From Mariprofundus sp. (GTDB lineage Bacteria > Pseudomonadota > Zetaproteobacteria > Mariprofundales > Mariprofundaceae): DNA of 59,906 nt. Made by a program: the position numbers and the translations under genes. Positions 1 through 59,906 of the stretch are shown in pieces. The notes below the pieces were generated by a model that had not been told where the DNA came from, searched no databases, and saw only the letters and a program-made list of their open reading frames with translations. The first letter of the stretch is position 1; each line of letters opens with the position of its first letter. The DNA lies in the NCBI GenBank assembly GCA_021772835.1, contig JAJFLE010000003.1, forward strand, positions 1 through 59,906. The letters run 5' to 3'.

Positions 1-2
1 GA

Positions 3-137
3 AGTGCATGGATGCGAGAAGCATATTGTGAACATGGATACACCATGCAGGCTATCGCTGATTTTGCCAACCTGCACCACTCTACGGTAAGTAAGTTGAT
101 TAAATCTGACGATGGAAATCCGCGAATCAAGCCCTGA
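3..137 (+). pseudogene. C-terminal remnant of a REP-associated (RAYT/IS200-like) transposase
   Basis: An open frame enters from the left edge and ends at TGA 135-137. Its 44 residues contain the helix-turn-helix stretch YTMQAIADFANLHHSTVSK, which resembles the small C-terminal DNA-binding tail of REP-associated tyrosine transposases (TnpA_REP). The HUH/Tyr catalytic part would lie left of the window, so I cannot tell whether the gene is complete. The stop overlaps the string CTGACCCCAT, which recurs in the repeats at 1232 and 59451 and is typical of sequence around RAYT genes. It is followed at once by a truncated HIT gene, suggesting that a transposition or recombination event created the junction. 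Confidence 0.6.
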
Positions 138-139
138 CC

Positions 140-322
140 CCATTTCCTCTTGAGCCACAAGATGATTCTGTCACAGGCTTCAATATCGGAGTGAACAATG
201 GCGAAAGTGCAGGACAGACAATTTTTCATTGTCACATTCATTTGATACCAAGACGCGATAACGATGTTGAGAATCCAAGAGGTGGAGTTAGACACTCTGT
301 AATTGGGAAAGGATACTACTAA
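140..322 (+). pseudogene. truncated HIT-family (histidine triad) hydrolase
   Basis: The frame from about 140 to the TAA at 320-322 encodes the C-terminal half of a HIT protein. It reads [15 protein letters not shown], then the triad [10 protein letters not shown] (HxHxH), then a NPRGGVR segment and a GKGYY ending, as in HIT nucleotide hydrolases. The N-terminal half is missing and no start codon with a ribosome site is visible; upstream sequence belongs to the transposase remnant. I infer a 5' deletion caused by the mobile element. The next gene starts 30 bp downstream on the same strand, so the intact ancestor probably formed a two-gene operon with the predicted nuclease. Confidence 0.7.
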
Positions 323-352
323 GTCTTTATATCGAGTTGGGAGGAAGGGTTA

Positions 353-958
353 ATGAGCAATAATAAGTTACCTGCAATAGAGGTTGCTAGAAAAACTGGC
401 AGTGAACATTTTCATTCAAGTGGAAGAAGTTTGGGCTTGGATGTGTTGTCATTTTGGAGCTGGACAGCTTCAGATTTGGCGGCAAACAATTTACGTGGGC
501 ATCTTGCTGAATTTCTAGTGGCTGTGGACTTGGGGTTACATGAAGGTACTCGCTGTGAATGGGACGCTTATGATTTGCGAACCTCTTCTGGTGTAAGGAT
601 TGAAGTTAAATCGGCTTCTTATATTCAGACTTGGGAGCAAGAGAAGCTATCAAACATTCAGTTTGATATTAAACAAGCAAAAGATTGGGATCATGAAAAA
701 CAGCAAAGAACAAGTACCTATCAAAGAAACTCTGACGTTTATGTGTTTTGCCTTCAAAAGAATAAAGACACTGAAACGTTCGACCCAACTGATTTGAGCC
801 AGTGGACATTTTTTGTACTAGGCACTCATATCCTTAACGATAAATGTGGCAACCAGAAGAAGATTAGTTTGAATCCGCTATTGGGGCTAAATCCAATTAA
901 GTGTGCTTTTGGGGAAATTAGGCGAAATGTTGAGGTGGCATTGAATCGCTCTCTATGA
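353..958 (+). CDS. predicted PD-(D/E)XK-fold nuclease, function unknown
   Basis: This 201-aa protein starts at an ATG preceded by a strong Shine-Dalgarno (GGAGGAAGG, 340-348). It carries what looks like a restriction-endonuclease-like core: E53 in LRGHLAEFLVA, D74 in WDAYDLR, and E84-x-K86 in IEVKSAS. This is the usual acidic-helix/D/ExK spacing of the PD-(D/E)XK superfamily. No methylase, helicase or DNA-recognition domain is visible. Base composition is clearly AT-richer than the dprA-topA block, which suggests acquisition. It follows a HIT fragment and a RAYT remnant, consistent with a degraded mobile or defence locus. The fold assignment rests on motifs only; substrate and role are unknown. 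Confidence 0.55.
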   Translation: MSNNKLPAIEVARKTGSEHFHSSGRSLGLDVLSFWSWTASDLAANNLRGHLAEFLVAVDLGLHEGTRCEWDAYDLRTSSGVRIEVKSASYIQTWEQEKLSNIQFDIKQAKDWDHEKQQRTSTYQRNSDVYVFCLQKNKDTETFDPTDLSQWTFFVLGTHILNDKCGNQKKISLNPLLGLNPIKCAFGEIRRNVEVALNRSL

Positions 959-1448
959 GGCTGGTTAAAATGAGCTACATTGGTGTGATACATTTCATAA
1001 TGACCCATTAAGACCGTTATAGCTTAGAGAATTTGACAGTCTGGACCTGGCCGAAAGTTGCCAGTCAAGGGAGTGAAATAACCTTCGTTCAAATGGAGCC
1101 TAGTTTTGTCCTGCTTGGGAAGCGTTTTGGGACAGAGACGGGAGCTATTTACTCTCTTGATTGATCTAAAATGCAAACCTCATTTCTTCAGCTATAATGA
1201 AAGCTACGTGAAGTTGGCCGACATGTACTTGGATCGATGGGGTCAGATTCGATTGATATTTAACTGTCCTTTCCGACCGTCCGAGATTGGCCGGAAGGAG
1301 ACTGTCACGTTTGTTGCGTTCGGGTTATTAATGCATTCCCAAGCAGGACTCGAACTAGCTGCCATGCTGAATGGTCGAAGTGAGATGGGAACATGAGTTT
1401 TTCAGTTTTAATCACACGACCCGGTTTCGGGTCTGCTATATTCATATT
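959..1448. other. intergenic stretch with repeat debris upstream of dprA
   Basis: I find no convincing gene in these 490 bp. One open frame (1106-1396) has no recognisable domain and covers repeat sequence. The stretch holds the 27-bp REP-like repeat (1232-1258) and a poorly conserved inverted pair around GACAGTCT (about 1034) and AGACTGTC (about 1299). A 6-bp hairpin GACCCG-GTTT-CGGGTC (1418-1433) lies just before dprA. TATATT at 1437-1442, seven bases ahead of the dprA ATG, might be a -10 hexamer but would leave almost no leader. Most of it reads as mobile-element scar. Confidence 0.5.
1232..1258 (+). repeat. 27-bp REP-like repeat, left copy
   Basis: The 27 bases starting GATCGATGGGGTCAG and ending CGATTGATA match, with one mismatch, the reverse complement of 59451-59477 near the other end of the window. 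The core TGGGGTCAG also echoes CTGACCCCAT at the end of the transposase remnant (about 134-143). I infer a dispersed element linked to RAYT-type transposition rather than a host regulatory site. Confidence 0.6.
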
Positions 1449-2576
1449 ATGAAATATGAGGCATCTATCATTTCAGTTCGTGCTCAACAGTGGCTGAGAC
1501 TGGCCATGCTGCGCGGCGTTGGGCCTATGCTGGGGCGCAGGTTGGTTGCCGAATTTGGTGGTATTGAACATCTCTGGGCGATGGGTTCTGCCGGTCTGAA
1601 GACCATCGATGGGGTGGGCCCCAAACTTGTGGCGACTTTTGAGCAGAGCCGGAAAGCTGCATGCGATCCGGTTTTGAGCGCATGTGAAGAAAAAGAGATC
1701 AGCCTGATCTGCCCGGATGATGATGTTTGGCCCGAGATGTTAAATGGCATCGATGACTCACCTTTGGTGTTGTTTGTACGGGGAGATGTATTAGCCCTGA
1801 ATGCCACTGCCAAACTGGCGGTGGTCGGAGCACGCAGAGCCAGTCGCGAAGGCCAGGTGATCACACGCCGCTGGAGCCGCTATCTGTCAGATCAGGGTGT
1901 CACCATTGTCAGCGGCATGGATTATGGTATTGATGCAGCAGCGCATGGCGGGGCTCTGGAAGGCATGTCCCCAACAATTGCGGTGCTTGGCTGTGGGTTG
2001 ACAGCACTGAGTGAAGAGCAGCAGGCACAGGTTGCTGCCATATCCCGGCAGGGTTGTGTGGTTTCGGAGTTTCTGCCCGAGATAACGGCGCGTCCCGAAT
2101 ATTTTCCGCGCCGGAACCGCATTATTGCAGGCCTTGCCGAGGCAACACTGGTGATGGAAGCCGATGTGCGTTCAGGCTCTCTGATCACGGCACGTCAGGC
2201 TTTAGAGTATGGTCGCGAGTTGTTTGCTGTTCCGGGCTCGGTTCTGGCGGGTAATCATGACGGTTGTCATCAGCTGATTCGTGATGGTGCGACGCTGGCT
2301 GCGAAACCGACTCAGCTGTTGCAGCATATGGGCTGGCAGGGCGCAGCACAGGCAGCTCACCCGCACAGAAAAACATATCTGCCTGCCAATGCTCTGGAGG
2401 CAAACGTAATGTCTGCACTGAGGCTTAATAGCATGCATCTGGACACGCTTTGTGAAACTTGCGGGTTGACCCTACCCGAGCTTTCGCCCATCTTGCTCGC
2501 CCTTGAGTTGCAGGGCGTCATTGAACGCCTGCCTGGAAGCCGTTATCTGTTGAGCGTGGAGTTGCCTGAAATATGA
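1449..2576 (+). CDS. dprA: DNA-protecting protein DprA
   Basis: DprA (Smf) binds incoming single-stranded DNA during natural transformation and loads RecA. The 375-aa frame from ATG 1449 has an N-terminal SAM/HhH-like part (GVGPMLGRRLV), then the Rossmann core: VVGARRAS, SGMDYGIDAAAH, AVLGCGL, FPRRNRIIAGL and the GSLITARQALEYGRELFAVPG block. A C-terminal winged-helix-like segment follows (about 310-375). Longer starts upstream (1371) run through repeat sequence and lack the family pattern, so 1449 is preferred. The stop overlaps the topA start by 4 nt, as in many proteobacterial dprA-topA pairs. The usual SGLARGID reads SGMDYGID here, a mild variation. Confidence 0.93.
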   Translation: MKYEASIISVRAQQWLRLAMLRGVGPMLGRRLVAEFGGIEHLWAMGSAGLKTIDGVGPKLVATFEQSRKAACDPVLSACEEKEISLICPDDDVWPEMLNGIDDSPLVLFVRGDVLALNATAKLAVVGARRASREGQVITRRWSRYLSDQGVTIVSGMDYGIDAAAHGGALEGMSPTIAVLGCGLTALSEEQQAQVAAISRQGCVVSEFLPEITARPEYFPRRNRIIAGLAEATLVMEADVRSGSLITARQALEYGRELFAVPGSVLAGNHDGCHQLIRDGATLAAKPTQLLQHMGWQGAAQAAHPHRKTYLPANALEANVMSALRLNSMHLDTLCETCGLTLPELSPILLALELQGVIERLPGSRYLLSVELPEI

Positions 2577-4831
2577 GTGCTGTTGTGGTGGTGGAATCTC
2601 CCGCCAAAGCGAAAACAATCGAAAAATATCTGGGCAAAGGCTACAAGGTGCTGGCCTCTTACGGGCATGTGCGCGCTTTTCCCAAGAAAGATGGCTCTGT
2701 TGATCCCGAGAACGATTTCGCTATTAAGTATCAGATTATTGATGATAAAAAGAAGCGTCTGGATGATATTGGCAAAGCTCTGAAGAAGGCCGACACACTG
2801 ATTCTCGCAAGCGATTTGGATAGAGAGGGTGAGGCTATTGCCTGGCATGTGGCCGAGGTAATGCGTGAACGCGGCCTGCTCAAAGATAAGACAGTGCAAC
2901 GCATTACCTTTAACGAGATTACCAAGAAAGCCATTACTGAAGCGGTTAATAACCCTTCTGAAGTAGATATGAAAATGGTAGATGCCCAGCAGGCACGTAG
3001 TGCGCTGGACTATCTGGTGGGCTTTACCCTCTCCCCCTTGCTGTGGCGCAAAATTCGTAGCGGCCTCTCAGCAGGGCGCGTGCAATCGGTGGCACTGCGA
3101 CTGATCTGTGAGCGCGAACAATTGATCAGAGACTTCAAACCCAAGGAATTCTGGACGATTGATAATGAATGCAGCATTGGCACAGAGCCTTTTCAGGCAC
3201 AATTGCATGCTGTCGATGGCAAGGCACTGAGTAAATTTGCCATCACTGATGGTGTCAACGCCAAAGTCATGGCACGTCGTGTGGCGAAAGCTTCATTTCT
3301 TGTCAGCGATGTACAGAAGAAACAGGCCAGACAACAGCCGTCTCCTCCGTTTATCACGACCACATTACAAATGGATGCCTCTCGCAAGCTAGGGTTTACA
3401 GCCAGAAAGACCATGCAGGTGGCCCAGAAGCTGTATGAAGGTATCGATGTGGATGGTGAGCCGGTTGGTCTGATCACTTATATGCGTACCGATTCGGTGA
3501 CGCTGTCTGAAGATGCGCTGGCTGAAATGCGTTCCCATATCAGCAGCGCATACGGTGCTGAATATCTGCCTGATACAGCACGCCGTTTCAAAACCAAGAG
3601 CAAAAATGCGCAGGAAGCGCATGAGGCGATTCGCCCATCTTCGATTTTACGAACGCCTGCAGCAATGAAATCGGTGCTGGATACCGATGCATACAAATTG
3701 TACAGCCTGATCTGGAAACGTGCTCTGGCCTCCCAGATGGCTCCAGCCCTGCTGGATCAGGTGCGTGCTGATATTGATTCCGGGGATCTGTTACTCAGGG
3801 CTACCGGTTCTACTCTGGCGTTCCCGGGCTTTCGCACACTCTATATTGAAGGTACCGATGAGCCGGGCAAGGATGATAACGACCGTTTGTTGCCCGCTTT
3901 GGCTGTGGGCGATGCCATTGCCATCAATGATGCCAATGCCAAACAGCATTTTACCGAGCCTAAACCTCGTTTTTCCGAAGCGACATTAGTCAAAGAGTTG
4001 GAAGCCAATGGTATTGGTCGCCCTTCTACTTATGCCTCTATCCTGAATGTACTACGCGCACGTGAGTACGTGGATATGGATAAAAAGCGTTTCGTGCCAA
4101 CCGATACCGGTGACTGGGTCAATAAGTTCCTCGTGTCTTCATTTGGCGCCATTGTTGATCCGACCTTCACCGCTTCGGTCGAAGATAAGCTTGATGCTGT
4201 AGCGCGTGGTGAGACTGGCTGGAAGCCTGTGTTGCGCGAGTTCTGGGGCCCGTTCAAGGCGGCTGTGGATCTCGCGGCCAATGCTGAACGTCCGTCGGAA
4301 GCATCCGATGAGCTCTGTCCTGAATGCGGCAAGCCCATGGCAATTAAATTGGGTAAATATGGTAAATTCCTGGCCTGCACCGGTTATCCGGAATGCAAGG
4401 TGGCTAAACCGCTGAACGGTGCAGCAGAACAGGCTGAACCTGAGTTATCCGACGAGAAATGTGATAAGTGCGGCGAGTTGATGGCAATCAAGGTGGGGCG
4501 TTACGGGAAATTCCTTGGCTGCTCAGCTTACCCTGCCTGTAAAAATATTCAGCCGCTGGAGAAACCTGCCGATACCGGCATCCTGTGCCCGACCTGTGGC
4601 AAGGGCACCTTCCTGGAGAAAAAATCCAGACGCGGAAAAATATTCTACTCCTGCTCCTGCTATCCGAAATGTACCAATGCGTTGTGGAACAAGCCGATTG
4701 ATAAGCCTTGCCCGCAATGTAAGGCGCCGTTTGTGACCGAGAAGACCACCAAACGAAATGGTACTGAGCATGTGTGTGCAAGCGAAGGTTGCAGCTGGAA
4801 GGAGTCGGTGGATCAGTCTGAAACTGCCTGA
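2573..4831 (+). CDS. topA: DNA topoisomerase I (type IA)
   Basis: TopA relaxes negative supercoils behind RNA polymerase through a transient 5'-phosphotyrosine link. The 752-aa protein opens with a TOPRIM domain (VVVESPAKAKTIEKYLG; acidic triad in ASDLDREGEAIAW). It continues through the type IA core with the catalytic tyrosine at about residue 303 in TYMRTDS. The C-terminal quarter carries four cysteine-rich zinc-ribbon repeats: CPECGKPM, CDKCGELM, CPTCGKGTF and CPQCKAPF. The third and fourth are progressively divergent. Length and domain order fit the proteobacterial enzyme. The ATG overlaps the dprA stop, so the two are probably translationally coupled. Confidence 0.97.
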   Translation: MSAVVVVESPAKAKTIEKYLGKGYKVLASYGHVRAFPKKDGSVDPENDFAIKYQIIDDKKKRLDDIGKALKKADTLILASDLDREGEAIAWHVAEVMRERGLLKDKTVQRITFNEITKKAITEAVNNPSEVDMKMVDAQQARSALDYLVGFTLSPLLWRKIRSGLSAGRVQSVALRLICEREQLIRDFKPKEFWTIDNECSIGTEPFQAQLHAVDGKALSKFAITDGVNAKVMARRVAKASFLVSDVQKKQARQQPSPPFITTTLQMDASRKLGFTARKTMQVAQKLYEGIDVDGEPVGLITYMRTDSVTLSEDALAEMRSHISSAYGAEYLPDTARRFKTKSKNAQEAHEAIRPSSILRTPAAMKSVLDTDAYKLYSLIWKRALASQMAPALLDQVRADIDSGDLLLRATGSTLAFPGFRTLYIEGTDEPGKDDNDRLLPALAVGDAIAINDANAKQHFTEPKPRFSEATLVKELEANGIGRPSTYASILNVLRAREYVDMDKKRFVPTDTGDWVNKFLVSSFGAIVDPTFTASVEDKLDAVARGETGWKPVLREFWGPFKAAVDLAANAERPSEASDELCPECGKPMAIKLGKYGKFLACTGYPECKVAKPLNGAAEQAEPELSDEKCDKCGELMAIKVGRYGKFLGCSAYPACKNIQPLEKPADTGILCPTCGKGTFLEKKSRRGKIFYSCSCYPKCTNALWNKPIDKPCPQCKAPFVTEKTTKRNGTEHVCASEGCSWKESVDQSETA

Positions 4832-5276
4832 GTCAGTTTCTGTCCGGGCCGGCAGCACTGAGGACCTGCAGTCTGTGTTTCGACTCAATCAGCAGGCTTT
4901 TGATCAGGCTTGGTCGCTGCAGGCACTCTTTTCTGCACTTGAGTCCGGATATGATCTTATAGTCTGCGAAAAAGATGGTTTGTTGGTTGGTTATTTACTG
5001 AGTGTGCGCGTGCTCGATGAAATACAGATTATGCAGATTGCCGTGGCGACCCTATGTCGTCGGCAGGGGCTTGCAGCAGCCATGAGTCACTATTTGCTTC
5101 AACACACCGATCATCTGGAACAGGTCACATTGGAGGTGCGCGCTTCCAATCATGCGGCCCGCGCACTCTATGCTCGCCTTGGTTTTGAAGAGGTGGGTTT
5201 AAGGAAAAAATATTATGCACCGGATGAGGCAGGCTTTAGCGAAGATGCCTTGTTAATGAGCAAGCATATGGTTTGA
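4758..5276 (+). CDS. rimI: ribosomal-protein-alanine N-acetyltransferase (RimI-like GNAT)
   Basis: This is a GNAT-fold acetyltransferase. Domain signals are IMQIAVATLCRRQGLAAAM (the acetyl-CoA pyrophosphate loop, here RRQGLA rather than RxxGxG/A), LEVRASNHAARALYARLGF and the KKYY segment characteristic of RimI. RimI acetylates the N-terminus of ribosomal protein S18. The family's N-terminus should begin near VSVRAGSTEDL, at about 4830, but no ATG, GTG or TTG lies in frame there. In-frame starts are ATG 4758, ATG 4770 and GTG 4776, all inside topA. An AAGGAG at 4799-4804 precedes only non-standard codons (ATC 4812, CTG 4818). The start is therefore unresolved; the given one is the longest. Confidence 0.8.
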   Translation: MVLSMCVQAKVAAGRSRWISLKLPESVSVRAGSTEDLQSVFRLNQQAFDQAWSLQALFSALESGYDLIVCEKDGLLVGYLLSVRVLDEIQIMQIAVATLCRRQGLAAAMSHYLLQHTDHLEQVTLEVRASNHAARALYARLGFEEVGLRKKYYAPDEAGFSEDALLMSKHMV

Positions 5277-5281
5277 TGAGA

Positions 5282-5336
5282 GCGCTGCATAAGTGACAGA
5301 TCACTGATGCAGCGCGCAGAGGCAAGCTGCGTTTTT
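5282..5336 (+). terminator. terminator region after dprA-topA-rimI
   Basis: A long hairpin pairs GCGCTGCAT (5282-5290) with ATGCAGCGC (5307-5315) and, inside it, AGTGA (5292-5296) with TCACT (5301-5305). A second, mutually exclusive hairpin pairs CGCAG (5315-5319) with CTGCG (5327-5331) and is followed directly by a T tract (5332-5336, then GTTT). The second has the form of an intrinsic terminator; the first may be an anti-terminator or simply strengthen RNA folding. Confidence 0.6.
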
Positions 5337-5344
5337 GTTTCTGC

Positions 5345-5353
5345 TGCTATAAT
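5345..5353 (+). promoter_or_regulatory. extended -10 promoter for ilvBN
   Basis: TGC-TATAAT is a perfect sigma-70 -10 hexamer (5348-5353) with the TGn extension. No good -35 lies 16-18 bp upstream, which an extended -10 can compensate for. Transcription would begin near 5360 and give a leader of about 177 nt before ilvB. Confidence 0.5.
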
Positions 5354-5375
5354 CAGGTGCTGTCAGCACACGATT

Positions 5376-5517
5376 ATGACAGCCCATGCATGGTCTTCCT
5401 GGGTCATTAGAATGTTTTGGCGGCCCCTAATCCCTTTGTTTTTATGATGTTTTTCCATTGCCATTCCTTGACCCGATAGGGGTGGGGGTGCAGCTTTCCG
5501 ACAACTTTTAGCTGCAC
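5376..5517 (+). promoter_or_regulatory. ilvB leader: possible leader peptide and alternative RNA pairings
   Basis: A 23-codon frame (ATG 5376 to TGA 5445-5447) has six branched-chain codons among its last 14 sense codons (V, I, then L, I, L, L). CCCCTA inside those codons (5424-5429) can pair with TAGGGG (5477-5482). Just downstream GTGCAGCT (5489-5496) pairs perfectly with AGCTGCAC (5510-5517), ending 19 nt before the ilvB ATG. This resembles attenuation architecture. However, no ribosome site precedes the small frame and no T tract follows the last hairpin, so a classical transcription attenuator is not demonstrated. Confidence 0.35.
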
Positions 5518-5536
5518 AAGAGAGTAATAAACGACA

Positions 5537-7237
5537 ATGAAAATGACCGGCGCCGAAATATTTGTTGAATGTCTGAAACGCGAGGGCGTGGAAACCATCT
5601 TTGGTTACCCCGGTGGCGCTGTGCTGCAAATTTACGATGCGATTTTCAAACAGAGCCATTTCAAACACTATCTGGTTCGCCATGAACAGGCGGCTCTGCA
5701 TGCCGCCAATGGTTATGCGCGCGTATCCGGTAAGTGCGGTGTGGCATTGGTTACGTCAGGGCCGGGTGCGACAAACGCGGTAACCGGACTGGTTGACTCT
5801 TTAGCAGATTCGATTCCGACGGTTTGCTTTTCAGGGCAGGTACCATCGAGCCTGATCGGCAACGATGCCTTTCAGGAAGCTGACATTATCGGAATTACCC
5901 GCTCTGCGACCAAACATAATTTCCTGGTTAAACGGGTTGAAGATCTGGCGCTGATTATTCGTCAGGCATTCCATATCGCTAGCACAGGCCGCCCCGGCCC
6001 GGTGCTGGTTGATATTCCCAAGGATATCAGCACTGCTGTCTGCGAATTCGAGTGGCCTGAAGAAGTGAATATGCGCTCTTACCAGCCGGTAACCAAAGGG
6101 CATCCGGGTCAGATCAAGAAGGCTGTCAGATCGATGTTGGTGGCCAAACGACCGGTTCTTTATAGCGGTGGCGGCATCATGAACTCAATCGGCAGCGCAT
6201 CACTGCTGCGTGAACTGTCGCATGCATTGAATGCGCCTGTTACCAACACCCTGATGGGGCTGGGCGGCATTCCTCATGATGACGACCATTTCCTGGGCAT
6301 GCTGGGCATGCACGGTACTTATGAAGCGAATATGGCGGTTTCCCATTGTGATCTGCTCGTGGCTATCGGTTCGCGATTTGATGACCGCGTAACAGGTCGC
6401 CTTGATGCTTTCGCACCCGATGCCAAGGTCATTCATATTGATGTGGATCCGTCATCCATTTCGAAAAATATCCATGCACACCTGCCGATTGTGGGTGACG
6501 TAGGCGTGGTTCTCAAACAGTTGCTTGAAGAGATCGCCCGCAAAGATGGCAAGCCCGATAGCGAAGCTTTGCAGTTGTGGTGGGAGCAGATCAATGAGTG
6601 GCGCGCCAAGGATTCGCTGGGTTTTGATCAGCCTGAAGATGCTGCAATCAAACCGCAGACAGTGATTCGCATGGTGCATGAAAAAACAAAAGGCAATGCC
6701 ATTGTATCTACCGACGTAGGTCAGCATCAGATGTGGGCTGCGCAGCACTACGGCTTTAATCGGCCTCACCGCTGGCTGACTTCAGGAGGTCTGGGAACGA
6801 TGGGATTCGGTTTGCCTGCAGGTCTTGGCGCTCAGGTTGCCATGCCGGATGAAAAGGTTGTGGTGTTTACAGGCGATTCATCGATTCAGATGTGCAGTCA
6901 GGAATTCTCCATGGCCTTCCAGTATAATCTGCCGGTTGTCGTGATTATCCTGAATAACGGTTATATGGGCATGGTTCGCCAGTGGCAGGAGATGTTCTAC
7001 GAGTCCCGTTATTCGAATTCCTACTTCGACTCACTGCCCAACTTCGTCAAACTGGCTGAAGCCTATGGTGGCATTGGCATTCGCGTGGACAGGCTTGACG
7101 AGCTGGATGCAGCACTGGATAAAGCGTTGAATGTGAATGATCGTTTTGTACTGCTCGATGTTGCCATATCGAAAGAGGAAAATGTGTTCCCTATGGTTCC
7201 TGCCGGAGCAGCGTTGAACGAGATGGTGCTATCATGA
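5537..7237 (+). CDS. ilvB: acetolactate synthase, large (catalytic) subunit
   Basis: This ThDP- and FAD-dependent enzyme makes acetolactate or acetohydroxybutyrate, the first common step of valine, leucine and isoleucine synthesis. The 566-aa frame has the ThDP-activating glutamate in VRHEQAALHAANGYAR, the GSRFDDRVTG segment of the central domain, and the ThDP/Mg2+ motif GDSSIQM...NNGYMGMVRQWQ. Length is normal for the family. ilvN starts within its stop codon (ATGA), giving a coupled catalytic/regulatory pair. ilvC is not adjacent in this window. The leader upstream may regulate it in response to branched-chain amino acids. Confidence 0.97.
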   Translation: MKMTGAEIFVECLKREGVETIFGYPGGAVLQIYDAIFKQSHFKHYLVRHEQAALHAANGYARVSGKCGVALVTSGPGATNAVTGLVDSLADSIPTVCFSGQVPSSLIGNDAFQEADIIGITRSATKHNFLVKRVEDLALIIRQAFHIASTGRPGPVLVDIPKDISTAVCEFEWPEEVNMRSYQPVTKGHPGQIKKAVRSMLVAKRPVLYSGGGIMNSIGSASLLRELSHALNAPVTNTLMGLGGIPHDDDHFLGMLGMHGTYEANMAVSHCDLLVAIGSRFDDRVTGRLDAFAPDAKVIHIDVDPSSISKNIHAHLPIVGDVGVVLKQLLEEIARKDGKPDSEALQLWWEQINEWRAKDSLGFDQPEDAAIKPQTVIRMVHEKTKGNAIVSTDVGQHQMWAAQHYGFNRPHRWLTSGGLGTMGFGLPAGLGAQVAMPDEKVVVFTGDSSIQMCSQEFSMAFQYNLPVVVIILNNGYMGMVRQWQEMFYESRYSNSYFDSLPNFVKLAEAYGGIGIRVDRLDELDAALDKALNVNDRFVLLDVAISKEENVFPMVPAGAALNEMVLS

Positions 7238-7734
7238 GACATACGATTTCAATTCTGGTGGAAAATGAATTTGGTGTTCTGACCCGTGTGGCAGGCCTGT
7301 TTTCCGCGCGTGGTTACAATATCGAGACACTTAATGTGGCACCTTTGCAGGACAGAACGATCAGCCGTATGACGCTGGTGACGCGTGGTGATGAACGTAT
7401 CATTGAACAGATCAAGAAACAGCTGAACAAGCTGATTCCGGTGATCAAGGTTGAAGATATATCGCACACAGTACATCTGGAGCGCGGCATGCTGATGGTG
7501 AAGGTAAAAGCCGGTGCGGAACATTGTGAAACACTGCTGGGGCTGGCTGAGAAGCATGATGCTAAGGTGGTCGATGACCATATCGACAGCCATATGATTC
7601 TCGAATTTACCGGCCAGGTAGAGGTGCTGGATGGTATCCTTTCTGAACTGGAACCATTTGGTATCATTGAAACAACCCGTACGGGCCCGTTGGGCATGCG
7701 CCGCGGCGCCAAGGGCTTTACTGTCGATTCATGA
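7234..7734 (+). CDS. ilvN: acetolactate synthase, small regulatory subunit
   Basis: The 166-aa protein begins with the ACT domain HTISILVENEFGVLTRVAGLFSARGYN in the usual form and continues with the C-terminal IlvN domain (GPLGMRRGAKG ending). It confers valine feedback inhibition and full activity on IlvB. The 4-nt overlap with ilvB fits a fixed stoichiometry. Nothing unusual is seen. No clear terminator follows; the next 350 bp contain a minus-strand pseudogene. Confidence 0.96.
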   Translation: MRHTISILVENEFGVLTRVAGLFSARGYNIETLNVAPLQDRTISRMTLVTRGDERIIEQIKKQLNKLIPVIKVEDISHTVHLERGMLMVKVKAGAEHCETLLGLAEKHDAKVVDDHIDSHMILEFTGQVEVLDGILSELEPFGIIETTRTGPLGMRRGAKGFTVDS

Positions 7735-7772
7735 CTGAGCTGAAAACTCAGGTCGGTCATTCACCGAATGCC

Positions 7773-8099
7773 TCAGTCGTTAGCTTTGAGGCTCTCAACC
7801 CGTTGAGTGATTTCATCTGGTGAAAACGGTTTCTGCAAAGTTCAGCGATCTCCTGGGAAACGTTCCGACCTGAAACCACAATTGTCTTTACATGCGGTGC
7901 GCGTGACAGGGTTTTCAGATGCAGGTTATAACCATTTATCACCGGCAGGTTGTATCCGTGATTAGAATAGAGGGCCGAACCTGGCACGCCAGCATGTGCG
8001 CAAGTGCTGCTTCAGAGTGTGTGAAGCCGTGAATTTCGTGGCCATTGTTTTCCGGCAGCCGGATGAAAAATTCACTACGATACAGTTGTCGTCAACCAT
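7773..8099 (-). pseudogene. CheY-like response regulator, frameshifted
   Basis: Reading the minus strand from ATG 8099 gives a receiver-domain start (MVDDN, acidic pair), then SEAALAHML and RPSILITD with the likely phospho-acceptor Asp. The frame then breaks. One missing base restores YNLPVINGYN, then APHVKTIVVSGRNVSQEIAEL with the Thr/Ser position. A second break restores QKPFSPDEITQRVESLKAND with the conserved Lys-Pro, then TGA 7773-7775. Joined, it is a single-domain regulator of about 110 residues. Two frameshifts make it a probable pseudogene, or the assembly has errors. It lies just downstream of folC on the same strand. Confidence 0.65.
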
Positions 8100-8180
8100 A
8101 TAAATGGGCAATCAGTACTCCTGAAACGGCAGTCCTGTGCTATATAGATCAGGCACACAAAGCGTCAAAAAACGACGTTT

Positions 8181-9362
8181 TCACACGATGTGTTGCTCTG
8201 CGCTCCCGAGCTTGGTGCTGTTACGAAGTATGTCAGCCACGGTGATAAACGAACCCAGAACGAGGAAAGAGCCATGAGGCTTTGCTGCCAGTTGTTGGCG
8301 AAGCTGCTCAGCTGGCTCTCCAGCGCCTGCACCACCTGCTTTATAGACCAACTGCCTGCAATAGGGTGCAAGCAAGTCGATTGCATCCGCCAGAGAGCGG
8401 TCTTCTCGCGTAAATACCAGAATAGCATCAAGTGGGTCGGCCAGTGAGGTCAATGAGGGCAACAGGGCTTCTATCGCATGCCGATTGTGAGCTGCATCAA
8501 GCCAGACGCTTGCATTCCCGATGCTTATTTTTTGTAGTCTGCCGGGAATCTGGCAGGCAGCGATGCCAGCTTGGGCCTTATCCAGGTCGCAATCAAGACG
8601 CTGAGCCTGAGTAAGAGCCGTTATTGCCGAATACGCCAGCGAAGCATTGAGCTGCTGGTGCTGGCCCGGTGCCTGAAGCTTGTTCCAATGCCTGATATCA
8701 CAGGTGCGAAGATCCGGATTAAATGCAGTCAGTATGGCGGATACTTCTTTGTGTTGTGGTACTGATATTGAAAAATCACAGCCCTGCATGACGTAAGATT
8801 TTTCATGAGCAATCTTTTGCAGGGTGTTGCCAAGCCATGCCTGATGGTCGAGCGCTATGGGGGTGATGAGTGCCAAATCTGCGGCAACTGCTCTTGTTGC
8901 ATCGAGACGGGCGCCCAATCCACATTCCAGGATTTCGACATCCACATTTTCCTGATTGAATGCGTTAATAGCCAATACCGTTGCCAGCTCAAAGGGCGAT
9001 GCACCGCATTTTTTTCCAATATCAAGCATGTCTGTAAGTAGCGGAGTTAATACTTCATCGCTTGCAGGCTCGCCGTTGATTCTGATGCGTTCATTGAAAC
9101 GTAACATGTGGGGGGAGGTGTAAAACCCGGTTGTGAAGCCAGCAGCTCTGCATGCATTTTCCAGAAAGTATCCGGTTGAACCTTTTCCATTGGTTCCGGC
9201 AATGCGAATTCTCACCTTTGGCTGGCGAAGGGAGAAGTGGGAGAGGACTTCCCTTACTCTCTCAAGGCCCGGATGATAATCCATATCAAGCAATGGATTA
9301 TCCAGGCTTCGAATGAATGCTTGTAGCGGATCTGAAGAGTTATGCATGGTTATTGGTGGCAT
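8181..9362 (-). CDS. folC: bifunctional dihydrofolate/folylpolyglutamate synthase
   Basis: FolC adds glutamate to dihydropteroate and then to folates. The 393-aa protein has the Mur-ligase ATP loop AGTNGKGSTGYFLE, the family signature YTSPHMLRFNERIRING, LDHQAWLGNTLQKIAHEKS with the carbamylated-lysine region, and DAAHNRHAIEALL near the C-terminal ligand site. An internal ATG five codons in (9347) is an alternative start. It is the last gene of the minus-strand trpFBA-MBL-accD-folC cluster; the accD-folC neighbourhood is typical of gamma-like proteobacteria. Confidence 0.94.
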   Translation of the reverse strand: MPPITMHNSSDPLQAFIRSLDNPLLDMDYHPGLERVREVLSHFSLRQPKVRIRIAGTNGKGSTGYFLENACRAAGFTTGFYTSPHMLRFNERIRINGEPASDEVLTPLLTDMLDIGKKCGASPFELATVLAINAFNQENVDVEILECGLGARLDATRAVAADLALITPIALDHQAWLGNTLQKIAHEKSYVMQGCDFSISVPQHKEVSAILTAFNPDLRTCDIRHWNKLQAPGQHQQLNASLAYSAITALTQAQRLDCDLDKAQAGIAACQIPGRLQKISIGNASVWLDAAHNRHAIEALLPSLTSLADPLDAILVFTREDRSLADAIDLLAPYCRQLVYKAGGAGAGEPAEQLRQQLAAKPHGSFLVLGSFITVADILRNSTKLGSAEQHIV

Positions 9363-9414
9363 AGAGCGGCAAAAAATACATGTGTCTTTCTATCGCACCA
9401 GTGCTGGGCATGGA

Positions 9415-10284
9415 TCAATTACTTTGGCGGTATGAGCGATCAGTGAGGTGATTAAACAATGTGGTCAGGTAGTCTCGCAGATCGTTGCGGCTGACTACGT
9501 CATCAATCAGACCATGCTCAATCAGGAACTCAGAGCGCTGGAAGCCTTCCGGCAGCTTCTGACCCACGGTCTCCTGAATCACACGAGGGCCTGCAAAGCC
9601 GATCAGCGCACCCGGTTCAGCGATGATCACATCACCGAGCCAGGCGTGAGATGCGGATACGCCACCCATGGTTGGGTCGGTAAGCAGGCAGACAAAAGGC
9701 AGTTTGGCAGCATTGAGCTGATTCACAGTGGCAGATGTTTTAGCCATCTGCATCAAGGAGAGCACGCCCTCCTGCATGCGCGCGCCACCGGATGCAGTAA
9801 CCAGCAGGTAAGGGCAACCACGCTCCAGAGCATGTTCCATGCCGCGCACAATTTTTTCTCCGGCAACCGCACCCATGCTGCCACCCATGTAGCTGAATTC
9901 GAAGATGGATGAAGAAACAGTACGGCCATTGATGTCACCGATGTAATTGCGAATAGAGTCTTCTGGGCCGGATTTTTTGGCGGCATCTCTGATACGATCC
10001 TTGTATTTCTTTTTGTCTTTGAAATTCAGGGGATCCTCTGAGCGCAGTTCGGTATCTTTCTCTTCAAAGGTGCCGGTATCAAACAGCAGTTCGGCGCGCT
10101 GCAGGGCAGGCATGCGCATATGGTGGTTGCACTTGCTGCAAACCATACCATTACGCACCAGCTCCTTGTTATACAGGGCTTCCGAGCAGCTTGGGCACTT
10201 GATCCACAAGCCTTCAGGCGATCCTGATTCATTCGACTTCAGGATGTTTTTAGGTGTTTCAATCAGGCGTGTAAACCAGCTCAT
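9415..10284 (-). CDS. accD: acetyl-CoA carboxylase carboxyltransferase, beta subunit
   Basis: AccD pairs with AccA to transfer CO2 from carboxybiotin to acetyl-CoA, the committed step of fatty acid synthesis. The 289-aa protein has the N-terminal four-cysteine zinc ribbon (CPSCSEALYN... CSKCNHHMR) and the crotonase-like core with ASGGARMQEG, ASHAWLGD and GFAGPRVIQETV. Length matches the family. It sits between an MBL-fold gene and folC on the minus strand, 52 bp before folC and 105 bp after the MBL gene, where a perfect 20-bp palindrome occurs. Confidence 0.96.
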   Translation of the reverse strand: MSWFTRLIETPKNILKSNESGSPEGLWIKCPSCSEALYNKELVRNGMVCSKCNHHMRMPALQRAELLFDTGTFEEKDTELRSEDPLNFKDKKKYKDRIRDAAKKSGPEDSIRNYIGDINGRTVSSSIFEFSYMGGSMGAVAGEKIVRGMEHALERGCPYLLVTASGGARMQEGVLSLMQMAKTSATVNQLNAAKLPFVCLLTDPTMGGVSASHAWLGDVIIAEPGALIGFAGPRVIQETVGQKLPEGFQRSEFLIEHGLIDDVVSRNDLRDYLTTLFNHLTDRSYRQSN

Positions 10285-10338
10285 AGTGGTGACCTCAACC
10301 TTTCAAAATTCACAAATCGGCTCTGATGGCCTGATTTG

Positions 10339-10358
10339 GCAGCCCATGCATGGGCTGC
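10339..10358. repeat. perfect 20-bp palindrome between the MBL gene and accD
   Basis: GCAGCCCATG is followed directly by CATGGGCTGC, a perfect palindrome with no spacer. There is no T tract on either strand, so it is not an obvious terminator. Its centre inside a co-directional cluster suggests an mRNA-processing hairpin or a dimeric-protein site. The string CAGCCCATGCATGG also occurs in the ilvB leader (about 5380-5393). Confidence 0.5.
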
Positions 10359-10389
10359 TTTGGGAGTGGCTGATAAATCAGCGCTTCCT

Positions 10390-11175
10390 TTACAGTAAAA
10401 ATTCATCGACTTGCGTCAGCATGCGAAGATGTGGCACGTTCAGCGCCTCCACTTCCGCAGTCATAATGTTCAGTGTTTCCGGCTTCATATGATACAGATA
10501 GACCGGAACCTTACCAAGGGCGTTGAACTTTTGCAGTTCCTGCATGACACCATTCGGTGTCAAATGCCCGCTCACATCAGCCAGTTGCTGCATGGCATTG
10601 GGGAATGAACAGTCCATGATCACAGCTTTCAGGTTCGGCTGGGCATTGGCGACATCCCAGATGCGATTCGTGTTGCCGGTGTCAGCCGTGTAAATCACCT
10701 GCATGCCGTTCTGCTCAAGCAGAAAACCGGTACAAGGTACCGGGTGATTAACGGGTATGGCTGTGACGCGCACATCATCGATGTCGAAGGCGACTTCCGC
10801 TTGCAGATCAGCAAGTTTCAAAATCGGATCAGAGCTGTCAGGGATGCCCGTAAAGTCCGGCCACACCTCATTGTTCAAAAAATGACGGCGAAGCGTTTCA
10901 TTGCTGGCCGCCAGAGAGTGGATAGTAATGCAGGGGTTCTCCTGATTACCATTCATGCGTTTTAGCGAGCGGTTATCTGCCAGGAAAGCGATATCCTTGA
11001 TGTGGTCGAGATGAGTGTGCGACAGGCAGACATGACGGATGCCATGCTGCTCTTCCAGCGACAACGCTTCAGTTGGCGATCCTGCATCAAGCAGGATCGA
11101 ATCATTGATCAGAAACGACGTCAGTCGAAAACCGAGCAGCTGGCCGCCATAACAGCCGAGCACCTTGATTCTCAA
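10390..11175 (-). CDS. metallo-beta-lactamase-fold hydrolase, class II cyclic-nucleotide phosphodiesterase-like
   Basis: This 261-aa protein has the MBL metal site SHTHLDHIKD (HxHxDH) at about residues 53-60, a second ligand region NHPVPCTG, the bridging aspartate in YTADTGNT, and a late GHLTPNGVMQEL histidine. The order and the absence of signal peptide resemble class II 3',5'-cyclic nucleotide phosphodiesterases (CpdP/PDE1 type). The substrate is an inference and other phosphodiester substrates are possible. It starts with TTG overlapping the trpA stop (TTGA), so it is co-translated with tryptophan genes without an obvious metabolic link. Confidence 0.75.
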   Translation of the reverse strand: MRIKVLGCYGGQLLGFRLTSFLINDSILLDAGSPTEALSLEEQHGIRHVCLSHTHLDHIKDIAFLADNRSLKRMNGNQENPCITIHSLAASNETLRRHFLNNEVWPDFTGIPDSSDPILKLADLQAEVAFDIDDVRVTAIPVNHPVPCTGFLLEQNGMQVIYTADTGNTNRIWDVANAQPNLKAVIMDCSFPNAMQQLADVSGHLTPNGVMQELQKFNALGKVPVYLYHMKPETLNIMTAEVEALNVPHLRMLTQVDEFLL

Positions 11176-11984
11176 GTCGTGGCTCCGCAGATCGCCTCTT
11201 TCATCGCCAGAGCAGATGCCGTGAGCGCATCACAGATAGCCTGTTCACCACTATTCGCAGTAATCTGGGAAACAAAATGGCTGCCTACAACCACCCCGTC
11301 AGCAAAAGCACCGACTGCAGCAGCTTGCTCGGGTGTTTTTATACCGAAGCCAACACAGACCGGCATATCGGACATCGACTGGATATGCGCGGTTTTGATC
11401 CGAATCTCATCCATGTCGCCCATATCAGCACCGGTAATGCCGGTGAGTGAGACGTAATAGATAAACCCTGTTCCATGATTGCAGGCCAGTCTGATACGCT
11501 CATCCGTGGATGTCGGGGAGAGCAGAAGAATACGATCAAGCCCGTGTGCCGCAAGTATCTCGTCGCAGATATGCCCTTCTTCAGGCGGAATATCCACGAT
11601 CAACAGTCCATCGGCGCCAGCTGCTTTGGCACGTTCGGAAAACGTTTCAAAACCCATGGTGTACGGAATATTGGCGTAACCCATGAGTACAATACCGATC
11701 TCCGGATGTGCTTCACGCACGCTACGGGTGATTTCGAATACATCCTGAATATGTGCCCCGGCTTCCAGTGCACGCTCGCTGGCTGCCTGAATAACCGGAC
11801 CATCCGCCATCGGATCAGAAAAGGGCATGCCGATTTCAATGATGTCGCTCTGTTCAGCCAGGGCCAGCATCAGCTTACGACTGGTTACCAGATCAGGATC
11901 ACCTGCGGTCAGATAACCGACAAGGGCAGCGCGGCCTTCTGCTTTGCAGCGTTGAAAGACGTTGGCTATGCGCGGATTATTCAT
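11172..11984 (-). CDS. trpA: tryptophan synthase, alpha subunit
   Basis: TrpA cleaves indole-3-glycerol phosphate to indole and passes it to TrpB. The 270-aa TIM barrel has [11 protein letters not shown], the catalytic glutamate in [19 protein letters not shown], the catalytic aspartate region [11 protein letters not shown], and the phosphate loops GFGIKTPEQ and VVVGSHFV. The start overlaps the trpB stop by 4 nt, and the stop overlaps the TTG of the downstream MBL gene. Sequence and length are normal. Confidence 0.97.
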
Positions 11985-13240
11985 ACCTGATCTCCTCCGA
12001 GCTCATCGCCTAGCAGTTCGAATACGGTTCCCATATCCTTGTCGCCACGGCCGGAGAGATTGATCAGCACGGTCTGATCCGGATTCATCGCTGCTGCGAT
12101 GCGCATACCGGCAGAGACAGCGTGGCTGGATTCCAGTGCCGGGATAATGCCTTCACAGCGGGTTAACGTTTTAAAGGCTGCCAGGGCCTGATCATCGGTG
12201 GCGGAGTCCAGCTGCAAACGACCGTTCTCCAGCATGGCCGCGAGTTCAGGGCCTACACCCGGATAATCAAGGCCTGCCGAAATACTGTGTGTTGCACTGA
12301 TCTGGCCCTCTTCATCTTCAAGCAGGTAACTCAGGCTGCCATGAATAATTCCCGGTTTTCCGGCGGCCAGAGATGCCGCATGCTCATTGCCGTCGAGACC
12401 GCGACCTCCTGCTTCAACAGCCACCAGACGAACTTCATGATCATCATAAAACGGATGCAGCAGGCCGATGGCATTGGAGCCGCCACCGACACAGGCTACT
12501 GCGACATCAGGCAGACGCCCGGTTTGATCCAGGCATTGTGCGCGTGCCTCCTGGCCGATCACCGTATGAAACTGGCGAACCATCAACGGGAAGGGATGTG
12601 GGCCAGCTGCAGTGCCGAAGATGTAATAGGTGTCTTCACAGGTGGCAACCCAGACTCTCAGCGCTTCATTGACTGCATCTTTGAGTGTGCTGGTTCCGGA
12701 ATCGACCGGCACCACATTGGCACCAAGCAGTTTCATACGAAATACGTTGGGAGCCTGGCGACGAATATCTTCGCGGCCCATATAGATGTTGCACTCCATA
12801 TTAAACATGGCGGCAACTGTTGCCGTGGCCACACCGTGCTGGCCAGCACCTGTTTCAGCGATCACCTTCTTTTTGCCCATGCGACGGGCAAGCAGTGCCT
12901 GTCCGATAGTGTTGTTCACCTTATGGGCACCCGTGTGATTGAGGTCTTCACGTTTGAGATAGATCTGTGCACCACCAACTTCAGCGCTCAGGTGTTTGGC
13001 GTGATACAGCGGTGTCTGGCGCCCGACATAGTTTTTCAGCAGATCCAGACGTTCTTCGTGGAAGGCGGGATCAGCCCAGGCCTCAAAAAATGCATCTTCT
13101 ATCTCTTTGAGCGGCTGCATCAGCGTTTCGGCAGCAAAGCGGCCACCAAATTTACCGAAATGGCCACCGGCATCGGGGGGGTGTTTGATCTCCAAGTCAT
13201 ACATGGAGGAAAAATCGAGGTTGTGCAGTGGCTGGCTCAT
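11981..13240 (-). CDS. trpB: tryptophan synthase, beta subunit
   Basis: TrpB is the PLP enzyme that joins indole and serine. The 419-aa frame has the PLP lysine in [15 protein letters not shown], the [14 protein letters not shown] loop, the phosphate-binding glycine run [10 protein letters not shown], and the C-terminal NLSGRGDKD. The first 20 residues before [15 protein letters not shown] are a normal N-terminal extension. It overlaps trpF upstream and trpA downstream by 4 nt, so the three genes form a tight translational unit. Confidence 0.97.
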
Positions 13241-13881
13241 GTTCCCTTACCTTTGTTTACTGTGTTAATGAAAACGCGCATTTTCTCGGCATCTTTGATA
13301 CCCGGAGAGATTTCAACGCCAGAGGATACATCCAGTGCAAACCATTGGCGAACCGAGAGTGCTGCTTCGACATTGTCGGCATTCAGTCCACCGGCCAGCG
13401 TAAGCGGGTAATCGTGTTCGAAGCCCTCAAGCAGTGACCAGTCAAATGAAGTGCCGGTGCCGCCATAGACACCAGCAGGTGCCTTGGCATCGAGCAGCAG
13501 CGGGCAATCGAAGCGTTTGGCATGTATCAAGTCTTCAGCCCCTGATATGGCAACAGCTTTCATCACACGCCTTCGTTGAGCCTGACAGAAGGCTGGTGTT
13601 TCATCGCCATGTAACTGAATGACACCGAGCGGCACGGCCTGCAGCACCTCGGCGATGAACGCTTGAGTCGGGTTCACAAACAGGCCGACAGCAGACACGA
13701 ATGGGGGCAGCTGGCGGATAATGGCAGCTGCTTTTGCAGGTTCAATATAACGCGGTGACTTGGGATAAAAGACAAAGCCGACCGCATCCGCACCGAGCGC
13801 AGTAGCGACCAGTGCATCTTCGAGGCGGGTAATGCCGCAAACCTTGATACGGGTGCGAATAGACGACGTTGAAGCACTCAT
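13237..13881 (-). CDS. trpF: phosphoribosylanthranilate isomerase
   Basis: TrpF converts phosphoribosylanthranilate to the carboxyphenylamino-deoxyribulose phosphate intermediate. The 214-aa TIM barrel begins with [15 protein letters not shown] (catalytic Cys), has [18 protein letters not shown]-like [10 protein letters not shown], the aspartate in [18 protein letters not shown] and the DVSSGVE ending. It is the first gene of the minus-strand trpFBA cluster. Other trp genes (trpE, G, D, C) are not in the window, the split arrangement common in proteobacteria. Confidence 0.96.
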
Positions 13882-13901
13882 CGCTGCACTCTAGGGAATC
13901 T

Positions 13902-13933
13902 CTGAAAAAACTGCATCCATGTACTTTTTTCAG
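13902..13933. promoter_or_regulatory. inverted repeat in the trpF/argD divergent region
   Basis: CTGAAAAAA (13902-13910) pairs with TTTTTTCAG (13925-13933) across a 14-nt loop. It lies 21 bp upstream of the trpF start codon on the minus strand, in the 200-bp region that must also carry the argD promoter. It could be an operator or part of the trpF leader. A short minus-strand frame across it contains no tryptophan codons, so a trp attenuator is not supported. Confidence 0.35.
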
Positions 13934-14081
13934 GCGAGCTTGAATGCATCCGCATTGTCATTGGTGTCATGGCGTAAGCTTAATGATTTTCCACTGTAAC
14001 GACAAAGTCTTGCGTGTCGGGGTTGGCGTTCTGTGCGAAGAAAAGGTGCGTAACTGGTAACTCTTGCCTAAACTCCGGCGT

Positions 14082-15242
14082 ATGAGTGCTGTAATGAACA
14101 CATATGCCCGTTTCCCGGTTACTCTGGTGAAAGGTCAGGGCTCCACTGTTTGGGATGATGCAGGCAATGCATATCTCGACTTTATTTCCGGTATTGCCGT
14201 CAATACGTTGGGTCATGGGCATCCTGCCATGGTTGCTGCTTTGGCCGATCAGGCGGCGACTATGCTGCATTGTTCCAACCTGTTCCATATTCCTAAACAA
14301 CAGCAGCTGGCCGAAAAGCTTGTTTCCCTGTCAGGCCTTGGCTCCGCATTTTTTTGCAATTCAGGTGCGGAAGCCAATGAAGCGGCAATCAAGCTGGCTC
14401 GTAAGTTCTTTTATGATCAGAACTCATCCAGACGCACGATTATCACGGCTACGCAATCCTTTCACGGCCGTCTGCTTTCGACTCTGACCGCCACCGGTCA
14501 GGACAAGGTGAAGATAGGGTTTGACCCGCTGCCTCCGGGCTTTGTGCATGTACCGCTTAATGACATTGAAGCACTGAAACAGGCGGTGACATCTCAGACT
14601 GCAGCGATTTTGTTGGAGCCACTGCAGGGCGAAGGTGGTGTCAATGTGGCTGAAGCAACGTATCTTCAGGCAGTCCGTCAGCTTTGCGATGAACATGGCA
14701 TACTGCTGATGCTCGATGAAGTACAGACAGGCATCGGACGTACGGGGTCGATGTTTGCCTTTGAGCAGGCTGGCATTACCCCGGACATTCTTACTTTGGC
14801 TAAGGGGCTGGGCGGCGGTGTGCCTATCGGTGCCATGCTTGCCAGTGACGAGGTGGCGGCCTCATTCGGCCCGGGTACACACGGCTCGACTTTCGGAGGC
14901 AACCCACTTTCCTGCTCTGCTGCATTGGCGGTGCTGGATGTGATTGCATCGGAATCGCTGCTTGATAATGTGAAGGCGCGTGGTGAACAGTTGTGGCAAG
15001 GGTTACATGAGTTAAAACAGCGTTTCCCGGTGATTCAGGATGTTCGCGGACAGGGGCTGCTGGTTGGCGCCGGGCTATCAATTGAAGCTGGCCCTGTGGT
15101 CACTGCAGCACGGGGTGAGGGATTGATGATTCTTCTTGCCGGCCCCAAGGTGTTGCGCTTTTTGCCTGCGTTGAATGTAAGCGAAGAAGAGGTGAATGAG
15201 GCTCTGGCGCTGCTTGCCAGCGTGATGGAGGGTTTTGCATGA
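14082..15242 (+). CDS. argD: acetylornithine aminotransferase
   Basis: ArgD is a class III PLP aminotransferase of arginine synthesis (and often lysine, as N-succinyl-DAP aminotransferase). The 386-aa protein has FISGIAVNTLGHGHP, NSGAEANEAAIKLAR, the PLP aspartate in LLMLDEVQTGIGRTG, and the Schiff-base lysine in LTLAKGLGGGVPIGA. A TTG at 14064 extends the frame by six codons, but ATG 14082 gives the usual MSxVMNTYAR start. argF begins in its stop codon. The gene opens the argD-argF-argG cluster, divergent from trpF. Confidence 0.95.
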   Translation: MSAVMNTYARFPVTLVKGQGSTVWDDAGNAYLDFISGIAVNTLGHGHPAMVAALADQAATMLHCSNLFHIPKQQQLAEKLVSLSGLGSAFFCNSGAEANEAAIKLARKFFYDQNSSRRTIITATQSFHGRLLSTLTATGQDKVKIGFDPLPPGFVHVPLNDIEALKQAVTSQTAAILLEPLQGEGGVNVAEATYLQAVRQLCDEHGILLMLDEVQTGIGRTGSMFAFEQAGITPDILTLAKGLGGGVPIGAMLASDEVAASFGPGTHGSTFGGNPLSCSAALAVLDVIASESLLDNVKARGEQLWQGLHELKQRFPVIQDVRGQGLLVGAGLSIEAGPVVTAARGEGLMILLAGPKVLRFLPALNVSEEEVNEALALLASVMEGFA

Positions 15243-16147
15243 GACATTTTTTGACTCTGCTTGATGTGTCGGGTGATGAAGCACGGCTCATCCTCAAACG
15301 GGCAGCCAAGATCAAGCGCAAGCTGAAAGAAGGGAAGGCCCACCGACCCTTGGAAGGCAAAACGCTGGGTATGATTTTTGATAAAGCCAGTACGCGCACC
15401 CGAGTCTCTTTCGAAGTCGGCATGTATCAGCTTGGCGGCCATGCTCTGTTTTTGCATTCAGACACGACACAGCTGGGGCGCGGTGAGCCGCTCGAAGATT
15501 CAGCGCGCGTGCTCTCGGGTATGGTGGATGGCATCATGATCCGTACGTTCGGCCATGATATCGTTCAGAAGTTTTCTCAACATTCGAAAGTGCCTGTGAT
15601 CAATGGTCTGACCGATCTCACGCACCCCTGCCAGATTCTGGCTGATGTGTTCACCTATGAGGAGCATCGTGGTTCTATTGAAGGTAAAACGGTGGCCTGG
15701 ATTGGCGATGGCAACAACATGGCTCATTCCTGGATTAATGGCGCTGTTTCCTTTGGTTATAAGCTGAAGCTTGCCTGTCCTGCCGGTTACGGCCCGGATG
15801 AAAAGCTGCTTGCTGCTGCGCGAATATTGGGTGCGGATGTATGCATGTTTGATGATACGGCTGAGGCAGCAAATGGCGCTGATCTGGTGACGACTGATGT
15901 ATGGGCATCTATGGGGCAGGAAGCGGAGCAGGCGGAGCGCGAAAAGGCATTTGCCGATTTTCAGGTGAATGATCGGGTGATGTCATTTGCCAGCGCAGAT
16001 GCACTGTTTATGCATTGTCTGCCAGCGCATCGTGGTGAAGAGGTTACGGCTTCCGTTATAGACGGGTCGCAATCCGTGGTCTGGGACGAGGCTGAGAATC
16101 GTTTGCATGCACAAAAGGCGCTGCTCGAATTTTTTATGTGTCATTAA
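15239..16147 (+). CDS. argF: ornithine carbamoyltransferase
   Basis: ArgF joins carbamoyl phosphate and ornithine to citrulline. The 302-aa protein has the carbamoyl-phosphate loop STRTRVSFEVG, the HPCQ equivalent in LTHPCQILADVFTY, the IGDGNNMAHSW region, and the ornithine-binding HCLPAHRGEEV near the C-terminus. It overlaps argD by 4 nt (ATGA). About 140 bp of apparently non-coding sequence with a short hairpin (CCACC 16245-16249 with GGTGG 16254-16258) separates it from argG. Confidence 0.97.
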   Translation: MRHFLTLLDVSGDEARLILKRAAKIKRKLKEGKAHRPLEGKTLGMIFDKASTRTRVSFEVGMYQLGGHALFLHSDTTQLGRGEPLEDSARVLSGMVDGIMIRTFGHDIVQKFSQHSKVPVINGLTDLTHPCQILADVFTYEEHRGSIEGKTVAWIGDGNNMAHSWINGAVSFGYKLKLACPAGYGPDEKLLAAARILGADVCMFDDTAEAANGADLVTTDVWASMGQEAEQAEREKAFADFQVNDRVMSFASADALFMHCLPAHRGEEVTASVIDGSQSVVWDEAENRLHAQKALLEFFMCH

Positions 16148-16287
16148 GATGAAAAATCAGGCGCATGCGTTACATGAACTGATCACAGCCTCTGCTTCCT
16201 CAAGTAGAAAGCAGGGGCAGCTGCGTGTAGTCTGCGCATCGTTTCCACCAGCCGGTGGAGTCTACTATCTGAAAATGAGGGCCTGAG

Positions 16288-17505
16288 ATGTCACATCCTG
16301 AAGTCAAAAAAGCTGTATTAGCCTATTCCGGAGGCCTTGATACCTCCATCATTCTGAAGTGGTTACAGGACACCTACGACTGTGAGGTGGTGACATTTAC
16401 TGCTGATCTCGGTCAGGGCGATGAGGTTGAGCAAGCGCGAGCCAAGGCGATCGCCGGTGGTGTGAAATCCATCTATATCGAAGACCTGCGTGAAGAATTT
16501 GTGCGCGACTATGTCTTCCCGATGTTCAGGGCTAATGCAATCTATGAAGGCGAGTATCTGCTCGGCACTTCGATTGCTCGCCCGCTGATTGCCAAACGTA
16601 TGATTGAGATTGCCAATGCAGAAGGGGCGAATGCGGTATCACATGGTGCCACGGGTAAGGGTAACGATCAGGTACGTTTCGAGTTCGGTTTTTATGCCCT
16701 GAAACCTGATGTGAAAGTGATTGCGCCGTGGCGTGAATGGGATCTGGTGTCCCGCGAAGACATGCTGAATTATGCAGCGAAACATGGCATTCCTGTTGAG
16801 CGCAAACGTGAAGGTTCCAAGTCTCCGTATTCCATGGACGCTAACCTGCTGCATATCTCTTATGAGGGTTACGATCTGGAAGATCCGTGGTGTGAGCCAT
16901 CCGAAGAGATGTGGCGCTGGAGTGTATCTCCGGAAGCTGCACCGGATACACCGGAATATATTGAGCTGACATATCAGGGCGGTGATATCATTGCGATTAA
17001 CGGTGAGGCTAAAACGCCGGCTCAGGTATTGACTGAGCTGAATCGCTTGGGTGGCAAACATGGTATTGGCCGTATTGATATCGTGGAAAACCGTTTTGTA
17101 GGTATGAAATCACGCGGCTGTTATGAAACACCGGGCGGCACGATTATGCTCAAAGCGCATCGCGCTATTGAATCGCTGACCGTGGATCGTGAAGCCGCAC
17201 ATCTCAAAGACGAACTGATGCCGCGTTATGCCAATATGGTCTACAACGGGTTCTGGTTTGCGCCTGAGCGTGTGATGTTGCAGGCTGCTATTGATGCCTC
17301 GCAGCTCAGGGTGAATGGCGATGTGCGCCTGAAGCTGTACAAGGGCAATGTCGAGGTGGTTGGCCGTCGTTCTGATCAGTCGATGTTTGACGAGCGCTTG
17401 TGCACATTTGAAGATGATGAAGGTGCCTATGATCAGAAGGATGCAGGCGGTTTCATCAAGCTTAATGCATTGCGTCTGCGTATGGCTAGCCTGGCAGGTA
17501 AGTAA
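16288..17505 (+). CDS. argG: argininosuccinate synthase
   Basis: ArgG condenses citrulline and aspartate with ATP. The 405-aa protein begins with the PP-loop [15 protein letters not shown] and continues with [23 protein letters not shown] and [13 protein letters not shown], all standard family blocks. It belongs to the shorter, class of about 400 residues typical of proteobacteria outside enterics. Its own leader carries no clear ARG-box palindrome that I can identify. Confidence 0.97.
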
Positions 17506-17613
17506 ATCGACTGACATAAATCGAGCTGGCTGGCAAAGCCGGTTTTACCCTGCTAGTTTGACTGGATTAGTGACCTGTATCTGCAGGCTGTTGATGTGGC
17601 GGGAGGGGAAAAG

Positions 17614-18081
17614 ATGATCAGGCATAACAAGATTCTGGTTCCAATCGATTTTTCTGAACAGGCGACGGAAGCCATCAGGCGTGCCGGAGTGCTGGCTAAG
17701 CAATTTGATGCCGAAGTGCACGTGCTGCATGTGCTGGAGTCCTCTGTCTATTTTGAAACGGACATGGTTTCTATCCCCCCTATTAATGAGATCAATCATG
17801 CAGCCCATGAGGGTGCAGTCCACCGTCTGCGGGCCTTGACTGAGCAGTTCGACTTTGACGTGCTTACGCACGTTGAAGAGTCAGCCAGCGATCCTGCCCG
17901 TTATATCTGTGGTTTTGCCGAATCACTGCCTGCTGATTTGATAGTTATCGGTCGCCATGGTGAAAAAGGCATGATTGAGCATATGCTGGTTGGGTCCACC
18001 TCAGAGCGAGTCGTGGCGCATGCTCCCTGTTCGGTACTGGTTACCATGCCGCATGATCTGCTCGAAGTGACTCAGGGCTGA
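17614..18081 (+). CDS. universal stress protein, UspA family
   Basis: The 155-aa protein has one Usp domain: KILVPIDFSEQATEAIRRA at the start, HVLHVLE, and the ATP-binding pattern GRHGEKGMIEHMLVGSTSERV (G2xG9xGS/T) followed by APCSVLVT. ATP-binding members are cytoplasmic stress or energy sensors. A GTG at 17596 would extend it, but GGGAGGGG (17601-17608) positions ATG 17614 correctly. It stands between argG and the arsenic genes with its own spacing, and I see no evidence that it belongs to either operon. Confidence 0.9.
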   Translation: MIRHNKILVPIDFSEQATEAIRRAGVLAKQFDAEVHVLHVLESSVYFETDMVSIPPINEINHAAHEGAVHRLRALTEQFDFDVLTHVEESASDPARYICGFAESLPADLIVIGRHGEKGMIEHMLVGSTSERVVAHAPCSVLVTMPHDLLEVTQG

Positions 18082-18110
18082 TTGATTCCAGCATTGTCAT
18101 GAAAATAAAT
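18082..18110 (+). promoter_or_regulatory. sigma-70 promoter of arsR
   Basis: TTGATT (18082-18087) and ATAAAT (18105-18110) are separated by 17 bp, an acceptable sigma-70 pair, and start a leader of about 14 nt before the TTG start of arsR. A small dyad CTGT-N5-ACAG follows (about 18115-18127) and could take part in autoregulation. Confidence 0.45.
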
Positions 18111-18130
18111 AGTACTGTGGGGTACAGCTG

Positions 18131-18445
18131 TTGTTAGCTGAGTTATTTAAGGCACTGGGGGAACCGGTGCGCTTACGTTTGTTTGCCTTGCTTTCCAACC
18201 AGGGAGAAATTTGCGTTTGCCATTTGACGGATGCGCTGGAATTACCACAGAGCACTGTATCCCGACATCTGAGTGTTTTGCGGCACTCAGGCCTGGTAAC
18301 CGCTCGCCGAGACGGCAAATGGATGTATTATCAGCCAGCTGATGATGTGCCGGGCGAATTATCAGCGCTGTTGGTCGGCTCACAAGCGGCGAGCATTCAG
18401 GTTGAGCAGGATATTAAGCGTCTGAAGACATCGCGAGGCTGCTAA
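18131..18445 (+). CDS. arsR: ArsR-family arsenite-responsive repressor
   Basis: The 104-aa winged-helix protein begins with TTG, eight bases after GGGG. It carries FKALGEPVRLRLFALL, the metal-sensing motif EICVCHLTDAL (the classical ELCVCDL As(III) site with CxC), and the recognition helix LPQSTVSRHLSVLRHSGLV. In this family As(III) binding to the cysteines releases the operator. The downstream acr3 promoter contains a palindrome that is the natural target to propose. A GDCCVxC small gene lies 5 bp downstream. Confidence 0.92.
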   Translation: MLAELFKALGEPVRLRLFALLSNQGEICVCHLTDALELPQSTVSRHLSVLRHSGLVTARRDGKWMYYQPADDVPGELSALLVGSQAASIQVEQDIKRLKTSRGC

Positions 18446-18450
18446 AGTAA

Positions 18451-18687
18451 GTGACGGCTGGTGAAGACGATACGCTGATACTCCTATCTGCTGTTACCTG
18501 TCCGGTATGTGCCCGGAGCAGTCAGGAGCACATGCCTACCGATGCATGCCAGTGGTTCTATGAATGTAAACATTGCCACACGATTTTAAAGCCCAAACCG
18601 GGCGATTGCTGCGTATTCTGCTCTTATGGAGACGTGCCATGCCCACCGGTTCAGCAGCAGCATCCTTGCTGCGGGAACAGGGATTGA
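18451..18687 (+). CDS. GDCCVxC-type small cysteine-rich protein
   Basis: This 78-aa protein starts at GTG, 5 bp after arsR. It contains CPVCARSS, then YECKHCHTILKPKPGDCCVFCSYGDVPCPP, and ends with HPCCGNRD. The GDCCVxCSYG core defines a small family often found with heavy-metal genes, some members of which are selenoproteins; here the positions are ordinary cysteines. With twelve cysteines in 78 residues it could bind As(III) or other soft metals, but no function has been shown that I know of. Its place between arsR and acr3 supports a role in metal handling. Confidence 0.75.
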   Translation: MTAGEDDTLILLSAVTCPVCARSSQEHMPTDACQWFYECKHCHTILKPKPGDCCVFCSYGDVPCPPVQQQHPCCGNRD

Positions 18688-18698
18688 ACCTTAAGTAA

Positions 18699-18743
18699 TT
18701 TACATATCCGCATAGGCGGATATAATGCCTCCTGTTCAGGAGG
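18699..18743 (+). promoter_or_regulatory. acr3 operon promoter with palindromic operator
   Basis: TTTACA (18699-18704) and TATAAT (18721-18726) are 16 bp apart. The perfect palindrome ATATCCGC-ATAG-GCGGATAT (18704-18711 and 18716-18723) fills the spacer and touches both hexamers, an ideal repressor site, most likely for the upstream ArsR. Just after the -10, CCTCCT (18728-18733) pairs with the Shine-Dalgarno AGGAGG (18738-18743). With initiation expected near 18733, most of the CCTCCT would not be transcribed, so this second dyad is probably not an mRNA switch. The leader would be only about 16 nt. Confidence 0.7.
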
Positions 18744-18748
18744 TTTGC

Positions 18749-19807
18749 ATGTCTGCATCAAAACCCATGGGGCTGTTTGCCCGTCTTCTTAGCATCTGGG
18801 TCTTCCTTGCGATTATTGCTGGTATTGGGTTGGGTGCTCTAATTCCATCCCTGTTTCACCTGCTTGCTGACATGGAAACAGCACATATCAACCTGCCGGT
18901 GGCGGTGTTGATCTGGGCCATGATTTTGCCAATGCTATTGAAAATTGACTATTCGGCCCTGCATGAAGTGTGGGATCATCGGCGCGGTGTTGGTGTCACC
19001 CTGGCCGTCAACTGGTTGATCAAACCCTTCTCGATGGCGCTGCTGGGTTTTCTTTTTTTGCGTATGCTGTTTGTCGACTGGCTGGATCCTGCACAGATCG
19101 ATTCCTACATCGCGGGCCTGATCCTGCTGGCTGCAGCACCCTGTACGGCGATGGTGTTTGTCTGGTCGCGACTGGTTGGTGGTCACCCTCAGTTCACCTT
19201 AAGCCAGATAGCTCTGAATGACGTCATTATGATCTTTGCTTTTGCCCCAATAGTTGGCCTGCTACTCGGCGTAGCCTCTATCACTGTTCCCTGGGGTACC
19301 CTGTTTTTATCTGTATTGTTGTACATCGTTATTCCGGTAGCTGTGGCTTATCTGTTGCGTAAGCTGCTACTGGCAAAAAACAGGCTGGATGATGTGGTGC
19401 ACATGCTGGATCCTATATCGATGGGTGCACTGTTAGTGACTGTAGTGCTGCTCTTTGGTTTTCAGGGCGAACAGATTCTGGCGCAGCCTCTGGTCATCCT
19501 GCTGCTGGCCATTCCGATCACGATTCAGGTCTATTTCAACTCCATGCTGGCTTACTGGTTGAATCGAAAGCTGGGTGTGGCGCACTCGGTGGCCGGGCCT
19601 TCGGCTCTGATCGGTGCCTCCAATTTCTTCGAGCTGGCTGTTGCTGCGGCCATAGCTCTGTTCGGTTTTGAATCCGGCGCAGCACTGGCGACCGTGGTTG
19701 GCGTGCTGGTTGAGGTGCCGGTGATGCTGTCAGTGGTTGCCATCGTGAATCGCAGTAAAGGCTGGTATGAACAGCCTTTAACTAAAGTAGGGGGGGAGCT
19801 GAAATGA
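18749..19807 (+). CDS. acr3: arsenite efflux transporter Acr3
   Basis: The 352-aa membrane protein has about ten hydrophobic segments and typical ACR3 blocks: [16 protein letters not shown]-like [11 protein letters not shown], the conserved cysteine in [13 protein letters not shown], the [11 protein letters not shown] segment, and [19 protein letters not shown] near the C-terminus. It extrudes As(III) using the proton motive force. AGGAGG at 18738-18743 selects ATG 18749; the upstream ATG 18725 is inside the -10 box. gapdh starts in its stop codon. Together with arsC it deals with arsenite formed by arsenate reduction. Confidence 0.94.
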
Positions 19808-20805
19808 CAACAAAAGTTGGTATCAACGGATTTGGGCGTATGGGACGCCTTGGTTTTAGGGCTGCATGGGATTATGAAGAACTGGATATTGTACAGATCA
19901 ATGAGACTTCCGGTGATGCGACATGTTCTGCACACCTGTTAAAATTCGATTCGGTTCATGGCCGTTGGGATAATGATTGCTCTGCTGAAGATGAGAATAT
20001 GGTTATCGACGGGCAGTCTATTGCTTACACCATGAATCAGAATATTGCTGATACCGATTGGTCAGGCTGTGACATTGTGATTGAATCATCCGGAAAATTC
20101 CGTACACCGGCATTGCTACAAGCCTATTTTGATCAGGGTGTGAAAAAAGTCGTTGTTGCCGCTCCTGTGAAAGAGGGTGCTCTTAATGTTGTCATGGGTG
20201 TGAATGATCACCTGTACAATCCGGATGAGCATCATCTGGTGACTGCGGCATCATGCACAACCAATTGCCTGGCACCTGTTGTGAAAGTGATGAGTGAGAA
20301 GATTGGCATCAAACATGGGTGTATGACCACGATCCATAACATCACCAATACCCAGACGATTATTGATAAAGGTCATAAAGACCTTCGTCGTGCTCGCGCC
20401 TGTAGCCTCTCGCTGATTCCAACATCCACAGGCTCTGCAAAAGCGATTACACAAATTTTCCCTGAATTGACCGGAAAATTGAATGGTTTGGCAGTACGTG
20501 TTCCTCAACTCAATGCATCAATCACAGACTTTGTTTTTGAGGCTGCTCGCCCTGTGACTGAAGAAGAGATTAACGGCCTGCTTAAAGAAGCATCTGAAGG
20601 TGAACTCAAAGGCATTCTCGGGTTTGAAGAACGACCATTGGTATCCGTTGATTATAATAATGATGTCAGATCATCGATTGTGGATGCGCTTTCAACCATG
20701 GTTATTGATGAGACTCAGGTAAAATTGTTGATCTGGTATGACAATGAAGTGGGTTATGCAAACCGGATGATGGAACTGGCCAGAAAAGTTGCCGGTTCTA
20801 TTTGA
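19804..20805 (+). CDS. ArsJ-associated glyceraldehyde-3-phosphate dehydrogenase
   Basis: The 333-aa GAPDH has the NAD Rossmann start [18 protein letters not shown], the catalytic cysteine in [11 protein letters not shown], the [10 protein letters not shown] segment and the C-terminal [13 protein letters not shown]. Its placement directly before arsJ identifies the arsenate-specific paralogue. In that pathway GAPDH uses arsenate in place of phosphate and makes unstable 1-arseno-3-phosphoglycerate, which ArsJ exports. Sequence is clearly of the ars-linked type (for example IVQINE and [14 protein letters not shown]), but a glycolytic role cannot be excluded from sequence. It overlaps acr3 by 4 nt. 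Confidence 0.9.
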
Positions 20806-20825
20806 TCGGTTGATGTGACCTTATT

Positions 20826-22031
20826 ATGGATCAGGGCTTTCGCAGCTATCTGACCGTCACCGGCGGTTACTGGGCTTTTACGATTACAGATGGTGCTATC
20901 CGCATGCTGGTGGTGCTCTATTTCCACCAGCTCGGATATTCACCGTTAGAAATAGCCATGCTGTTTCTGTTCTATGAGTTTTTTGGCATTGTCACCAATC
21001 TTGTCGGTGGCTGGTTGGGTTCGCGTATTGGTCTGAACTTAACCATGCATATCGGCATGATCATGCAAATAGGTGCTTTGTTAATGTTAACCGTACCGGA
21101 TGCGTGGCTGACAATTGGTTATGTGATGGCGGCACAAGCGTTTTCCGGTATAGCCAAGGACTTGAACAAGATGAGTGCAAAGGCGGGTGTGAAGTTATTC
21201 GTGCCGGATCAGTCCGATGCCAAGCTGTTCCGCTGGGTGGCGGTGCTTACCGGCTCCAAGAATGCACTGAAAGGCGCGGGATTCTTTATCGGCGGTGCAC
21301 TGTTGGCATGGCTGGAGTTTAGGGGAGCGTTGTTTACACTATCTGCAATGTTGCTGATTGCATTAGCCATTACCTGGACCCTATTACCAAACGATCTGGG
21401 GAAAACAAAGGTGAAAGCCAAGTTTTCTCAAGTGTTTTCAAAGGACCCTCAGATCAACTGGCTATCTGGTGCTCGCTTCTTTCTATTCGGGGCTCGGGAC
21501 ATCTGGTTTGTTGTTGGATTACCTGTATTTCTTCAGTCCGTACTGGGTTGGACATTCACGCAAGTAGGTGCATTCCTGGCATTGTGGGTGATTGCTTATG
21601 GCTTCATTCAGGGGATAGCGCCTAAGATTATCAAGATGACTTCCAGCAACGAACCGGGTGCAGAAACACTGGTGGTTTGGGCAGGCATACTATCGCTGTT
21701 ACCTGTAGGAATAGCTTTGGCTTTACAGCAGGGATGGGATGCCGGAACGGTGTTGATAGTTGGTCTGGCGCTGTTTGGCGTCGTGTTTGCGATGAACTCT
21801 GCAACCCATTCCTATCTGATCGTATCCTGGTCTGATCATGACAAGGTTTCGATGAATGTCGGCTTCTATTACATGGCCAATGCCGGCGGTCGCCTGGCTG
21901 GAACGGTGCTTTCCGGGTTGGTCTACCAACAGCATGGTCTGGAAGGTTGTCTCTATTGGTCGGCGATATTTGTGCTGGCTGCAGCAATGATTTCACTGGC
22001 GCTGCCCAAAAGTCAGATTCGAGCTGTGTAA
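20826..22031 (+). CDS. arsJ: organoarsenical efflux MFS transporter ArsJ
   Basis: The 401-aa major-facilitator protein starts with the ArsJ-type [22 protein letters not shown] pattern (here [20 protein letters not shown]). About twelve membrane segments follow, with [19 protein letters not shown] and the [15 protein letters not shown]-like [15 protein letters not shown] block. It exports 1-arseno-3-phosphoglycerate made by the adjacent GAPDH, giving net arsenate removal without reduction. The Shine-Dalgarno is weak. It sits 20 bp after gapdh and 50 bp before arsC in the same operon. Confidence 0.92.
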
Positions 22032-22081
22032 TATACTTATCAGACGCGCGACTTACCTGCATCTTTTCTAAAGGGGTGCTT

Positions 22082-22495
22082 ATGCGTCATCATGTTTTGT
22101 TTCTTTGTACCGGAAATTCCTGCCGCTCACAAATGGCCGAGGGTTGGTTGAAACAACTGGGGGGTGACCGGTTTGAGGTCTATTCCGCAGGTATCGTAGC
22201 CCATGGCAAAAACCCAAGAGCACTCGCCGTGATGCAGGAAGCTGGCGTGGATATTTCTAAGCAGGAATCGGAAATGCTCAATCCTCAGCTACTCAATAGA
22301 CTCGATTTTTTGGTCAGTGTTTGCGGGCATGCGGATGAGTCTTGCCCTGCTTTACCTGCCACATGTAGAAAAAAACACTGGCCATTTGATGACCCGGCCA
22401 GAGCAAGCGGTACGGAAGAAGAAATCATGGCTGAGTTTCGCCGTGTGCGAGATCAGATACGCGCCCGCATCGAACGATTTGTGGCTCGGACTTGA
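22082..22495 (+). CDS. arsC: arsenate reductase, low-molecular-weight phosphatase type
   Basis: The 137-aa protein has the P-loop [16 protein letters not shown] (CX5R), [26 protein letters not shown] and the [10 protein letters not shown] motif with the catalytic Asp-Pro, so it is the thioredoxin-coupled ArsC of the LMW-PTP fold. It reduces As(V) to As(III) for export by Acr3. ATG 22082 follows AAAGGGG at good spacing; a longer frame from 21947 overlaps arsJ and is rejected. It ends the operon, so the cell carries both the reduction/export and the ArsJ routes. Confidence 0.93.
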
Positions 22496-22507
22496 GCCTG
22501 CACAAAG

Positions 22508-22539
22508 AAAAAAACGGCGCTTAGATAACTAAACGCCGT
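22508..22539 (-). terminator. intrinsic terminator of the small secreted-protein gene
   Basis: On the minus strand the stem ACGGCG/CGCCGT (22514-22519 and 22534-22539), continued internally by TTAG/CTAA, is followed by a run of seven T (complement of A 22508-22514). This is a strong rho-independent terminator for the minus-strand gene ending at 22586. It has no T tract in the plus direction, so it is not a clear arsC terminator. Confidence 0.75.
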
Positions 22540-22542
22540 ACA

Positions 22543-22582
22543 TGGAAGCCCGGGGATGTGGGGGGGGGGGGAGGGGCTTCCA
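22543..22582. repeat. 9-bp stem enclosing a 12-G homopolymer
   Basis: TGGAAGCCC (22543-22551) pairs with GGGCTTCCA (22574-22582). The loop contains twelve consecutive G residues (22560-22571) and then AGGGG. It lies between the stop codon and the terminator of the minus-strand small gene, so the mRNA would carry a C12 loop. Runs of this length are prone to slippage or to base-calling error. Confidence 0.7.
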
Positions 22583-22585
22583 GGA

Positions 22586-22768
22586 TTAGATGGAATGCGT
22601 GCTCATCATGCGAGGTGTTGCAACAGGAAGCATCAGGTCAATGTGGGATAAAGAAACCTGCACCTCGGTTGTGGCCACCACTGCTGGTACATCAGTCTGT
22701 GCATTGGATACCTGAACAGCTGATAGAAATGATAAACCTAAGATGGCAAGCATTGCTGCATATTTCAT
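22586..22768 (-). CDS. small secreted protein of unknown function
   Basis: The 60-aa product begins MKYAAMLAILGLSFLSAV, a classical signal peptide with likely cleavage after SNA, leaving a mature peptide of about 37 residues (QTDVPAVVATTEVQVSL..., ending MMSTHSI). AGGAAGGG lies seven bases before ATG 22768, and a strong terminator follows the stop, so the gene looks real and monocistronic despite its size. I recognise no family. The longer frame from 22801 would put the signal sequence inside and is less likely. It converges on arsC. Confidence 0.6.
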   Translation of the reverse strand: MKYAAMLAILGLSFLSAVQVSNAQTDVPAVVATTEVQVSLSHIDLMLPVATPRMMSTHSI

Positions 22769-23078
22769 GATAATTCCCTTCCTCATTGTTTGGGCTGTCA
22801 TTCGCCCTCTGATATGGCGGAATGATAAGAGATCAGATTGCTCAGTATGTGATGTTAATCACCAACATGAATGAAGGATGAGGATTACCTTATTCTATCC
22901 AAGCGCTGTAGCTGGAGGACAAGGCTTTGACCAGGTTAACAGTGACTCAATCTGGCCATGAATGGTTCGTAGGGGCCGATGTTTGCAGCCAATGTAATGA
23001 GTTCAGATATCATTGCCCTGTTCAGGAACTTGCTTTTCATTTGTTGTCCATGGTCAGTAAATCGATTTATTTCGTTGG

Positions 23079-23283
23079 GCAGTTGGCATTGCAATGATAC
23101 CGCGTGCCGAAGTTGTACTGATCTTTGCCGAACCTGGTCGGGTGCCCGGTGTGTTTGATCATGCTATTGTATGCCGTGATGATCATTACCATTGCTGCAA
23201 CCACGGTACTGCCACCATTTACCCTGAAGTGGTTTTATGCTCGTTTTGCTCATCAACTGCCGGAAATGGATAAAAAATCATAG
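23079..23283 (+). pseudogene. C-terminal remnant of a cation:proton antiporter
   Basis: Frame one reads WAVGIAMIPRAEVVLIFAEP and GRVPGVFDHAIV, which matches the GMIPRGEVGLIFA region near the end of NapA/CPA2-type Na+/H+ antiporters. After about GVFDHAIV the frame shifts to YAVMIIITIAATTVLPPFTL, then KWFYARFAHQLPEMDKKS and TAG 23281-23283. Upstream sequence (22800-23078) has stops in this frame and only scattered traces. The gene is therefore truncated and frameshifted. The stop is directly followed by the ATG of the next gene. Between 22769 and 23078 I see nothing else beyond the small-gene promoter region. Confidence 0.7.
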
Positions 23284-24021
23284 ATGTTTAAGTTCTATCG
23301 TTATTTTCTCGATGGCATGCCAGTCTATCTGGTGCGCAACTATTGGTGGGCTTATCTGTGGCCGAAAGCCGTATGGTTTTTTGATCATCAGCCCATCATC
23401 AATGCCATATTGTTTGGGCAATATAACAGACTGATGTCTGCCACACTGGTGCGATTGAAACAGGCGCCGCTGGATCGTGTGTTGCAACTGACCTGCGTTT
23501 ACGGCTCCTTAACCCCGAACCTGATCCGACACATCCAACCTGCGCCATTGCATATTACTGATGTTGCGACAGTTCAGCTTGATCTTGCGCATAGCAAAAG
23601 CAAACATGAAAAGGAGGTGCTTTCCACGCGCATGAATGCGGAACAGCTGGGCTACAAAGCAGACAGTTTCTCCACCATAGTACTGTTTTTCCTGTTGCAC
23701 GAAATGCCTCACGAGGCCAGGTGTAACACACTTTCAGAAGCTATGCGCACGCTACAGGCAGGCGGTTCATTGATTATGACCGAGTATGGCGAACTGCCCA
23801 CCAAACACTGGTTATACCGCTTCCCTCTCAGCCGCTGGATTACAACCAGCCTTGAACCCTTTCTCGACAGCTTCTGGCATGAGGATATTGAAGTTCTGCT
23901 CAATGATCTGGGTAAGCCCTTTCACAAAAGCGTTGAAATCATCTCACATCAAAGCATCTTTGCTTCATTCTATCGCGTGACCGAGTTCAAAGTTCGCGAT
24001 TCATTAACAGACAAGGGATGA
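23284..24021 (+). CDS. RquA-like SAM-dependent methyltransferase-fold protein
   Basis: This 245-aa class I methyltransferase-fold protein has an N-terminal YWWAYLWPKAVWFFDHQPI and ILFGQYNRLM stretch, a modified SAM motif I VLQLTCVYGSLTPNL, an acidic motif II (ITDVATVQLDL), and VLFFLLHEMPHEAR followed by GGSLIMTEYG. These blocks resemble RquA, which converts ubiquinone to rhodoquinone using SAM as amino donor, more than UbiE/COQ5. I recall the family pattern only in outline, so true RquA function is uncertain; another quinone or small-molecule methyltransferase is possible. It begins immediately after the antiporter pseudogene with no visible promoter of its own, and a PGPGW membrane gene follows. 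Confidence 0.55.
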   Translation: MFKFYRYFLDGMPVYLVRNYWWAYLWPKAVWFFDHQPIINAILFGQYNRLMSATLVRLKQAPLDRVLQLTCVYGSLTPNLIRHIQPAPLHITDVATVQLDLAHSKSKHEKEVLSTRMNAEQLGYKADSFSTIVLFFLLHEMPHEARCNTLSEAMRTLQAGGSLIMTEYGELPTKHWLYRFPLSRWITTSLEPFLDSFWHEDIEVLLNDLGKPFHKSVEIISHQSIFASFYRVTEFKVRDSLTDKG

Positions 24022-24024
24022 TAG

Positions 24025-24462
24025 ATGATCATGGAAACGGCCTGGACTCAACTTATGCAATTTTTCGATGTCTGGGGCTGGTGGGTTGCCGCTGGTTCCA
24101 TCGCGATGTTTGTCGTCAGTCTGGCTGGCATGCCGTTTATTGTAGCCCGTATCCCGGCGGATTATTTTACCCATCATGGCCGTCATCGCACGAACCAGAG
24201 CTCGCGGCATCCGATTGTCGAGCTGGTTTTGATCGTATTGAAGAATTTACTCGGTGCTGTGCTTCTGATTGCAGGATTTATCATGCTATTTACACCGGGA
24301 CAGGGACTGTTAAGCATCTTGTTCGGCCTGATGATTATGAATTACCCGGGCAAATATACATTGGAGTGCTGGATCATCCGCAAGCCTTTGATCTTCAGTG
24401 CAGTAAACAACATGCGCGCAAAGCAGGGCGAACCTCCGCTCATGGCGGCCGAAATCGATTAG
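24025..24462 (+). CDS. PGPGW-type small integral membrane protein
   Basis: The 145-aa protein has three or four hydrophobic segments (WWVAAGSIAMFVVSLAGMPFIVA; LVLIVLKNLLGAVLLIAGFIMLF; LLSILFGLMIM). The last pair is linked by TPGQGLLSILFGL, the loop of the PGPGW family (PF09656-type), where the canonical PGPG is changed to PGQG. Function is unknown. It lies 3 bp downstream of the RquA-like gene and is probably co-transcribed. A second possible start is ATG 24031. Confidence 0.65.
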   Translation: MIMETAWTQLMQFFDVWGWWVAAGSIAMFVVSLAGMPFIVARIPADYFTHHGRHRTNQSSRHPIVELVLIVLKNLLGAVLLIAGFIMLFTPGQGLLSILFGLMIMNYPGKYTLECWIIRKPLIFSAVNNMRAKQGEPPLMAAEID

Positions 24463-24889
24463 CTTCGTTAATTTTTATTGGCGGAGGTCTCTTTGGTCGT
24501 CACCCCTTTGTATCCGTTGCTATGGTCCGGAAACTGTCATGGTAACTGTTACACGTGCCCGACATCGGATTCATTATCTTACGCATGATTCTTTACCTCC
24601 ATGGTTGTTGCCGTGGATAGTCATGATGCCTTACGTGTTTCGTTACGCTGAATAAACAAACTCATTCATATCATCATCTCGTGATTAGTATAGAGCATAA
24701 AAAAAGTGGAATACCTGTTTATTCCTGGCAGTCATGCGGTTGTGGAATACATGCGCGTTTGCATATCGCTCACCTGGAGCAAGGCAGATACATTAAACCC
24801 TGAACTTATACTCAGAAAGATAATGGTTGATGCCTTGAGCGAGATTCGATTATTGTTCGAATGTTATTCGGATTCATGGCGGGGTGGAT
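24463..24889. other. intergenic region before the efflux operon
   Basis: I see no gene here. The first half holds short dyads such as GGTAAC-T-GTTAC near 24540. The second half carries the likely promoter and operator of the TetR gene. The open frame 24706-24912 has no recognisable features and overlaps the repressor start. Confidence 0.4.
24844..24862 (+). promoter_or_regulatory. candidate TetR operator
   Basis: ATTCGA (24844-24849) and TCGAAT (24857-24862) form a perfect inverted repeat with a 7-bp spacer, 27 bp ahead of the repressor start. TTGAGC at 24836-24841 may be its -35 box. TetR-type regulators usually bind such dyads next to their own gene, so autoregulation of the whole downstream efflux operon is the simplest proposal. 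Confidence 0.45.
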
Positions 24890-25645
24890 ATGCAACGGCG
24901 AGAGAAGTGTGAGCAGCGGGAGAAAGAGATAGTTGGAAAGACAATAGCGCTACTGTCCCTGCGTGGTTTTCTTGATATGCGAATGGCCGATATCGCTAAA
25001 GAAACAAAATATTCGATGGGCACCATCTATTCTCACTTTGAGAGCAAAGAGGATTTGCTTGTGGCCTGTGCTCATGCGCTGGTGCTTGAGCATAAGCTTC
25101 TGATTCAGGCGATTGATGTTCAGCCTATCCCGGCCATTGAAAAAATTATCACCATGGCCCAGTGCAGCTGGCAACTCTCCATGCAGCATCCCGATCTGAT
25201 TGAAATTGATAATCTTGCCCTCATGCCTTCGGTCTGGCGCAGGGCCACGCAGCAGAGAGCAAATGAGTTGAATCTGCTGCATGTGGAGCTGGCCAATACA
25301 TTTCTGATTATTGTGCTTGTTGCCATTGAACAGAGTCTGGTGGGTTATCAGCATCTCGATGAGGCTGAAACGAAGCAGCTGGCTCATCATCTTACCCACG
25401 GCATGTGGGGCTTGTGTGTCGGCCTTTCCAGTACAGCGCAATCGGGTTATGCCAGCACCCTCTGTCCCAAAAATGGTGACGAAGGTTATGCTCACTTCTC
25501 TACCAACTACAGTAACTTTCTCAAAGGTTATGGATGGCATGAAACTAATCCTGAAGAGGTGTTTGAGCGCTGCAAGGCCACGGCTCAGCAATGCATTAAC
25601 CAGACGGTCTGGTTTGCTGACAATCGGCAAGGATCGCAGCCATGA
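24890..25645 (+). CDS. TetR-family transcriptional regulator
   Basis: The 251-aa protein has the N-terminal TetR helix-turn-helix: EIVGKTIALLSLRGFLDMRMADIAKETKYSMGTIYSHF, with the YSHF (YxHF) ending and a following ESKEDLLVA. The C-terminal helical ligand domain is not assignable to a known drug class. GTG 24884 is two codons earlier than ATG 24890; either is possible. Its stop overlaps the outer-membrane gene by 4 nt, so regulator and pump are in one transcript and the repressor likely controls its own operon. Confidence 0.88.
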   Translation: MQRREKCEQREKEIVGKTIALLSLRGFLDMRMADIAKETKYSMGTIYSHFESKEDLLVACAHALVLEHKLLIQAIDVQPIPAIEKIITMAQCSWQLSMQHPDLIEIDNLALMPSVWRRATQQRANELNLLHVELANTFLIIVLVAIEQSLVGYQHLDEAETKQLAHHLTHGMWGLCVGLSSTAQSGYASTLCPKNGDEGYAHFSTNYSNFLKGYGWHETNPEEVFERCKATAQQCINQTVWFADNRQGSQP

Positions 25646-27108
25646 GATCTTCAATACACTATCTGGCGTACGCTCTGCTGCTTTCAGGTTGCGCCGTAGG
25701 CCCTGACTTCAAAGCGCCTGAATCGCCGAAGGTGACAAGCTACAGGTCGGCAATGACAGCAGATCAAAGCGGCCAGGAAACACCGAAGCTGGTAACCAGT
25801 GACGCCATTCCTGAGCAGTGGTGGCAGCTGTTTCAATCCGGGTCACTGTCGCAACTCATCGAGCAGGGGCTTGCCAACAGTCCGACGCTGGCGGCTGCAC
25901 AAGCCCGACTTCTCTCGGCTCGTGAAATGCTGGATGCTGACTCTTCCTGGGTGCTGTTTCCTCATGCGGATGTTGCATTAAACAGTTCACGCCAGAAAAT
26001 TTCAGGTGCCGCATTTGGTAATGCAGGTAACCCACGCATTTTCAGCGTGCATAATGCGGCAGTTAATGTGAGTTATACGATTGATGCCTTTGGTGGCGGT
26101 CAGCGGTATCTGGAATTGGGTGAGGCCAAAGTGGCATATCAGGCTTATCAGCTGGAAGCGGCAAGGCTGACGCTGATCACCAATATCGTTACAGCCGCTA
26201 TTGCCGAAGCCTCATTGCGTGAACAGGTCAAGGCGAGCCAATCCATCATTGAAGATGCAACAAGATTGTTGGGTATGGGTGAAAAGCAGTTTGAGATTGG
26301 TGTTATTGGCAGGGCGGAACTGCTGGCCCAGCGTGCCGATTTGGCTCAAACACGCAGCCAGCTGCCACCATTGCAGAAGGCGTTGGCCTCAATGCGTCAC
26401 CAGCTTTCTGTGCTTATAGGCGTCATGCCGGGTGAGGCGGACCTGCCGGATATACAAATGGATGAACTTGTTATGCCACAAGAGATTCCGTTGACGCTTC
26501 CTTCAGAACTGACCCACAGGCGCCCGGATGTGCTGGCTGCCGAGTCTGCCCTGCATCAGGCCAATGCACAGATCGGCATAGCGACGAGCAACATGTATCC
26601 CAAACTTGCTCTCTCTGCCAGTTATGCCACAGAAGCGACCAAAATTGCCGATCTGTTTAATGCCGGTTCAGTCATCTGGGGACTGGGGGCAGGGTTAACG
26701 CAGCCGTTGTTTCGGGCTGGTGAATTGCGTGCCAGAAAACGCGTGGCCCTTGCCGACTTCGACCAGGCCGCAGCAAACTATCGCCAGAGCGTGCTCGCGG
26801 CTTTTGGCGATGTCGCCGATGCCTTGTCTGCTCTCGAGATGGATGGAAAGCAGCTGGCGCTGGAAACAGAAGCCGAAAATCTGGCCGGTGAGACACTCAC
26901 CATTGTGCGAGAGCAGTACAGGCAGGGAGCCGTCAGTTTGCTCATGCTGCTCGATGCGCAGCGGCGATATCAGCAGCTGCGTATCAACCTGATCAAGGCG
27001 CGAGCAGCGATGTTCAACGATACAGCTGCTTTGATGTTTGCTCTTGGCGGCGGCTGGCAACAAAACCAGGACCGTATTAATTCGGAAACGATGGAGAAAC
27101 CGTTATGA
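25642..27108 (+). CDS. outer-membrane efflux lipoprotein (NodT/OprM family)
   Basis: The 488-aa protein has a lipoprotein signal with lipobox LLLSGCAVGPDF, so Cys16 would be lipidated, and the two TolC-like repeats: WWQLFQSGSLSQLIEQGLANSP...LAAAQARLLSARE, and later LTHRRPDVLAAESALHQANAQIGIATSNMYPKL. This is the trimeric exit duct of tripartite RND pumps. It overlaps the regulator upstream and the adaptor downstream by 4 nt each. The order duct-adaptor-pump differs from the common adaptor-pump-duct order. Confidence 0.92.
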   Translation: MRSSIHYLAYALLLSGCAVGPDFKAPESPKVTSYRSAMTADQSGQETPKLVTSDAIPEQWWQLFQSGSLSQLIEQGLANSPTLAAAQARLLSAREMLDADSSWVLFPHADVALNSSRQKISGAAFGNAGNPRIFSVHNAAVNVSYTIDAFGGGQRYLELGEAKVAYQAYQLEAARLTLITNIVTAAIAEASLREQVKASQSIIEDATRLLGMGEKQFEIGVIGRAELLAQRADLAQTRSQLPPLQKALASMRHQLSVLIGVMPGEADLPDIQMDELVMPQEIPLTLPSELTHRRPDVLAAESALHQANAQIGIATSNMYPKLALSASYATEATKIADLFNAGSVIWGLGAGLTQPLFRAGELRARKRVALADFDQAAANYRQSVLAAFGDVADALSALEMDGKQLALETEAENLAGETLTIVREQYRQGAVSLLMLLDAQRRYQQLRINLIKARAAMFNDTAALMFALGGGWQQNQDRINSETMEKPL

Positions 27109-28265
27109 AAAAAACTATGAGCAAACGCATGATTATCATGCTGGCCGTTGTCGGTACGGTGTTTGCGGCCATTGTCGGTTATCAGATGTTTGTGGCCAGT
27201 ATGATGAAGCAGTATCTGGCTTCCAATGCGCAGCCGCCTGCCACTGTCACAGCCATGAAGGTTAAACCGCAGTTATGGCAACCGCAGCTTGCTGCCGTGG
27301 GCACACTGCGTGCGGTTCAGGGCGTGCAGATCACCGCCGAGACCTCCGGCATTGTGAAAAAAATCCATTTCAAGTCGGGTGATGAGGTTATACAGGGGGC
27401 ATTGCTGCTGGAGTTGAACAGCGCGGAAGAGACAGCCCAACTGCAATCTCTGCAGGCCAGTCGCAAGCTTGCTGAAATCAATTTTGCGCGTGATAAACAA
27501 CAGTTCGTTATTCATGCGATCAGCAAGGCACAGCTGGATGCCTCGCAAGCTGAACTCACAGGCAAACGGGCCCAGGAAGCGCAGCAGCAGGCGGTTCTTG
27601 ATAAAAAAAGTATTCGTGCACCTTTTTCCGGTCGTCTCGGTATCACTCACATCAATCCCGGCCAGTACCTGAATGTAGCAGAGGCGATTGTGTCGTTGCA
27701 GAACAACCGCGCTCTGTATATCGATTTCAACCTGCCACAGAAATTTGTCGGATCCATCAAGCCGGGACAAAAAATCAGTGTGTATGGCAGCAAAGCGAGC
27801 GAACTGGCCATCGGTGGCCAGATCACCACCATCAACAGTGTGGTGGAGAAAACAACGCGCAACGTACTGGTTGAAGGAAAGATCGATAATGCGAATGGGG
27901 CACTGTTAGCGGGCATGTTTGCACATGTGAAAATCGATGCCGGAGAGCCGCAGATGCAGCTGACTTTGCCACAGACCGCCATCAGTTATAATGCTTACGG
28001 TTCTACACTGTTTATCGCCAAAGCAGAGAAGAATGAGGCAGCAGCAGATGTGCCGACAGATGCGCCGGTTAAACAGGTGGCACAGCAGGTATTTGTGAAA
28101 ACAGGCGATAAACGCGGTGATCAGGTGGCCATTCTGGGAGGTCTTGAGGAAGGCGACACCGTGGTGACCTCCGGTCAGCTGAAATTGAAAAATGGCACGC
28201 CGCTGATTATCAACAATGTGGTGTTGCCTGCGAATGAAGCGGCACCGAAGCCGCAGGAGCAGTAA
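27105..28265 (+). CDS. RND efflux periplasmic adaptor (membrane fusion protein)
   Basis: The 386-aa protein has an N-terminal membrane anchor (MIIMLAVVGTVFAAIVGYQMF). A barrel-sandwich half (AAVGTLRAVQGVQITAETSGIVKKI, FKSGDEVIQGALLLELN) follows, then a short helical hairpin with LQASRKLAEI and the returning lipoyl half (KKSIRAPFSGRLGI). A beta-barrel and membrane-proximal domain complete it, ending GLEEGDTVVTSGQLKLKNGTPL. It links the inner-membrane pump to the outer duct. No lipobox is present. Confidence 0.92.
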   Translation: MKKTMSKRMIIMLAVVGTVFAAIVGYQMFVASMMKQYLASNAQPPATVTAMKVKPQLWQPQLAAVGTLRAVQGVQITAETSGIVKKIHFKSGDEVIQGALLLELNSAEETAQLQSLQASRKLAEINFARDKQQFVIHAISKAQLDASQAELTGKRAQEAQQQAVLDKKSIRAPFSGRLGITHINPGQYLNVAEAIVSLQNNRALYIDFNLPQKFVGSIKPGQKISVYGSKASELAIGGQITTINSVVEKTTRNVLVEGKIDNANGALLAGMFAHVKIDAGEPQMQLTLPQTAISYNAYGSTLFIAKAEKNEAAADVPTDAPVKQVAQQVFVKTGDKRGDQVAILGGLEEGDTVVTSGQLKLKNGTPLIINNVVLPANEAAPKPQEQ

Positions 28266-28266
28266 G

Positions 28267-31200
28267 GTGCGCTACACCGATATCTTTATCCGAAGGCCCG
28301 TGCTGGCCACCACGATCAGCCTGTTGCTGCTCGTACTTGGTCTGCAGGCCATCATGAGTATGCCTATCCGTCAGTATCCGGAAACGCAGAATGCCGTGGT
28401 GACCGTAAGCACGGCCTATTATGGTGCTGATGCGGAAACCATCTCCGGCTTTATCACCCAGCCACTGGAAACGGCAGTGGCTCAGGCCGAAGGTATAGAT
28501 TACCTCTCCTCGGTCAGTGTCAGTGGTGTTTCCACCATCAGCGCAACACTGCGCCTGAACCATGATTCGAACCGTGCGCTCACCGATATCAATGCCAAGG
28601 TAAATGCCGTACTCAACCAGCTGCCAGCACAGGCACAGCAGCCGGTGCTCACTGTGCAGGTCGGTGAAACTATTGCATCGATGTATATGGGTTTCTTCAG
28701 CGATGTGCTGGCCAGCAACAACGTCACCGATTATCTGCTGCGCGTGGTAAAACCGCAACTTGACGGCATTGAAGGTGTGCAGCGCGCCGAGATTATCGGT
28801 GCACGCCAGTTTGCCCTGCGCGCATGGCTCGATCCTGCCCGTATGGCGGCCTACGGTATTACTGCCAGCGATGTGTATGCGGCACTTGCAGCTAACAACT
28901 ATCTGGCCACGCTCGGCAGCAGCAAGGGGCAGATGGTCAGCGTAGAACTCAATGCAGCGACCAGCCTGCATTCGGTGGATGAGTTCAAGGAGCTGGCCAT
29001 TTTTGAAAAAAATGGTGCTATCGTGCGTTTGCAGGATGTCGCCAATGTCGTGCTGGGAGCAGAAGATTATAATCTGACTACAGCCTTCGATGGCAAGAAG
29101 TCGGTGTTTATCGGTATCAAGGTTGCTCCTGACGCGAATGTGCTGGAGGTGGTCCAGCGTGTGCGTGATGCCTTCCCTGCTATTCAGGCCCAGATGCCCA
29201 ATGGCCTGACCGGTAAAGTCGTTTACGACGGCACTAAATTTATCGAAAGCTCGATTGATGAAGTGATCAAAACCCTGATCGAGGCGCTGCTGATCGTAGC
29301 CTTCGTGGTGTTTATTTTTCTCGGCAACTGGCGTGCTGTGGTCGTGCCGCTGGTGGCAATCCCGCTATCCCTGGTCGGTGCCTTTTTTATCATGCAGTCA
29401 CTCGATTACACCATCAACCTGCTCACCCTGCTGTCGCTGGTGCTGGCCATCGGGCTGGTGGTCGATGATGCCATTATCGTGGTGGAGAATGTTGACCGCC
29501 ATATGCACCATGAAGGCAAGAGTCCGTTTGAGGCCGCTATGCTGGCAGCACGTGAACTGGGAGGCCCGATCATTGCCATGACGGTGGTGCTGATCGCTGC
29601 CTATGTGCCGATTGGTTTCCAGGGCGGTTTGACTGGTGCACTGTTTAGCGAGTTCGCTTTCACGCTGGCAGGAGCTGTTACCATCTCCGCTATTGTCGCG
29701 CTGACACTCTCGCCGATGATGACCTCGAAAATGTTCAAACCCAAACAGGATGACAGCCGACTTGTGGTTTTTATTGATCGCCAGTTTTCGCGTTTGCACA
29801 GCTCTTATCAGCGTAGACTGACAGGTACACTGACAACCTGGCCGGTGATGGTGGTGATGGGTGGTTTGCTGCTGGTTGGTGTGGTTTTTCTGTTTGCCAC
29901 TTCCAAGGCGGAGCTGGCTCCGGAAGAGGATCAGGGCATTGTGCTGGCGCATGTCGCGGGCGCGCCCAACGCCACTGCGCAGCAGATGGCTGCTTATGCC
30001 GATCAGGCTTATCTGCTGGTGCGTGAGCTGCCCGAATATGATCAGATGTTTCAGCTCACCGGTATGCCAACCACCAATCAGGGCATAGGCGGTGTATTGT
30101 TCAAACCGTGGGACGAGCGCACACGCAGTGCCGCAGAATTGCAGATGATACTGCAGCAGAAATGGAGCACGATTGCCGGAGCCCATGTCGCAGCATTCCA
30201 GTTTCCGGCGCTGCCCGGTTCCGGTGGATTGCCGTTGCAGTTCGTTATCAAAACCACGGAGTCCTTTGAAAACCTGAATGAGATTGTCGGCAAGGTGCTA
30301 GCCAAAGCGCAGGCCAGCGGCATGTTCTTCTATATCGATTCCGATCTGAAAATCGATAAACCCCAAAGCACACTGGTGGTGGATCGCGATATGGCGACCA
30401 GTCTCGGCCTGACCCAGCAGGATATCGGTGCAGCACTTGGTGCAGCACTCGGTGGCGGCTATGTGAACTATTTCTCCATCGGTGGGCGCTCCTATCGTGT
30501 CATGCCGCAGGTAGGGCAGGAGTTCCGTCTGAATCCGGAACAGGTGCTCGATTATTATATACGCACGCCATCTGGCGAGATGATTCCTGCCTCTACCATC
30601 GCATCGATTTCTCACGAGGTGGTGCCGGAATCGATCAACCGCTTCCAGCAGCTCAATTCAGCCACAATCATGGGTGTGTATGCGCCGGGTGTTTCGCAGC
30701 AACAGGTGCTCGAATTTATGGCCAATGCACTCAATGAAGAGGCGCCGAGTGGTTATACGCCCGATTATGCCGGCCCGTCACGCCAGTATATGCAGGAGTC
30801 CGGTGGTTTCGTCTTCACCATGCTGTTTGCCATCGTGATTGTGTTTCTCGCCCTCTCCATCCAGTTCAACAGTTTCCGCGACCCGCTGGTGATTCTGGTT
30901 TCCGTTCCCTTGGCTTTATTGGGCGCGCTATTGTTTATCAATGTGGGGCTTGCCTCGATCAACATCTATACGCAGGTGGGGCTGGTCACCCTGATGGGGT
31001 TGATCAGTAAACATGGTATTTTGATGGTGCAGTTTGCCAACGAACTGCAGCTGGCCGGCCGCTCGAAGCGCGATGCGATTATTGAAGCATCGGCTGTGCG
31101 TCTGCGTCCGATCCTGATGACTACAGCTGCCATGGTGCTGGGTGTGATTCCTCTGGTGCTGGCCAGTGGCGCGGGTGCCGCAGGGCGATATTCGATGGGG

Positions 31201-31344
31201 CTGGTGATTTTCACCGGCCTCTCCATCGGTACCCTGTTCACCCTCTTTGTTGTTCCGGCTGTGTATATGCTGGTAGCCAAAGATCGTTCGGCAGAAGTGG
31301 TTAACAGTGAACGGGAACTGAAGATTTCTGAGGGTATGGCTTGA
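28267..31344 (+). CDS. RND multidrug efflux pump, HAE-1 type
   Basis: The 1025-aa proton-driven pump starts at GTG 28267 after AGGAG (28256-28260). Blocks include FIRRPVLATTISLLLLVLGL (TM1), MPIRQYPETQNAVVTVSTAYYGADAE split across the porter domain, and the proton-relay pair in LVLAIGLVVDDAIIVVENVDRH (TM4). The C-terminal half repeats the architecture with VPLALLGALLF and GLITLMGLISKHGILMVQF-like VTLMGLISKHGILMVQFANE. Substrates cannot be deduced, though the TetR partner and HAE-1 type favour organic compounds rather than metals. A longer frame from 28216 overlaps the adaptor and is rejected. Confidence 0.93.
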   Translation: MRYTDIFIRRPVLATTISLLLLVLGLQAIMSMPIRQYPETQNAVVTVSTAYYGADAETISGFITQPLETAVAQAEGIDYLSSVSVSGVSTISATLRLNHDSNRALTDINAKVNAVLNQLPAQAQQPVLTVQVGETIASMYMGFFSDVLASNNVTDYLLRVVKPQLDGIEGVQRAEIIGARQFALRAWLDPARMAAYGITASDVYAALAANNYLATLGSSKGQMVSVELNAATSLHSVDEFKELAIFEKNGAIVRLQDVANVVLGAEDYNLTTAFDGKKSVFIGIKVAPDANVLEVVQRVRDAFPAIQAQMPNGLTGKVVYDGTKFIESSIDEVIKTLIEALLIVAFVVFIFLGNWRAVVVPLVAIPLSLVGAFFIMQSLDYTINLLTLLSLVLAIGLVVDDAIIVVENVDRHMHHEGKSPFEAAMLAARELGGPIIAMTVVLIAAYVPIGFQGGLTGALFSEFAFTLAGAVTISAIVALTLSPMMTSKMFKPKQDDSRLVVFIDRQFSRLHSSYQRRLTGTLTTWPVMVVMGGLLLVGVVFLFATSKAELAPEEDQGIVLAHVAGAPNATAQQMAAYADQAYLLVRELPEYDQMFQLTGMPTTNQGIGGVLFKPWDERTRSAAELQMILQQKWSTIAGAHVAAFQFPALPGSGGLPLQFVIKTTESFENLNEIVGKVLAKAQASGMFFYIDSDLKIDKPQSTLVVDRDMATSLGLTQQDIGAALGAALGGGYVNYFSIGGRSYRVMPQVGQEFRLNPEQVLDYYIRTPSGEMIPASTIASISHEVVPESINRFQQLNSATIMGVYAPGVSQQQVLEFMANALNEEAPSGYTPDYAGPSRQYMQESGGFVFTMLFAIVIVFLALSIQFNSFRDPLVILVSVPLALLGALLFINVGLASINIYTQVGLVTLMGLISKHGILMVQFANELQLAGRSKRDAIIEASAVRLRPILMTTAAMVLGVIPLVLASGAGAAGRYSMGLVIFTGLSIGTLFTLFVVPAVYMLVAKDRSAEVVNSERELKISEGMA

Positions 31345-31654
31345 TTTGATTCATTGCGTGAATGATCACTAGAGAAGCTATCACGCTGACGACACAGCAC
31401 AGTTCGTGTAAGTGAATGAATTCACTTGTCCTTTCTTGCCGCCCACAAAGTGGCAGGAGAGCCTCTTTGGACGTGCTGCACGGCACGCCCGCAGGGTGAG
31501 GCACATGGATGTGCCGAATCAGGAAGGGGCCTGTCGCGCCCCTGCCGCTCTTCTCCGATTTTGAGCATTTGTCTCGGCAGCCTGCTAACGGGGGATCAAA
31601 AGGTGTGTGTCCCATCCATAATTTTTGATGAACATTGAATTGTAGACCCCATCT
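31345..31654. repeat. hairpin-rich intergenic sequence after the efflux operon
   Basis: No gene is evident. Several dyads follow one another: AAGTGAAT-GA-ATTCACTT (31410-31427), GTGCTGCACGGCAC (about 31473-31486), GGCACAT-GG-ATGTGCC (31500-31515) and GGGGC-N7-GCCCC (31526-31542). None is followed by a T tract. The density of independent hairpins looks like a dispersed repeat or the remains of a structured element rather than a terminator. Confidence 0.45.
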
Positions 31655-31942
31655 TTAGCTTTTGAGATCTTCAGCCATTTCGCGGGTGGTGTGCCACGCC
31701 TGCTGAGCTTTTTTGCCGGTCCACTCCGCTGCCTCACCGGCCGCTTTACTGGTCGCACGCCACGCCGAACGGGAGTGTTTTACAGTCCAGTTCGTCGCCT
31801 CAGACGCGAACACTTTGGTGTCCGCCCAGGCTGAACTTGTGTGAATTTTTGTCTGCTCCCACACCCCCTCTTCCGCCGAGGCCATCTGCGGCGACTGCAT
31901 CAGGGCAAAGAGCATTATGGGAAGAATCATCAGTTTTTTCAT
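31655..31942 (-). CDS. secreted protein with 22-residue amphipathic repeats
   Basis: The 95-aa product has a signal peptide (MKKLMILPIMLFALMQ..., predicted cut after ASA). Its mature part is built from 22-residue units: SAWADTKVFASEATNWTVKH(SR), SAWRATSKAAGEAAEWTGKK(AQ) and a partial QAWHTTREMAEDLKS. Each carries AW near its start and W-T-x-K near its end, predicting an amphipathic helix. LEA-like or apolipoprotein-like behaviour at a membrane or envelope surface is conceivable. GGAGG precedes the ATG by seven bases, supporting the call. I recognise no named family. Confidence 0.65.
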   Translation of the reverse strand: MKKLMILPIMLFALMQSPQMASAEEGVWEQTKIHTSSAWADTKVFASEATNWTVKHSRSAWRATSKAAGEAAEWTGKKAQQAWHTTREMAEDLKS

Positions 31943-32076
31943 GGTCAGACCTCCAAAACGAATTTCCGTAGCCCGATTTGTAAACGCGACTGGAAAAGCC
32001 GTCAGTGTTTAGCATCACACTGGCGGAGCAGGCAAAAGCCAAAACAATTGAGGAATATCAACGATAGAAACAAGCC

Positions 32077-32238
32077 ATGACCGGCCGTTCAGGAAAGAGA
32101 AATACAGGCATTCAGCTCGGAGCCGGGAAGCATACATACCCACACATCAATCCTAACCCGGTTAATTATTCCGGCACCTATGTTGAAGGTGATGCATGTT
32201 TGACGGTTCCAGAGTTGCTACCTATGCTCAATCGTTGA
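32077..32238 (+). CDS. 53-aa orphan protein, first gene of a cassette-like array
   Basis: ATG 32077 opens a frame of 53 codons that ends at TGA 32236-32238, inside the first attC-like element. This gene-stop-in-attC arrangement is what integron cassettes show. The product begins MTGRSGKRNTGIQLGAGKH and contains HINPNPVNYSGTYVEGDACL before PELLPMLNR. No Shine-Dalgarno is obvious, which is frequent in cassettes. I cannot assign a family. Between 31943 and 32076 there is one further hairpin (CAGTGT/ACACTG with flanking CCG/CGG, about 31998-32025) and no gene. Confidence 0.4.
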   Translation: MTGRSGKRNTGIQLGAGKHTYPHINPNPVNYSGTYVEGDACLTVPELLPMLNR

Positions 32239-32293
32239 TGGGGAATTGTTTGCGCGCCGAAACAGATACTTATACTCATTAATAAGTTAGAGC
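32226..32293 (+). repeat. attC-like recombination site 1
   Basis: The element has nested arms in attC order: GCTCAATC (32226-32233) opposite GTTAGAGC (32286-32293), six of eight paired; ATGGG (32238-32242) opposite CTCAT (32275-32279); and TGTTT (32247-32251) opposite AAACA (32260-32264) around an 8-nt tip. The right arm GTTAGAG is one base from the core consensus GTTRRRY. It ends 17 bp before the GNAT gene. Confidence 0.5.
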
Positions 32294-32310
32294 AAAAGAG
32301 AGTCAAAAGA

Positions 32311-32922
32311 ATGGAAGCAATAACATTGGACGGTAAACATGTTCGCTTGGAGCCGCTTTCTTCAGAGCATATAGATGGTCTTTGTGAAGCGATTTATGAT
32401 GGGGAGCTCTGGAAGCTGTACGTAACATTAGTACCTCATCCAGATAACATACATGAGTTTTTCAGCAACGCACAAAAAGCAAACAAAAGTGGTGATGGCC
32501 TTACTTTTGCGACAATTGATAAACATACAAATCGAATTGCTGGCTCTACGAGGTTCATGAAAGCCAATCTGCCGTATAAAAGAATAGAGATTGGTTACAC
32601 TTTTCTGGGAAAATCATGGCAGAAAACACGGCTTAATACAGAAGCAAAGTTACTGATGCTTTCGCATGCATTTGAGTCTTTGGGGCTTAATCGTGTTGAG
32701 TTTCTAACTGATTACCTCAACAGTTCATCTCGACAGGCCATATTACGACTAGGGGCAAAACAAGAGGGGCTTCTTCGCAACCATATGGTAATGCCTGATG
32801 GTAGAATCAGGGATTCTGTGATGTACAGCATCATAGAAAATGAATGGTTAGGTGTTAAACAGCACTTGTCATGCAAATTGATCGAACAAGGCAATCAAGA
32901 TGACCTACATGCGTTCGTCTGA
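32311..32922 (+). CDS. GNAT N-acetyltransferase, RimJ/RimL type
   Basis: The 203-aa protein begins LDGKHVRLEPLSSEHIDGL, continues with FATIDKHTNRIAGSTRF and IEIGYTFLGKSWQKT, and has SSRQAILRLGAKQEGLLRNHM, the acetyl-CoA-side pattern of the RimJ/RimL-like branch. The substrate is unknown; cassette-borne relatives act on small molecules, antibiotics or protein N-termini. Its TGA lies inside the next attC-like arm. Base composition is AT-richer than the surrounding core genes. AAGAG(AG) ahead of the ATG is a plausible ribosome site. Confidence 0.85.
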   Translation: MEAITLDGKHVRLEPLSSEHIDGLCEAIYDGELWKLYVTLVPHPDNIHEFFSNAQKANKSGDGLTFATIDKHTNRIAGSTRFMKANLPYKRIEIGYTFLGKSWQKTRLNTEAKLLMLSHAFESLGLNRVEFLTDYLNSSSRQAILRLGAKQEGLLRNHMVMPDGRIRDSVMYSIIENEWLGVKQHLSCKLIEQGNQDDLHAFV

Positions 32923-32960
32923 CCTGTTACCGCGGGCAGCCAGCTTTTGCAACGTTGGGC
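32917..32960 (+). repeat. attC-like recombination site 2 (degenerate or short)
   Basis: GTCTGAC (32917-32923), which includes the GNAT stop, can pair fully, counting G-T pairs, with GTTGGGC (32954-32960), an exact match to the attC core GTTRRRY. The 30-bp centre does not fold clearly, and the 44-bp span is shorter than known attC sites. I treat it as a degenerate or partially deleted site. Confidence 0.35.
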
Positions 32961-32973
32961 ACAAGGGAAACAA

Positions 32974-33303
32974 ATGAGCTCAAGCATAGAATTTATAGCA
33001 TATGTTAAGGAGCTGTTTATTCCGTTGGGAGAGCTTAAAGGCGGGAAATTTTTCGGAGGTTTTGCCTTCAAAAGTGGTGCAAAACAATTTGCTATGATTA
33101 TGGATAATACCTTGTATTTCTGCGTTAATGAGCAAACTAGGCCAAAATATATTAACTTAGCTATGCAACCATTTTCATACTCAACAAAGAAAGGGATTGT
33201 AAATGTAAAAAAATACTATTCTGCACCAGAAGAACTTTTTGAAGACCAGGACGAATTATTGAAGTGGGCTCATGAAGCAATCGAATCAGCGTACAGTGCC
33301 TAG
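32974..33303 (+). CDS. TfoX N-terminal-domain protein
   Basis: The 109-aa protein consists of a single TfoX/Sxy N-terminal domain: PLGELKGGKFFGGFAFKSG, AMIMDNTLYFCVNEQTRPKY, PFSYSTKKGIVNVKKYYSAP and a terminal ELLKWAHEAIE. The C-terminal helix-hairpin domain of full-length Sxy is absent. Sxy controls competence genes with CRP, but stand-alone N-domains such as this are common cassette and accessory genes with no demonstrated role. ATG 32974 follows AAGGGA; an earlier TTG (32947) lies inside the attC-like arm. Confidence 0.8.
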   Translation: MSSSIEFIAYVKELFIPLGELKGGKFFGGFAFKSGAKQFAMIMDNTLYFCVNEQTRPKYINLAMQPFSYSTKKGIVNVKKYYSAPEELFEDQDELLKWAHEAIESAYSA

Positions 33304-33377
33304 CAAGGCAATGGATAAGGCCAATAAAAGCGGTGCTTCGCACGCGCTGTTATTGGCCTATATCTTTAACGTCAGCT
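33298..33377 (+). repeat. attC-like recombination site 3 with long imperfect hairpin
   Basis: GCCTAGC (33298-33304, containing the TfoX stop) stands opposite GTCAGCT (33371-33377). GGATA (33313-33317) pairs with TATCT (33361-33365), leaving A33360 unpaired. AGGCCAATAA (33318-33327) pairs with TTATTGGCCT (33350-33359), then AGCG with CGCT and GTG with CAC around CTTCG. Unpaired bases on one side and the R-spacer-L order are attC hallmarks. The outer arms pair only five of seven. Confidence 0.55.
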
Positions 33378-33398
33378 GATCACAGAACGGAGACAATC

Positions 33399-34079
33399 GT
33401 GTTCGCAGGAAAAAAAGCGTTGCTTCTTGATATGAACAGCACGTTTATGTTCGGTGAGGACAGATTCGGTGATGGCGAAGATTTTTCGGCGCACTATTTC
33501 CACATTGGCGGAACGCTCCCGCAAGATGAGATCAATAGAATTGTGCGCGCAGTGTATGGGTACCTGGGCACCCGCTACCCAGATGAAAAGTATAGGCATA
33601 GCTTTCCGTCTTTGGAAAGTGCAATCCGAGAGGTGGTTGGCAGAACAATTGGCAGAGATGAGATCAATATGATCATCGACACCTTTGCTTTCCACGAGCT
33701 CGGGTACATTCCTAACGAATACGGTGCAGCCCTCCATGATTTGCGGCAACACTTTACATTGGCAGCGGTCATAGACATCTGGGCACCCAAAACAGCATGG
33801 CTAACAGAGTTCGAACGCGCGGGCATCTCGGGTATTTTTGACGCCACTTCGTTCTCCTCCGATCATGGCATGGTCAAGCCTTCACCAAAACCATTTGAAC
33901 TCGTGTTAAGCCAACTTGGAATCGCTAACTCAGAAGCTATTGTGGTCGGAGATTCGCCGCGAAGAGACCTCGGTGGTGCAAAGAGCGCTGGTATCGACTG
34001 TATCTTGGTTGGTGGTGCTGAGCATCCCAATGCACTGAGGAGCTTTAAGAACCTGCTGGAGCTATGCAATTCAATCTAA
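33399..34079 (+). CDS. HAD-superfamily hydrolase
   Basis: The 226-aa protein starts at GTG after GGAG (33389-33392). HAD motif I is LLLDMNSTFMF, so the usual second Asp of DxDxT is Asn. Motif II is in AAVIDIW, motif III includes GMVKPSPKPFELVL (Lys), and motif IV is VVGDSPRRDLGGAKSAG. An alpha-helical cap lies between motifs I and II. The nucleophile Asp is kept, but replacing the acid/base Asp by Asn would impair ordinary phosphatase chemistry, so the reaction may differ. It is a cassette-position gene followed by a good attC-like site. Confidence 0.82.
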   Translation: MFAGKKALLLDMNSTFMFGEDRFGDGEDFSAHYFHIGGTLPQDEINRIVRAVYGYLGTRYPDEKYRHSFPSLESAIREVVGRTIGRDEINMIIDTFAFHELGYIPNEYGAALHDLRQHFTLAAVIDIWAPKTAWLTEFERAGISGIFDATSFSSDHGMVKPSPKPFELVLSQLGIANSEAIVVGDSPRRDLGGAKSAGIDCILVGGAEHPNALRSFKNLLELCNSI

Positions 34080-34083
34080 AACC

Positions 34084-34137
34084 GGCTAACATGGCGTTGA
34101 CGTCGCAAAGCGCGCCACCCTCAACTTAACGTTATCT
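34084..34137 (+). repeat. attC-like recombination site 4 (best example)
   Basis: The order is textbook: R'' GGCTAAC (34084-34090), 5-bp spacer, L'' GTTGA (34096-34100), variable centre with TGGCG/CGCCA pairing possible, L' TCAAC (34121-34125), 5-bp spacer TTAAC, R' GTTATCT (34131-34137). R'' and R' pair at six of seven positions, L'' and L' at all five. It starts 4 bp after the HAD stop codon. Confidence 0.6.
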
Positions 34138-34162
34138 TTTTGAGATCATACGGAGCCGTTTT

Positions 34163-34792
34163 TTGAATCGTTTGGAAGTAACCATCAATACATTCGACAA
34201 ATATGCTGATCAATATCAGGACAAGTACATGAAGTACGAACCCTATATTGAGACATATCGATATTTGTCTGGCTTACTCAAAGCTGATGCGGATGTATTG
34301 GATGTGGCGTGTGGTCCAGGCAATATAAGCAAATTGTTGCTGGAGGAAAAACCTCAATTAAGGGTTCATGGGATCGATTTGTCGCCGCAAATGCTTCACC
34401 TGGCAAGATTGAACAATCCAACAGCAACCTTTGAAATTATGGATAGCCGGGAAATATCGTCACTCAAGAAAATGTATGACGCAATAGTGGCTGGTTTTTG
34501 CTTCCCCTACTTATCCAGGGAGGAGGTTGTCCGGTTTATTCTCAGTGCTCGGGCGATGGTGAGACCCGGCGGAATTTTCTATATAAGCACAATGGAAGGT
34601 GACTACGCAGATTCGGGGTACCAATCAAAGAACAATGAAGACCGGGTTTATATTTATTACCACCAAGCAACATACTTGCTGGAACAACTGAAATCAGCCG
34701 GGTTTGAGATGATTCATGTTGAACGCAAGTCCTTCGCATCAGACGACGAATCCGAAGCGGTTGATCTCTTCATATACGCAAGAGCTCGATAA
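34163..34792 (+). CDS. class I SAM-dependent methyltransferase
   Basis: The 209-aa protein has SAM motif I VLDVACGPGNISKLLL, motif II VHGIDLSPQMLHLAR, the IMDSRE acidic post-motif and MVRPGGIFYISTM. It has no targeting domain, so the substrate (small molecule most likely) is unknown. The start is TTG at 34163 after GGAG (34152-34155). It is the last gene of the cassette-like array; no clear attC-like site follows, only a TTTTTTT tract near 34844. It converges on the feoB-like gene 76 bp away. Confidence 0.85.
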   Translation: MNRLEVTINTFDKYADQYQDKYMKYEPYIETYRYLSGLLKADADVLDVACGPGNISKLLLEEKPQLRVHGIDLSPQMLHLARLNNPTATFEIMDSREISSLKKMYDAIVAGFCFPYLSREEVVRFILSARAMVRPGGIFYISTMEGDYADSGYQSKNNEDRVYIYYHQATYLLEQLKSAGFEMIHVERKSFASDDESEAVDLFIYARAR

Positions 34793-34868
34793 ATGACGAA
34801 AGCTGACGAGCGCAAGCAACTCGGACATACCTCCGCAGTGCTTTTTTTATGCTTGAATCGTGGTTGTT

Positions 34869-36917
34869 TTAGATCAAGCCGTCGATGCCGGTCATGGAGA
34901 AGCGGACAATGAGGGCGACGATGAGAGCGACGCCGATGGAGAGGGCGATAGAGAAGAAGGCTTCCTTGCGACCGATGACGCGCAGCATTACAGCGAAGGT
35001 GGAGATGCACGGAATATAGAAGAGCAGGAATACGAGAAAGGTGGTGATCTGAATCGAATCCAGCTGTTCTCCGACTTCGAAAGTGCCGAGTGCCTGATAG
35101 ATCATCACCAGCGACAACTCTTTACGCAACACACCAAACAGGATCGGTACACCAAGCACGACAGGCAGGCCGAGCGCCCAGACGGTAATCGGGGCAAGGG
35201 CGGCATTCACGACCGTATCCGCCCCCATGAATTGCAGCAGGGCAAGGATGACGCTGCCGCCAACCAGTAGCGGGGTAACAATAGTGAGAATGTCCCTGGT
35301 ACGGTTCCAGGTGGAGGCCAGAAGCGGTTTCATTTTCGGCCAGGCATATGCCGGAATCTCCTGAATCAGACCGGGGCTGATTTCCGGGTAACGGTGGGAG
35401 AGCAGGCGGCCAAGCACGGCAATCACCAGCAGACTCAACATAAACAACAGCAACACACCCATGACACCGAGATACTTGGCACCCAGGGCCAATACAATCG
35501 CCGAGCGGGCAGAGCAGGGGACAAAGGTGATCAGCAGCGATGAAACCACACGGTCGCGGCCGCTAGACAATCCTTTGGTGGCTGCAATGGCTGGTACGTT
35601 GCAGCCGAGCCCCAGCAGAAACGGAACAGCTACTTTGCCGTGCAGGCCGATGGCATGGAAAAAACGGTCCACGACAAAGGCGATGCGATGCATGATGCCG
35701 CTTTCCTCCAGTGCAACCAGCATCAGTACCAATGGCAGCATGTAGGGCACAACAATGCCGATGAGCCCGATCAGGCCATCGACTACGGCGCGGCCAATGA
35801 CACCTGTGGCGGTATCGGGTTGCCAGGAAGAGACCATGTCAGCAAGCCTGGCCGCCGACATCGCATCCAGCGCGGTACTGACCTCGAACACCATAAACAA
35901 CACGGCTGCAAATACGGCAAGTGAACCGACCAGCCCCCAACGCGGATGCAGGAATAACATATCGAGCCGCTCTTCCCAGCTGACCCGCGGTTTGTGAATG
36001 AACCGGGCTACATCTTCAAAGAGGCTTGCGGCGCGGTGATGGCGATCTGCCCTGATCTCCTCGGTCAGTGGGCGGGGTAATTCACGGTCGCCCTGTTCAT
36101 GCAGGGCGCGGATGTCAGGTGCAATATCGGGAAAATGACTCTCCAGCTCCGAAAGAAAAAAGGCATCATTTTCCAGCAGTGTCATCGTCAGCATGTTGCC
36201 GGGAATGGAAAAGGCATCGGCTATTTCAGGGCTGTCGAGCAACTTGTGCAGTTTAATTCCCCACTCCTGAATATGCAGGCTGGGCGATTGAGGTAACGGG
36301 CAGACCGGTTTGCGGCCTGCCTGCAATACGTGCTCAAAGAGTTCCGAGAGCCCGTGTCCTTTCAGGGCGACGGTAGGAATGACAGGCGCGCCCAGCTTTT
36401 CAGAAAGCTGCCCGATGTCGATTTCAACCCCTTTCCGGTGCGCTTCATCCATCATGTTCAGCGCAATGACGATAGGCAGCCCCAGTTCCGACAGCTCCAG
36501 TGCCAGCTCAAGACTTTGCTGGAGGGCACTGGCATCAATCACATAGATGAGAACATCGGGGCGTGAAAAGGGTGCCGGTGGCTCGGAGCGTTCATGACGT
36601 GAAATCAACGGCCGCGCATCTCCCCAGAGCAGGTATTTCAGCGCCTCCAGGTCGTCGCCAGCAAGATTGCGCAGCCCGTTAAGGTCCGGCAGATCCACCA
36701 AATGAATTTCATCGACGCCGATCTGCACAGGGCACTCTGCATAGGGTTTATGGGTACCTGCTAGGTTGCCTGTGCGGTAGCTGGTACTGGCTACCGCATG
36801 AAAGATGGTGCTCTTGCCACTGTTGTGCTGGCCGACCAGTGCCACACGCAGACGATTTTCGCCGCGATAAATGTGCTCATGCCATGTCAGCGGCTGGGTG
36901 AATTCGGTTGTCTGCAT
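34869..36917 (-). CDS. FeoB-like Fe(II) transporter with divergent G domain
   Basis: The 682-aa protein has an N-terminal GTPase-like domain and about nine membrane segments with FeoB-type Gate blocks (PYMLPLVLMLVALEESG, LLGLGCNVPAIAATKGLSSG, FVPCSARSAIVLALGA, PAYAWPKMKPLL). FeoB imports ferrous iron. The G motifs are unusual: G1 GQHNSGKSTIF and G3 DLPDLNGL in place of GxPNxGKTT and DLPGxYSL; G4 NMMD is kept. No feoA is adjacent. ATG 36917 is chosen; an in-frame TTG at 36959 would add 14 residues. Neither has a strong ribosome site. Confidence 0.82.
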   Translation of the reverse strand: MQTTEFTQPLTWHEHIYRGENRLRVALVGQHNSGKSTIFHAVASTSYRTGNLAGTHKPYAECPVQIGVDEIHLVDLPDLNGLRNLAGDDLEALKYLLWGDARPLISRHERSEPPAPFSRPDVLIYVIDASALQQSLELALELSELGLPIVIALNMMDEAHRKGVEIDIGQLSEKLGAPVIPTVALKGHGLSELFEHVLQAGRKPVCPLPQSPSLHIQEWGIKLHKLLDSPEIADAFSIPGNMLTMTLLENDAFFLSELESHFPDIAPDIRALHEQGDRELPRPLTEEIRADRHHRAASLFEDVARFIHKPRVSWEERLDMLFLHPRWGLVGSLAVFAAVLFMVFEVSTALDAMSAARLADMVSSWQPDTATGVIGRAVVDGLIGLIGIVVPYMLPLVLMLVALEESGIMHRIAFVVDRFFHAIGLHGKVAVPFLLGLGCNVPAIAATKGLSSGRDRVVSSLLITFVPCSARSAIVLALGAKYLGVMGVLLLFMLSLLVIAVLGRLLSHRYPEISPGLIQEIPAYAWPKMKPLLASTWNRTRDILTIVTPLLVGGSVILALLQFMGADTVVNAALAPITVWALGLPVVLGVPILFGVLRKELSLVMIYQALGTFEVGEQLDSIQITTFLVFLLFYIPCISTFAVMLRVIGRKEAFFSIALSIGVALIVALIVRFSMTGIDGLI

Positions 36918-37051
36918 AATAAGCAGGGCCGAATTTACTCGCTTTGTCTGGCGCGACAAGTCAGAAAATCGATTGCAGCACTATGACCTGTCGCAAAAGC
37001 AATATTTCTGCAATACTTGAGTTGCATTCTCGGTTGACGCATGGAGGTGTG

Positions 37052-38722
37052 ATGGATTTCAGCTTTTTAAACGACACACTGGTTATTCTGGTTGCAACCG
37101 TGGCTGTTGTTGTGCTGTTCCTGCGCATGGGACTGTCGCCTATTCTGGGGTATCTGGTGGTTGGTGTGTGGGTCGGTCCGTACGCTCTGGGTTGGGTATA
37201 CGATATTGAACATATCAAGACCTTTGCAGAATTCGGCGTTGTGTTCCTTTTGTTCACTATTGGTTTGGAGTTCTCCACTTCGGTGCTGATGCGCATGAAG
37301 GCATCAGTGCTGGGGCTCGGCAGTGCTCAGGTATTGCTGACTGCTGCACTGACGACGGCAGTTGCTATTGCCATAGGACTAAGACTTGAAAGTGCACTGG
37401 TAGTTGGCGGTGTGGTGGCCATGTCATCGACTGCACTGGTGACCAAACAGCTGGCCGACCAGGTTGAGCTGCATACACGACATGGCCGCAACAGCGTTGG
37501 CATTCTGCTGTTCCAGGATCTCATGGTGGTGCCGTTTCTGATTCTGGTGGCAAGCCTGAGCGGTGCCGCCAAACAGGCGTCAACCATCACTGTGGTGACC
37601 GCCCTGCTTGAGGGGGTATTGGCGCTGCTGGTCATCTTTGCCTTTGGACGCTGGGTGCTCAAGCCCTTGTTCAGAGAAGTGGCAAGGTTCCACTCTGCCG
37701 AGCTGTTTACACTGACTGTGTTATTGGTAGTGCTCTGCTCATCCTGGCTGACCGGCTTTATTGGGCTCACGTTTGCACTGGGGGCATTTCTTGCCGGAGT
37801 CATGCTTAGTGAAACAGAGTTCAGGCATCAGGTTGAGTCCGAGATTCGTCCCTTCAGGGATGTTTTGTTAGGGCTGTTTTTTATTACTGTTGGCATGATG
37901 CTGGATGTAACCGTGTTGCCCGATACATGGCCGTTGGTGCTGGCACTCTTTGTGGCATTGATCCTGTTGAAATTATTGCTGATTGCCGGGTTCTGTCGCA
38001 TGGGTGGCTGGAACGGTGCGGTCTCCATGCGTACAGGACTTATTCTGGCACATGGCGGAGAATTCGGTTTTGCCATTCTGATTCTGGCCATGGATGGCGA
38101 AGTTTTGCGTCCCGATGAGGGACAGATCATATTGGCAGCCATGCTGTTTAGTATGGCACTGGCGCCGATCATCATTCGGCATAATGGAATAATAACATCG
38201 ACGTTACTGCCCCGCTCAGCTGAGAGAAGTCGACAGGAGATCAGAAATCAGATCATGGACAGATCACGGTCGCTGAACCAACACGTGATTGTTTGTGGCT
38301 TTGGCAGGGTAGGCCAGCATTCGGTGGATTTCCTGTCTGAGCATCACATTCCATGCATGGCCATTGATCTGGACTCGGAACTGGTGCAAAAAGGCATGGC
38401 TGAAAAACAACCGGTTTCCTATGGCGATGCAGGTAGTTTAGAGCTGTTGCATGCCTGTGGGCTGGGCCGCGCTTCGGCACTGGTGGTCAGCATGATCGAT
38501 TTCAATACAGCCATAAAAATCATCTCACACGTACGCGCTGTTTATCCTGATCTGCCGATCATTGTCAGGACGCGTAAGGAGATCCATCTGTATCAGCTTT
38601 ATCAGAGCGGGGCGACTGAGGTGGTTGCGGATACCTTTGGCAGTGATCAGATGCTCACGCTTGAGATGCTTAGAAGATATAGGCTGAGTCAGTCAGCCGG
38701 AGAGCAAGGTGTTTGCTTCTAG
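37052..38722 (+). CDS. KefB/YbaL-type cation:proton antiporter with TrkA-N domain
   Basis: The 556-aa protein is a CPA2 antiporter of about twelve segments (VVVLFLRMGLSPILGYLVVG, FAEFGVVFLLFTIGLEFS, GILLFQDLMVVPFLIL, LAHGGEFGFAILIL) followed by a cytoplasmic Rossmann RCK/TrkA-N domain (HVIVCGFGRVGQHSVDFL, about residues 410-530). It should exchange K+ or Na+ for H+ under nucleotide or thiol control. GGAGG (37043-37047) precedes ATG 37052; the longer frame from 36944 is unsupported. It is divergent from the FeoB-like gene; TGCAA-N8-TTGCA (37009-37026) lies in the shared region. Confidence 0.9.
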   Translation: MDFSFLNDTLVILVATVAVVVLFLRMGLSPILGYLVVGVWVGPYALGWVYDIEHIKTFAEFGVVFLLFTIGLEFSTSVLMRMKASVLGLGSAQVLLTAALTTAVAIAIGLRLESALVVGGVVAMSSTALVTKQLADQVELHTRHGRNSVGILLFQDLMVVPFLILVASLSGAAKQASTITVVTALLEGVLALLVIFAFGRWVLKPLFREVARFHSAELFTLTVLLVVLCSSWLTGFIGLTFALGAFLAGVMLSETEFRHQVESEIRPFRDVLLGLFFITVGMMLDVTVLPDTWPLVLALFVALILLKLLLIAGFCRMGGWNGAVSMRTGLILAHGGEFGFAILILAMDGEVLRPDEGQIILAAMLFSMALAPIIIRHNGIITSTLLPRSAERSRQEIRNQIMDRSRSLNQHVIVCGFGRVGQHSVDFLSEHHIPCMAIDLDSELVQKGMAEKQPVSYGDAGSLELLHACGLGRASALVVSMIDFNTAIKIISHVRAVYPDLPIIVRTRKEIHLYQLYQSGATEVVADTFGSDQMLTLEMLRRYRLSQSAGEQGVCF

Positions 38723-38732
38723 CCCGGACTAC

Positions 38733-38885
38733 TCATAAATTCTGTTGTGCTCTTGCTTGTGCCTTTGCCCGCAACACATCCTTCATCAGTTGTCCGTATG
38801 CACTGCTACGCTGGCCTTCTTCGGAATCCGTGGCAAACAAACGTCCGGCGCAATCATCACAACGATCAGGTGAATTGCGTAGCAA
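38733..38885 (-). CDS. possible 50-aa cysteine-pair protein
   Basis: A minus-strand frame from TTG 38885 to TGA 38733 encodes MLRNSPDRCDDCAGRLFATD, then SEEGQRSSAYGQLMKDVL and a charged RAKAQARAQQNL tail. AGGGGAT sits about eight bases before the TTG, and a CxxC pair plus a helical tail look protein-like. It lies 35 bp downstream of the Ca2+/Na+ exchanger on the same strand and converges on the kefB-type gene. I recognise no family. It may be a real small gene or the tail of a decayed one. Confidence 0.35.
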   Translation of the reverse strand: MLRNSPDRCDDCAGRLFATDSEEGQRSSAYGQLMKDVLRAKAQARAQQNL

Positions 38886-38920
38886 GAGAGTATCCCCTGG
38901 GAATTCATGAATAGTCCGGG

Positions 38921-39883
38921 TTAGGACTGCAGGTAGAGCAGGTAGAGGTAAGCGGCAAAACCACTAACCAGCAAACCGCCCTCAAATCGATTGACGATAC
39001 CACCGATCTTGCGCAGCCCGAATGAAACAACAAAGAGCGCAATAGTGAAGCCAATCATGATCGGAAAATCGCGCAATAATGCTTCGGGGGCATATATGCC
39101 CGGATAAATCAGTGCTGGCATGGCCAGCACAGCCAGCAGGTTGAACATATTGGAGCCGATAACATTGCCGATAGCAAGATCTGCTTCACCTTTCAGTGCG
39201 CCGGCAACGGATGCGACCATTTCCGGCAAACTGGTGCCGATAGCGACAATGGTCAGGCCGATAATAAGATCGCTGACACCGAAATAGTGTGCAATTTCAA
39301 TTGCGCCCCAGACCACCATGCGGGAGCTGATGATCAGTAGCACAAGACCTACGACAAACCACATAACAGACTTGCCCATGCTCATGGCTTCTGGGATTGA
39401 TTCGGTGAATTCTGCAACCAGTGGGTCATGCCTGTCTTTCAGGCCAAGGCGGGTAATCCAGATTAGCAACAGCACCACGCTCACTACCAGCATGATGCCA
39501 TCCATGAAACTCAGTTCACCATCGGACATCAGGGCAAATGCAAGAATAGTGATCATAAATAGCACCGGCATTTCGCGGCGTAGTGTCATGGATTTTACTG
39601 CCAGGGGAATGATCAGGGCGGTGATGCCAAGCACCAGACCAATATTGGCAATATTGGAGCCGAGCACATTACCGATGCCGAGGTCACGGTTGCCATCGAG
39701 TGCGGCCATGGCCGCGACTATCATTTCCGGCAAGGATGTGCCAAGACTGACAATGGTCAGGCCGATAATCATAGGTGGTACGCGCAAATTTTTGGCCACT
39801 GAGGCAGCCCCGTCAACGAAGCGGTCAGCTCCCCAGACCAGTAGTGCGATGCCGATAACGATGGCCGCCGAAGCGAGTAACAT
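38921..39883 (-). CDS. calcium/sodium antiporter, YrbG/CaCA family
   Basis: The 320-aa membrane protein has the two inverted alpha repeats of CaCA exchangers: GLTIVSLGTSLPEMIVAAMAA with GNVLGSNIANIGLVLG, and GLTIVAIGTSLPEMVASVAGA with GNVIGSNMFNLLAVL. These hold the ion-coordinating Glu residues. Ten segments and no large cytoplasmic loop fit the prokaryotic YrbG type. Its ATG overlaps the purC stop (TGATG), so the two are co-translated although functionally unrelated. Confidence 0.92.
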   Translation of the reverse strand: MLLASAAIVIGIALLVWGADRFVDGAASVAKNLRVPPMIIGLTIVSLGTSLPEMIVAAMAALDGNRDLGIGNVLGSNIANIGLVLGITALIIPLAVKSMTLRREMPVLFMITILAFALMSDGELSFMDGIMLVVSVVLLLIWITRLGLKDRHDPLVAEFTESIPEAMSMGKSVMWFVVGLVLLIISSRMVVWGAIEIAHYFGVSDLIIGLTIVAIGTSLPEMVASVAGALKGEADLAIGNVIGSNMFNLLAVLAMPALIYPGIYAPEALLRDFPIMIGFTIALFVVSFGLRKIGGIVNRFEGGLLVSGFAAYLYLLYLQS

Positions 39884-40764
39884 CAGGTGCTCAGGCGTTC
39901 CAGCGCTTCGCGGTATTTCTCAGATGTTTTATTCATGATCTCCTCTGGCAGTTCCGGGCCGGGAGCTGTTTTATCCCAGTCCAGCGTTTCCAGCCAGTCG
40001 CGTACGATCTGTTTATCAAAGCTTGGTGGACTCATGCCCGGCCTGTATTCGGAAATTGGCCAGAAGCGTGAGCTGTCCGGAGTCAGAACCTCATCAATCA
40101 ATGTCAGGTTGCCATCGCTATCGAGGCCAAACTCAAATTTGGTGTCGGCAATAATAATGCCTTTTTCCAGCGCAAAAGCTGCGGCTTCTTTATACAGATG
40201 CAGGCTTACATCACGAACCTGTGTCGCCAAGTCTGTACCAACAATGTCGCACATGCTTTTGAAATCGATGTTTTCATCATGGTCACCAACATCGGCTTTG
40301 GTCGATGGGGTGAAAATTGGTTCCGGCAGTTGATCGGCGAGAATGAGTCCTGCAGGCAACTCGATGCCACAAACCGAGCCCTGTTTCTGATACTCCTTCC
40401 AGCCCGATCCGATCAGGTACCCACGCACAATGGCTTCAATGGGCAGAGGCTTCAGGCGTTTTACGATGATGGCATGATCGCGGACCTGATCGCGTTCTTC
40501 TGCATCGGGGATTGCCTCTTCAAGTGTCATCTCTGCTGTATGGTTTGGCACAATATGCGAGAGCTTATGGAACCAGAAGTCGGAAACGGCATTGAGGACC
40601 TGGCCCTTTCCTGGAATCGGCGTTGGCAGAATTACATCAAAAGCGGACAATCGATCCGTGGTGACAATCAGGATATGAGAATCATCAATCTCATACATAT
40701 CACGTACTTTACCGCGGTGCAGCAGCTTCAGACTTTTGATATTAGCATTTAACATGGCATCCAT
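39883..40764 (-). CDS. purC: phosphoribosylaminoimidazole-succinocarboxamide synthase
   Basis: PurC ligates aspartate to CAIR in purine synthesis. The 293-aa protein has [49 protein letters not shown] and [29 protein letters not shown] (in pieces of the ATP-binding fold). It belongs to the longer yeast-like type rather than the 240-aa E. coli type. CGGAGAA five bases before ATG 40764 selects this start over ATG 40785. The upstream region is shared with a poorly understood 530-bp gap. Confidence 0.95.
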
Positions 40765-40785
40765 TTGTGTTCTCCGGGCAGGCAT

Positions 40786-41313
40786 TCAATCTGTGGAAGC
40801 GGCGAAAAATGCCTGAAGCTCACGTTTCACTCAAGCGGTATGTGAAAGTCGGGCGAGGGCTGATTGTGAATAGATACCTTCCGGCTGTCACATTCCCATG
40901 CCTGTTACTCCTTTCTTGTCGATTTTTTTTAAGGGAGTACTTGATGAAATTGATACTTGCCGCATGCCTGTCTCTGGCGCGCCTGCCAGAAGCGTTGGGT
41001 GCGCGGTTGCATCAAGCTTATGATGTTATCAGAGTAAGTTATGGCATGAGTGTCTGGATGACGGTGTATGAAGGCAAGCAGGGCGGGCGCGGCAATTTCC
41101 ATCGATGTCGATTGGAAACAACATGCAGTGATACTTTTCAGCGACGGCTTGTGCCATGCTGCGGAGCTCCGCTGTTTAAGCAGGTTCCACCCTTAATCGC
41201 TTATGTTTTTTCTGCTTTTCTGCCATGGTTAGCACGAAACTTGCTTGCAATCCGGGATGCGGATGAAAACCGGCCGCGCAGGAAACTGAATGAAACAGAA
41301 GAAGGGGAAGTAG
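40786..41313. other. unassigned stretch with one doubtful ORF
   Basis: A plus-strand frame can be read from ATG 40944 (after AAGGGAG, 40933-40939) to 41468. It begins MKLILAACLSLARLPEALGA and continues without recognisable motifs, then overlaps the next antiporter by about 155 bp, which argues against a functional gene. The first 30 residues faintly resemble the start of lysophospholipid acyltransferases (LpxL), so a decayed gene is possible. I cannot support a function. Confidence 0.3.
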
Positions 41314-42486
41314 ATGCACCTGGATCCTATGATGATGAATATCACTATTGTGCTGTCGGTGGCGCTGGCTATCGGCTATCTGGCAGTGCGCCTGGGGCTG
41401 CCTATTGTTGTAGCCTATATTGTTACCGGCATCATGCTCGGGCCATCAATGCTCGGCATCATCGATGACCAGCAAACCGTCACGCGTGTTGGCGAAATCG
41501 GTGTGGTAATGCTGCTCTTCTTTGTCGGCATGGAAGTTTCTGTGCCCAAGCTTATGCAGCGCTGGAAAATCGCAGTGATTGGCACTGTGGTGCAAATCGC
41601 GGTCAGTGTTGTTGCCTGTGTGGCGTTGGTATGGGCCTTTGACATGCCGACCAGCCTTGGCATTTTGTTCGGTTTTGTTATTTCACTCTCCAGTACCGCC
41701 GTGGTGTTAAAAGAGCTGCAGGACACCGGCGAGATGGACAAGCCGTTCGGACAGAATGCGGTTGGTGTGTTACTGGTGCAGGACATGGCTATCGTGCCGA
41801 TGATGATTGTGCTCAGTCTTATGGGTGATGCTGAAATGCATGTATCTGATCTGGTGAAGCAGGCAGTGGGCGGCATTGCTGTTCTGGTTCTTGTCGTTTA
41901 CCTGATGAAAACAGGTGTGTTACACATACCGGAATTTCTCAAAGGTAGCCTGGAAAAGCGGGTGTTGCTGGGGCTGCTGCTTTGTCTGGGAGCAGCCACA
42001 TTCACCTCGTGGCTGGGTCTTTCTCCGGGTTTGGGCGCGTTTCTTGCCGGCATGGTGCTGGCTTCGAGTGACCAGTCCGACTGGGTGCATGAGCATCTCG
42101 AATCAGTGTATGTCATCTTTGTGATGATCTTCTTTCTGTCTGTCGGCATGATGGTCAATGTCGATTACCTGCAAAGTCACATTCTGCTGGTTGCCGGTGC
42201 AACGATGCTGGTGTTTCTGTTTAACTCGGGTGTAAATGTATTTGTCATGCGGGCACTTGGTGAAAGTTGGGAGCAGGCGTTGATTACAGGCGGGTTGCTT
42301 AGTCAGATCGGGGAATTCTCATTCCTGTTGGCGACGGTGGGTTTGTTTGGCGGCATTCTCACCGCTGAATTGCATGAGTTGACGGTGATCGTGATTGCTA
42401 TGACGCTGCTGTTCAGTCCGGTCTGGATGATGATGGCCAAGGGTCTTGCGCGTAAGCGTGTAGCATTATCCACCAAGCCTGAATAA
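41314..42486 (+). CDS. CPA2 cation:proton antiporter without TrkA domain
   Basis: The 390-aa membrane protein has the CPA2 fold: GYLAVRLGLPIVVAYIVTGIML, VGEIGVVMLLFFVGMEVSV, SLSSTAVVLKEL, NAVGVLLVQDMAIVPMMIVL, LSPGLGAFLAGMVLASS and GGLLSQIGEFSFLL. Unlike the kefB-type protein at 37052 it stops after the membrane domain. It probably exchanges Na+ or K+ for H+. GAAGGGGAAG just before the ATG is the ribosome site. A strong hairpin follows at 42510. Confidence 0.9.
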   Translation: MHLDPMMMNITIVLSVALAIGYLAVRLGLPIVVAYIVTGIMLGPSMLGIIDDQQTVTRVGEIGVVMLLFFVGMEVSVPKLMQRWKIAVIGTVVQIAVSVVACVALVWAFDMPTSLGILFGFVISLSSTAVVLKELQDTGEMDKPFGQNAVGVLLVQDMAIVPMMIVLSLMGDAEMHVSDLVKQAVGGIAVLVLVVYLMKTGVLHIPEFLKGSLEKRVLLGLLLCLGAATFTSWLGLSPGLGAFLAGMVLASSDQSDWVHEHLESVYVIFVMIFFLSVGMMVNVDYLQSHILLVAGATMLVFLFNSGVNVFVMRALGESWEQALITGGLLSQIGEFSFLLATVGLFGGILTAELHELTVIVIAMTLLFSPVWMMMAKGLARKRVALSTKPE

Positions 42487-42509
42487 CCACTTTCATTGTA
42501 GGGGACTGC

Positions 42510-42536
42510 CACGGGCAAGCCGTGGTCTTGCCCGTG
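42510..42536 (+). terminator. 10-bp hairpin after the CPA2 antiporter
   Basis: CACGGGCAAG (42510-42519) pairs perfectly with CTTGCCCGTG (42527-42536) across a 7-nt loop, 24 bp after the stop codon. No T tract follows, so it may be a 3' mRNA-stabilising hairpin or a weak or bidirectional terminator. Confidence 0.45.
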
Positions 42537-42677
42537 CTTGCATCGTGATTCAGGGCTGGGCCTGTTTATTGGATCCTTTGCTCAATAGGTACCATGCGTG
42601 AACATATGGCATAATAATAGTGAATTCTAATAATGGCAGCTATCCATGGCTTGATTAAAGACTCTGTTTTTTAGAGC

Positions 42678-42749
42678 CTTGCGAATGATACTGGATAGAT
42701 CAGCAGCCGCTGCCTGACTATAAGGCGGCTGGATGCGACAAGAATGGAG
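42678..42749 (+). promoter_or_regulatory. structured nhaD leader, candidate ion-sensing RNA
   Basis: P1 pairs CTTGCG (42678-42683) with CG-A-CAAG (42736-42742, one bulged A). It encloses a small P2, TGAT (42686-42689) with ATCA (42698-42701 region), and a strong P3, CAGCCGC (42704-42710) with GCGGCTG (42725-42731), loop TGCCTGACTATAAG. P1 ends three bases before the Shine-Dalgarno GGAG (42746-42749) of nhaD. A three-helix junction abutting the ribosome site of a Na+/H+ antiporter is the layout of a translational riboswitch; Na+ and Li+ riboswitches control such genes elsewhere. I cannot match it to a consensus from memory. Confidence 0.45.
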
Positions 42750-42754
42750 TTAGG

Positions 42755-44179
42755 ATGAAACTGATAATTTTAATGGCGGCCGGAATCTCTGCGATGCTGC
42801 TGCCAGGTGTGGCGGCAGCAGCATCGGGTGGGGGCGGCGCTTCGCCATTGGATATGACCGCAACCTGGTTTGGCATATCGGCGCTGGTTATTTTTGTCTT
42901 TGCCTATGCGCTGGTGATTGGTGAAGAGACCCTGCACCTGCGTAAATCCAAGCCAGTGATGGTTGCCGCCGGGTTGATCTGGATTCTGGTCGCGGTTGCC
43001 TTTAATTCTGTTGGTGATACCACCTCTGCACATGAACTGGTTCAACACAACATCCTTGAGTATGCTGAGCTGTTGCTTTTTCTGCTCGCAGCCATGACCT
43101 ACGTGAACACGATGGAAGAGCGCAATATGTTTGCGGCACTCAGGGCCTATCTGGTTTCAAAAGGTTTGTCGCTGAAGGCAATATTCTGGCTGACGGGTCT
43201 TCTGGCTTTCTTTATCTCTCCGATCGCTGACAATCTGACCACGGCACTGGTGATGGCTGCTGTTGTCATGGCTGTAGACAGAGATAATGTGAAATTTGTT
43301 TCGCTGGGGTGTATTAATATTGTTGTGGCGGCCAATGCTGGCGGTGCATTCAGCCCGTTTGGTGATATCACTACCCTGATGGTGTGGCAGAGCGGGCAGG
43401 TTCACTTTCAGGAGTTTTTTGCACTGTTCCTCCCATCTCTGGTGAACTGGCTTGTTCCAGCGGCTATTATGGTGATGTTCCTGCCTAATGCTGTGCCGGA
43501 TGCTGTGAGCGAAGAGGTTCAGGTAAAGCAGGGTGGCTTCATCATTCTTGCAATGTTCCTGTTTACGATTGCCCTGGCAGTCTCTTTCCACAGCGTGCTC
43601 CATCTGCCATCCATGCTGGGTATGATGACAGGTTTGGGCCTGTTGAAATTCTACGGCTATTGGCTGAAAAAATCTGAGTATAGCTTTGAAGAGTCGTTCC
43701 AGGGTAATACTCAGCTCGATGGCAGCCCCAGCGGGCCTCCATTTGACATTTTCCATCAACTGCAGCGTTCGGAATGGGATACGCTGATGTTCTTTTATGG
43801 TGTGATTCTCTGTGTGGGTGGTTTGGGTGCGCTAGGTTACCTGAATCTGACTTCACATCTGATGTATGATCAGTTGGGGGCAAGCTGGGCGAATATTCTT
43901 GTTGGTTTTCTCTCTGCGATTGTTGATAACATCCCTGTGATGTTTGCTGTCTTGAGCATGACGCCAAACATGAGTGTGGATCAATGGTTGTTGGTGACGC
44001 TGACAGCCGGTGTTGGTGGCTCTCTGCTCTCTATCGGCTCAGCGGCGGGCGTGGCACTGATGGGGCAGGCGCGGGGGTCTTACACCTTCTTTGGTCACCT
44101 TAAGTGGACATGGGCTATTCTTCTCGGTTATGTCGCCTCCATTGCTATGCACTACTGGATCTCAGGCATGTCGTTTTAA
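42755..44179 (+). CDS. nhaD: sodium:proton antiporter NhaD
   Basis: The 474-aa protein opens with a signal-like segment (LIILMAAGISAMLLPGVAAAA) and belongs to the ion transporter superfamily NhaD branch: GEETLHLRKSKPVMVAAGLIW, LLFLLAAMTYVNTMEER, ISPIADNLTTALVMAAVVMAV, ANAGGAFSPFGDITTLMVWQ, and SAIVDNIPVMFAVL near the end. NhaD exports Na+/Li+ at alkaline pH in marine and halophilic bacteria. GGAG five bases before the ATG is exposed or hidden by the upstream RNA helices. It is the third intact antiporter in this section. Confidence 0.95.
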   Translation: MKLIILMAAGISAMLLPGVAAAASGGGGASPLDMTATWFGISALVIFVFAYALVIGEETLHLRKSKPVMVAAGLIWILVAVAFNSVGDTTSAHELVQHNILEYAELLLFLLAAMTYVNTMEERNMFAALRAYLVSKGLSLKAIFWLTGLLAFFISPIADNLTTALVMAAVVMAVDRDNVKFVSLGCINIVVAANAGGAFSPFGDITTLMVWQSGQVHFQEFFALFLPSLVNWLVPAAIMVMFLPNAVPDAVSEEVQVKQGGFIILAMFLFTIALAVSFHSVLHLPSMLGMMTGLGLLKFYGYWLKKSEYSFEESFQGNTQLDGSPSGPPFDIFHQLQRSEWDTLMFFYGVILCVGGLGALGYLNLTSHLMYDQLGASWANILVGFLSAIVDNIPVMFAVLSMTPNMSVDQWLLVTLTAGVGGSLLSIGSAAGVALMGQARGSYTFFGHLKWTWAILLGYVASIAMHYWISGMSF

Positions 44180-44229
44180 AGCTGGCTATCTATCTATTCA
44201 TTAAATAATGCGTTTCAGGAAGGTTTCTC

Positions 44230-44613
44230 ATGCGTTTGTTGCATACGATGATTCGAGTCGGCGATCTGGATCGTTCGATTGATTTTTATACCCGCGTGCT
44301 GGGTATGCGGCTGTTGCGCCGTAAGGATTACCCGGAAGGCAAGTTCACGCTCGCTTTTGTCGGTTATGGCGATGAAACGGACACGTCTGTGATTGAGTTG
44401 ACTCATAACTGGGAAACAGAGACGTATGATATAGGCAGTGGTTTCGGCCATGTGGCGATTGGTGTAGATAATATTTATACAGTATGCGATGAGATTCGCA
44501 CTGCAGGTTGTGCTATCATGCGCGAACCTGGCCCTATGAAGCATGGCAGCAGTGTGATTGCCTTCGTCAACGATCCGGATGGGTACGCCATTGAGTTGAT
44601 TGAAGGTCGGTGA
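44230..44613 (+). CDS. gloA: lactoylglutathione lyase (glyoxalase I)
   Basis: GloA isomerises the methylglyoxal-glutathione hemithioacetal. The 127-aa VOC-fold protein has all four metal ligands of the Ni-dependent class: His5 (LLHTMIRV), Glu56 (VIELTHNW), His74 (FGHVAIGVD) and Glu122 (AIELIE). The short length lacks the insertions of Zn-type eukaryotic enzymes. Shine-Dalgarno AGGAAGG is well placed. A weak terminator-like hairpin follows at 44721. Confidence 0.95.
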
Positions 44614-44720
44614 ATGCCTGATCCCTCTCTGAAACGAGATTATTTCGGGAAAATTTACCCAATCGAAGAAAAAATGCGTATTAAGGCTTGCTTAACTGAG
44701 TCGAGGACGCTAGAAATCGC

Positions 44721-44745
44721 GCCCCTTTAACGGGCCTGGTTTTTT
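44721..44745 (+). terminator. weak terminator candidate and rpmE leader hairpins
   Basis: GCCC (44721-44724) pairs with GGGC (44732-44735); six T residues follow after four bases (44740-44745). Two more dyads lie in the rpmE leader: ATACTG-GTT-CAGTAT (44757-44771) and CTGG-N6-CCAG just after it. They may serve autogenous control of L31, but this is only a suggestion. Confidence 0.3.
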
Positions 44746-44829
44746 GCCAGCTCGTGATACTGGTTCAGTATATCGGACTGGGAAAATCCAGACCGTATTG
44801 AATCGGTTAAAAATTGACGGAGAAATGAC

Positions 44830-45042
44830 GTGAAAGCAGACATTCATCCAGAATATCTCGCATCCAAGGTAACTTGTTCTTGCGGAAATACATTTGAGAC
44901 GCGTTCGACAAAAGGCGATATCCACGTGGAAATCTGCTCTTCTTGTCACCCGTTTTATACTGGTAAACAAAAAGTGATGGACACGGAAGGTCGTGTTGAG
45001 CGCTTCTATAAGAAATACGGCAAGCCTGCGAAAGCTGCGTAA
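44830..45042 (+). CDS. rpmE: 50S ribosomal protein L31, zinc-binding type
   Basis: The 70-aa protein has the [22 protein letters not shown] start and the [14 protein letters not shown] zinc motif, giving the C+ form with CxC...CxxC. The C- paralogue made under zinc limitation (ykgM type) is not in the window. It starts at GTG after GGAG. It stands alone just before rplU-rpmA. Confidence 0.96.
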
Positions 45043-45057
45043 GGCTCGGAGTAATAT

Positions 45058-45366
45058 ATGTACGCTGTAATCAAAACCGGTGGTAAACAGTACCGCGTTC
45101 AGGAAGGTGATGTCCTGCGCGTTGAGAAACTGGATGCTGAAACCGGCAAAGAAATTCAATTTGATGATGTTCTGATGGTTGGCGAAGGCGAGTCCATCAA
45201 AGCTGGTGCGGATGTTGCGAAAGCAACCGTGACCGGCGTTGTAACTGAATCTGGCCGTGGACAGAAGATTGTTGTCTTCAAGAAGCGTCGCCGTAAAAAC
45301 TATCGTTTGACCCAGGGTCATCGCCAGAGCTTCACTGCTGTGCGCATTGACTCGATCAAGGAGTAA
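45058..45366 (+). CDS. rplU: 50S ribosomal protein L21
   Basis: The 102-aa protein begins MYAVIKTGGKQYRVQEGDVL and ends with the L21 signature KKRRRKNYRLTQGHRQ, with the expected length for bacteria. It lies 15 bp after rpmE and 3 bp before rpmA. The rplU-rpmA-obgE order is conserved widely in bacteria. Confidence 0.98.
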   Translation: MYAVIKTGGKQYRVQEGDVLRVEKLDAETGKEIQFDDVLMVGEGESIKAGADVAKATVTGVVTESGRGQKIVVFKKRRRKNYRLTQGHRQSFTAVRIDSIKE

Positions 45367-45369
45367 ACC

Positions 45370-45618
45370 ATGGCACATAAGAAAGCAGGTGGTTCCAGTC
45401 GTAACGGACGCGATTCCAATTCCAAACGCCTTGGCGTGAAAAAATATGGCGGCGAAGCTGTCATTGCCGGTAATATCATTGTGCGTCAGCGCGGCACCAA
45501 AATCCGCCCGGGCAATAACGTAGGTTGTGGTCGCGACTACACCCTGTTCGCGCTCACTGACGGCAAGGTTGAATATTACAAGAGTGCCGGTCGCACAACT
45601 GTTCGCATTACTGAATAA
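45370..45618 (+). CDS. rpmA: 50S ribosomal protein L27
   Basis: The 82-aa protein begins [20 protein letters not shown] and has [20 protein letters not shown], the normal L27 pattern, with an uncleaved N-terminus beginning AHKK near the peptidyl-transferase centre (no firmicute-type extension). A strong terminator follows, separating the ribosomal genes from obgE. Confidence 0.98.
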
Positions 45619-45645
45619 CAGTTGAGGCTCGAATCAGAATCATGG

Positions 45646-45672
45646 GGGGTGCGCTTGTCGCACCCCTTTTTT
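45646..45672 (+). terminator. intrinsic terminator after rpmA
   Basis: GGGGTGCG (45646-45653) pairs perfectly with CGCACCCC (45659-45666) around CTTGT, followed at once by six T residues (45667-45672). This is a strong rho-independent terminator for rplU-rpmA. Confidence 0.9.
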
Positions 45673-45685
45673 GTTTGTGAAAAAC

Positions 45686-45818
45686 TTCGCCACGAAGATA
45701 CGGAGATACAAAGACAGTCGAAACAAACTGGAGCCCACCTTCGACAGTGCAGAAAGTGAAGTCGGGACGTTCCTTTTCATTAGATTTTACTTTGAGTCTC
45801 TGTGCCTTTGTGGTTCAA
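45686..45818. repeat. inverted pair of CACGAAG-type dispersed repeats
   Basis: TTCGCCACGAAGATACGGAG (45686-45705), continuing to 45713, is roughly the inverse of 45790-45818, which reads CTTTGAGTCTCTGTGCC and then TTTGTGGTTCAA. Both are versions of a CCACGAAG-n-CACGAAG periodic repeat seen in intergenic regions of many environmental genomes. The intervening 76 bp hold no gene. The obgE promoter must lie within or beside it. A second such pair precedes nadD. Confidence 0.55.
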
Positions 45819-45840
45819 GCTAATTATGGTGTAATACAGC

Positions 45841-46881
45841 ATGCGTTTTATTGATGAAGTAAAAATTGAAGTTCGAGCAGGTAATGGTGGCAAAGGTGCG
45901 ACCTCATTCCGGCGCGAAAAATATATCCCCAAGGGTGGGCCTAACGGTGGCGATGGTGGCCGTGGTGGTCATGTCATCTTCGTTGCCTCAAGAGACAAGA
46001 ATACGCTGCAGGAACTATATCTGCGTAAACGTCTGATCGCTAAAAACGGTGAGTCGGGCAAGGGCTCGGACTGCCATGGTAAAAATGGTGACGACATCAT
46101 CATAGAAGTGCCGATTGGCACAATTGTGAAAGATGAGGATGGCCACACCCTGGTTGATCTGGCGGTTGCAGGCAGCAGCTACCATCTCGCTCGAGGTGGT
46201 GAAGGCGGCATGGGCAACGCACGTTTTGCGACCAGTACCAATCGTGCACCACGTTATTCGCAACCGGGATTAGAAGGTGAGCAGGGGATTCGCTTCCTGG
46301 AGCTTAAACTGATGGCAGATGTCGGGCTGGTTGGCTTGCCAAATGCAGGCAAATCAACACTGCTCGCGCATATCTCCAATGCACGTCCGAAAATTGCTGA
46401 TTATCCGTTTACCACAATTAAACCGATGCTTGGTCAGGTATTTATGGATGATGGCGATGGTTTCGTTGTGGCTGATATTCCGGGTCTGATTGAGGGCGCG
46501 CATGAAGGCAAGGGGCTGGGCCACCGTTTTCTGAAACATATAGAACGAACCGCTGTGCTGTTGCATCTGGTTGATGCTGCCTGCGAAGACGGTAAGCCCG
46601 TGCCGGAACAGATCACAGAAATAAACGGCGAGCTGGAAGGTTATGGTGAAACACTGGTTGAAAAACCACGTGTGCTGGTGTTCAATAAATCCGATGCTTT
46701 GCTTGATGCAGAACGTGAAGCCATTGAAGCAGAGGTTGCCGATTCGCCTTACAAGGTCTTCTTTGTTTCGGCGGTAACGGGTGAAGGCATTAAACCGCTG
46801 TTGTGGTATATCTACGATCAGGTATTGCAGATGCGTAAACGCGCTATCGAAGAGATGAGGCCGACTGACTATGAAGAGTAG
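45841..46881 (+). CDS. obgE: GTPase ObgE/CgtA
   Basis: Obg is an essential GTPase in 50S maturation and stress signalling. The 346-aa protein has the glycine-rich N-terminal Obg fold (VRAGNGGKGATSFRREKYIP, GGDGGRGGHVIFVA), then the G domain with G1 GLPNAGKSTLL, G2 YPFTTIKP, G3 DIPGLIEGAHEG and G4 NKSD. There is no C-terminal OCT domain, as expected in proteobacteria. proB overlaps its end by 11 bp. Confidence 0.97.
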   Translation: MRFIDEVKIEVRAGNGGKGATSFRREKYIPKGGPNGGDGGRGGHVIFVASRDKNTLQELYLRKRLIAKNGESGKGSDCHGKNGDDIIIEVPIGTIVKDEDGHTLVDLAVAGSSYHLARGGEGGMGNARFATSTNRAPRYSQPGLEGEQGIRFLELKLMADVGLVGLPNAGKSTLLAHISNARPKIADYPFTTIKPMLGQVFMDDGDGFVVADIPGLIEGAHEGKGLGHRFLKHIERTAVLLHLVDAACEDGKPVPEQITEINGELEGYGETLVEKPRVLVFNKSDALLDAEREAIEAEVADSPYKVFFVSAVTGEGIKPLLWYIYDQVLQMRKRAIEEMRPTDYEE

Positions 46882-48025
46882 TCGTTCGGAGATGATTCAA
46901 TCCAGAGCTGATTTAACCTGCGCCAGGCGGGTGGTGGTAAAAATCGGCAGCTCACTGCTGGCCGATGCAGATGAAGGAATATGTCAGGATGTCATTGACC
47001 GACTGGTCGATGATCTGGCCGGATTGATGACTGGCGGCATAGACGTTGTTGTGGTGACATCAGGTGCCGTGGCTTTGGGCCGTGTTGATTGCGACTGGCT
47101 TGGTCGTGAACTCTCGGTGCATGAAAAGCAGGCTGCTGCTGCAATCGGTCAGCCCAAGCTTATGAGTGCATATGCAAAAGCTTTTGCCCGTCATGATCGT
47201 AGTGTCGCACAGATGTTGTTAACCAAGGATGATCTGCGCAATCGCCGCCGTTATCTCAATGCCAGCAATACCAGTGAAACCCTGTTCTCAGTCGGTGCCG
47301 TTCCGATTGTGAATGAGAATGACACGGTCGTGGTGTCTGAGATCAAGTTTGGCGATAACGATTCGCTGGGTGCGCTGGTGAGCATGGTGATCGATGCCGA
47401 TCTGCTGGTGATGCTGACCGATGTTGAAGGTCTGTTTGACAAGAATCCTTGCACACATGCAGATGCAAAGCGCGTGGGTATTGTTGCGCATTTGGATGAA
47501 GAGCATGTCGCCATGGCCGGAGGTGCAAGCTCCTCGTTTGGTACTGGCGGCATGGCCAGCAAGCTGTCAGCGGCACGTGTGGCGACCAAAAGCGGCGTTG
47601 CAGCGGCGATTATCAGCGGTCAAAAGCCAGGTGCACTGCGCAACCTTATGAGCGGTGGGGATGAAGGCACGTTGTTTTTATGCGGTGTGGATCGCCAGAC
47701 CAGGCGCAAACACTGGATTACCGAGGTCTTACACCCGGCCGGTGAAATCCTTGTTGATGCAGGTGCTGCGAAAGCCCTCTTGAAGCAAGGGGGCAGTCTG
47801 CTGCCGATCGGTGTTGTCTCTGTTGAAGGTGTATTTGATAAAGGTGATTGTGTTGAGATTGTCGGATCTGATGGCGTGATTGCACGCGGTCTGTGTAATT
47901 ATACTGCCGAGGAGATGCGTCTGATCATGGGACATGCCAGCGGTGATATTGAGTCGATTCTTGGATTTCACGATTTCACTTCAGTGATTCATCGCGATAA
48001 CCTTGTATTGACTTCAGACGTTTGA
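46871..48025 (+). CDS. proB: glutamate 5-kinase
   Basis: ProB phosphorylates glutamate in the first step of proline synthesis and is normally feedback-inhibited by proline. The 384-aa protein has the amino-acid kinase core (VVVKIGSSLLAD, VVVTSGAVALG, NENDTVVVSEIKFGDND, GTGGMASKLSAAR) and a C-terminal PUA domain (about 290-370, SLLPIGVVSVEGVFDKGD). The start overlaps obgE; ATG 46892 is a second candidate but GGAG would be too close. proA follows 36 bp downstream. Confidence 0.96.
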   Translation: MKSSRSEMIQSRADLTCARRVVVKIGSSLLADADEGICQDVIDRLVDDLAGLMTGGIDVVVVTSGAVALGRVDCDWLGRELSVHEKQAAAAIGQPKLMSAYAKAFARHDRSVAQMLLTKDDLRNRRRYLNASNTSETLFSVGAVPIVNENDTVVVSEIKFGDNDSLGALVSMVIDADLLVMLTDVEGLFDKNPCTHADAKRVGIVAHLDEEHVAMAGGASSSFGTGGMASKLSAARVATKSGVAAAIISGQKPGALRNLMSGGDEGTLFLCGVDRQTRRKHWITEVLHPAGEILVDAGAAKALLKQGGSLLPIGVVSVEGVFDKGDCVEIVGSDGVIARGLCNYTAEEMRLIMGHASGDIESILGFHDFTSVIHRDNLVLTSDV

Positions 48026-48061
48026 GAATGGACTGAAAAAGTCAGGGTATGGAGAGTAAAA

Positions 48062-49330
48062 ATGGAAGCTGATGCGGTAATGATTATGGATACGTTGGGT
48101 CGTCAGGCTAAAGCTGCCGCCAAAGCGATGCGCATGGCTGATAGCAAAGTCAAAAATGATGCGCTCATGCTTGCTGCGTCCTGGATACGTCGCGAGAGCC
48201 AGGAAATCATCTCAGCCAATGTTCTGGATATGAAAGCGGCTGACGAGAATGGGCTTGATGATGCGATGAAAGATCGCCTTCTGCTCAACGGTGACCGCAT
48301 TGATGCGATGGCTGAAGGGTTGGCACAGATCGCGGCGCTTGCTGATCCTGTCGGTGAGATTGATCATCTGCGCTATAGGCCTTCCGGCATTCAGGTGGGG
48401 CATATGCGCGTGCCTCTTGGTGTTATCGGCATTATTTACGAGTCACGCCCTAATGTGACTGCTGATGCGGCTGGCTTGTGCCTGAAATCCGGCAACGCCG
48501 CGATTTTGCGCGGTGGCTCTGAAGCGATCCACTCCAATCGTGCAATCGCCGCATGCCTGCGCCGTGCGCTGGTGGATTCTGGTTTGCCACAAAATGCGGT
48601 GCAATTGGTGGATTCAACCGACCGTGCACTGGTCGGAGCGCTTTTGAAAAGCGAGCAGTATGTTGATGTGATTATTCCACGCGGTGGCAAGTCTTTGATT
48701 GAGCGTGTGGCTGCTGAATCTCGCGTGCCGGTGATCAAACATCTGGATGGCATTTGCCACGTCTATATCGATGCATCTGCCAAGCCAGCAATGGCACTGA
48801 ATATTGCCGTGAATGCAAAAACGCATCGTTATGGTGTATGTAATGCGATGGAAACCTTATTGATTCATCAGGCTGTACATGCAGATGTCGTCTGTGCTGT
48901 GATCCAGGCCATGCTGGATAAGGGCGTAGAGGTACGTGGTTGTGAGAGAACACGCGCTGTTTGTGAAGGTATGGATGTGAAAGTAGCCGCCGATGAAGAC
49001 TGGGCAACGGAATATTTGTCGCCTGTGCTGTCTGTACGCATCATGGATAGTCTCGATGCGGCAGTGGATCATATTGCCGAGTACAGTTCCGGTCATACCG
49101 AAAGTATCGTAACCGAGAATTATGAGGCCGGTCAGCGTTTTCTGCGTGAAGTGGATTCATCATCCGTGATGTGGAATGCCAGCACCCGCTTTGCCGATGG
49201 CTTTGAATATGGACTCGGTGCCGAAATTGGCATTTCAACTGACAGGTTGCATGTGCGCGGACCTGTTGGTTTGGAAGGGCTGACCTCACAGAAATGGATC
49301 GTGTTAGGAAACGGTCAGGTGCGAAGTTGA
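48062..49330 (+). CDS. proA: glutamate-5-semialdehyde dehydrogenase
   Basis: ProA reduces glutamyl phosphate to the semialdehyde with NADPH. The 422-aa protein has [35 protein letters not shown], the catalytic cysteine in [16 protein letters not shown] and [14 protein letters not shown] at the end. Internal ATGs at 48080 and 48086 are alternative starts; 48062 has GGAG ahead of it. Together with proB it supplies two of the three proline enzymes; proC is not in the window. Confidence 0.96.
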
Positions 49331-49348
49331 TCGTTGCATGAAAAGTAT

Positions 49349-49425
49349 TTCACCATGAAGTATACAAAGAGAACGGAGGTCACTTAATATGTTTTCACTG
49401 TGTTTTTCGTACCCTTCGTGGTGAA
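49349..49425. repeat. second inverted pair of CACGAAG-type repeats, overlapping the nadD upstream frame
   Basis: TTCACCATGAAGTATACAAA (49349-49368), running to 49376, is matched in inverse by 49398-49425 (CTGTGTTTTTCGTACCC, then TTCGTGGTGAA). It is the same repeat class as 45686-45818. Because it covers the possible GTG starts of nadD at 49400, 49418 and 49421, those starts are doubtful. Confidence 0.55.
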
Positions 49426-49438
49426 GTCTTCCGGTGAG

Positions 49439-50065
49439 GTGACTTCAGACAAGCGACGTATCGGGTTGTTCGGCGGCACTTTTGACCCACCACATCGTGG
49501 CCACGTGGCCTTAGTGCAGGCGGCCCTGAGTATGGATTTTGATGAGGTATGGGTGATTCCGGCATTGCCGGTACATCGAGAACTTTCGGGTTTTGCCGAT
49601 GCTAAAACGCGGCTGCTCTGGTTGGAAAAGGCATTCGCAGGCATGGCGCGCGTAAAGGTGCTGGACTGGGAAGTCAGTCAACAAAAGCCAACGCCTGCGG
49701 TGGATACATTACGCAGATTTCGACTTGCATACCCGGGGCTTACCCCCTGGTTGATGCTTGGGGCAGATGCATGGGCCGGGCTTGAGTCCTGGCGTGAATA
49801 TCCTGCTCTCCAGATGTTGTGTAATGTTGCGGTCTTCGCTCGTCAGGGCATGGAAAAAGCCTTGCCGCTTGGCGGTTGGCGACAAGTGGATGGACCGGTT
49901 TCCTGTGTGACACCGGGGCACTGGTGTTATATCAAGGTGGAATTGCCAGCTATTTCGGCAACGCAAATTCGCAGCACGGCAGAGCAAGGCAGATCCTTGA
50001 TTGATTTGGTGCCGGCAGCGATACGCAGAGATATTGAGAAAAAATATGCGGTCACGCAGGAGTAA
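49439..50065 (+). CDS. nadD: nicotinate-nucleotide adenylyltransferase
   Basis: NadD adenylates nicotinate mononucleotide in NAD synthesis. The 208-aa protein has the nucleotidyltransferase start RIGLFGGTFDPPHRGHVALV, LMLGADAWAGLESWREY and the C-terminal ISATQIRS motif. In-frame GTG codons at 49400, 49418 and 49421 lie in a repeat; GTG 49439 gives a normal N-terminus but has no clear Shine-Dalgarno, so the exact start is uncertain. rsfS begins 2 bp after the stop, the usual nadD-rsfS-rlmH order. Confidence 0.93.
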   Translation: MTSDKRRIGLFGGTFDPPHRGHVALVQAALSMDFDEVWVIPALPVHRELSGFADAKTRLLWLEKAFAGMARVKVLDWEVSQQKPTPAVDTLRRFRLAYPGLTPWLMLGADAWAGLESWREYPALQMLCNVAVFARQGMEKALPLGGWRQVDGPVSCVTPGHWCYIKVELPAISATQIRSTAEQGRSLIDLVPAAIRRDIEKKYAVTQE

Positions 50066-50067
50066 AT

Positions 50068-50433
50068 GTGGAAAAAACAGTCATTAGAAACAAAAATTTT
50101 GAATCCATAACAGATGAGCTTGTTGAAGCGCTGGAAGATAAAAAAGCTCAGGACGTACTGGTCATTGATGTACGCGGCCGCTGTGATTTCACCGACCGTT
50201 TCATCATTGCCAGCGGTCGTTCAGACCGCCAGCTGAAAGCACTGGCACAGGCGGCTTCCGAAGTGGCTCATCGCTATGATCTCATAGCAAAAATTGAAGG
50301 GCTTGAAGCCATGGAATGGCTGATTGTTGATCTGGGCGACGTGGTTGTTCACCTGTTTATACCGGAGGCCAGAGAGAGCTTTCAGCTGGAACGGTTGTGG
50401 AGTGCTCCCAAGGTAACGACAGACGCGACGTGA
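50068..50433 (+). CDS. rsfS: ribosome silencing factor
   Basis: RsfS binds L14 and blocks subunit joining in slow growth. The 121-aa protein has the RsfS/Iojap domain: VLVIDVRGRCDFTDRFIIASG, GRSDRQLKALAQAASE, and EAMEWLIVDLGDVVVHLF, followed by ESFQLERLWS. It starts at GTG. Its stop overlaps the rlmH GTG (GTGA). Confidence 0.96.
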   Translation: MEKTVIRNKNFESITDELVEALEDKKAQDVLVIDVRGRCDFTDRFIIASGRSDRQLKALAQAASEVAHRYDLIAKIEGLEAMEWLIVDLGDVVVHLFIPEARESFQLERLWSAPKVTTDAT

Positions 50434-50879
50434 AACTACGTTTGCTAGTTGTCGGGCGCGGTTCGAAAGAGCTGGCCGATTTTGAGGCTCGATTTGTCGA
50501 GCGACTCAAGCCTTTTGCGCAGTGTGCGGTCATTGAGCTGCCTGAAGGTCGTGGCAAGCAGGTTTCACAGCGTAAACAGGAAGAGGCGAAGCATATTCTC
50601 AAACATGCCGAAAAAGGTTTTATCATCTTCGATGAGCGCGGGTCCATGCACGACAGCAAGAAATGGGCAGCTCATATCGGGCGGATGCCTGCCGACGCCC
50701 AGCTCGATTTTGTCATTGGCGGGGCTGACGGGCTGCATGATGAGGTGCGCGCAGAGGCGGCTTCCTGCTGGAGCCTGTCCAAACTGACATTGCCGCATCA
50801 GTTGGTTCGCGCCATTGTCCTGGAGCAGTTTTATCGTGCATTTACCATTATTCAGGGACACCCCTACCATCGGGTATGA
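50430..50879 (+). CDS. rlmH: 23S rRNA pseudouridine-1915 N3-methyltransferase
   Basis: RlmH is a SPOUT methyltransferase acting on 23S rRNA in assembled ribosomes. The 149-aa protein starts at GTG 50430 (LRLLVVGRGSKEL) and has the SAM-binding knot signature DFVIGGADGLHDEV and LTLPHQLVRAIVLEQFYRAF. The longer frame from 50397 overlaps rsfS. Its stop overlaps the envC-like ATG, so translation is coupled down the cluster. Confidence 0.95.
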   Translation: MKLRLLVVGRGSKELADFEARFVERLKPFAQCAVIELPEGRGKQVSQRKQEEAKHILKHAEKGFIIFDERGSMHDSKKWAAHIGRMPADAQLDFVIGGADGLHDEVRAEAASCWSLSKLTLPHQLVRAIVLEQFYRAFTIIQGHPYHRV

Positions 50880-52036
50880 TAAATTTGCTTAGGATTCTGA
50901 CAGTTTTGATAACGATTGCATGGATGCCATGCACCGCAGATATCGCCGTTGCTGCTGACCTTTCAACACAGCAAAAAATTGATCGCATCAAGCAAGAACG
51001 AAAAAATCTGGCCAGGGTGAAGCAGCAGCTGGAGAGCCAGCTGGGCAGTATTGGTAAAGAATTACGCGCGCTGGATTCAGCTCTGATTACCGCGCGTAAA
51101 GCCAGCCGGGCCGCGCGTGATAAGGTGCGCTCAACGGATAGGAAGCTGAATGAATTGCAACGAAAATCCAGCCAGCTACAAAAGCGTATTGAAGCGTTAA
51201 AGCAGGCCATGCTGGATCAGGCCGTGGCAGCGTGGCAACGCAGCTCCCGGGCTTCCCAGTGGCTGGGCATCTTTACCGGCGTGTCTGTCAGTGATATTCC
51301 GCATAGGCGTTACCTGCTTAATGGTGTGATGGACTCACAGGATAATGATCGGCGTTTGTATAGCGAATCCATTGCTGAACTGGCGAAAGTGGAAGTGGAA
51401 GTGCAACAGCAGCGTGATGCACTGAATCTGCTTCGTGTGGAGAAGAAGAAAGCGGAGTTTGAGCTTTCAGCACGAGTTGGTGATAAACGTCTAGTGCTGG
51501 ATCGTGTGCGCAAAGATGTGCGTGCCAAGAAGAGCAAGGACACTCATCTGGCACGTGAAGAAAAATCCTTGATGCGATTATTGGATGGCATGTCCGAGGA
51601 TCTGCTGACAATAGATAGGCAGGACGGTGTGGTGCAGAAAGTGCGCAAGCGCAAAGGCCGTCTTTCCTGGCCGGTATCCGGTAAAATCGTGGCCAGTTTT
51701 CACTCACGCCCGAAATCTACCATGCCACCTTTGCAAGGGGTGCAGCTTAGGCCCGGGAGCAGCGTGAAGGCGGTGACAGCTATGGCGGCTGGCCAGGTAC
51801 GTTATGCCGACTGGTTTGGTGGATACGGTCTGATGACCATTGTTGATTATGGTGACGGTGTGCTGGGTGTTTATGCGCACAATGATGTGTTGTATAAACA
51901 GCTTGGGGATTGGGTTGAAGAGGGTGAAATGATAGCGGATGCGGGTAGTACCGGTTGGGTGAATAACGTCACCGTCTACTTTGAGATCAGAGATCGAGGC
52001 AAGGCAGTGAATCCAAAACGCTGGTGTAGCCGTTAA
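50876..52036 (+). CDS. envC: EnvC-like murein hydrolase activator
   Basis: The 386-aa exported protein has an N-terminal hydrophobic signal (LLRILTVLITIAWMPCTADI), a long coiled coil (about residues 30-250, rich in K/E/R/Q heptads) and a C-terminal LytM/M23 domain (GKIVASFHSRPK... YAHNDVLYKQLGDWVEEGE... VYFEIRDRGKAVNPKRW). The zinc ligands of M23 peptidases are incomplete: the first His-x3-Asp reads as GVQLRPG, and the last HxH reads VYFE, so it should activate amidases rather than cut wall itself. The envC-ctpA-yibQ order is conserved in proteobacteria. Confidence 0.88.
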   Translation: MINLLRILTVLITIAWMPCTADIAVAADLSTQQKIDRIKQERKNLARVKQQLESQLGSIGKELRALDSALITARKASRAARDKVRSTDRKLNELQRKSSQLQKRIEALKQAMLDQAVAAWQRSSRASQWLGIFTGVSVSDIPHRRYLLNGVMDSQDNDRRLYSESIAELAKVEVEVQQQRDALNLLRVEKKKAEFELSARVGDKRLVLDRVRKDVRAKKSKDTHLAREEKSLMRLLDGMSEDLLTIDRQDGVVQKVRKRKGRLSWPVSGKIVASFHSRPKSTMPPLQGVQLRPGSSVKAVTAMAAGQVRYADWFGGYGLMTIVDYGDGVLGVYAHNDVLYKQLGDWVEEGEMIADAGSTGWVNNVTVYFEIRDRGKAVNPKRWCSR

Positions 52037-52146
52037 CTGGCTGGCATCCTGCATGCTAATGTCGGGAAGCGCAGTGATGGCCGAGCTACACGATTGGGCC
52101 TGCGCAACGAATGTCCCATGATTTTCAGTTTTAAATGGAGAACACT

Positions 52147-53484
52147 ATGTCTTTGAAGTTTCGTCGAGTGCTACTGGGTTTGGGTGCAGGGGCTCTGCTT
52201 ACAGCAGGCGTGATGGCCTGGCAGCCTGGAGTTGGTCACCAGCAAGCTAATGCCGCAACCGATTACGAACAATTGCAGAAATTTTCACATGTGATGGAAA
52301 TGGTGCGACGTGCCTACGTCGAAAAGGTCAGTGATGAAAAGCTGATCGAAGGCGCACTGTCCGGCATGCTCTCCAGCCTTGATCCGCATTCTACGTATCT
52401 CGATAAAGAGATGTACAAACAGATGACCGTGGACACCAAGGGTGAGTTCGGGGGCCTGGGCATCGAAATTTCGTCAGCAGAAGGTGGTATTCGTGTTGTC
52501 TCTCCGATTGAAGATACTCCGGCTGACCATGCAGGGGTTAAAGCAGGTGACCTGATTATCAAAATCGATGATCAACTTGCACGTGATATATCGTTGCCTG
52601 AAGGGGTGAAGTTGATGCGCGGTAAGCCAGGCACGAGCATCGTACTGACTATTTTTCGCGAAGGTGAAAATCAACCGCTGGAAATAAAAATCGTACGTGC
52701 GGTGATAAAAGTGAACTCAGTGAAAAGTGACATTCTGGCGCCGGGTTATGCATACCTGCGTATCACACAGTTCCAGGAGCGCACTGGAGACCTGCTAAAA
52801 GCGCAGATTAAGGATTTGAAAAAACGCTCAGGCGGATCGCTCTCCGGTGCTGTGCTGGATCTGCGCAATAATCCGGGTGGATTGCTCAATCAGGCGGTTG
52901 AAGTATCAGATATGTTCCTTGAAAAGGGTAATATTGTCAGCACCAAGTCACGTGCAGGCAAAAGCCTTACTTTTGATGCACGTCCGGGTGATGCGCTTGA
53001 TAAACTGCCACTGATTGTCTTGATCAATAACGGTTCTGCATCGGCATCCGAGATTGTTGCAGGTGCTCTGCAGGATCACCATCGCGCGGTACTGTTGGGT
53101 ACAAAAAGTTTTGGCAAAGGATCGGTGCAATCCGTGATCCCACTCCAGGATGGCACAGCCATCAAAGTGACTACGGCATTGTATTACACGCCAAGCGGGC
53201 GCTCGATACAGGCCACAGGTATTGACCCGGACATTCAGGTTGAACAGGTGGTCAATAAGCCGGATGATCAGGCCAAAAGCAAAATTCCGTCGGTTTCTGA
53301 ACGTGATCTGAAGGGTCACCTCTCCAATGGCAATAATAAGAAAAAGGCCAGCAAGGACACAGTAAAGGATACAGCGAAGAGCGCAGATGCAAGTGAAGCA
53401 ATGCAGAAACGCTTGCCTATGGACACACAGCTACAACGAGCATTGGATCTGCTAAGAGGGCTACATGCCCTGAAAGCGGGGTGA
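52147..53484 (+). CDS. ctpA: C-terminal processing protease, S41 family
   Basis: The 445-aa periplasmic or membrane-anchored serine protease has an N-terminal signal/anchor, a PDZ domain (about residues 95-180: GLGIEISSAEGGIRVVSPIE, DLIIKIDDQLARD) and the S41 core with the catalytic serine in NNGSASASEIVAGAL and lysine in GTKSFGKGSVQ. A disordered Lys-rich segment near 395-420 precedes the end. GGAG six bases before ATG 52147 favours it over ATG 52135. CtpA-type proteases trim wall hydrolases and fit beside the EnvC activator. Confidence 0.94.
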   Translation: MSLKFRRVLLGLGAGALLTAGVMAWQPGVGHQQANAATDYEQLQKFSHVMEMVRRAYVEKVSDEKLIEGALSGMLSSLDPHSTYLDKEMYKQMTVDTKGEFGGLGIEISSAEGGIRVVSPIEDTPADHAGVKAGDLIIKIDDQLARDISLPEGVKLMRGKPGTSIVLTIFREGENQPLEIKIVRAVIKVNSVKSDILAPGYAYLRITQFQERTGDLLKAQIKDLKKRSGGSLSGAVLDLRNNPGGLLNQAVEVSDMFLEKGNIVSTKSRAGKSLTFDARPGDALDKLPLIVLINNGSASASEIVAGALQDHHRAVLLGTKSFGKGSVQSVIPLQDGTAIKVTTALYYTPSGRSIQATGIDPDIQVEQVVNKPDDQAKSKIPSVSERDLKGHLSNGNNKKKASKDTVKDTAKSADASEAMQKRLPMDTQLQRALDLLRGLHALKAG

Positions 53485-53511
53485 TTTTTTCCCTTCAACT
53501 GAGAGCTGCTC

Positions 53512-54462
53512 ATGTCGCGTAAAAGAAAACTGCCGCTATGGCTGGTTGTATTATTATCGTTGCTATTGGCAGCATTGCTGGCTGTGATCGCATTAAACCC
53601 CAGCAAAGCTGTCCGGCCCGATATGGGACATATTGCGATTCCTGACAGCAAAGAGCCTGTGGCCGAAGAGATTGAAAAAGCCCTTGCCGAAGATCACGCC
53701 GTGGTTTCTCCGCAGCCATTGCCGGTTGTGCCACAAGCAGAATTTGGGATTGCACTGATCCTTGATGATGTGGGTTACGACATGTCTGCCTTGCAGAGCA
53801 TACTTAAACTGTCGGTGCCGGTTGCAGTATCTGTGATTCCGGATGCGCCGTACGCCGGTAAATCAGCAGAACTTGCGCATCAATCAGGGCAGGTGGTCAT
53901 GCTGCACCTGCCGATGGAGCCGACTACGCAGAAATACCGCGACAGGATGTCTGCTGCTTTTCTGCATGAGAAGATGAGTCGTGATGAGTTGCGTCAGACA
54001 TTTCTCAGAGATCTGGATATGGTTCCTTATGTGGAAGGCGTCAACAACCACATGGGCTCACACCTGACCCAGTTTGAGAAACCGATGCGCGGTGTCATGC
54101 AGCTGTGCCAGGAGCGGGGTCTGTTTTTTGTCGACTCGAAAACCAGTTCGAAAAGTGTGGCTGCAAAAATTGCAGCAGAGCAAGGCATATCCTGGGCATC
54201 CCGACAGATATTTCTCGATCACGATATCAATGAGAAGGCCATGCTAAAGGCATGGAATCGTGCGCGCAGATGTGTTGAAAAGAATCTGCGCTGCGTAGTG
54301 ATAGCCCATCCGCATGCAGAAACCGTATTGTTTCTGGAAAAACACCTGAATCAGGAAGATGCTGCCAGCATGATGTCGGTGAAAAAATTACTTAATCCTG
54401 CCCGTCCTGATCATGGACAACAGGTGAATCAATCTGATGGCGGCGTGGAGAACGTGATGTAA
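53512..54462 (+). CDS. divergent polysaccharide deacetylase (YibQ family)
   Basis: The 316-aa protein has an N-terminal membrane anchor (PLWLVVLLSLLLAALLAVIAL) and the YibQ/DUF610 deacetylase-like domain: ALILDDVGYDMSALQSIL, HLPMEPTTQKYRD, VNNHMGSHLTQFEKPM and FFVDSKTSSKSVAAKIA. The Asp-Asp and His residues of a NodB-like metal site are kept in altered positions. Its role is probably in peptidoglycan or envelope carbohydrate metabolism; the substrate is unknown. It is the third gene of the conserved envC-ctpA-yibQ set. Confidence 0.88.
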   Translation: MSRKRKLPLWLVVLLSLLLAALLAVIALNPSKAVRPDMGHIAIPDSKEPVAEEIEKALAEDHAVVSPQPLPVVPQAEFGIALILDDVGYDMSALQSILKLSVPVAVSVIPDAPYAGKSAELAHQSGQVVMLHLPMEPTTQKYRDRMSAAFLHEKMSRDELRQTFLRDLDMVPYVEGVNNHMGSHLTQFEKPMRGVMQLCQERGLFFVDSKTSSKSVAAKIAAEQGISWASRQIFLDHDINEKAMLKAWNRARRCVEKNLRCVVIAHPHAETVLFLEKHLNQEDAASMMSVKKLLNPARPDHGQQVNQSDGGVENVM

Positions 54463-55088
54463 TGGCTGCACTGCGCAAGTATCTATTGGCGGGCATTGTA
54501 GCCTTGACGCCCATTCTGGTTACGGTGGCGCTGATTGACTGGTTGATAGATCTGTCCGATCAAGCACTTTCAATGTTGCCTGAGCAGTATCAACCGGAAG
54601 CCCTGTTGGGAATCAATATCCCCGGTTTAGGTATCATACTGGCGTTGTTTGCCATCATTATTATTGGCGCTTTGCTCAGTCACTTTATCGGTTACCAGCT
54701 GATGCGCCTGATTGACCGGATCATGGGCCGTATCCCTCTGGTTCGTACGGTCTACAAGGCGACCCGGCAGCTGCTTGAGTCGATCTTCAGTGATAGCTCA
54801 CAAGCTTTCAAGCAAGTGGTGATGGTGCCATTTCCCAACCGGGACAGCATGGTGATTGGCTTTGTTACCGGAGAAGTCACTATTCTGGTAGCTGGAGAGG
54901 ATGAGAGTCGTCTGTCCGTATTTATTCCGTCAACGCCTATTCCGACGACGGGTTGGCTGCTTTTTGTAAAGTCTTCGGAATTACAGGTGCTGGATATGAG
55001 TGTCGAGGAGGGCATGAAACTGGTTCTTTCCGGTGGCATGCTGCCAGCCGGTGGAGAGGGGGATAAAGATGAAAAACATAAAAATTAA
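54462..55088 (+). CDS. DUF502 membrane protein
   Basis: The 208-aa protein has two membrane segments (LLAGIVALTPILVTVALIDWLI and GIILALFAIIIIGALLSHFI) followed by the DUF502 domain RIPLVRTVYKATRQLLESI, VPFPNRDSMVIGFVTGE and PTTGWLLFV. Family members occur from bacteria to plants (LCV/COV1-like) without an established biochemical role. Its ATG overlaps the yibQ stop (TAATG). Confidence 0.9.
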   Translation: MAALRKYLLAGIVALTPILVTVALIDWLIDLSDQALSMLPEQYQPEALLGINIPGLGIILALFAIIIIGALLSHFIGYQLMRLIDRIMGRIPLVRTVYKATRQLLESIFSDSSQAFKQVVMVPFPNRDSMVIGFVTGEVTILVAGEDESRLSVFIPSTPIPTTGWLLFVKSSELQVLDMSVEEGMKLVLSGGMLPAGGEGDKDEKHKN

Positions 55089-55134
55089 CCAAAAGATGCC
55101 TTGTTCCTTTATTCTGGGGGGGTACGATACTGGC

Positions 55135-56103
55135 ATGTTAAGACCTCTGTTTTTCCTGTTGCTCATCATGAGCTTTTCTCCCGCTCTTGCCGCTGCCAAT
55201 GCTGCGGGTACCTCCACTGCAGCTGCTGAAACCATGATTAATAAAGGCGATGATCAGGGTGCCATTAAAGCCTTAAAGGCAGTGCTCAAGAAAAGGCCTG
55301 ATGATTATCAGGCCTGGTTTGTGCTGGGTGTAACACAGGCCAGAAAAGGACTGTTCGAAGATGCCATTGCATCCTTTCATCAGGTTATCGAGTTGCAACC
55401 CAAACTTGCCGAGCCACATAATAATCTGGCAGTGATCTACAATGAAAAAGGTGACCTGCGAGCTGCGATCAGTGAACTAGAAGCGTCGCTGGTCTTGAAT
55501 CCGGGGTATGTCACGGCCCATGAAAATATCGGGGATCTGTATGTGAAGCTGGCTGCCGAGTCCTACAAAAAGGCTCTGGCCGGACATGATAATGCAGACT
55601 TGAGCCAGCGTTATGAAAGACTGTTGAATATCCGTAATAGCGACGGGCCTGTGCGTATTGCGTCACATCAGACCCAGCCGGTCAAACCTGTGGTTGTTGG
55701 AAAGCCCGGACCCAGGGTTGCGGCCGTAGCAGCTGTTGAGTCTGCGCCAGCTACCCCTGACCAGAACCGGGAGGTACTGGCTGCTGTAGAACTCTGGCGT
55801 GCAGCATGGAGCAGGCAGGATACAGGTGCTTATTTTACAGCTTATGATGAAAACTTTGCTGCCAGCGGTCGATTCAAGACACGTAAATCCTGGCAACACT
55901 ATAAGCAGGGTGTGATCAGGAATAAGAAATTTATAACGGTTGAACTGGAAAACATCGTGGTATCAGAGCAGCTGAACGGGGACATGAAGGTTGTGATGAT
56001 GCAGCGCTTCAGATCCAACAGCTATCAAAGCGATGATCTCAAAGAGCTGATCCTGAGGTTCACCGGTACAGGTTGGAAAATTATTCATGAAGCAATCCTC
56101 TAA
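55135..56103 (+). CDS. exported TPR protein with Cds6-like C-terminal domain
   Basis: The 322-aa protein has a signal peptide (MLRPLFFLLLIMSFSPALAA), about three TPR units (residues 30-150, e.g. YQAWFVLGVTQARKGLFEDA, EPHNNLAVIYNEKGDLRAAI), a Pro/Val/Ala linker and a C-terminal NTF2-like domain (about 215-322: VELWRAAWSRQDTGAYFTAY ... WQHYKQGV ... WKIIHEAI). That domain is repeated in the next gene. An alternative start is ATG 55069, within the DUF502 gene, which has a better Shine-Dalgarno but lengthens the signal peptide. It likely scaffolds periplasmic wall enzymes. Confidence 0.8.
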   Translation: MLRPLFFLLLIMSFSPALAAANAAGTSTAAAETMINKGDDQGAIKALKAVLKKRPDDYQAWFVLGVTQARKGLFEDAIASFHQVIELQPKLAEPHNNLAVIYNEKGDLRAAISELEASLVLNPGYVTAHENIGDLYVKLAAESYKKALAGHDNADLSQRYERLLNIRNSDGPVRIASHQTQPVKPVVVGKPGPRVAAVAAVESAPATPDQNREVLAAVELWRAAWSRQDTGAYFTAYDENFAASGRFKTRKSWQHYKQGVIRNKKFITVELENIVVSEQLNGDMKVVMMQRFRSNSYQSDDLKELILRFTGTGWKIIHEAIL

Positions 56104-57367
56104 ACTGCTTCGTCAATCATTGCTCGGATTGCTCCTGCTGGTTTTATCCGTACCGGCTGTGGCTGATGAGCAATTGGCATATATTTCGCAGGTCTTAAAA
56201 GAAGGAAACCATCAGATGGTGCGCGGCATGCAAGCGCAGGAACGTACTATTCTGCGCGCTACGGCAGCACTGAAATCCGACCAGCCCGGACAGGCCCTGG
56301 AGCTGCTGGCATCTGCCAAAACGCAGGACCCGCTGGTGGCACTGCTGCAGGCCGAGGCGCATCGCATCCAGGCTGTGGAAGCCATGAAACAGGCCGGAGC
56401 ATATGGAGAGGACTCGGGCACGCAGGAGCAGTTGCTTGCCTCTGCTGATCTTGGACTGGGCGAAGCCAATGCAAGATTCTATTCGTTTATGGATAAGTTG
56501 AATCATGATGCGGGTGATCCTGTCGATATTCTTTTGCCCGGTTCGGATATCGCTAACGTCTTCATGTTTGATAAAGCGCGCAATCGCATGTTCATCTATG
56601 CATCCGATGGTAAGGGTGGTTTGAGCAAGCTTGCCGATGAATATGTGGTGACCGGTTCCGAGAAGGGAGACAAACAGGTGCAGGGGGATGGTAAAACGCC
56701 CAATGGCATCTACCGTTTCATCAAGAAGCTGCATGGTGATGAGTTGGATTCGCGTTACGGCCCGTTTGCATTTCCTATTGATTATCCCAACGAGCTGGAC
56801 GCATTGCATAAAAAGAATGGCAATGGCATCTGGCTGCACGGCTACCCACTGGATGTATTGCGTCGCCCTCCACAGGATACCCGAGGTTGTTTTTCAATCT
56901 CAAACAATCGCCTGATAGAAGTGGCCAATCATGTAAAACTGAAGCGCAGTTGGGTAATTGTCGGAGAAAATTTTGCATTCGATCAGCAGGGTAAAAAACA
57001 TGAACTGCTCAAGTCTGTGCGCAATGATATTGAAACATGGCGTCGCGATTGGACATCTCTGAACACCACATCTTATCTCTCTCACTATCACGATGCCTTT
57101 CGTTCCGGTGAACGTGATCTGGCTGCGTGGAAGCATTACAAGCGCCGTGTAAATGCCAATAAATCTTTCGTGGACGTTGCCTTTGCCAATTTGACGATTA
57201 TGCATGATCCGAACCGCTGGCCCGAGGGTGAAGTGGTGGTGGCAGAGTTCGATCAGCATTATAAATCCAGCAATTATGCCGATCAGGGGCGCAAGCGCCT
57301 GTATCTGGCTCGTGATTCCGAAAGCCAGCCCTGGAAAATTCTGCTGGAAGAGTCGGTGAAGCAATGA
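56087..57367 (+). CDS. L,D-transpeptidase (YkuD) with Cds6-like C-terminal domain
   Basis: The 426-aa protein has a signal peptide (LLGLLLLVLSVPAVADE), a helical region (about 28-140), a YkuD catalytic domain (about 155-300) and an NTF2-like C-terminal domain (about 310-426). The active site is HGYPLD at about His251 and DTRGCFSISN with Cys268, a variant of the usual HGT...SHGCIR. It should make 3-3 crosslinks or attach proteins to peptidoglycan. It overlaps the TPR gene by 17 bp; the shared last domain suggests the two proteins bind the same partner or wall site. Confidence 0.88.
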   Translation: MKQSSKLLRQSLLGLLLLVLSVPAVADEQLAYISQVLKEGNHQMVRGMQAQERTILRATAALKSDQPGQALELLASAKTQDPLVALLQAEAHRIQAVEAMKQAGAYGEDSGTQEQLLASADLGLGEANARFYSFMDKLNHDAGDPVDILLPGSDIANVFMFDKARNRMFIYASDGKGGLSKLADEYVVTGSEKGDKQVQGDGKTPNGIYRFIKKLHGDELDSRYGPFAFPIDYPNELDALHKKNGNGIWLHGYPLDVLRRPPQDTRGCFSISNNRLIEVANHVKLKRSWVIVGENFAFDQQGKKHELLKSVRNDIETWRRDWTSLNTTSYLSHYHDAFRSGERDLAAWKHYKRRVNANKSFVDVAFANLTIMHDPNRWPEGEVVVAEFDQHYKSSNYADQGRKRLYLARDSESQPWKILLEESVKQ

Positions 57368-58500
57368 GTGGACAAAAGGACGAAAAACAAGCCGATGGTT
57401 TTTCGGCGCGGCGATTCCAGAAGCTGAGCGATGAAAATCGTGAACTGAAAGCCTACGTGGCGGAGGTTATGCAACGTCTGCGTCAGAATGAACGACTGTT
57501 TTCGCGCATGTTTGAGCTTGAGTCTCAGGTGCTTAAATCAACCGATCCGGAAGATCTTTGTTTTACCCTGTTGCGCGGTTTACGCTCCAGCTTCGAGCTC
57601 GACTTTGTTCGCTTCTGGCTGGATCGTTCCAGCTTTATGGGTGGGCATAAACTCGATGCACTGTCTGAGCGGGATCTGGTCTGGGTAGAAAAAGGCGAGA
57701 TCAAACAGATGGGTCTGTCGCGCAAGCGTGCCTGGCTGGTTCAACTGTCACCCGAATCCACCTTTGAATGGCTGGATGCTCAGGATCAGCATCTGGGTTC
57801 GATTGCCCTGCTGACGCTCGGTGATCTGGATAAACCATTTGGTGTGCTCGGTGTTGGCTCAGTGGATCGTGATCGTTTTGCGCCGGAGCAGAGCAGTGAC
57901 TTTCTGCAGCACCTGTCTCAGGTGGTGGGTATGACTTTGGAACATGCCGTTGCGCGTGAGCATTTGGCCAGACTGTCTGTGACCGATACCCTGACCGGCA
58001 GCCATAACCGTCGTTTTCTTCAGCCGCACAGTCATCAACCACTGTCGCAATGGTTTGGTAATAGCAAAGTGGCCTGCCTTTATGCCGATGTGGATCAATT
58101 TAAATCACTCAATGACAGGCTTGGTCATGAAGCAGGTGATGAAATACTGGCTGTGGTCAGCAAGGCATTGCGAGCCCATGTGCGTGCCAATGATCCGCTG
58201 ATCCGTATGGGCGGCGACGAGTTTGTCTTGCTCTTGCCGGGCTGCTCCGAAGAGAAGGCCAAAGAGATTGCCGAAAAGACAGTGTTAACGATTGCCAATG
58301 AAGAACTCGATGGTGATGAAAAGACTAGCATCAGCATTGGTGTATCCTATTCATCTGCCGACAAGGATATGGCTGTGAAGGCGTTGATAACAGCTGCAGA
58401 TCAGGCCATGTATGTCGCCAAGGCGCTCGGTGGCAACCGCTTTGAACTGGCTGAGTCAGATGATGCCAGAGTCGTTGAAGGCAACGGAGATGAAGGCTGA
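57364..58500 (+). CDS. diguanylate cyclase with DUF484-like sensor region
   Basis: The 378-aa cytoplasmic protein has a short coiled coil (KLSDENRELKAYVAEVMQRL), a GAF-like region resembling DUF484 (about 45-200: LESQVLKSTDPEDLCFTLLR, LGSIALLTLGDLDKPFGVLG), and a GGDEF domain (about 205-370). The active motif is MGGDEF (283-287) and the inhibitory I-site RAND (274-277) lies five residues before it, so it should be an active, product-inhibited cyclase. It overlaps the L,D-transpeptidase by 4 nt and xerC by 11 nt. In gammaproteobacteria a plain DUF484 gene occupies this place. Confidence 0.87.
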   Translation: MSGQKDEKQADGFSARRFQKLSDENRELKAYVAEVMQRLRQNERLFSRMFELESQVLKSTDPEDLCFTLLRGLRSSFELDFVRFWLDRSSFMGGHKLDALSERDLVWVEKGEIKQMGLSRKRAWLVQLSPESTFEWLDAQDQHLGSIALLTLGDLDKPFGVLGVGSVDRDRFAPEQSSDFLQHLSQVVGMTLEHAVAREHLARLSVTDTLTGSHNRRFLQPHSHQPLSQWFGNSKVACLYADVDQFKSLNDRLGHEAGDEILAVVSKALRAHVRANDPLIRMGGDEFVLLLPGCSEEKAKEIAEKTVLTIANEELDGDEKTSISIGVSYSSADKDMAVKALITAADQAMYVAKALGGNRFELAESDDARVVEGNGDEG

Positions 58501-59386
58501 GTTAAGCCTCAAAGAGGCAGTGGCATCCTTTTTGCACGAGCTGGCCGATGTGCGGCTGGCCTCGATCCACACCGTAAATGCGTATCGGCGTGATCTGTCT
58601 CGGTTTAGCGATTTTTGTGGTGAAGGGGCAACAGTAACATCCGTTACCCGCACACAGGTACAGGACTGGCTGGTGAGCTGCCATGCTTCGGGCCTTGCCG
58701 CATCCACACTAGCCCGCCGTTTGTCCGCTGTTGCCAGCTTTTTCGATGCAGCCGTTTTTAATGAGTGGTGCGACACCAATGTAGCAGCAGGTGTGCGCCC
58801 TCCCAAGAAACCCCAGCGACTGCCCCGTACGCTGCCGCCGGAGCAGACTTCTGCCCTGATGCACCAGACTGACAGAGCCAGCGAAATGCGCGACCTGGCG
58901 TTGCTTGCAGTCATGTACGGATGTGGATTACGAGTATCGGAAACTGTCGGCCTCAATCTGCATGATATTGATCTGTTTCAGTTTGAACTGCGCGTATTCG
59001 GTAAAGGCCGCAAGGAGCGCATCGTACCACTGCCGGAAGGTGCGGTGCAGTATTTGCAGGGTTACCTTGCAGAGCGTGTAGCCTCCGATGAAGAGAAGGC
59101 TGTCTTCCTCAATAAATATGCCAAACGCTTAAGCGTGCGCAGCGTCCAGCGCATGCTCAAGGAGCGGGCACTGCTCACCGGTGCCGATATCTCCGTCACC
59201 CCGCATCGCCTTCGCCACTCCTTCGCCACGCACCTGCTGGCAGGAGGTGTCGACCTGCGCGCCATTCAGGAGCTGCTCGGTCACGCATCTCTCGCTACCA
59301 CTGAACGCTACACCCACCTCGATATCAGCAAACTCACCGAGGTCTACGATCAAACCCATCCGAGAGCCAAAAAACAAATGGATTGA
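58490..59386 (+). CDS. xerC: site-specific tyrosine recombinase XerC
   Basis: XerC/XerD resolve chromosome dimers at dif. The 298-aa protein has the N-terminal SAM-like core-binding domain (about 5-90, IHTVNAYRRDLSRFSDFC) and catalytic residues Arg in YGCGLRVSETVGL, Lys in FGKGRKERIVP, HRLRH, His in LLGHASLATTERYTH, and nucleophile Tyr in ERYTH. The xerC rather than xerD call rests on the DUF484-type neighbour. ATG 58490 gives the usual length; the longer frame from 58412 overlaps the cyclase. After it come only mobile-element sequences. Confidence 0.92.
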   Translation: MKAELSLKEAVASFLHELADVRLASIHTVNAYRRDLSRFSDFCGEGATVTSVTRTQVQDWLVSCHASGLAASTLARRLSAVASFFDAAVFNEWCDTNVAAGVRPPKKPQRLPRTLPPEQTSALMHQTDRASEMRDLALLAVMYGCGLRVSETVGLNLHDIDLFQFELRVFGKGRKERIVPLPEGAVQYLQGYLAERVASDEEKAVFLNKYAKRLSVRSVQRMLKERALLTGADISVTPHRLRHSFATHLLAGGVDLRAIQELLGHASLATTERYTHLDISKLTEVYDQTHPRAKKQMD

Positions 59387-59450
59387 CCGGCAGAAGTCGG
59401 CCCAGGCTGTGTGAAAACTAAAAACCACTTTTAAAAGCGGAGAATTATAG

Positions 59451-59477
59451 TATCAATCGAGTCTGACCCCATCGATC
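59451..59477 (-). repeat. 27-bp REP-like repeat, right copy
   Basis: This is the reverse complement of 1232-1258 with one mismatch. It directly abuts the 5' end of the IS4-type transposase remnant, so it marks a recombination or deletion junction. The 65 bp between xerC and this repeat contain CAGGCTGTGTGAAAACT, a string like the ends of several IS families, possibly another relic. Confidence 0.6.
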
Positions 59478-59741
59478 TTTTTCAAATGGATCAAAGAGAA
59501 CCTGAAAATTAAAAGCTTTTTGGGCATAAGTATGAATGCAGTTATCACTCAGGTCATGGTTGCGCTGTGCGTTTATCTCATGCTCGCATGGATGAAATTT
59601 ACATTCTCGATTAAGCACAGCTTGATGCAGATCATTCGCTTGCTGCAACTAAACCTGTTCGTCAAAAGGGGGATGATTGAAATATTCATACCGCCAGATC
59701 CCAAGCCGACGAATTCGCCTCAGTTGAGGCTGGCGCTATGA
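59475..59741 (+). mobile_element. IS4-family transposase remnant (C-terminus)
   Basis: The frame reads IFFKWIKENLKIKSFLGISM, then NAVITQVMVALCVYLMLAWM, SLMQIIRLLQLNLFVKRG and a stop at 59739-59741. This corresponds to the C-terminal end of IS4-type DDE transposases of the DUF4372 group (ELFFKWIKQ...SxNAVxTQIWVAL pattern). The N-terminal and central catalytic parts are missing; upstream sequence is the REP-like repeat. It is a dead fragment. Confidence 0.7.
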
Positions 59742-59768
59742 TCTCAAATTATCTGGGACAGCAGTGGG

Positions 59769-59906
59769 GGGTGTCCTGAATTTTGTGTAAACGGTTAAAT
59801 TGACGGATAGTTCCGTCTTACTCAAAGGAGAGAGTATGACCGTTTCAAAATTACCAGCAGACCTAATTGATGGTCTGTTAGCTGACTACAAGAAGCCCGA
59901 GGATCT
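59769..59906 (+). mobile_element. left end of an IS256-family insertion sequence (continues beyond window)
   Basis: GGGTGTCCTGAATTTTGTG (59769-59787), continuing TAAACGG, has the form of an IS256-family terminal inverted repeat, placed about 67 bp ahead of the transposase start as usual. AAAGGAG lies before the ATG at 59836. The other end is outside the window. Confidence 0.7.
59836..59906 (+). CDS. IS256-family transposase, N-terminal part only
   Basis: The first 23 codons encode MTVSKLPADLIDGLLADYKK and PED, matching the conserved start of IS256/mutator-type transposases (xxLPxxLLDxLLxxYKKPEDL). The gene runs off the right edge, so integrity cannot be judged. Its ribosome site AAAGGAG is good, and the upstream terminal repeat is intact. 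Confidence 0.75.
   Translation, partial: MTVSKLPADLIDGLLADYKKPED

Follow-up and report, generated by a model that had tools for sequence, protein, structure and literature searches.

Clusters of attC sites without an integron integrase, known as CALINs, are degraded integrons according to one proposal (PMC9024848). One study found such clusters at a distance from the intI locus in about half of its Xanthomonas genomes, and states that they can be mobilised in trans (PMC12444791). In Treponema phagedenis, attC sites and cassettes remain after deletion of intI, and in T. brennaborense one attI R box was named by its match to the R' box of an attC site (PMC3607928). attI sites outside class 1 are poorly described, and the standard tool does not detect them (PMC9024848). 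The attI1 site of class 1 integrons is spanned by ORF-11, which has a Shine-Dalgarno (SD) sequence, usually ends in a TAG stop codon at core positions 3-5, and makes translation of the first cassette more efficient (PMC8876359). attG sites and delta-attI cassettes have also been described (PMC12901181; attG also in PMC12444791).

We analyzed 59,906 bases of DNA (the window), the whole of contig C13 of a 2.55 Mb genome (87 contigs, 92.7% complete) whose host is probably a marine iron-oxidising bacterium. We found that the block at 32035-34865 is very probably the remnant of a chromosomal integron, consisting of a putative cassette promoter, an attI site and four cassettes, with intI lost. The best reading is a CALIN-type remnant that has kept its promoter and attI and is decaying. 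The locus resembles a CALIN (at least two clustered attC sites with intI absent nearby) in having several attC sites and cassette genes: three matches to an attC model lie within 1.26 kb, and there is no intI on the contig. The three sites have paired R and L boxes, with low scores, one of them near background. Unlike a CALIN, the cluster has its own recognisable attI, with a putative promoter and leader, and of the nine genomes with this attI unit, five carry it at multiple places. The original prediction was an integron-type cassette array. The array and its borders at the named sites held, but the first site is an attI with a putative promoter.

The block lies between an AcrB-type RND gene (28216-31344), followed by a 95-aa reverse-strand ORF, and FeoB, which is also encoded on the reverse strand (34869-36959). 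Between them are four plus-strand genes, whose predicted families were borne out by matches to protein family models: a GNAT acetyltransferase (cassette 1, 32311-32922; PF13302, 69.8 bits) with its stop codon within the first attC site, a TfoX N-terminal domain (TfoX_N) protein (cassette 2, 32974-33303; PF04993, 74.3 bits), a HAD-superfamily hydrolase (cassette 3, 33399-34079; PF13419, 47.9 bits) with a GTG start codon and GGAG at 33389-33392, and a SAM-dependent methyltransferase (cassette 4 or a remnant of one, 34163-34792; PF13649, 63.5 bits). No attC match was found 3' of the methyltransferase gene (34793-35000), and its status as a cassette is therefore based on position. A fifth predicted gene, a 53-aa orphan ORF at 32077-32238, overlaps both hexamers of the putative promoter and is unlikely to be a gene. 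As predicted, the block is AT-richer than its neighbours, with a GC fraction of 0.444 at 31950-34800 versus 0.512 at 1-31344 and 0.513 at 34800-59906. A scan of the whole window against Rfam at gathering thresholds gave no matches.

The relative closest to the window at this locus (G017:C134) lacks the block. In comparisons using blastn, homology to this relative ends at 32034 and resumes at 34866, with 88% DNA identity in the RND gene and 82% in FeoB, and the interval in the relative contains a Phd/ParE-type toxin-antitoxin pair in place of the block. The corresponding intervals in G020, G016 and G001 hold other material (~10.3, 4.4 and 5.2 kb, respectively). Because the interval is itself occupied in relatives, exact insertion borders and target duplications are not definable. 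Among the 74 genomes of the family, six (including the window's own) match the block in any part, and only the window's own genome contains all of it. Parts of it match three different genomes: G024 at the TfoX gene, G064 at the GNAT gene and G046 in a HAD stretch. The gene order is therefore not that of a conserved block, and the stable synteny that would have spoken against an array was not observed. None of these three cargo homologs had an attC site beside it within the 1.5-3.3 kb examined, so the homologs do not themselves show that the genes are cassettes.

To identify attC sites we used a covariance model (R1), because a home-made attC score did not separate the best-looking site, 34084-34137 (16.9), from background (17.7 and 17.0 at two other places). 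The R1 alignment consisted of 32 attC sites of other genomes and included none from the examined pieces of the window's genome. Of these, 28 came from a list in which neighbouring sites obey the junction rule described below, and four were added from other loci. The structure is the pairing of the R and L boxes (94.6% of cells paired), and its covariation score was matched by none of 500 shuffles, the pairing having been chosen on the same alignment that gave this score.

We found that the top three R1 matches of the window, on both strands, are three plus-strand sites in the block. attC3 (34084-34137; R'' GGCTAAC, L'' GTTGA, L' TCAAC, R' GTTATCT) scored 16.1 bits (E 0.1), and attC1, which is degraded (32881-32960; R'' ATCGAAC, R' GTTGGGC), scored 15.3 bits (E 0.17). 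These two were the only matches over the whole window at E <=10. Searching 31900-35000 with filters off added attC2, whose core is mutated (33298-33377; R'' GCCTAGC, R' GTCAGCT; 10.6 bits). The first site also matched in reverse orientation, at 4.8 bits. The best match elsewhere in the window was a partial one of 10.3 bits on the minus strand (10569-10600), and the next scored 7.6 bits. Other loci, totalling 202,626 bases, likewise gave a partial match of 10.6 bits (in L150). By score, then, attC2 is barely above background; it is supported instead by its intergenic position, its strand and its hairpin. Of four sites predicted to have attC architecture, the model thus recovered three, including 34084-34137 and 33298-33377. 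The GTTRRRY core noted at 32954-32960 does belong to an attC site, not as a standalone core but as the R' end of degraded attC1.

The window sites score low compared with other attC sites. In arrays of relatives, 16 attC sites scored 22-55 bits (six of these are training sequences). In a genome-wide search in which 150 of 709 candidates were scored, R1 identified eight attC sites elsewhere in the window's genome at 23-46 bits; a search of the genome for further sites had been proposed. 32881-32960 ranked last in this search (E 7.14), and 34084-34137 was absent from the matches listed. There are further cassette clusters in this genome, on C84, C21, C34 and C36.

Folding of the bottom strand as DNA was consistent with decay of the window sites. 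Relative to shuffled sequences, z was 1.69 for attC1, -5.35 for attC2 and -0.67 for attC3; two well-scoring attC sites folded for comparison gave -4.84 and -1.65. attC2 has kept a strong hairpin, with AGC/GTC in place of AAC/GTT in its core. attC3 has kept the core and folds weakly. attC1 folds no better than shuffles and has lost its hairpin.

The site at the left end of the array is, judging from its sequence, an attI and not an attC. It lies at 32264-32292 (plus strand) and consists of AGATACTTATACTCATTAATAA and the R box GTTAGAG (32286-32292). The original prediction had an attC site at 32226-32293; this stretch instead holds a putative -10 box, the leader region and the attI. The core of the motif recurs in relatives. 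Allowing up to three mismatches, we found 15 copies in 9 of 150 genomes (the window's own, 22 of the genus, 51 further ones of the family and 76 more distant), and none of the reversed pattern. All nine genomes belong to one family. There is an exact copy on C63 of the window's genome; no second copy was found within the window. To the right of the motif the copies diverge from GTT onward and are followed by different DNA, and the crossover reads ATT instead of GTT in 2 of 15. R1 detected an attC site downstream of six of the 15 copies. The eight other copies outside the window are followed by a contig end, an insertion sequence or DNA in which R1 detected no attC. This attI is newly defined here, by comparison alone and with the help of the junction check described below.

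Single cassettes might instead have been inserted by IntI at non-classical chromosomal attG sites, in which case the locus would never have had an attI platform. Such insertion is a described route, Loot and colleagues having reportedly reported cassette insertion at attG sites in 2024, and it would suit the clusters on C84, C21, C34 and C36, in the examined stretches of which a weight-matrix search found no attI motif. However, the array in the window begins at a 25-bp motif that has 15 copies in the family, six of them with cassettes and attC sites behind, and we regard the attG explanation as quite unlikely. We consider it at least as improbable that the block is an ordinary AT-rich island or operon with intergenic hairpins that resemble attC sites by chance. 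The low attC scores, the cargo homologs without attC sites and the other inserts between the RND and FeoB genes in G017, G020, G016 and G001 all fit this explanation. It does not account for three tandem matches on the same strand, the best in the window, directly downstream of an attI.

An integron remnant is also indicated by the junctions between sites. In all six attI copies with an R1-detected attC site, the seven bases at attI and the R'' box of the first attC are exact reverse complements. The junctions of further attC sites in those arrays were likewise exact (6/6; two in L140, three in L141 and one in L142). This exact complementarity is the trace of IntI inserting circular cassettes. 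The junctions in the window obey the rule loosely: 8 of 12 variable positions agree versus 15 of 36 in mismatched pairs (P ~0.07), so that the test of the chain within the window is suggestive. Among the eight attC sites of the genome's other clusters, a single one has its exact junction upstream, which indicates that decay is general in the genome. The dif site of Xer recombination has 11-6-11 inverted arms, and the 28-bp motif shares this layout, but we dropped the very remote alternative that the motif is such a site and the block a Xer-integrated element, because there is no GC-skew turn at the window motif and the bases after GTT vary as the complement of the next R'' in 6/6 testable copies; in addition, there are several motif copies per genome, and motif copies share a contig with intI or adjoin an intI remnant.

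A putative cassette promoter (Pc), TTGACG-17-TATGCT, lies at 32200-32228 on the plus strand, 35 bp before attI. It matches the consensus at 9 of 12 positions, a score reached by 8 of 200 shuffles of its segment, and promoter-like matches across the 3-kb region are no commoner than in shuffles. In the same 65-base stretch left of attI, nine of the 15 copies have TTTGAC and seven have TATGCT.

Copies of this attI carry a putative short leader ORF that resembles ORF-11 of class 1 integrons: in relatives it has an SD-like sequence, spans attI and has TAG at positions 3-5 of GTTRRRY. It differs from attI1/ORF-11 in being of unrelated sequence, chromosomal and in marine bacteria; the window copy is decayed and the function is putative. 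In the window, the leader ORF (32246-32290, plus strand) has a TTG start and a poor SD, and its TAG stop occupies positions 3-5 of the R box. By eye, the ATG of the relatives reads GCG here, and the TTG at -40 remains. The window copy thus seems to have lost its leader.

We compared the reading frames before attI. Reading the SD leniently (runs of at least four, with GGGG and GGGA accepted), we found 9 of 15 attI copies to have an SD-like run and a start codon (at -34 or -40) in the ORF-11 frame. For the two remaining frames the count was 1 of 30. The 15 copies are related and not independent. Among 95 intI loci with upstream DNA, the first junction was verified at 35. Leaders in the ORF-11 frame with an SD run of at least four were present at seven of these 35, all with ATG and all in the window's family, which accounts for eight of the 35 loci. 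Four of the seven begin MRNFDYSYS, and the attI there is of different sequence. The other two frames together had seven leaders (2 ATG, 5 TTG), four of the TTG starts lying inside the MRNF leaders. The contrast between frames is therefore sound for ATG starts only. There was no sign of an ORF-11-like leader outside the window's family among the 35 loci, and a search of the literature showed no paper on such leaders outside class 1 among those it listed.

As predicted, there is no IntI in the window. The sole tyrosine recombinase of the 59.9-kb contig (58412-59386) is XerC-like, and apart from this gene no intI remnant was found. The claim that an integrase is missing holds for the surroundings of the array but not for the genome, since the search for intI, which had also been proposed, found an IntI on C85. 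This protein matches TIGR02249 across the model at 415.6 bits (cut-off 265), and its best solved relative is 2a3v (IntI4; E 3e-79). Its frame runs off the contig edge on the 5' side, so that the start lies beyond the contig. The closest named relative is from a Mariprofundus sp. MAG (L010, 90% identity), and the window's genus is probably Mariprofundus or a near neighbour of it.

In relatives, attI is found both with and without intI. In G005, attI shares a contig with an intI that has 90% identity to the C85 gene. In G002, 34 residues from the beginning of an intI of this type persist (79% identity, E 2e-11), divergent and 235 bp from attI. Two, three and two attI copies are present in G002, G003 and G010, respectively; in these genomes no TIGR02249 match exceeds the cut-off, and the best (E 2e-20 to 9e-20) are at the level of other tyrosine recombinases. 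The assembly of G003 has 4 contigs and is 99% complete. We therefore read these as integrons that lost intI. One of the copies in G010 lies downstream of the same RND gene as in the window, at a different distance and with ATT at the crossover.

Based on these results we suggest that an integron integrase inserted the four cassettes one after another at attI. The intI gene would have been divergent, ~235 bp left of attI, and would since have been lost here. The left edge of the insert (32035) is 229 bp from attI and might be about where intI began, although this is suggestive only. The cassette genes would be transcribed from the putative Pc. In relatives, the leader ORF has a ribosome-binding site and its stop codon lies within the attI core or immediately beyond, which would allow ribosomes to re-start at the first cassette gene, a coupling that is presumed. 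In the window copy both the leader start and the attC sites have decayed, and most of the array's activity has probably ceased. At best, the IntI of C85 might still recognise the window attI in trans; as the attC sites look decayed, present mobility is doubtful.

An intI-less, decaying array of CALIN type is a known kind of locus. What is uncommon is an attI unit in multiple copies, also in genomes without IntI; several intI-less attI platforms per genome and an ORF-11-like leader are likewise less ordinary. The Treponema study rested on attC sites, and its R-box match is close to our junction check; in the present case 15 copies of attI can be recognised, including one beside an intI remnant. 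It is possible, though we think it doubtful, that the unit of promoter, leader and attI was separated from intI and spread, giving genomes with up to three independent integrase-less platforms in separate parts of the chromosome. If so, each platform could carry expressed cassettes of its own, a single or a transient IntI would fill and shuffle them in trans, and the notion of "one integron, one attI" would fail in this genus.

Comparing the attI junction with the next R'' is a simple check that can be applied to any genome. Arrays without intI can retain a promoter and attI, and are natural test pieces for IntI acting in trans. The stranded docking sites in relatives show in what way integrons fall apart and may still be served remotely, and the leaders suggest that an ORF-11-like leader may not be a peculiarity of class 1. 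Our search of the literature, most subscription journals aside, showed no report of this system among the papers listed, either as integrons of Zetaproteobacteria or Mariprofundus or as integrase-less arrays with attI. CALINs of vent bacteria have been tabulated, Mariprofundus not being named in the accessible part of the paper (PMC10295459). In the accessible part of another, Mariprofundus is named once, as the source of the best protein match of a cassette from saliva (PMC4909258).

We found a cassette array larger than that of the window elsewhere in the same genome, at about 7700-14400 of locus L164 (G000:C34:33000-48323). Judged by eye, this array consists of approximately ten short genes on the plus strand, with GNAT-like, LysE-like, tyrosinase-like and signal-peptidase-like genes among its contents. 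Three attC sites, scoring 23-37 bits, were detected in it with the attC covariance model. A search of the array for the window-type attI did not find one.

The window itself contains a repeat of ~215 bases (31387-31602), located in the interval that separates the RND gene from the 95-aa reverse ORF. Parts of this repeat are also present on four further contigs of the same genome (C36, C58, C86 and C10). In G017, the closest relative at the window locus, parts were found once, on contig C4 (G017:C4), and the stretch 31343-31634 is wholly missing at the corresponding place. The element is possibly a non-coding mobile repeat.

Four other genomes have intI-linked attI sites that differ from the window type (loci L124, L128, L131 and L133). 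Their leader peptides are nearly identical, start with MRNFDYSYS and, like the window-type leaders, extend into the attI core.

In G005 (L152, contig C96), inspection by eye showed inverted repeats, imperfect and some 55 bases long, at about 1-55 and 690-746; they enclose the window-type attI, one cassette and the attC of that cassette, and intI lies outside them in the same orientation. Either a true inversion or a joint made at the repeat during assembly may account for this arrangement. Upstream of the second copy of the window-type attI in G002 (L140) is a perfect palindrome with 19-base arms (4686-4704 and 4717-4735), flanked by the intI remnant on one side and the promoter on the other. 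Homology to the other G002 copy starts 132 bp upstream of attI, some 4 bases ahead of the palindrome's right arm.
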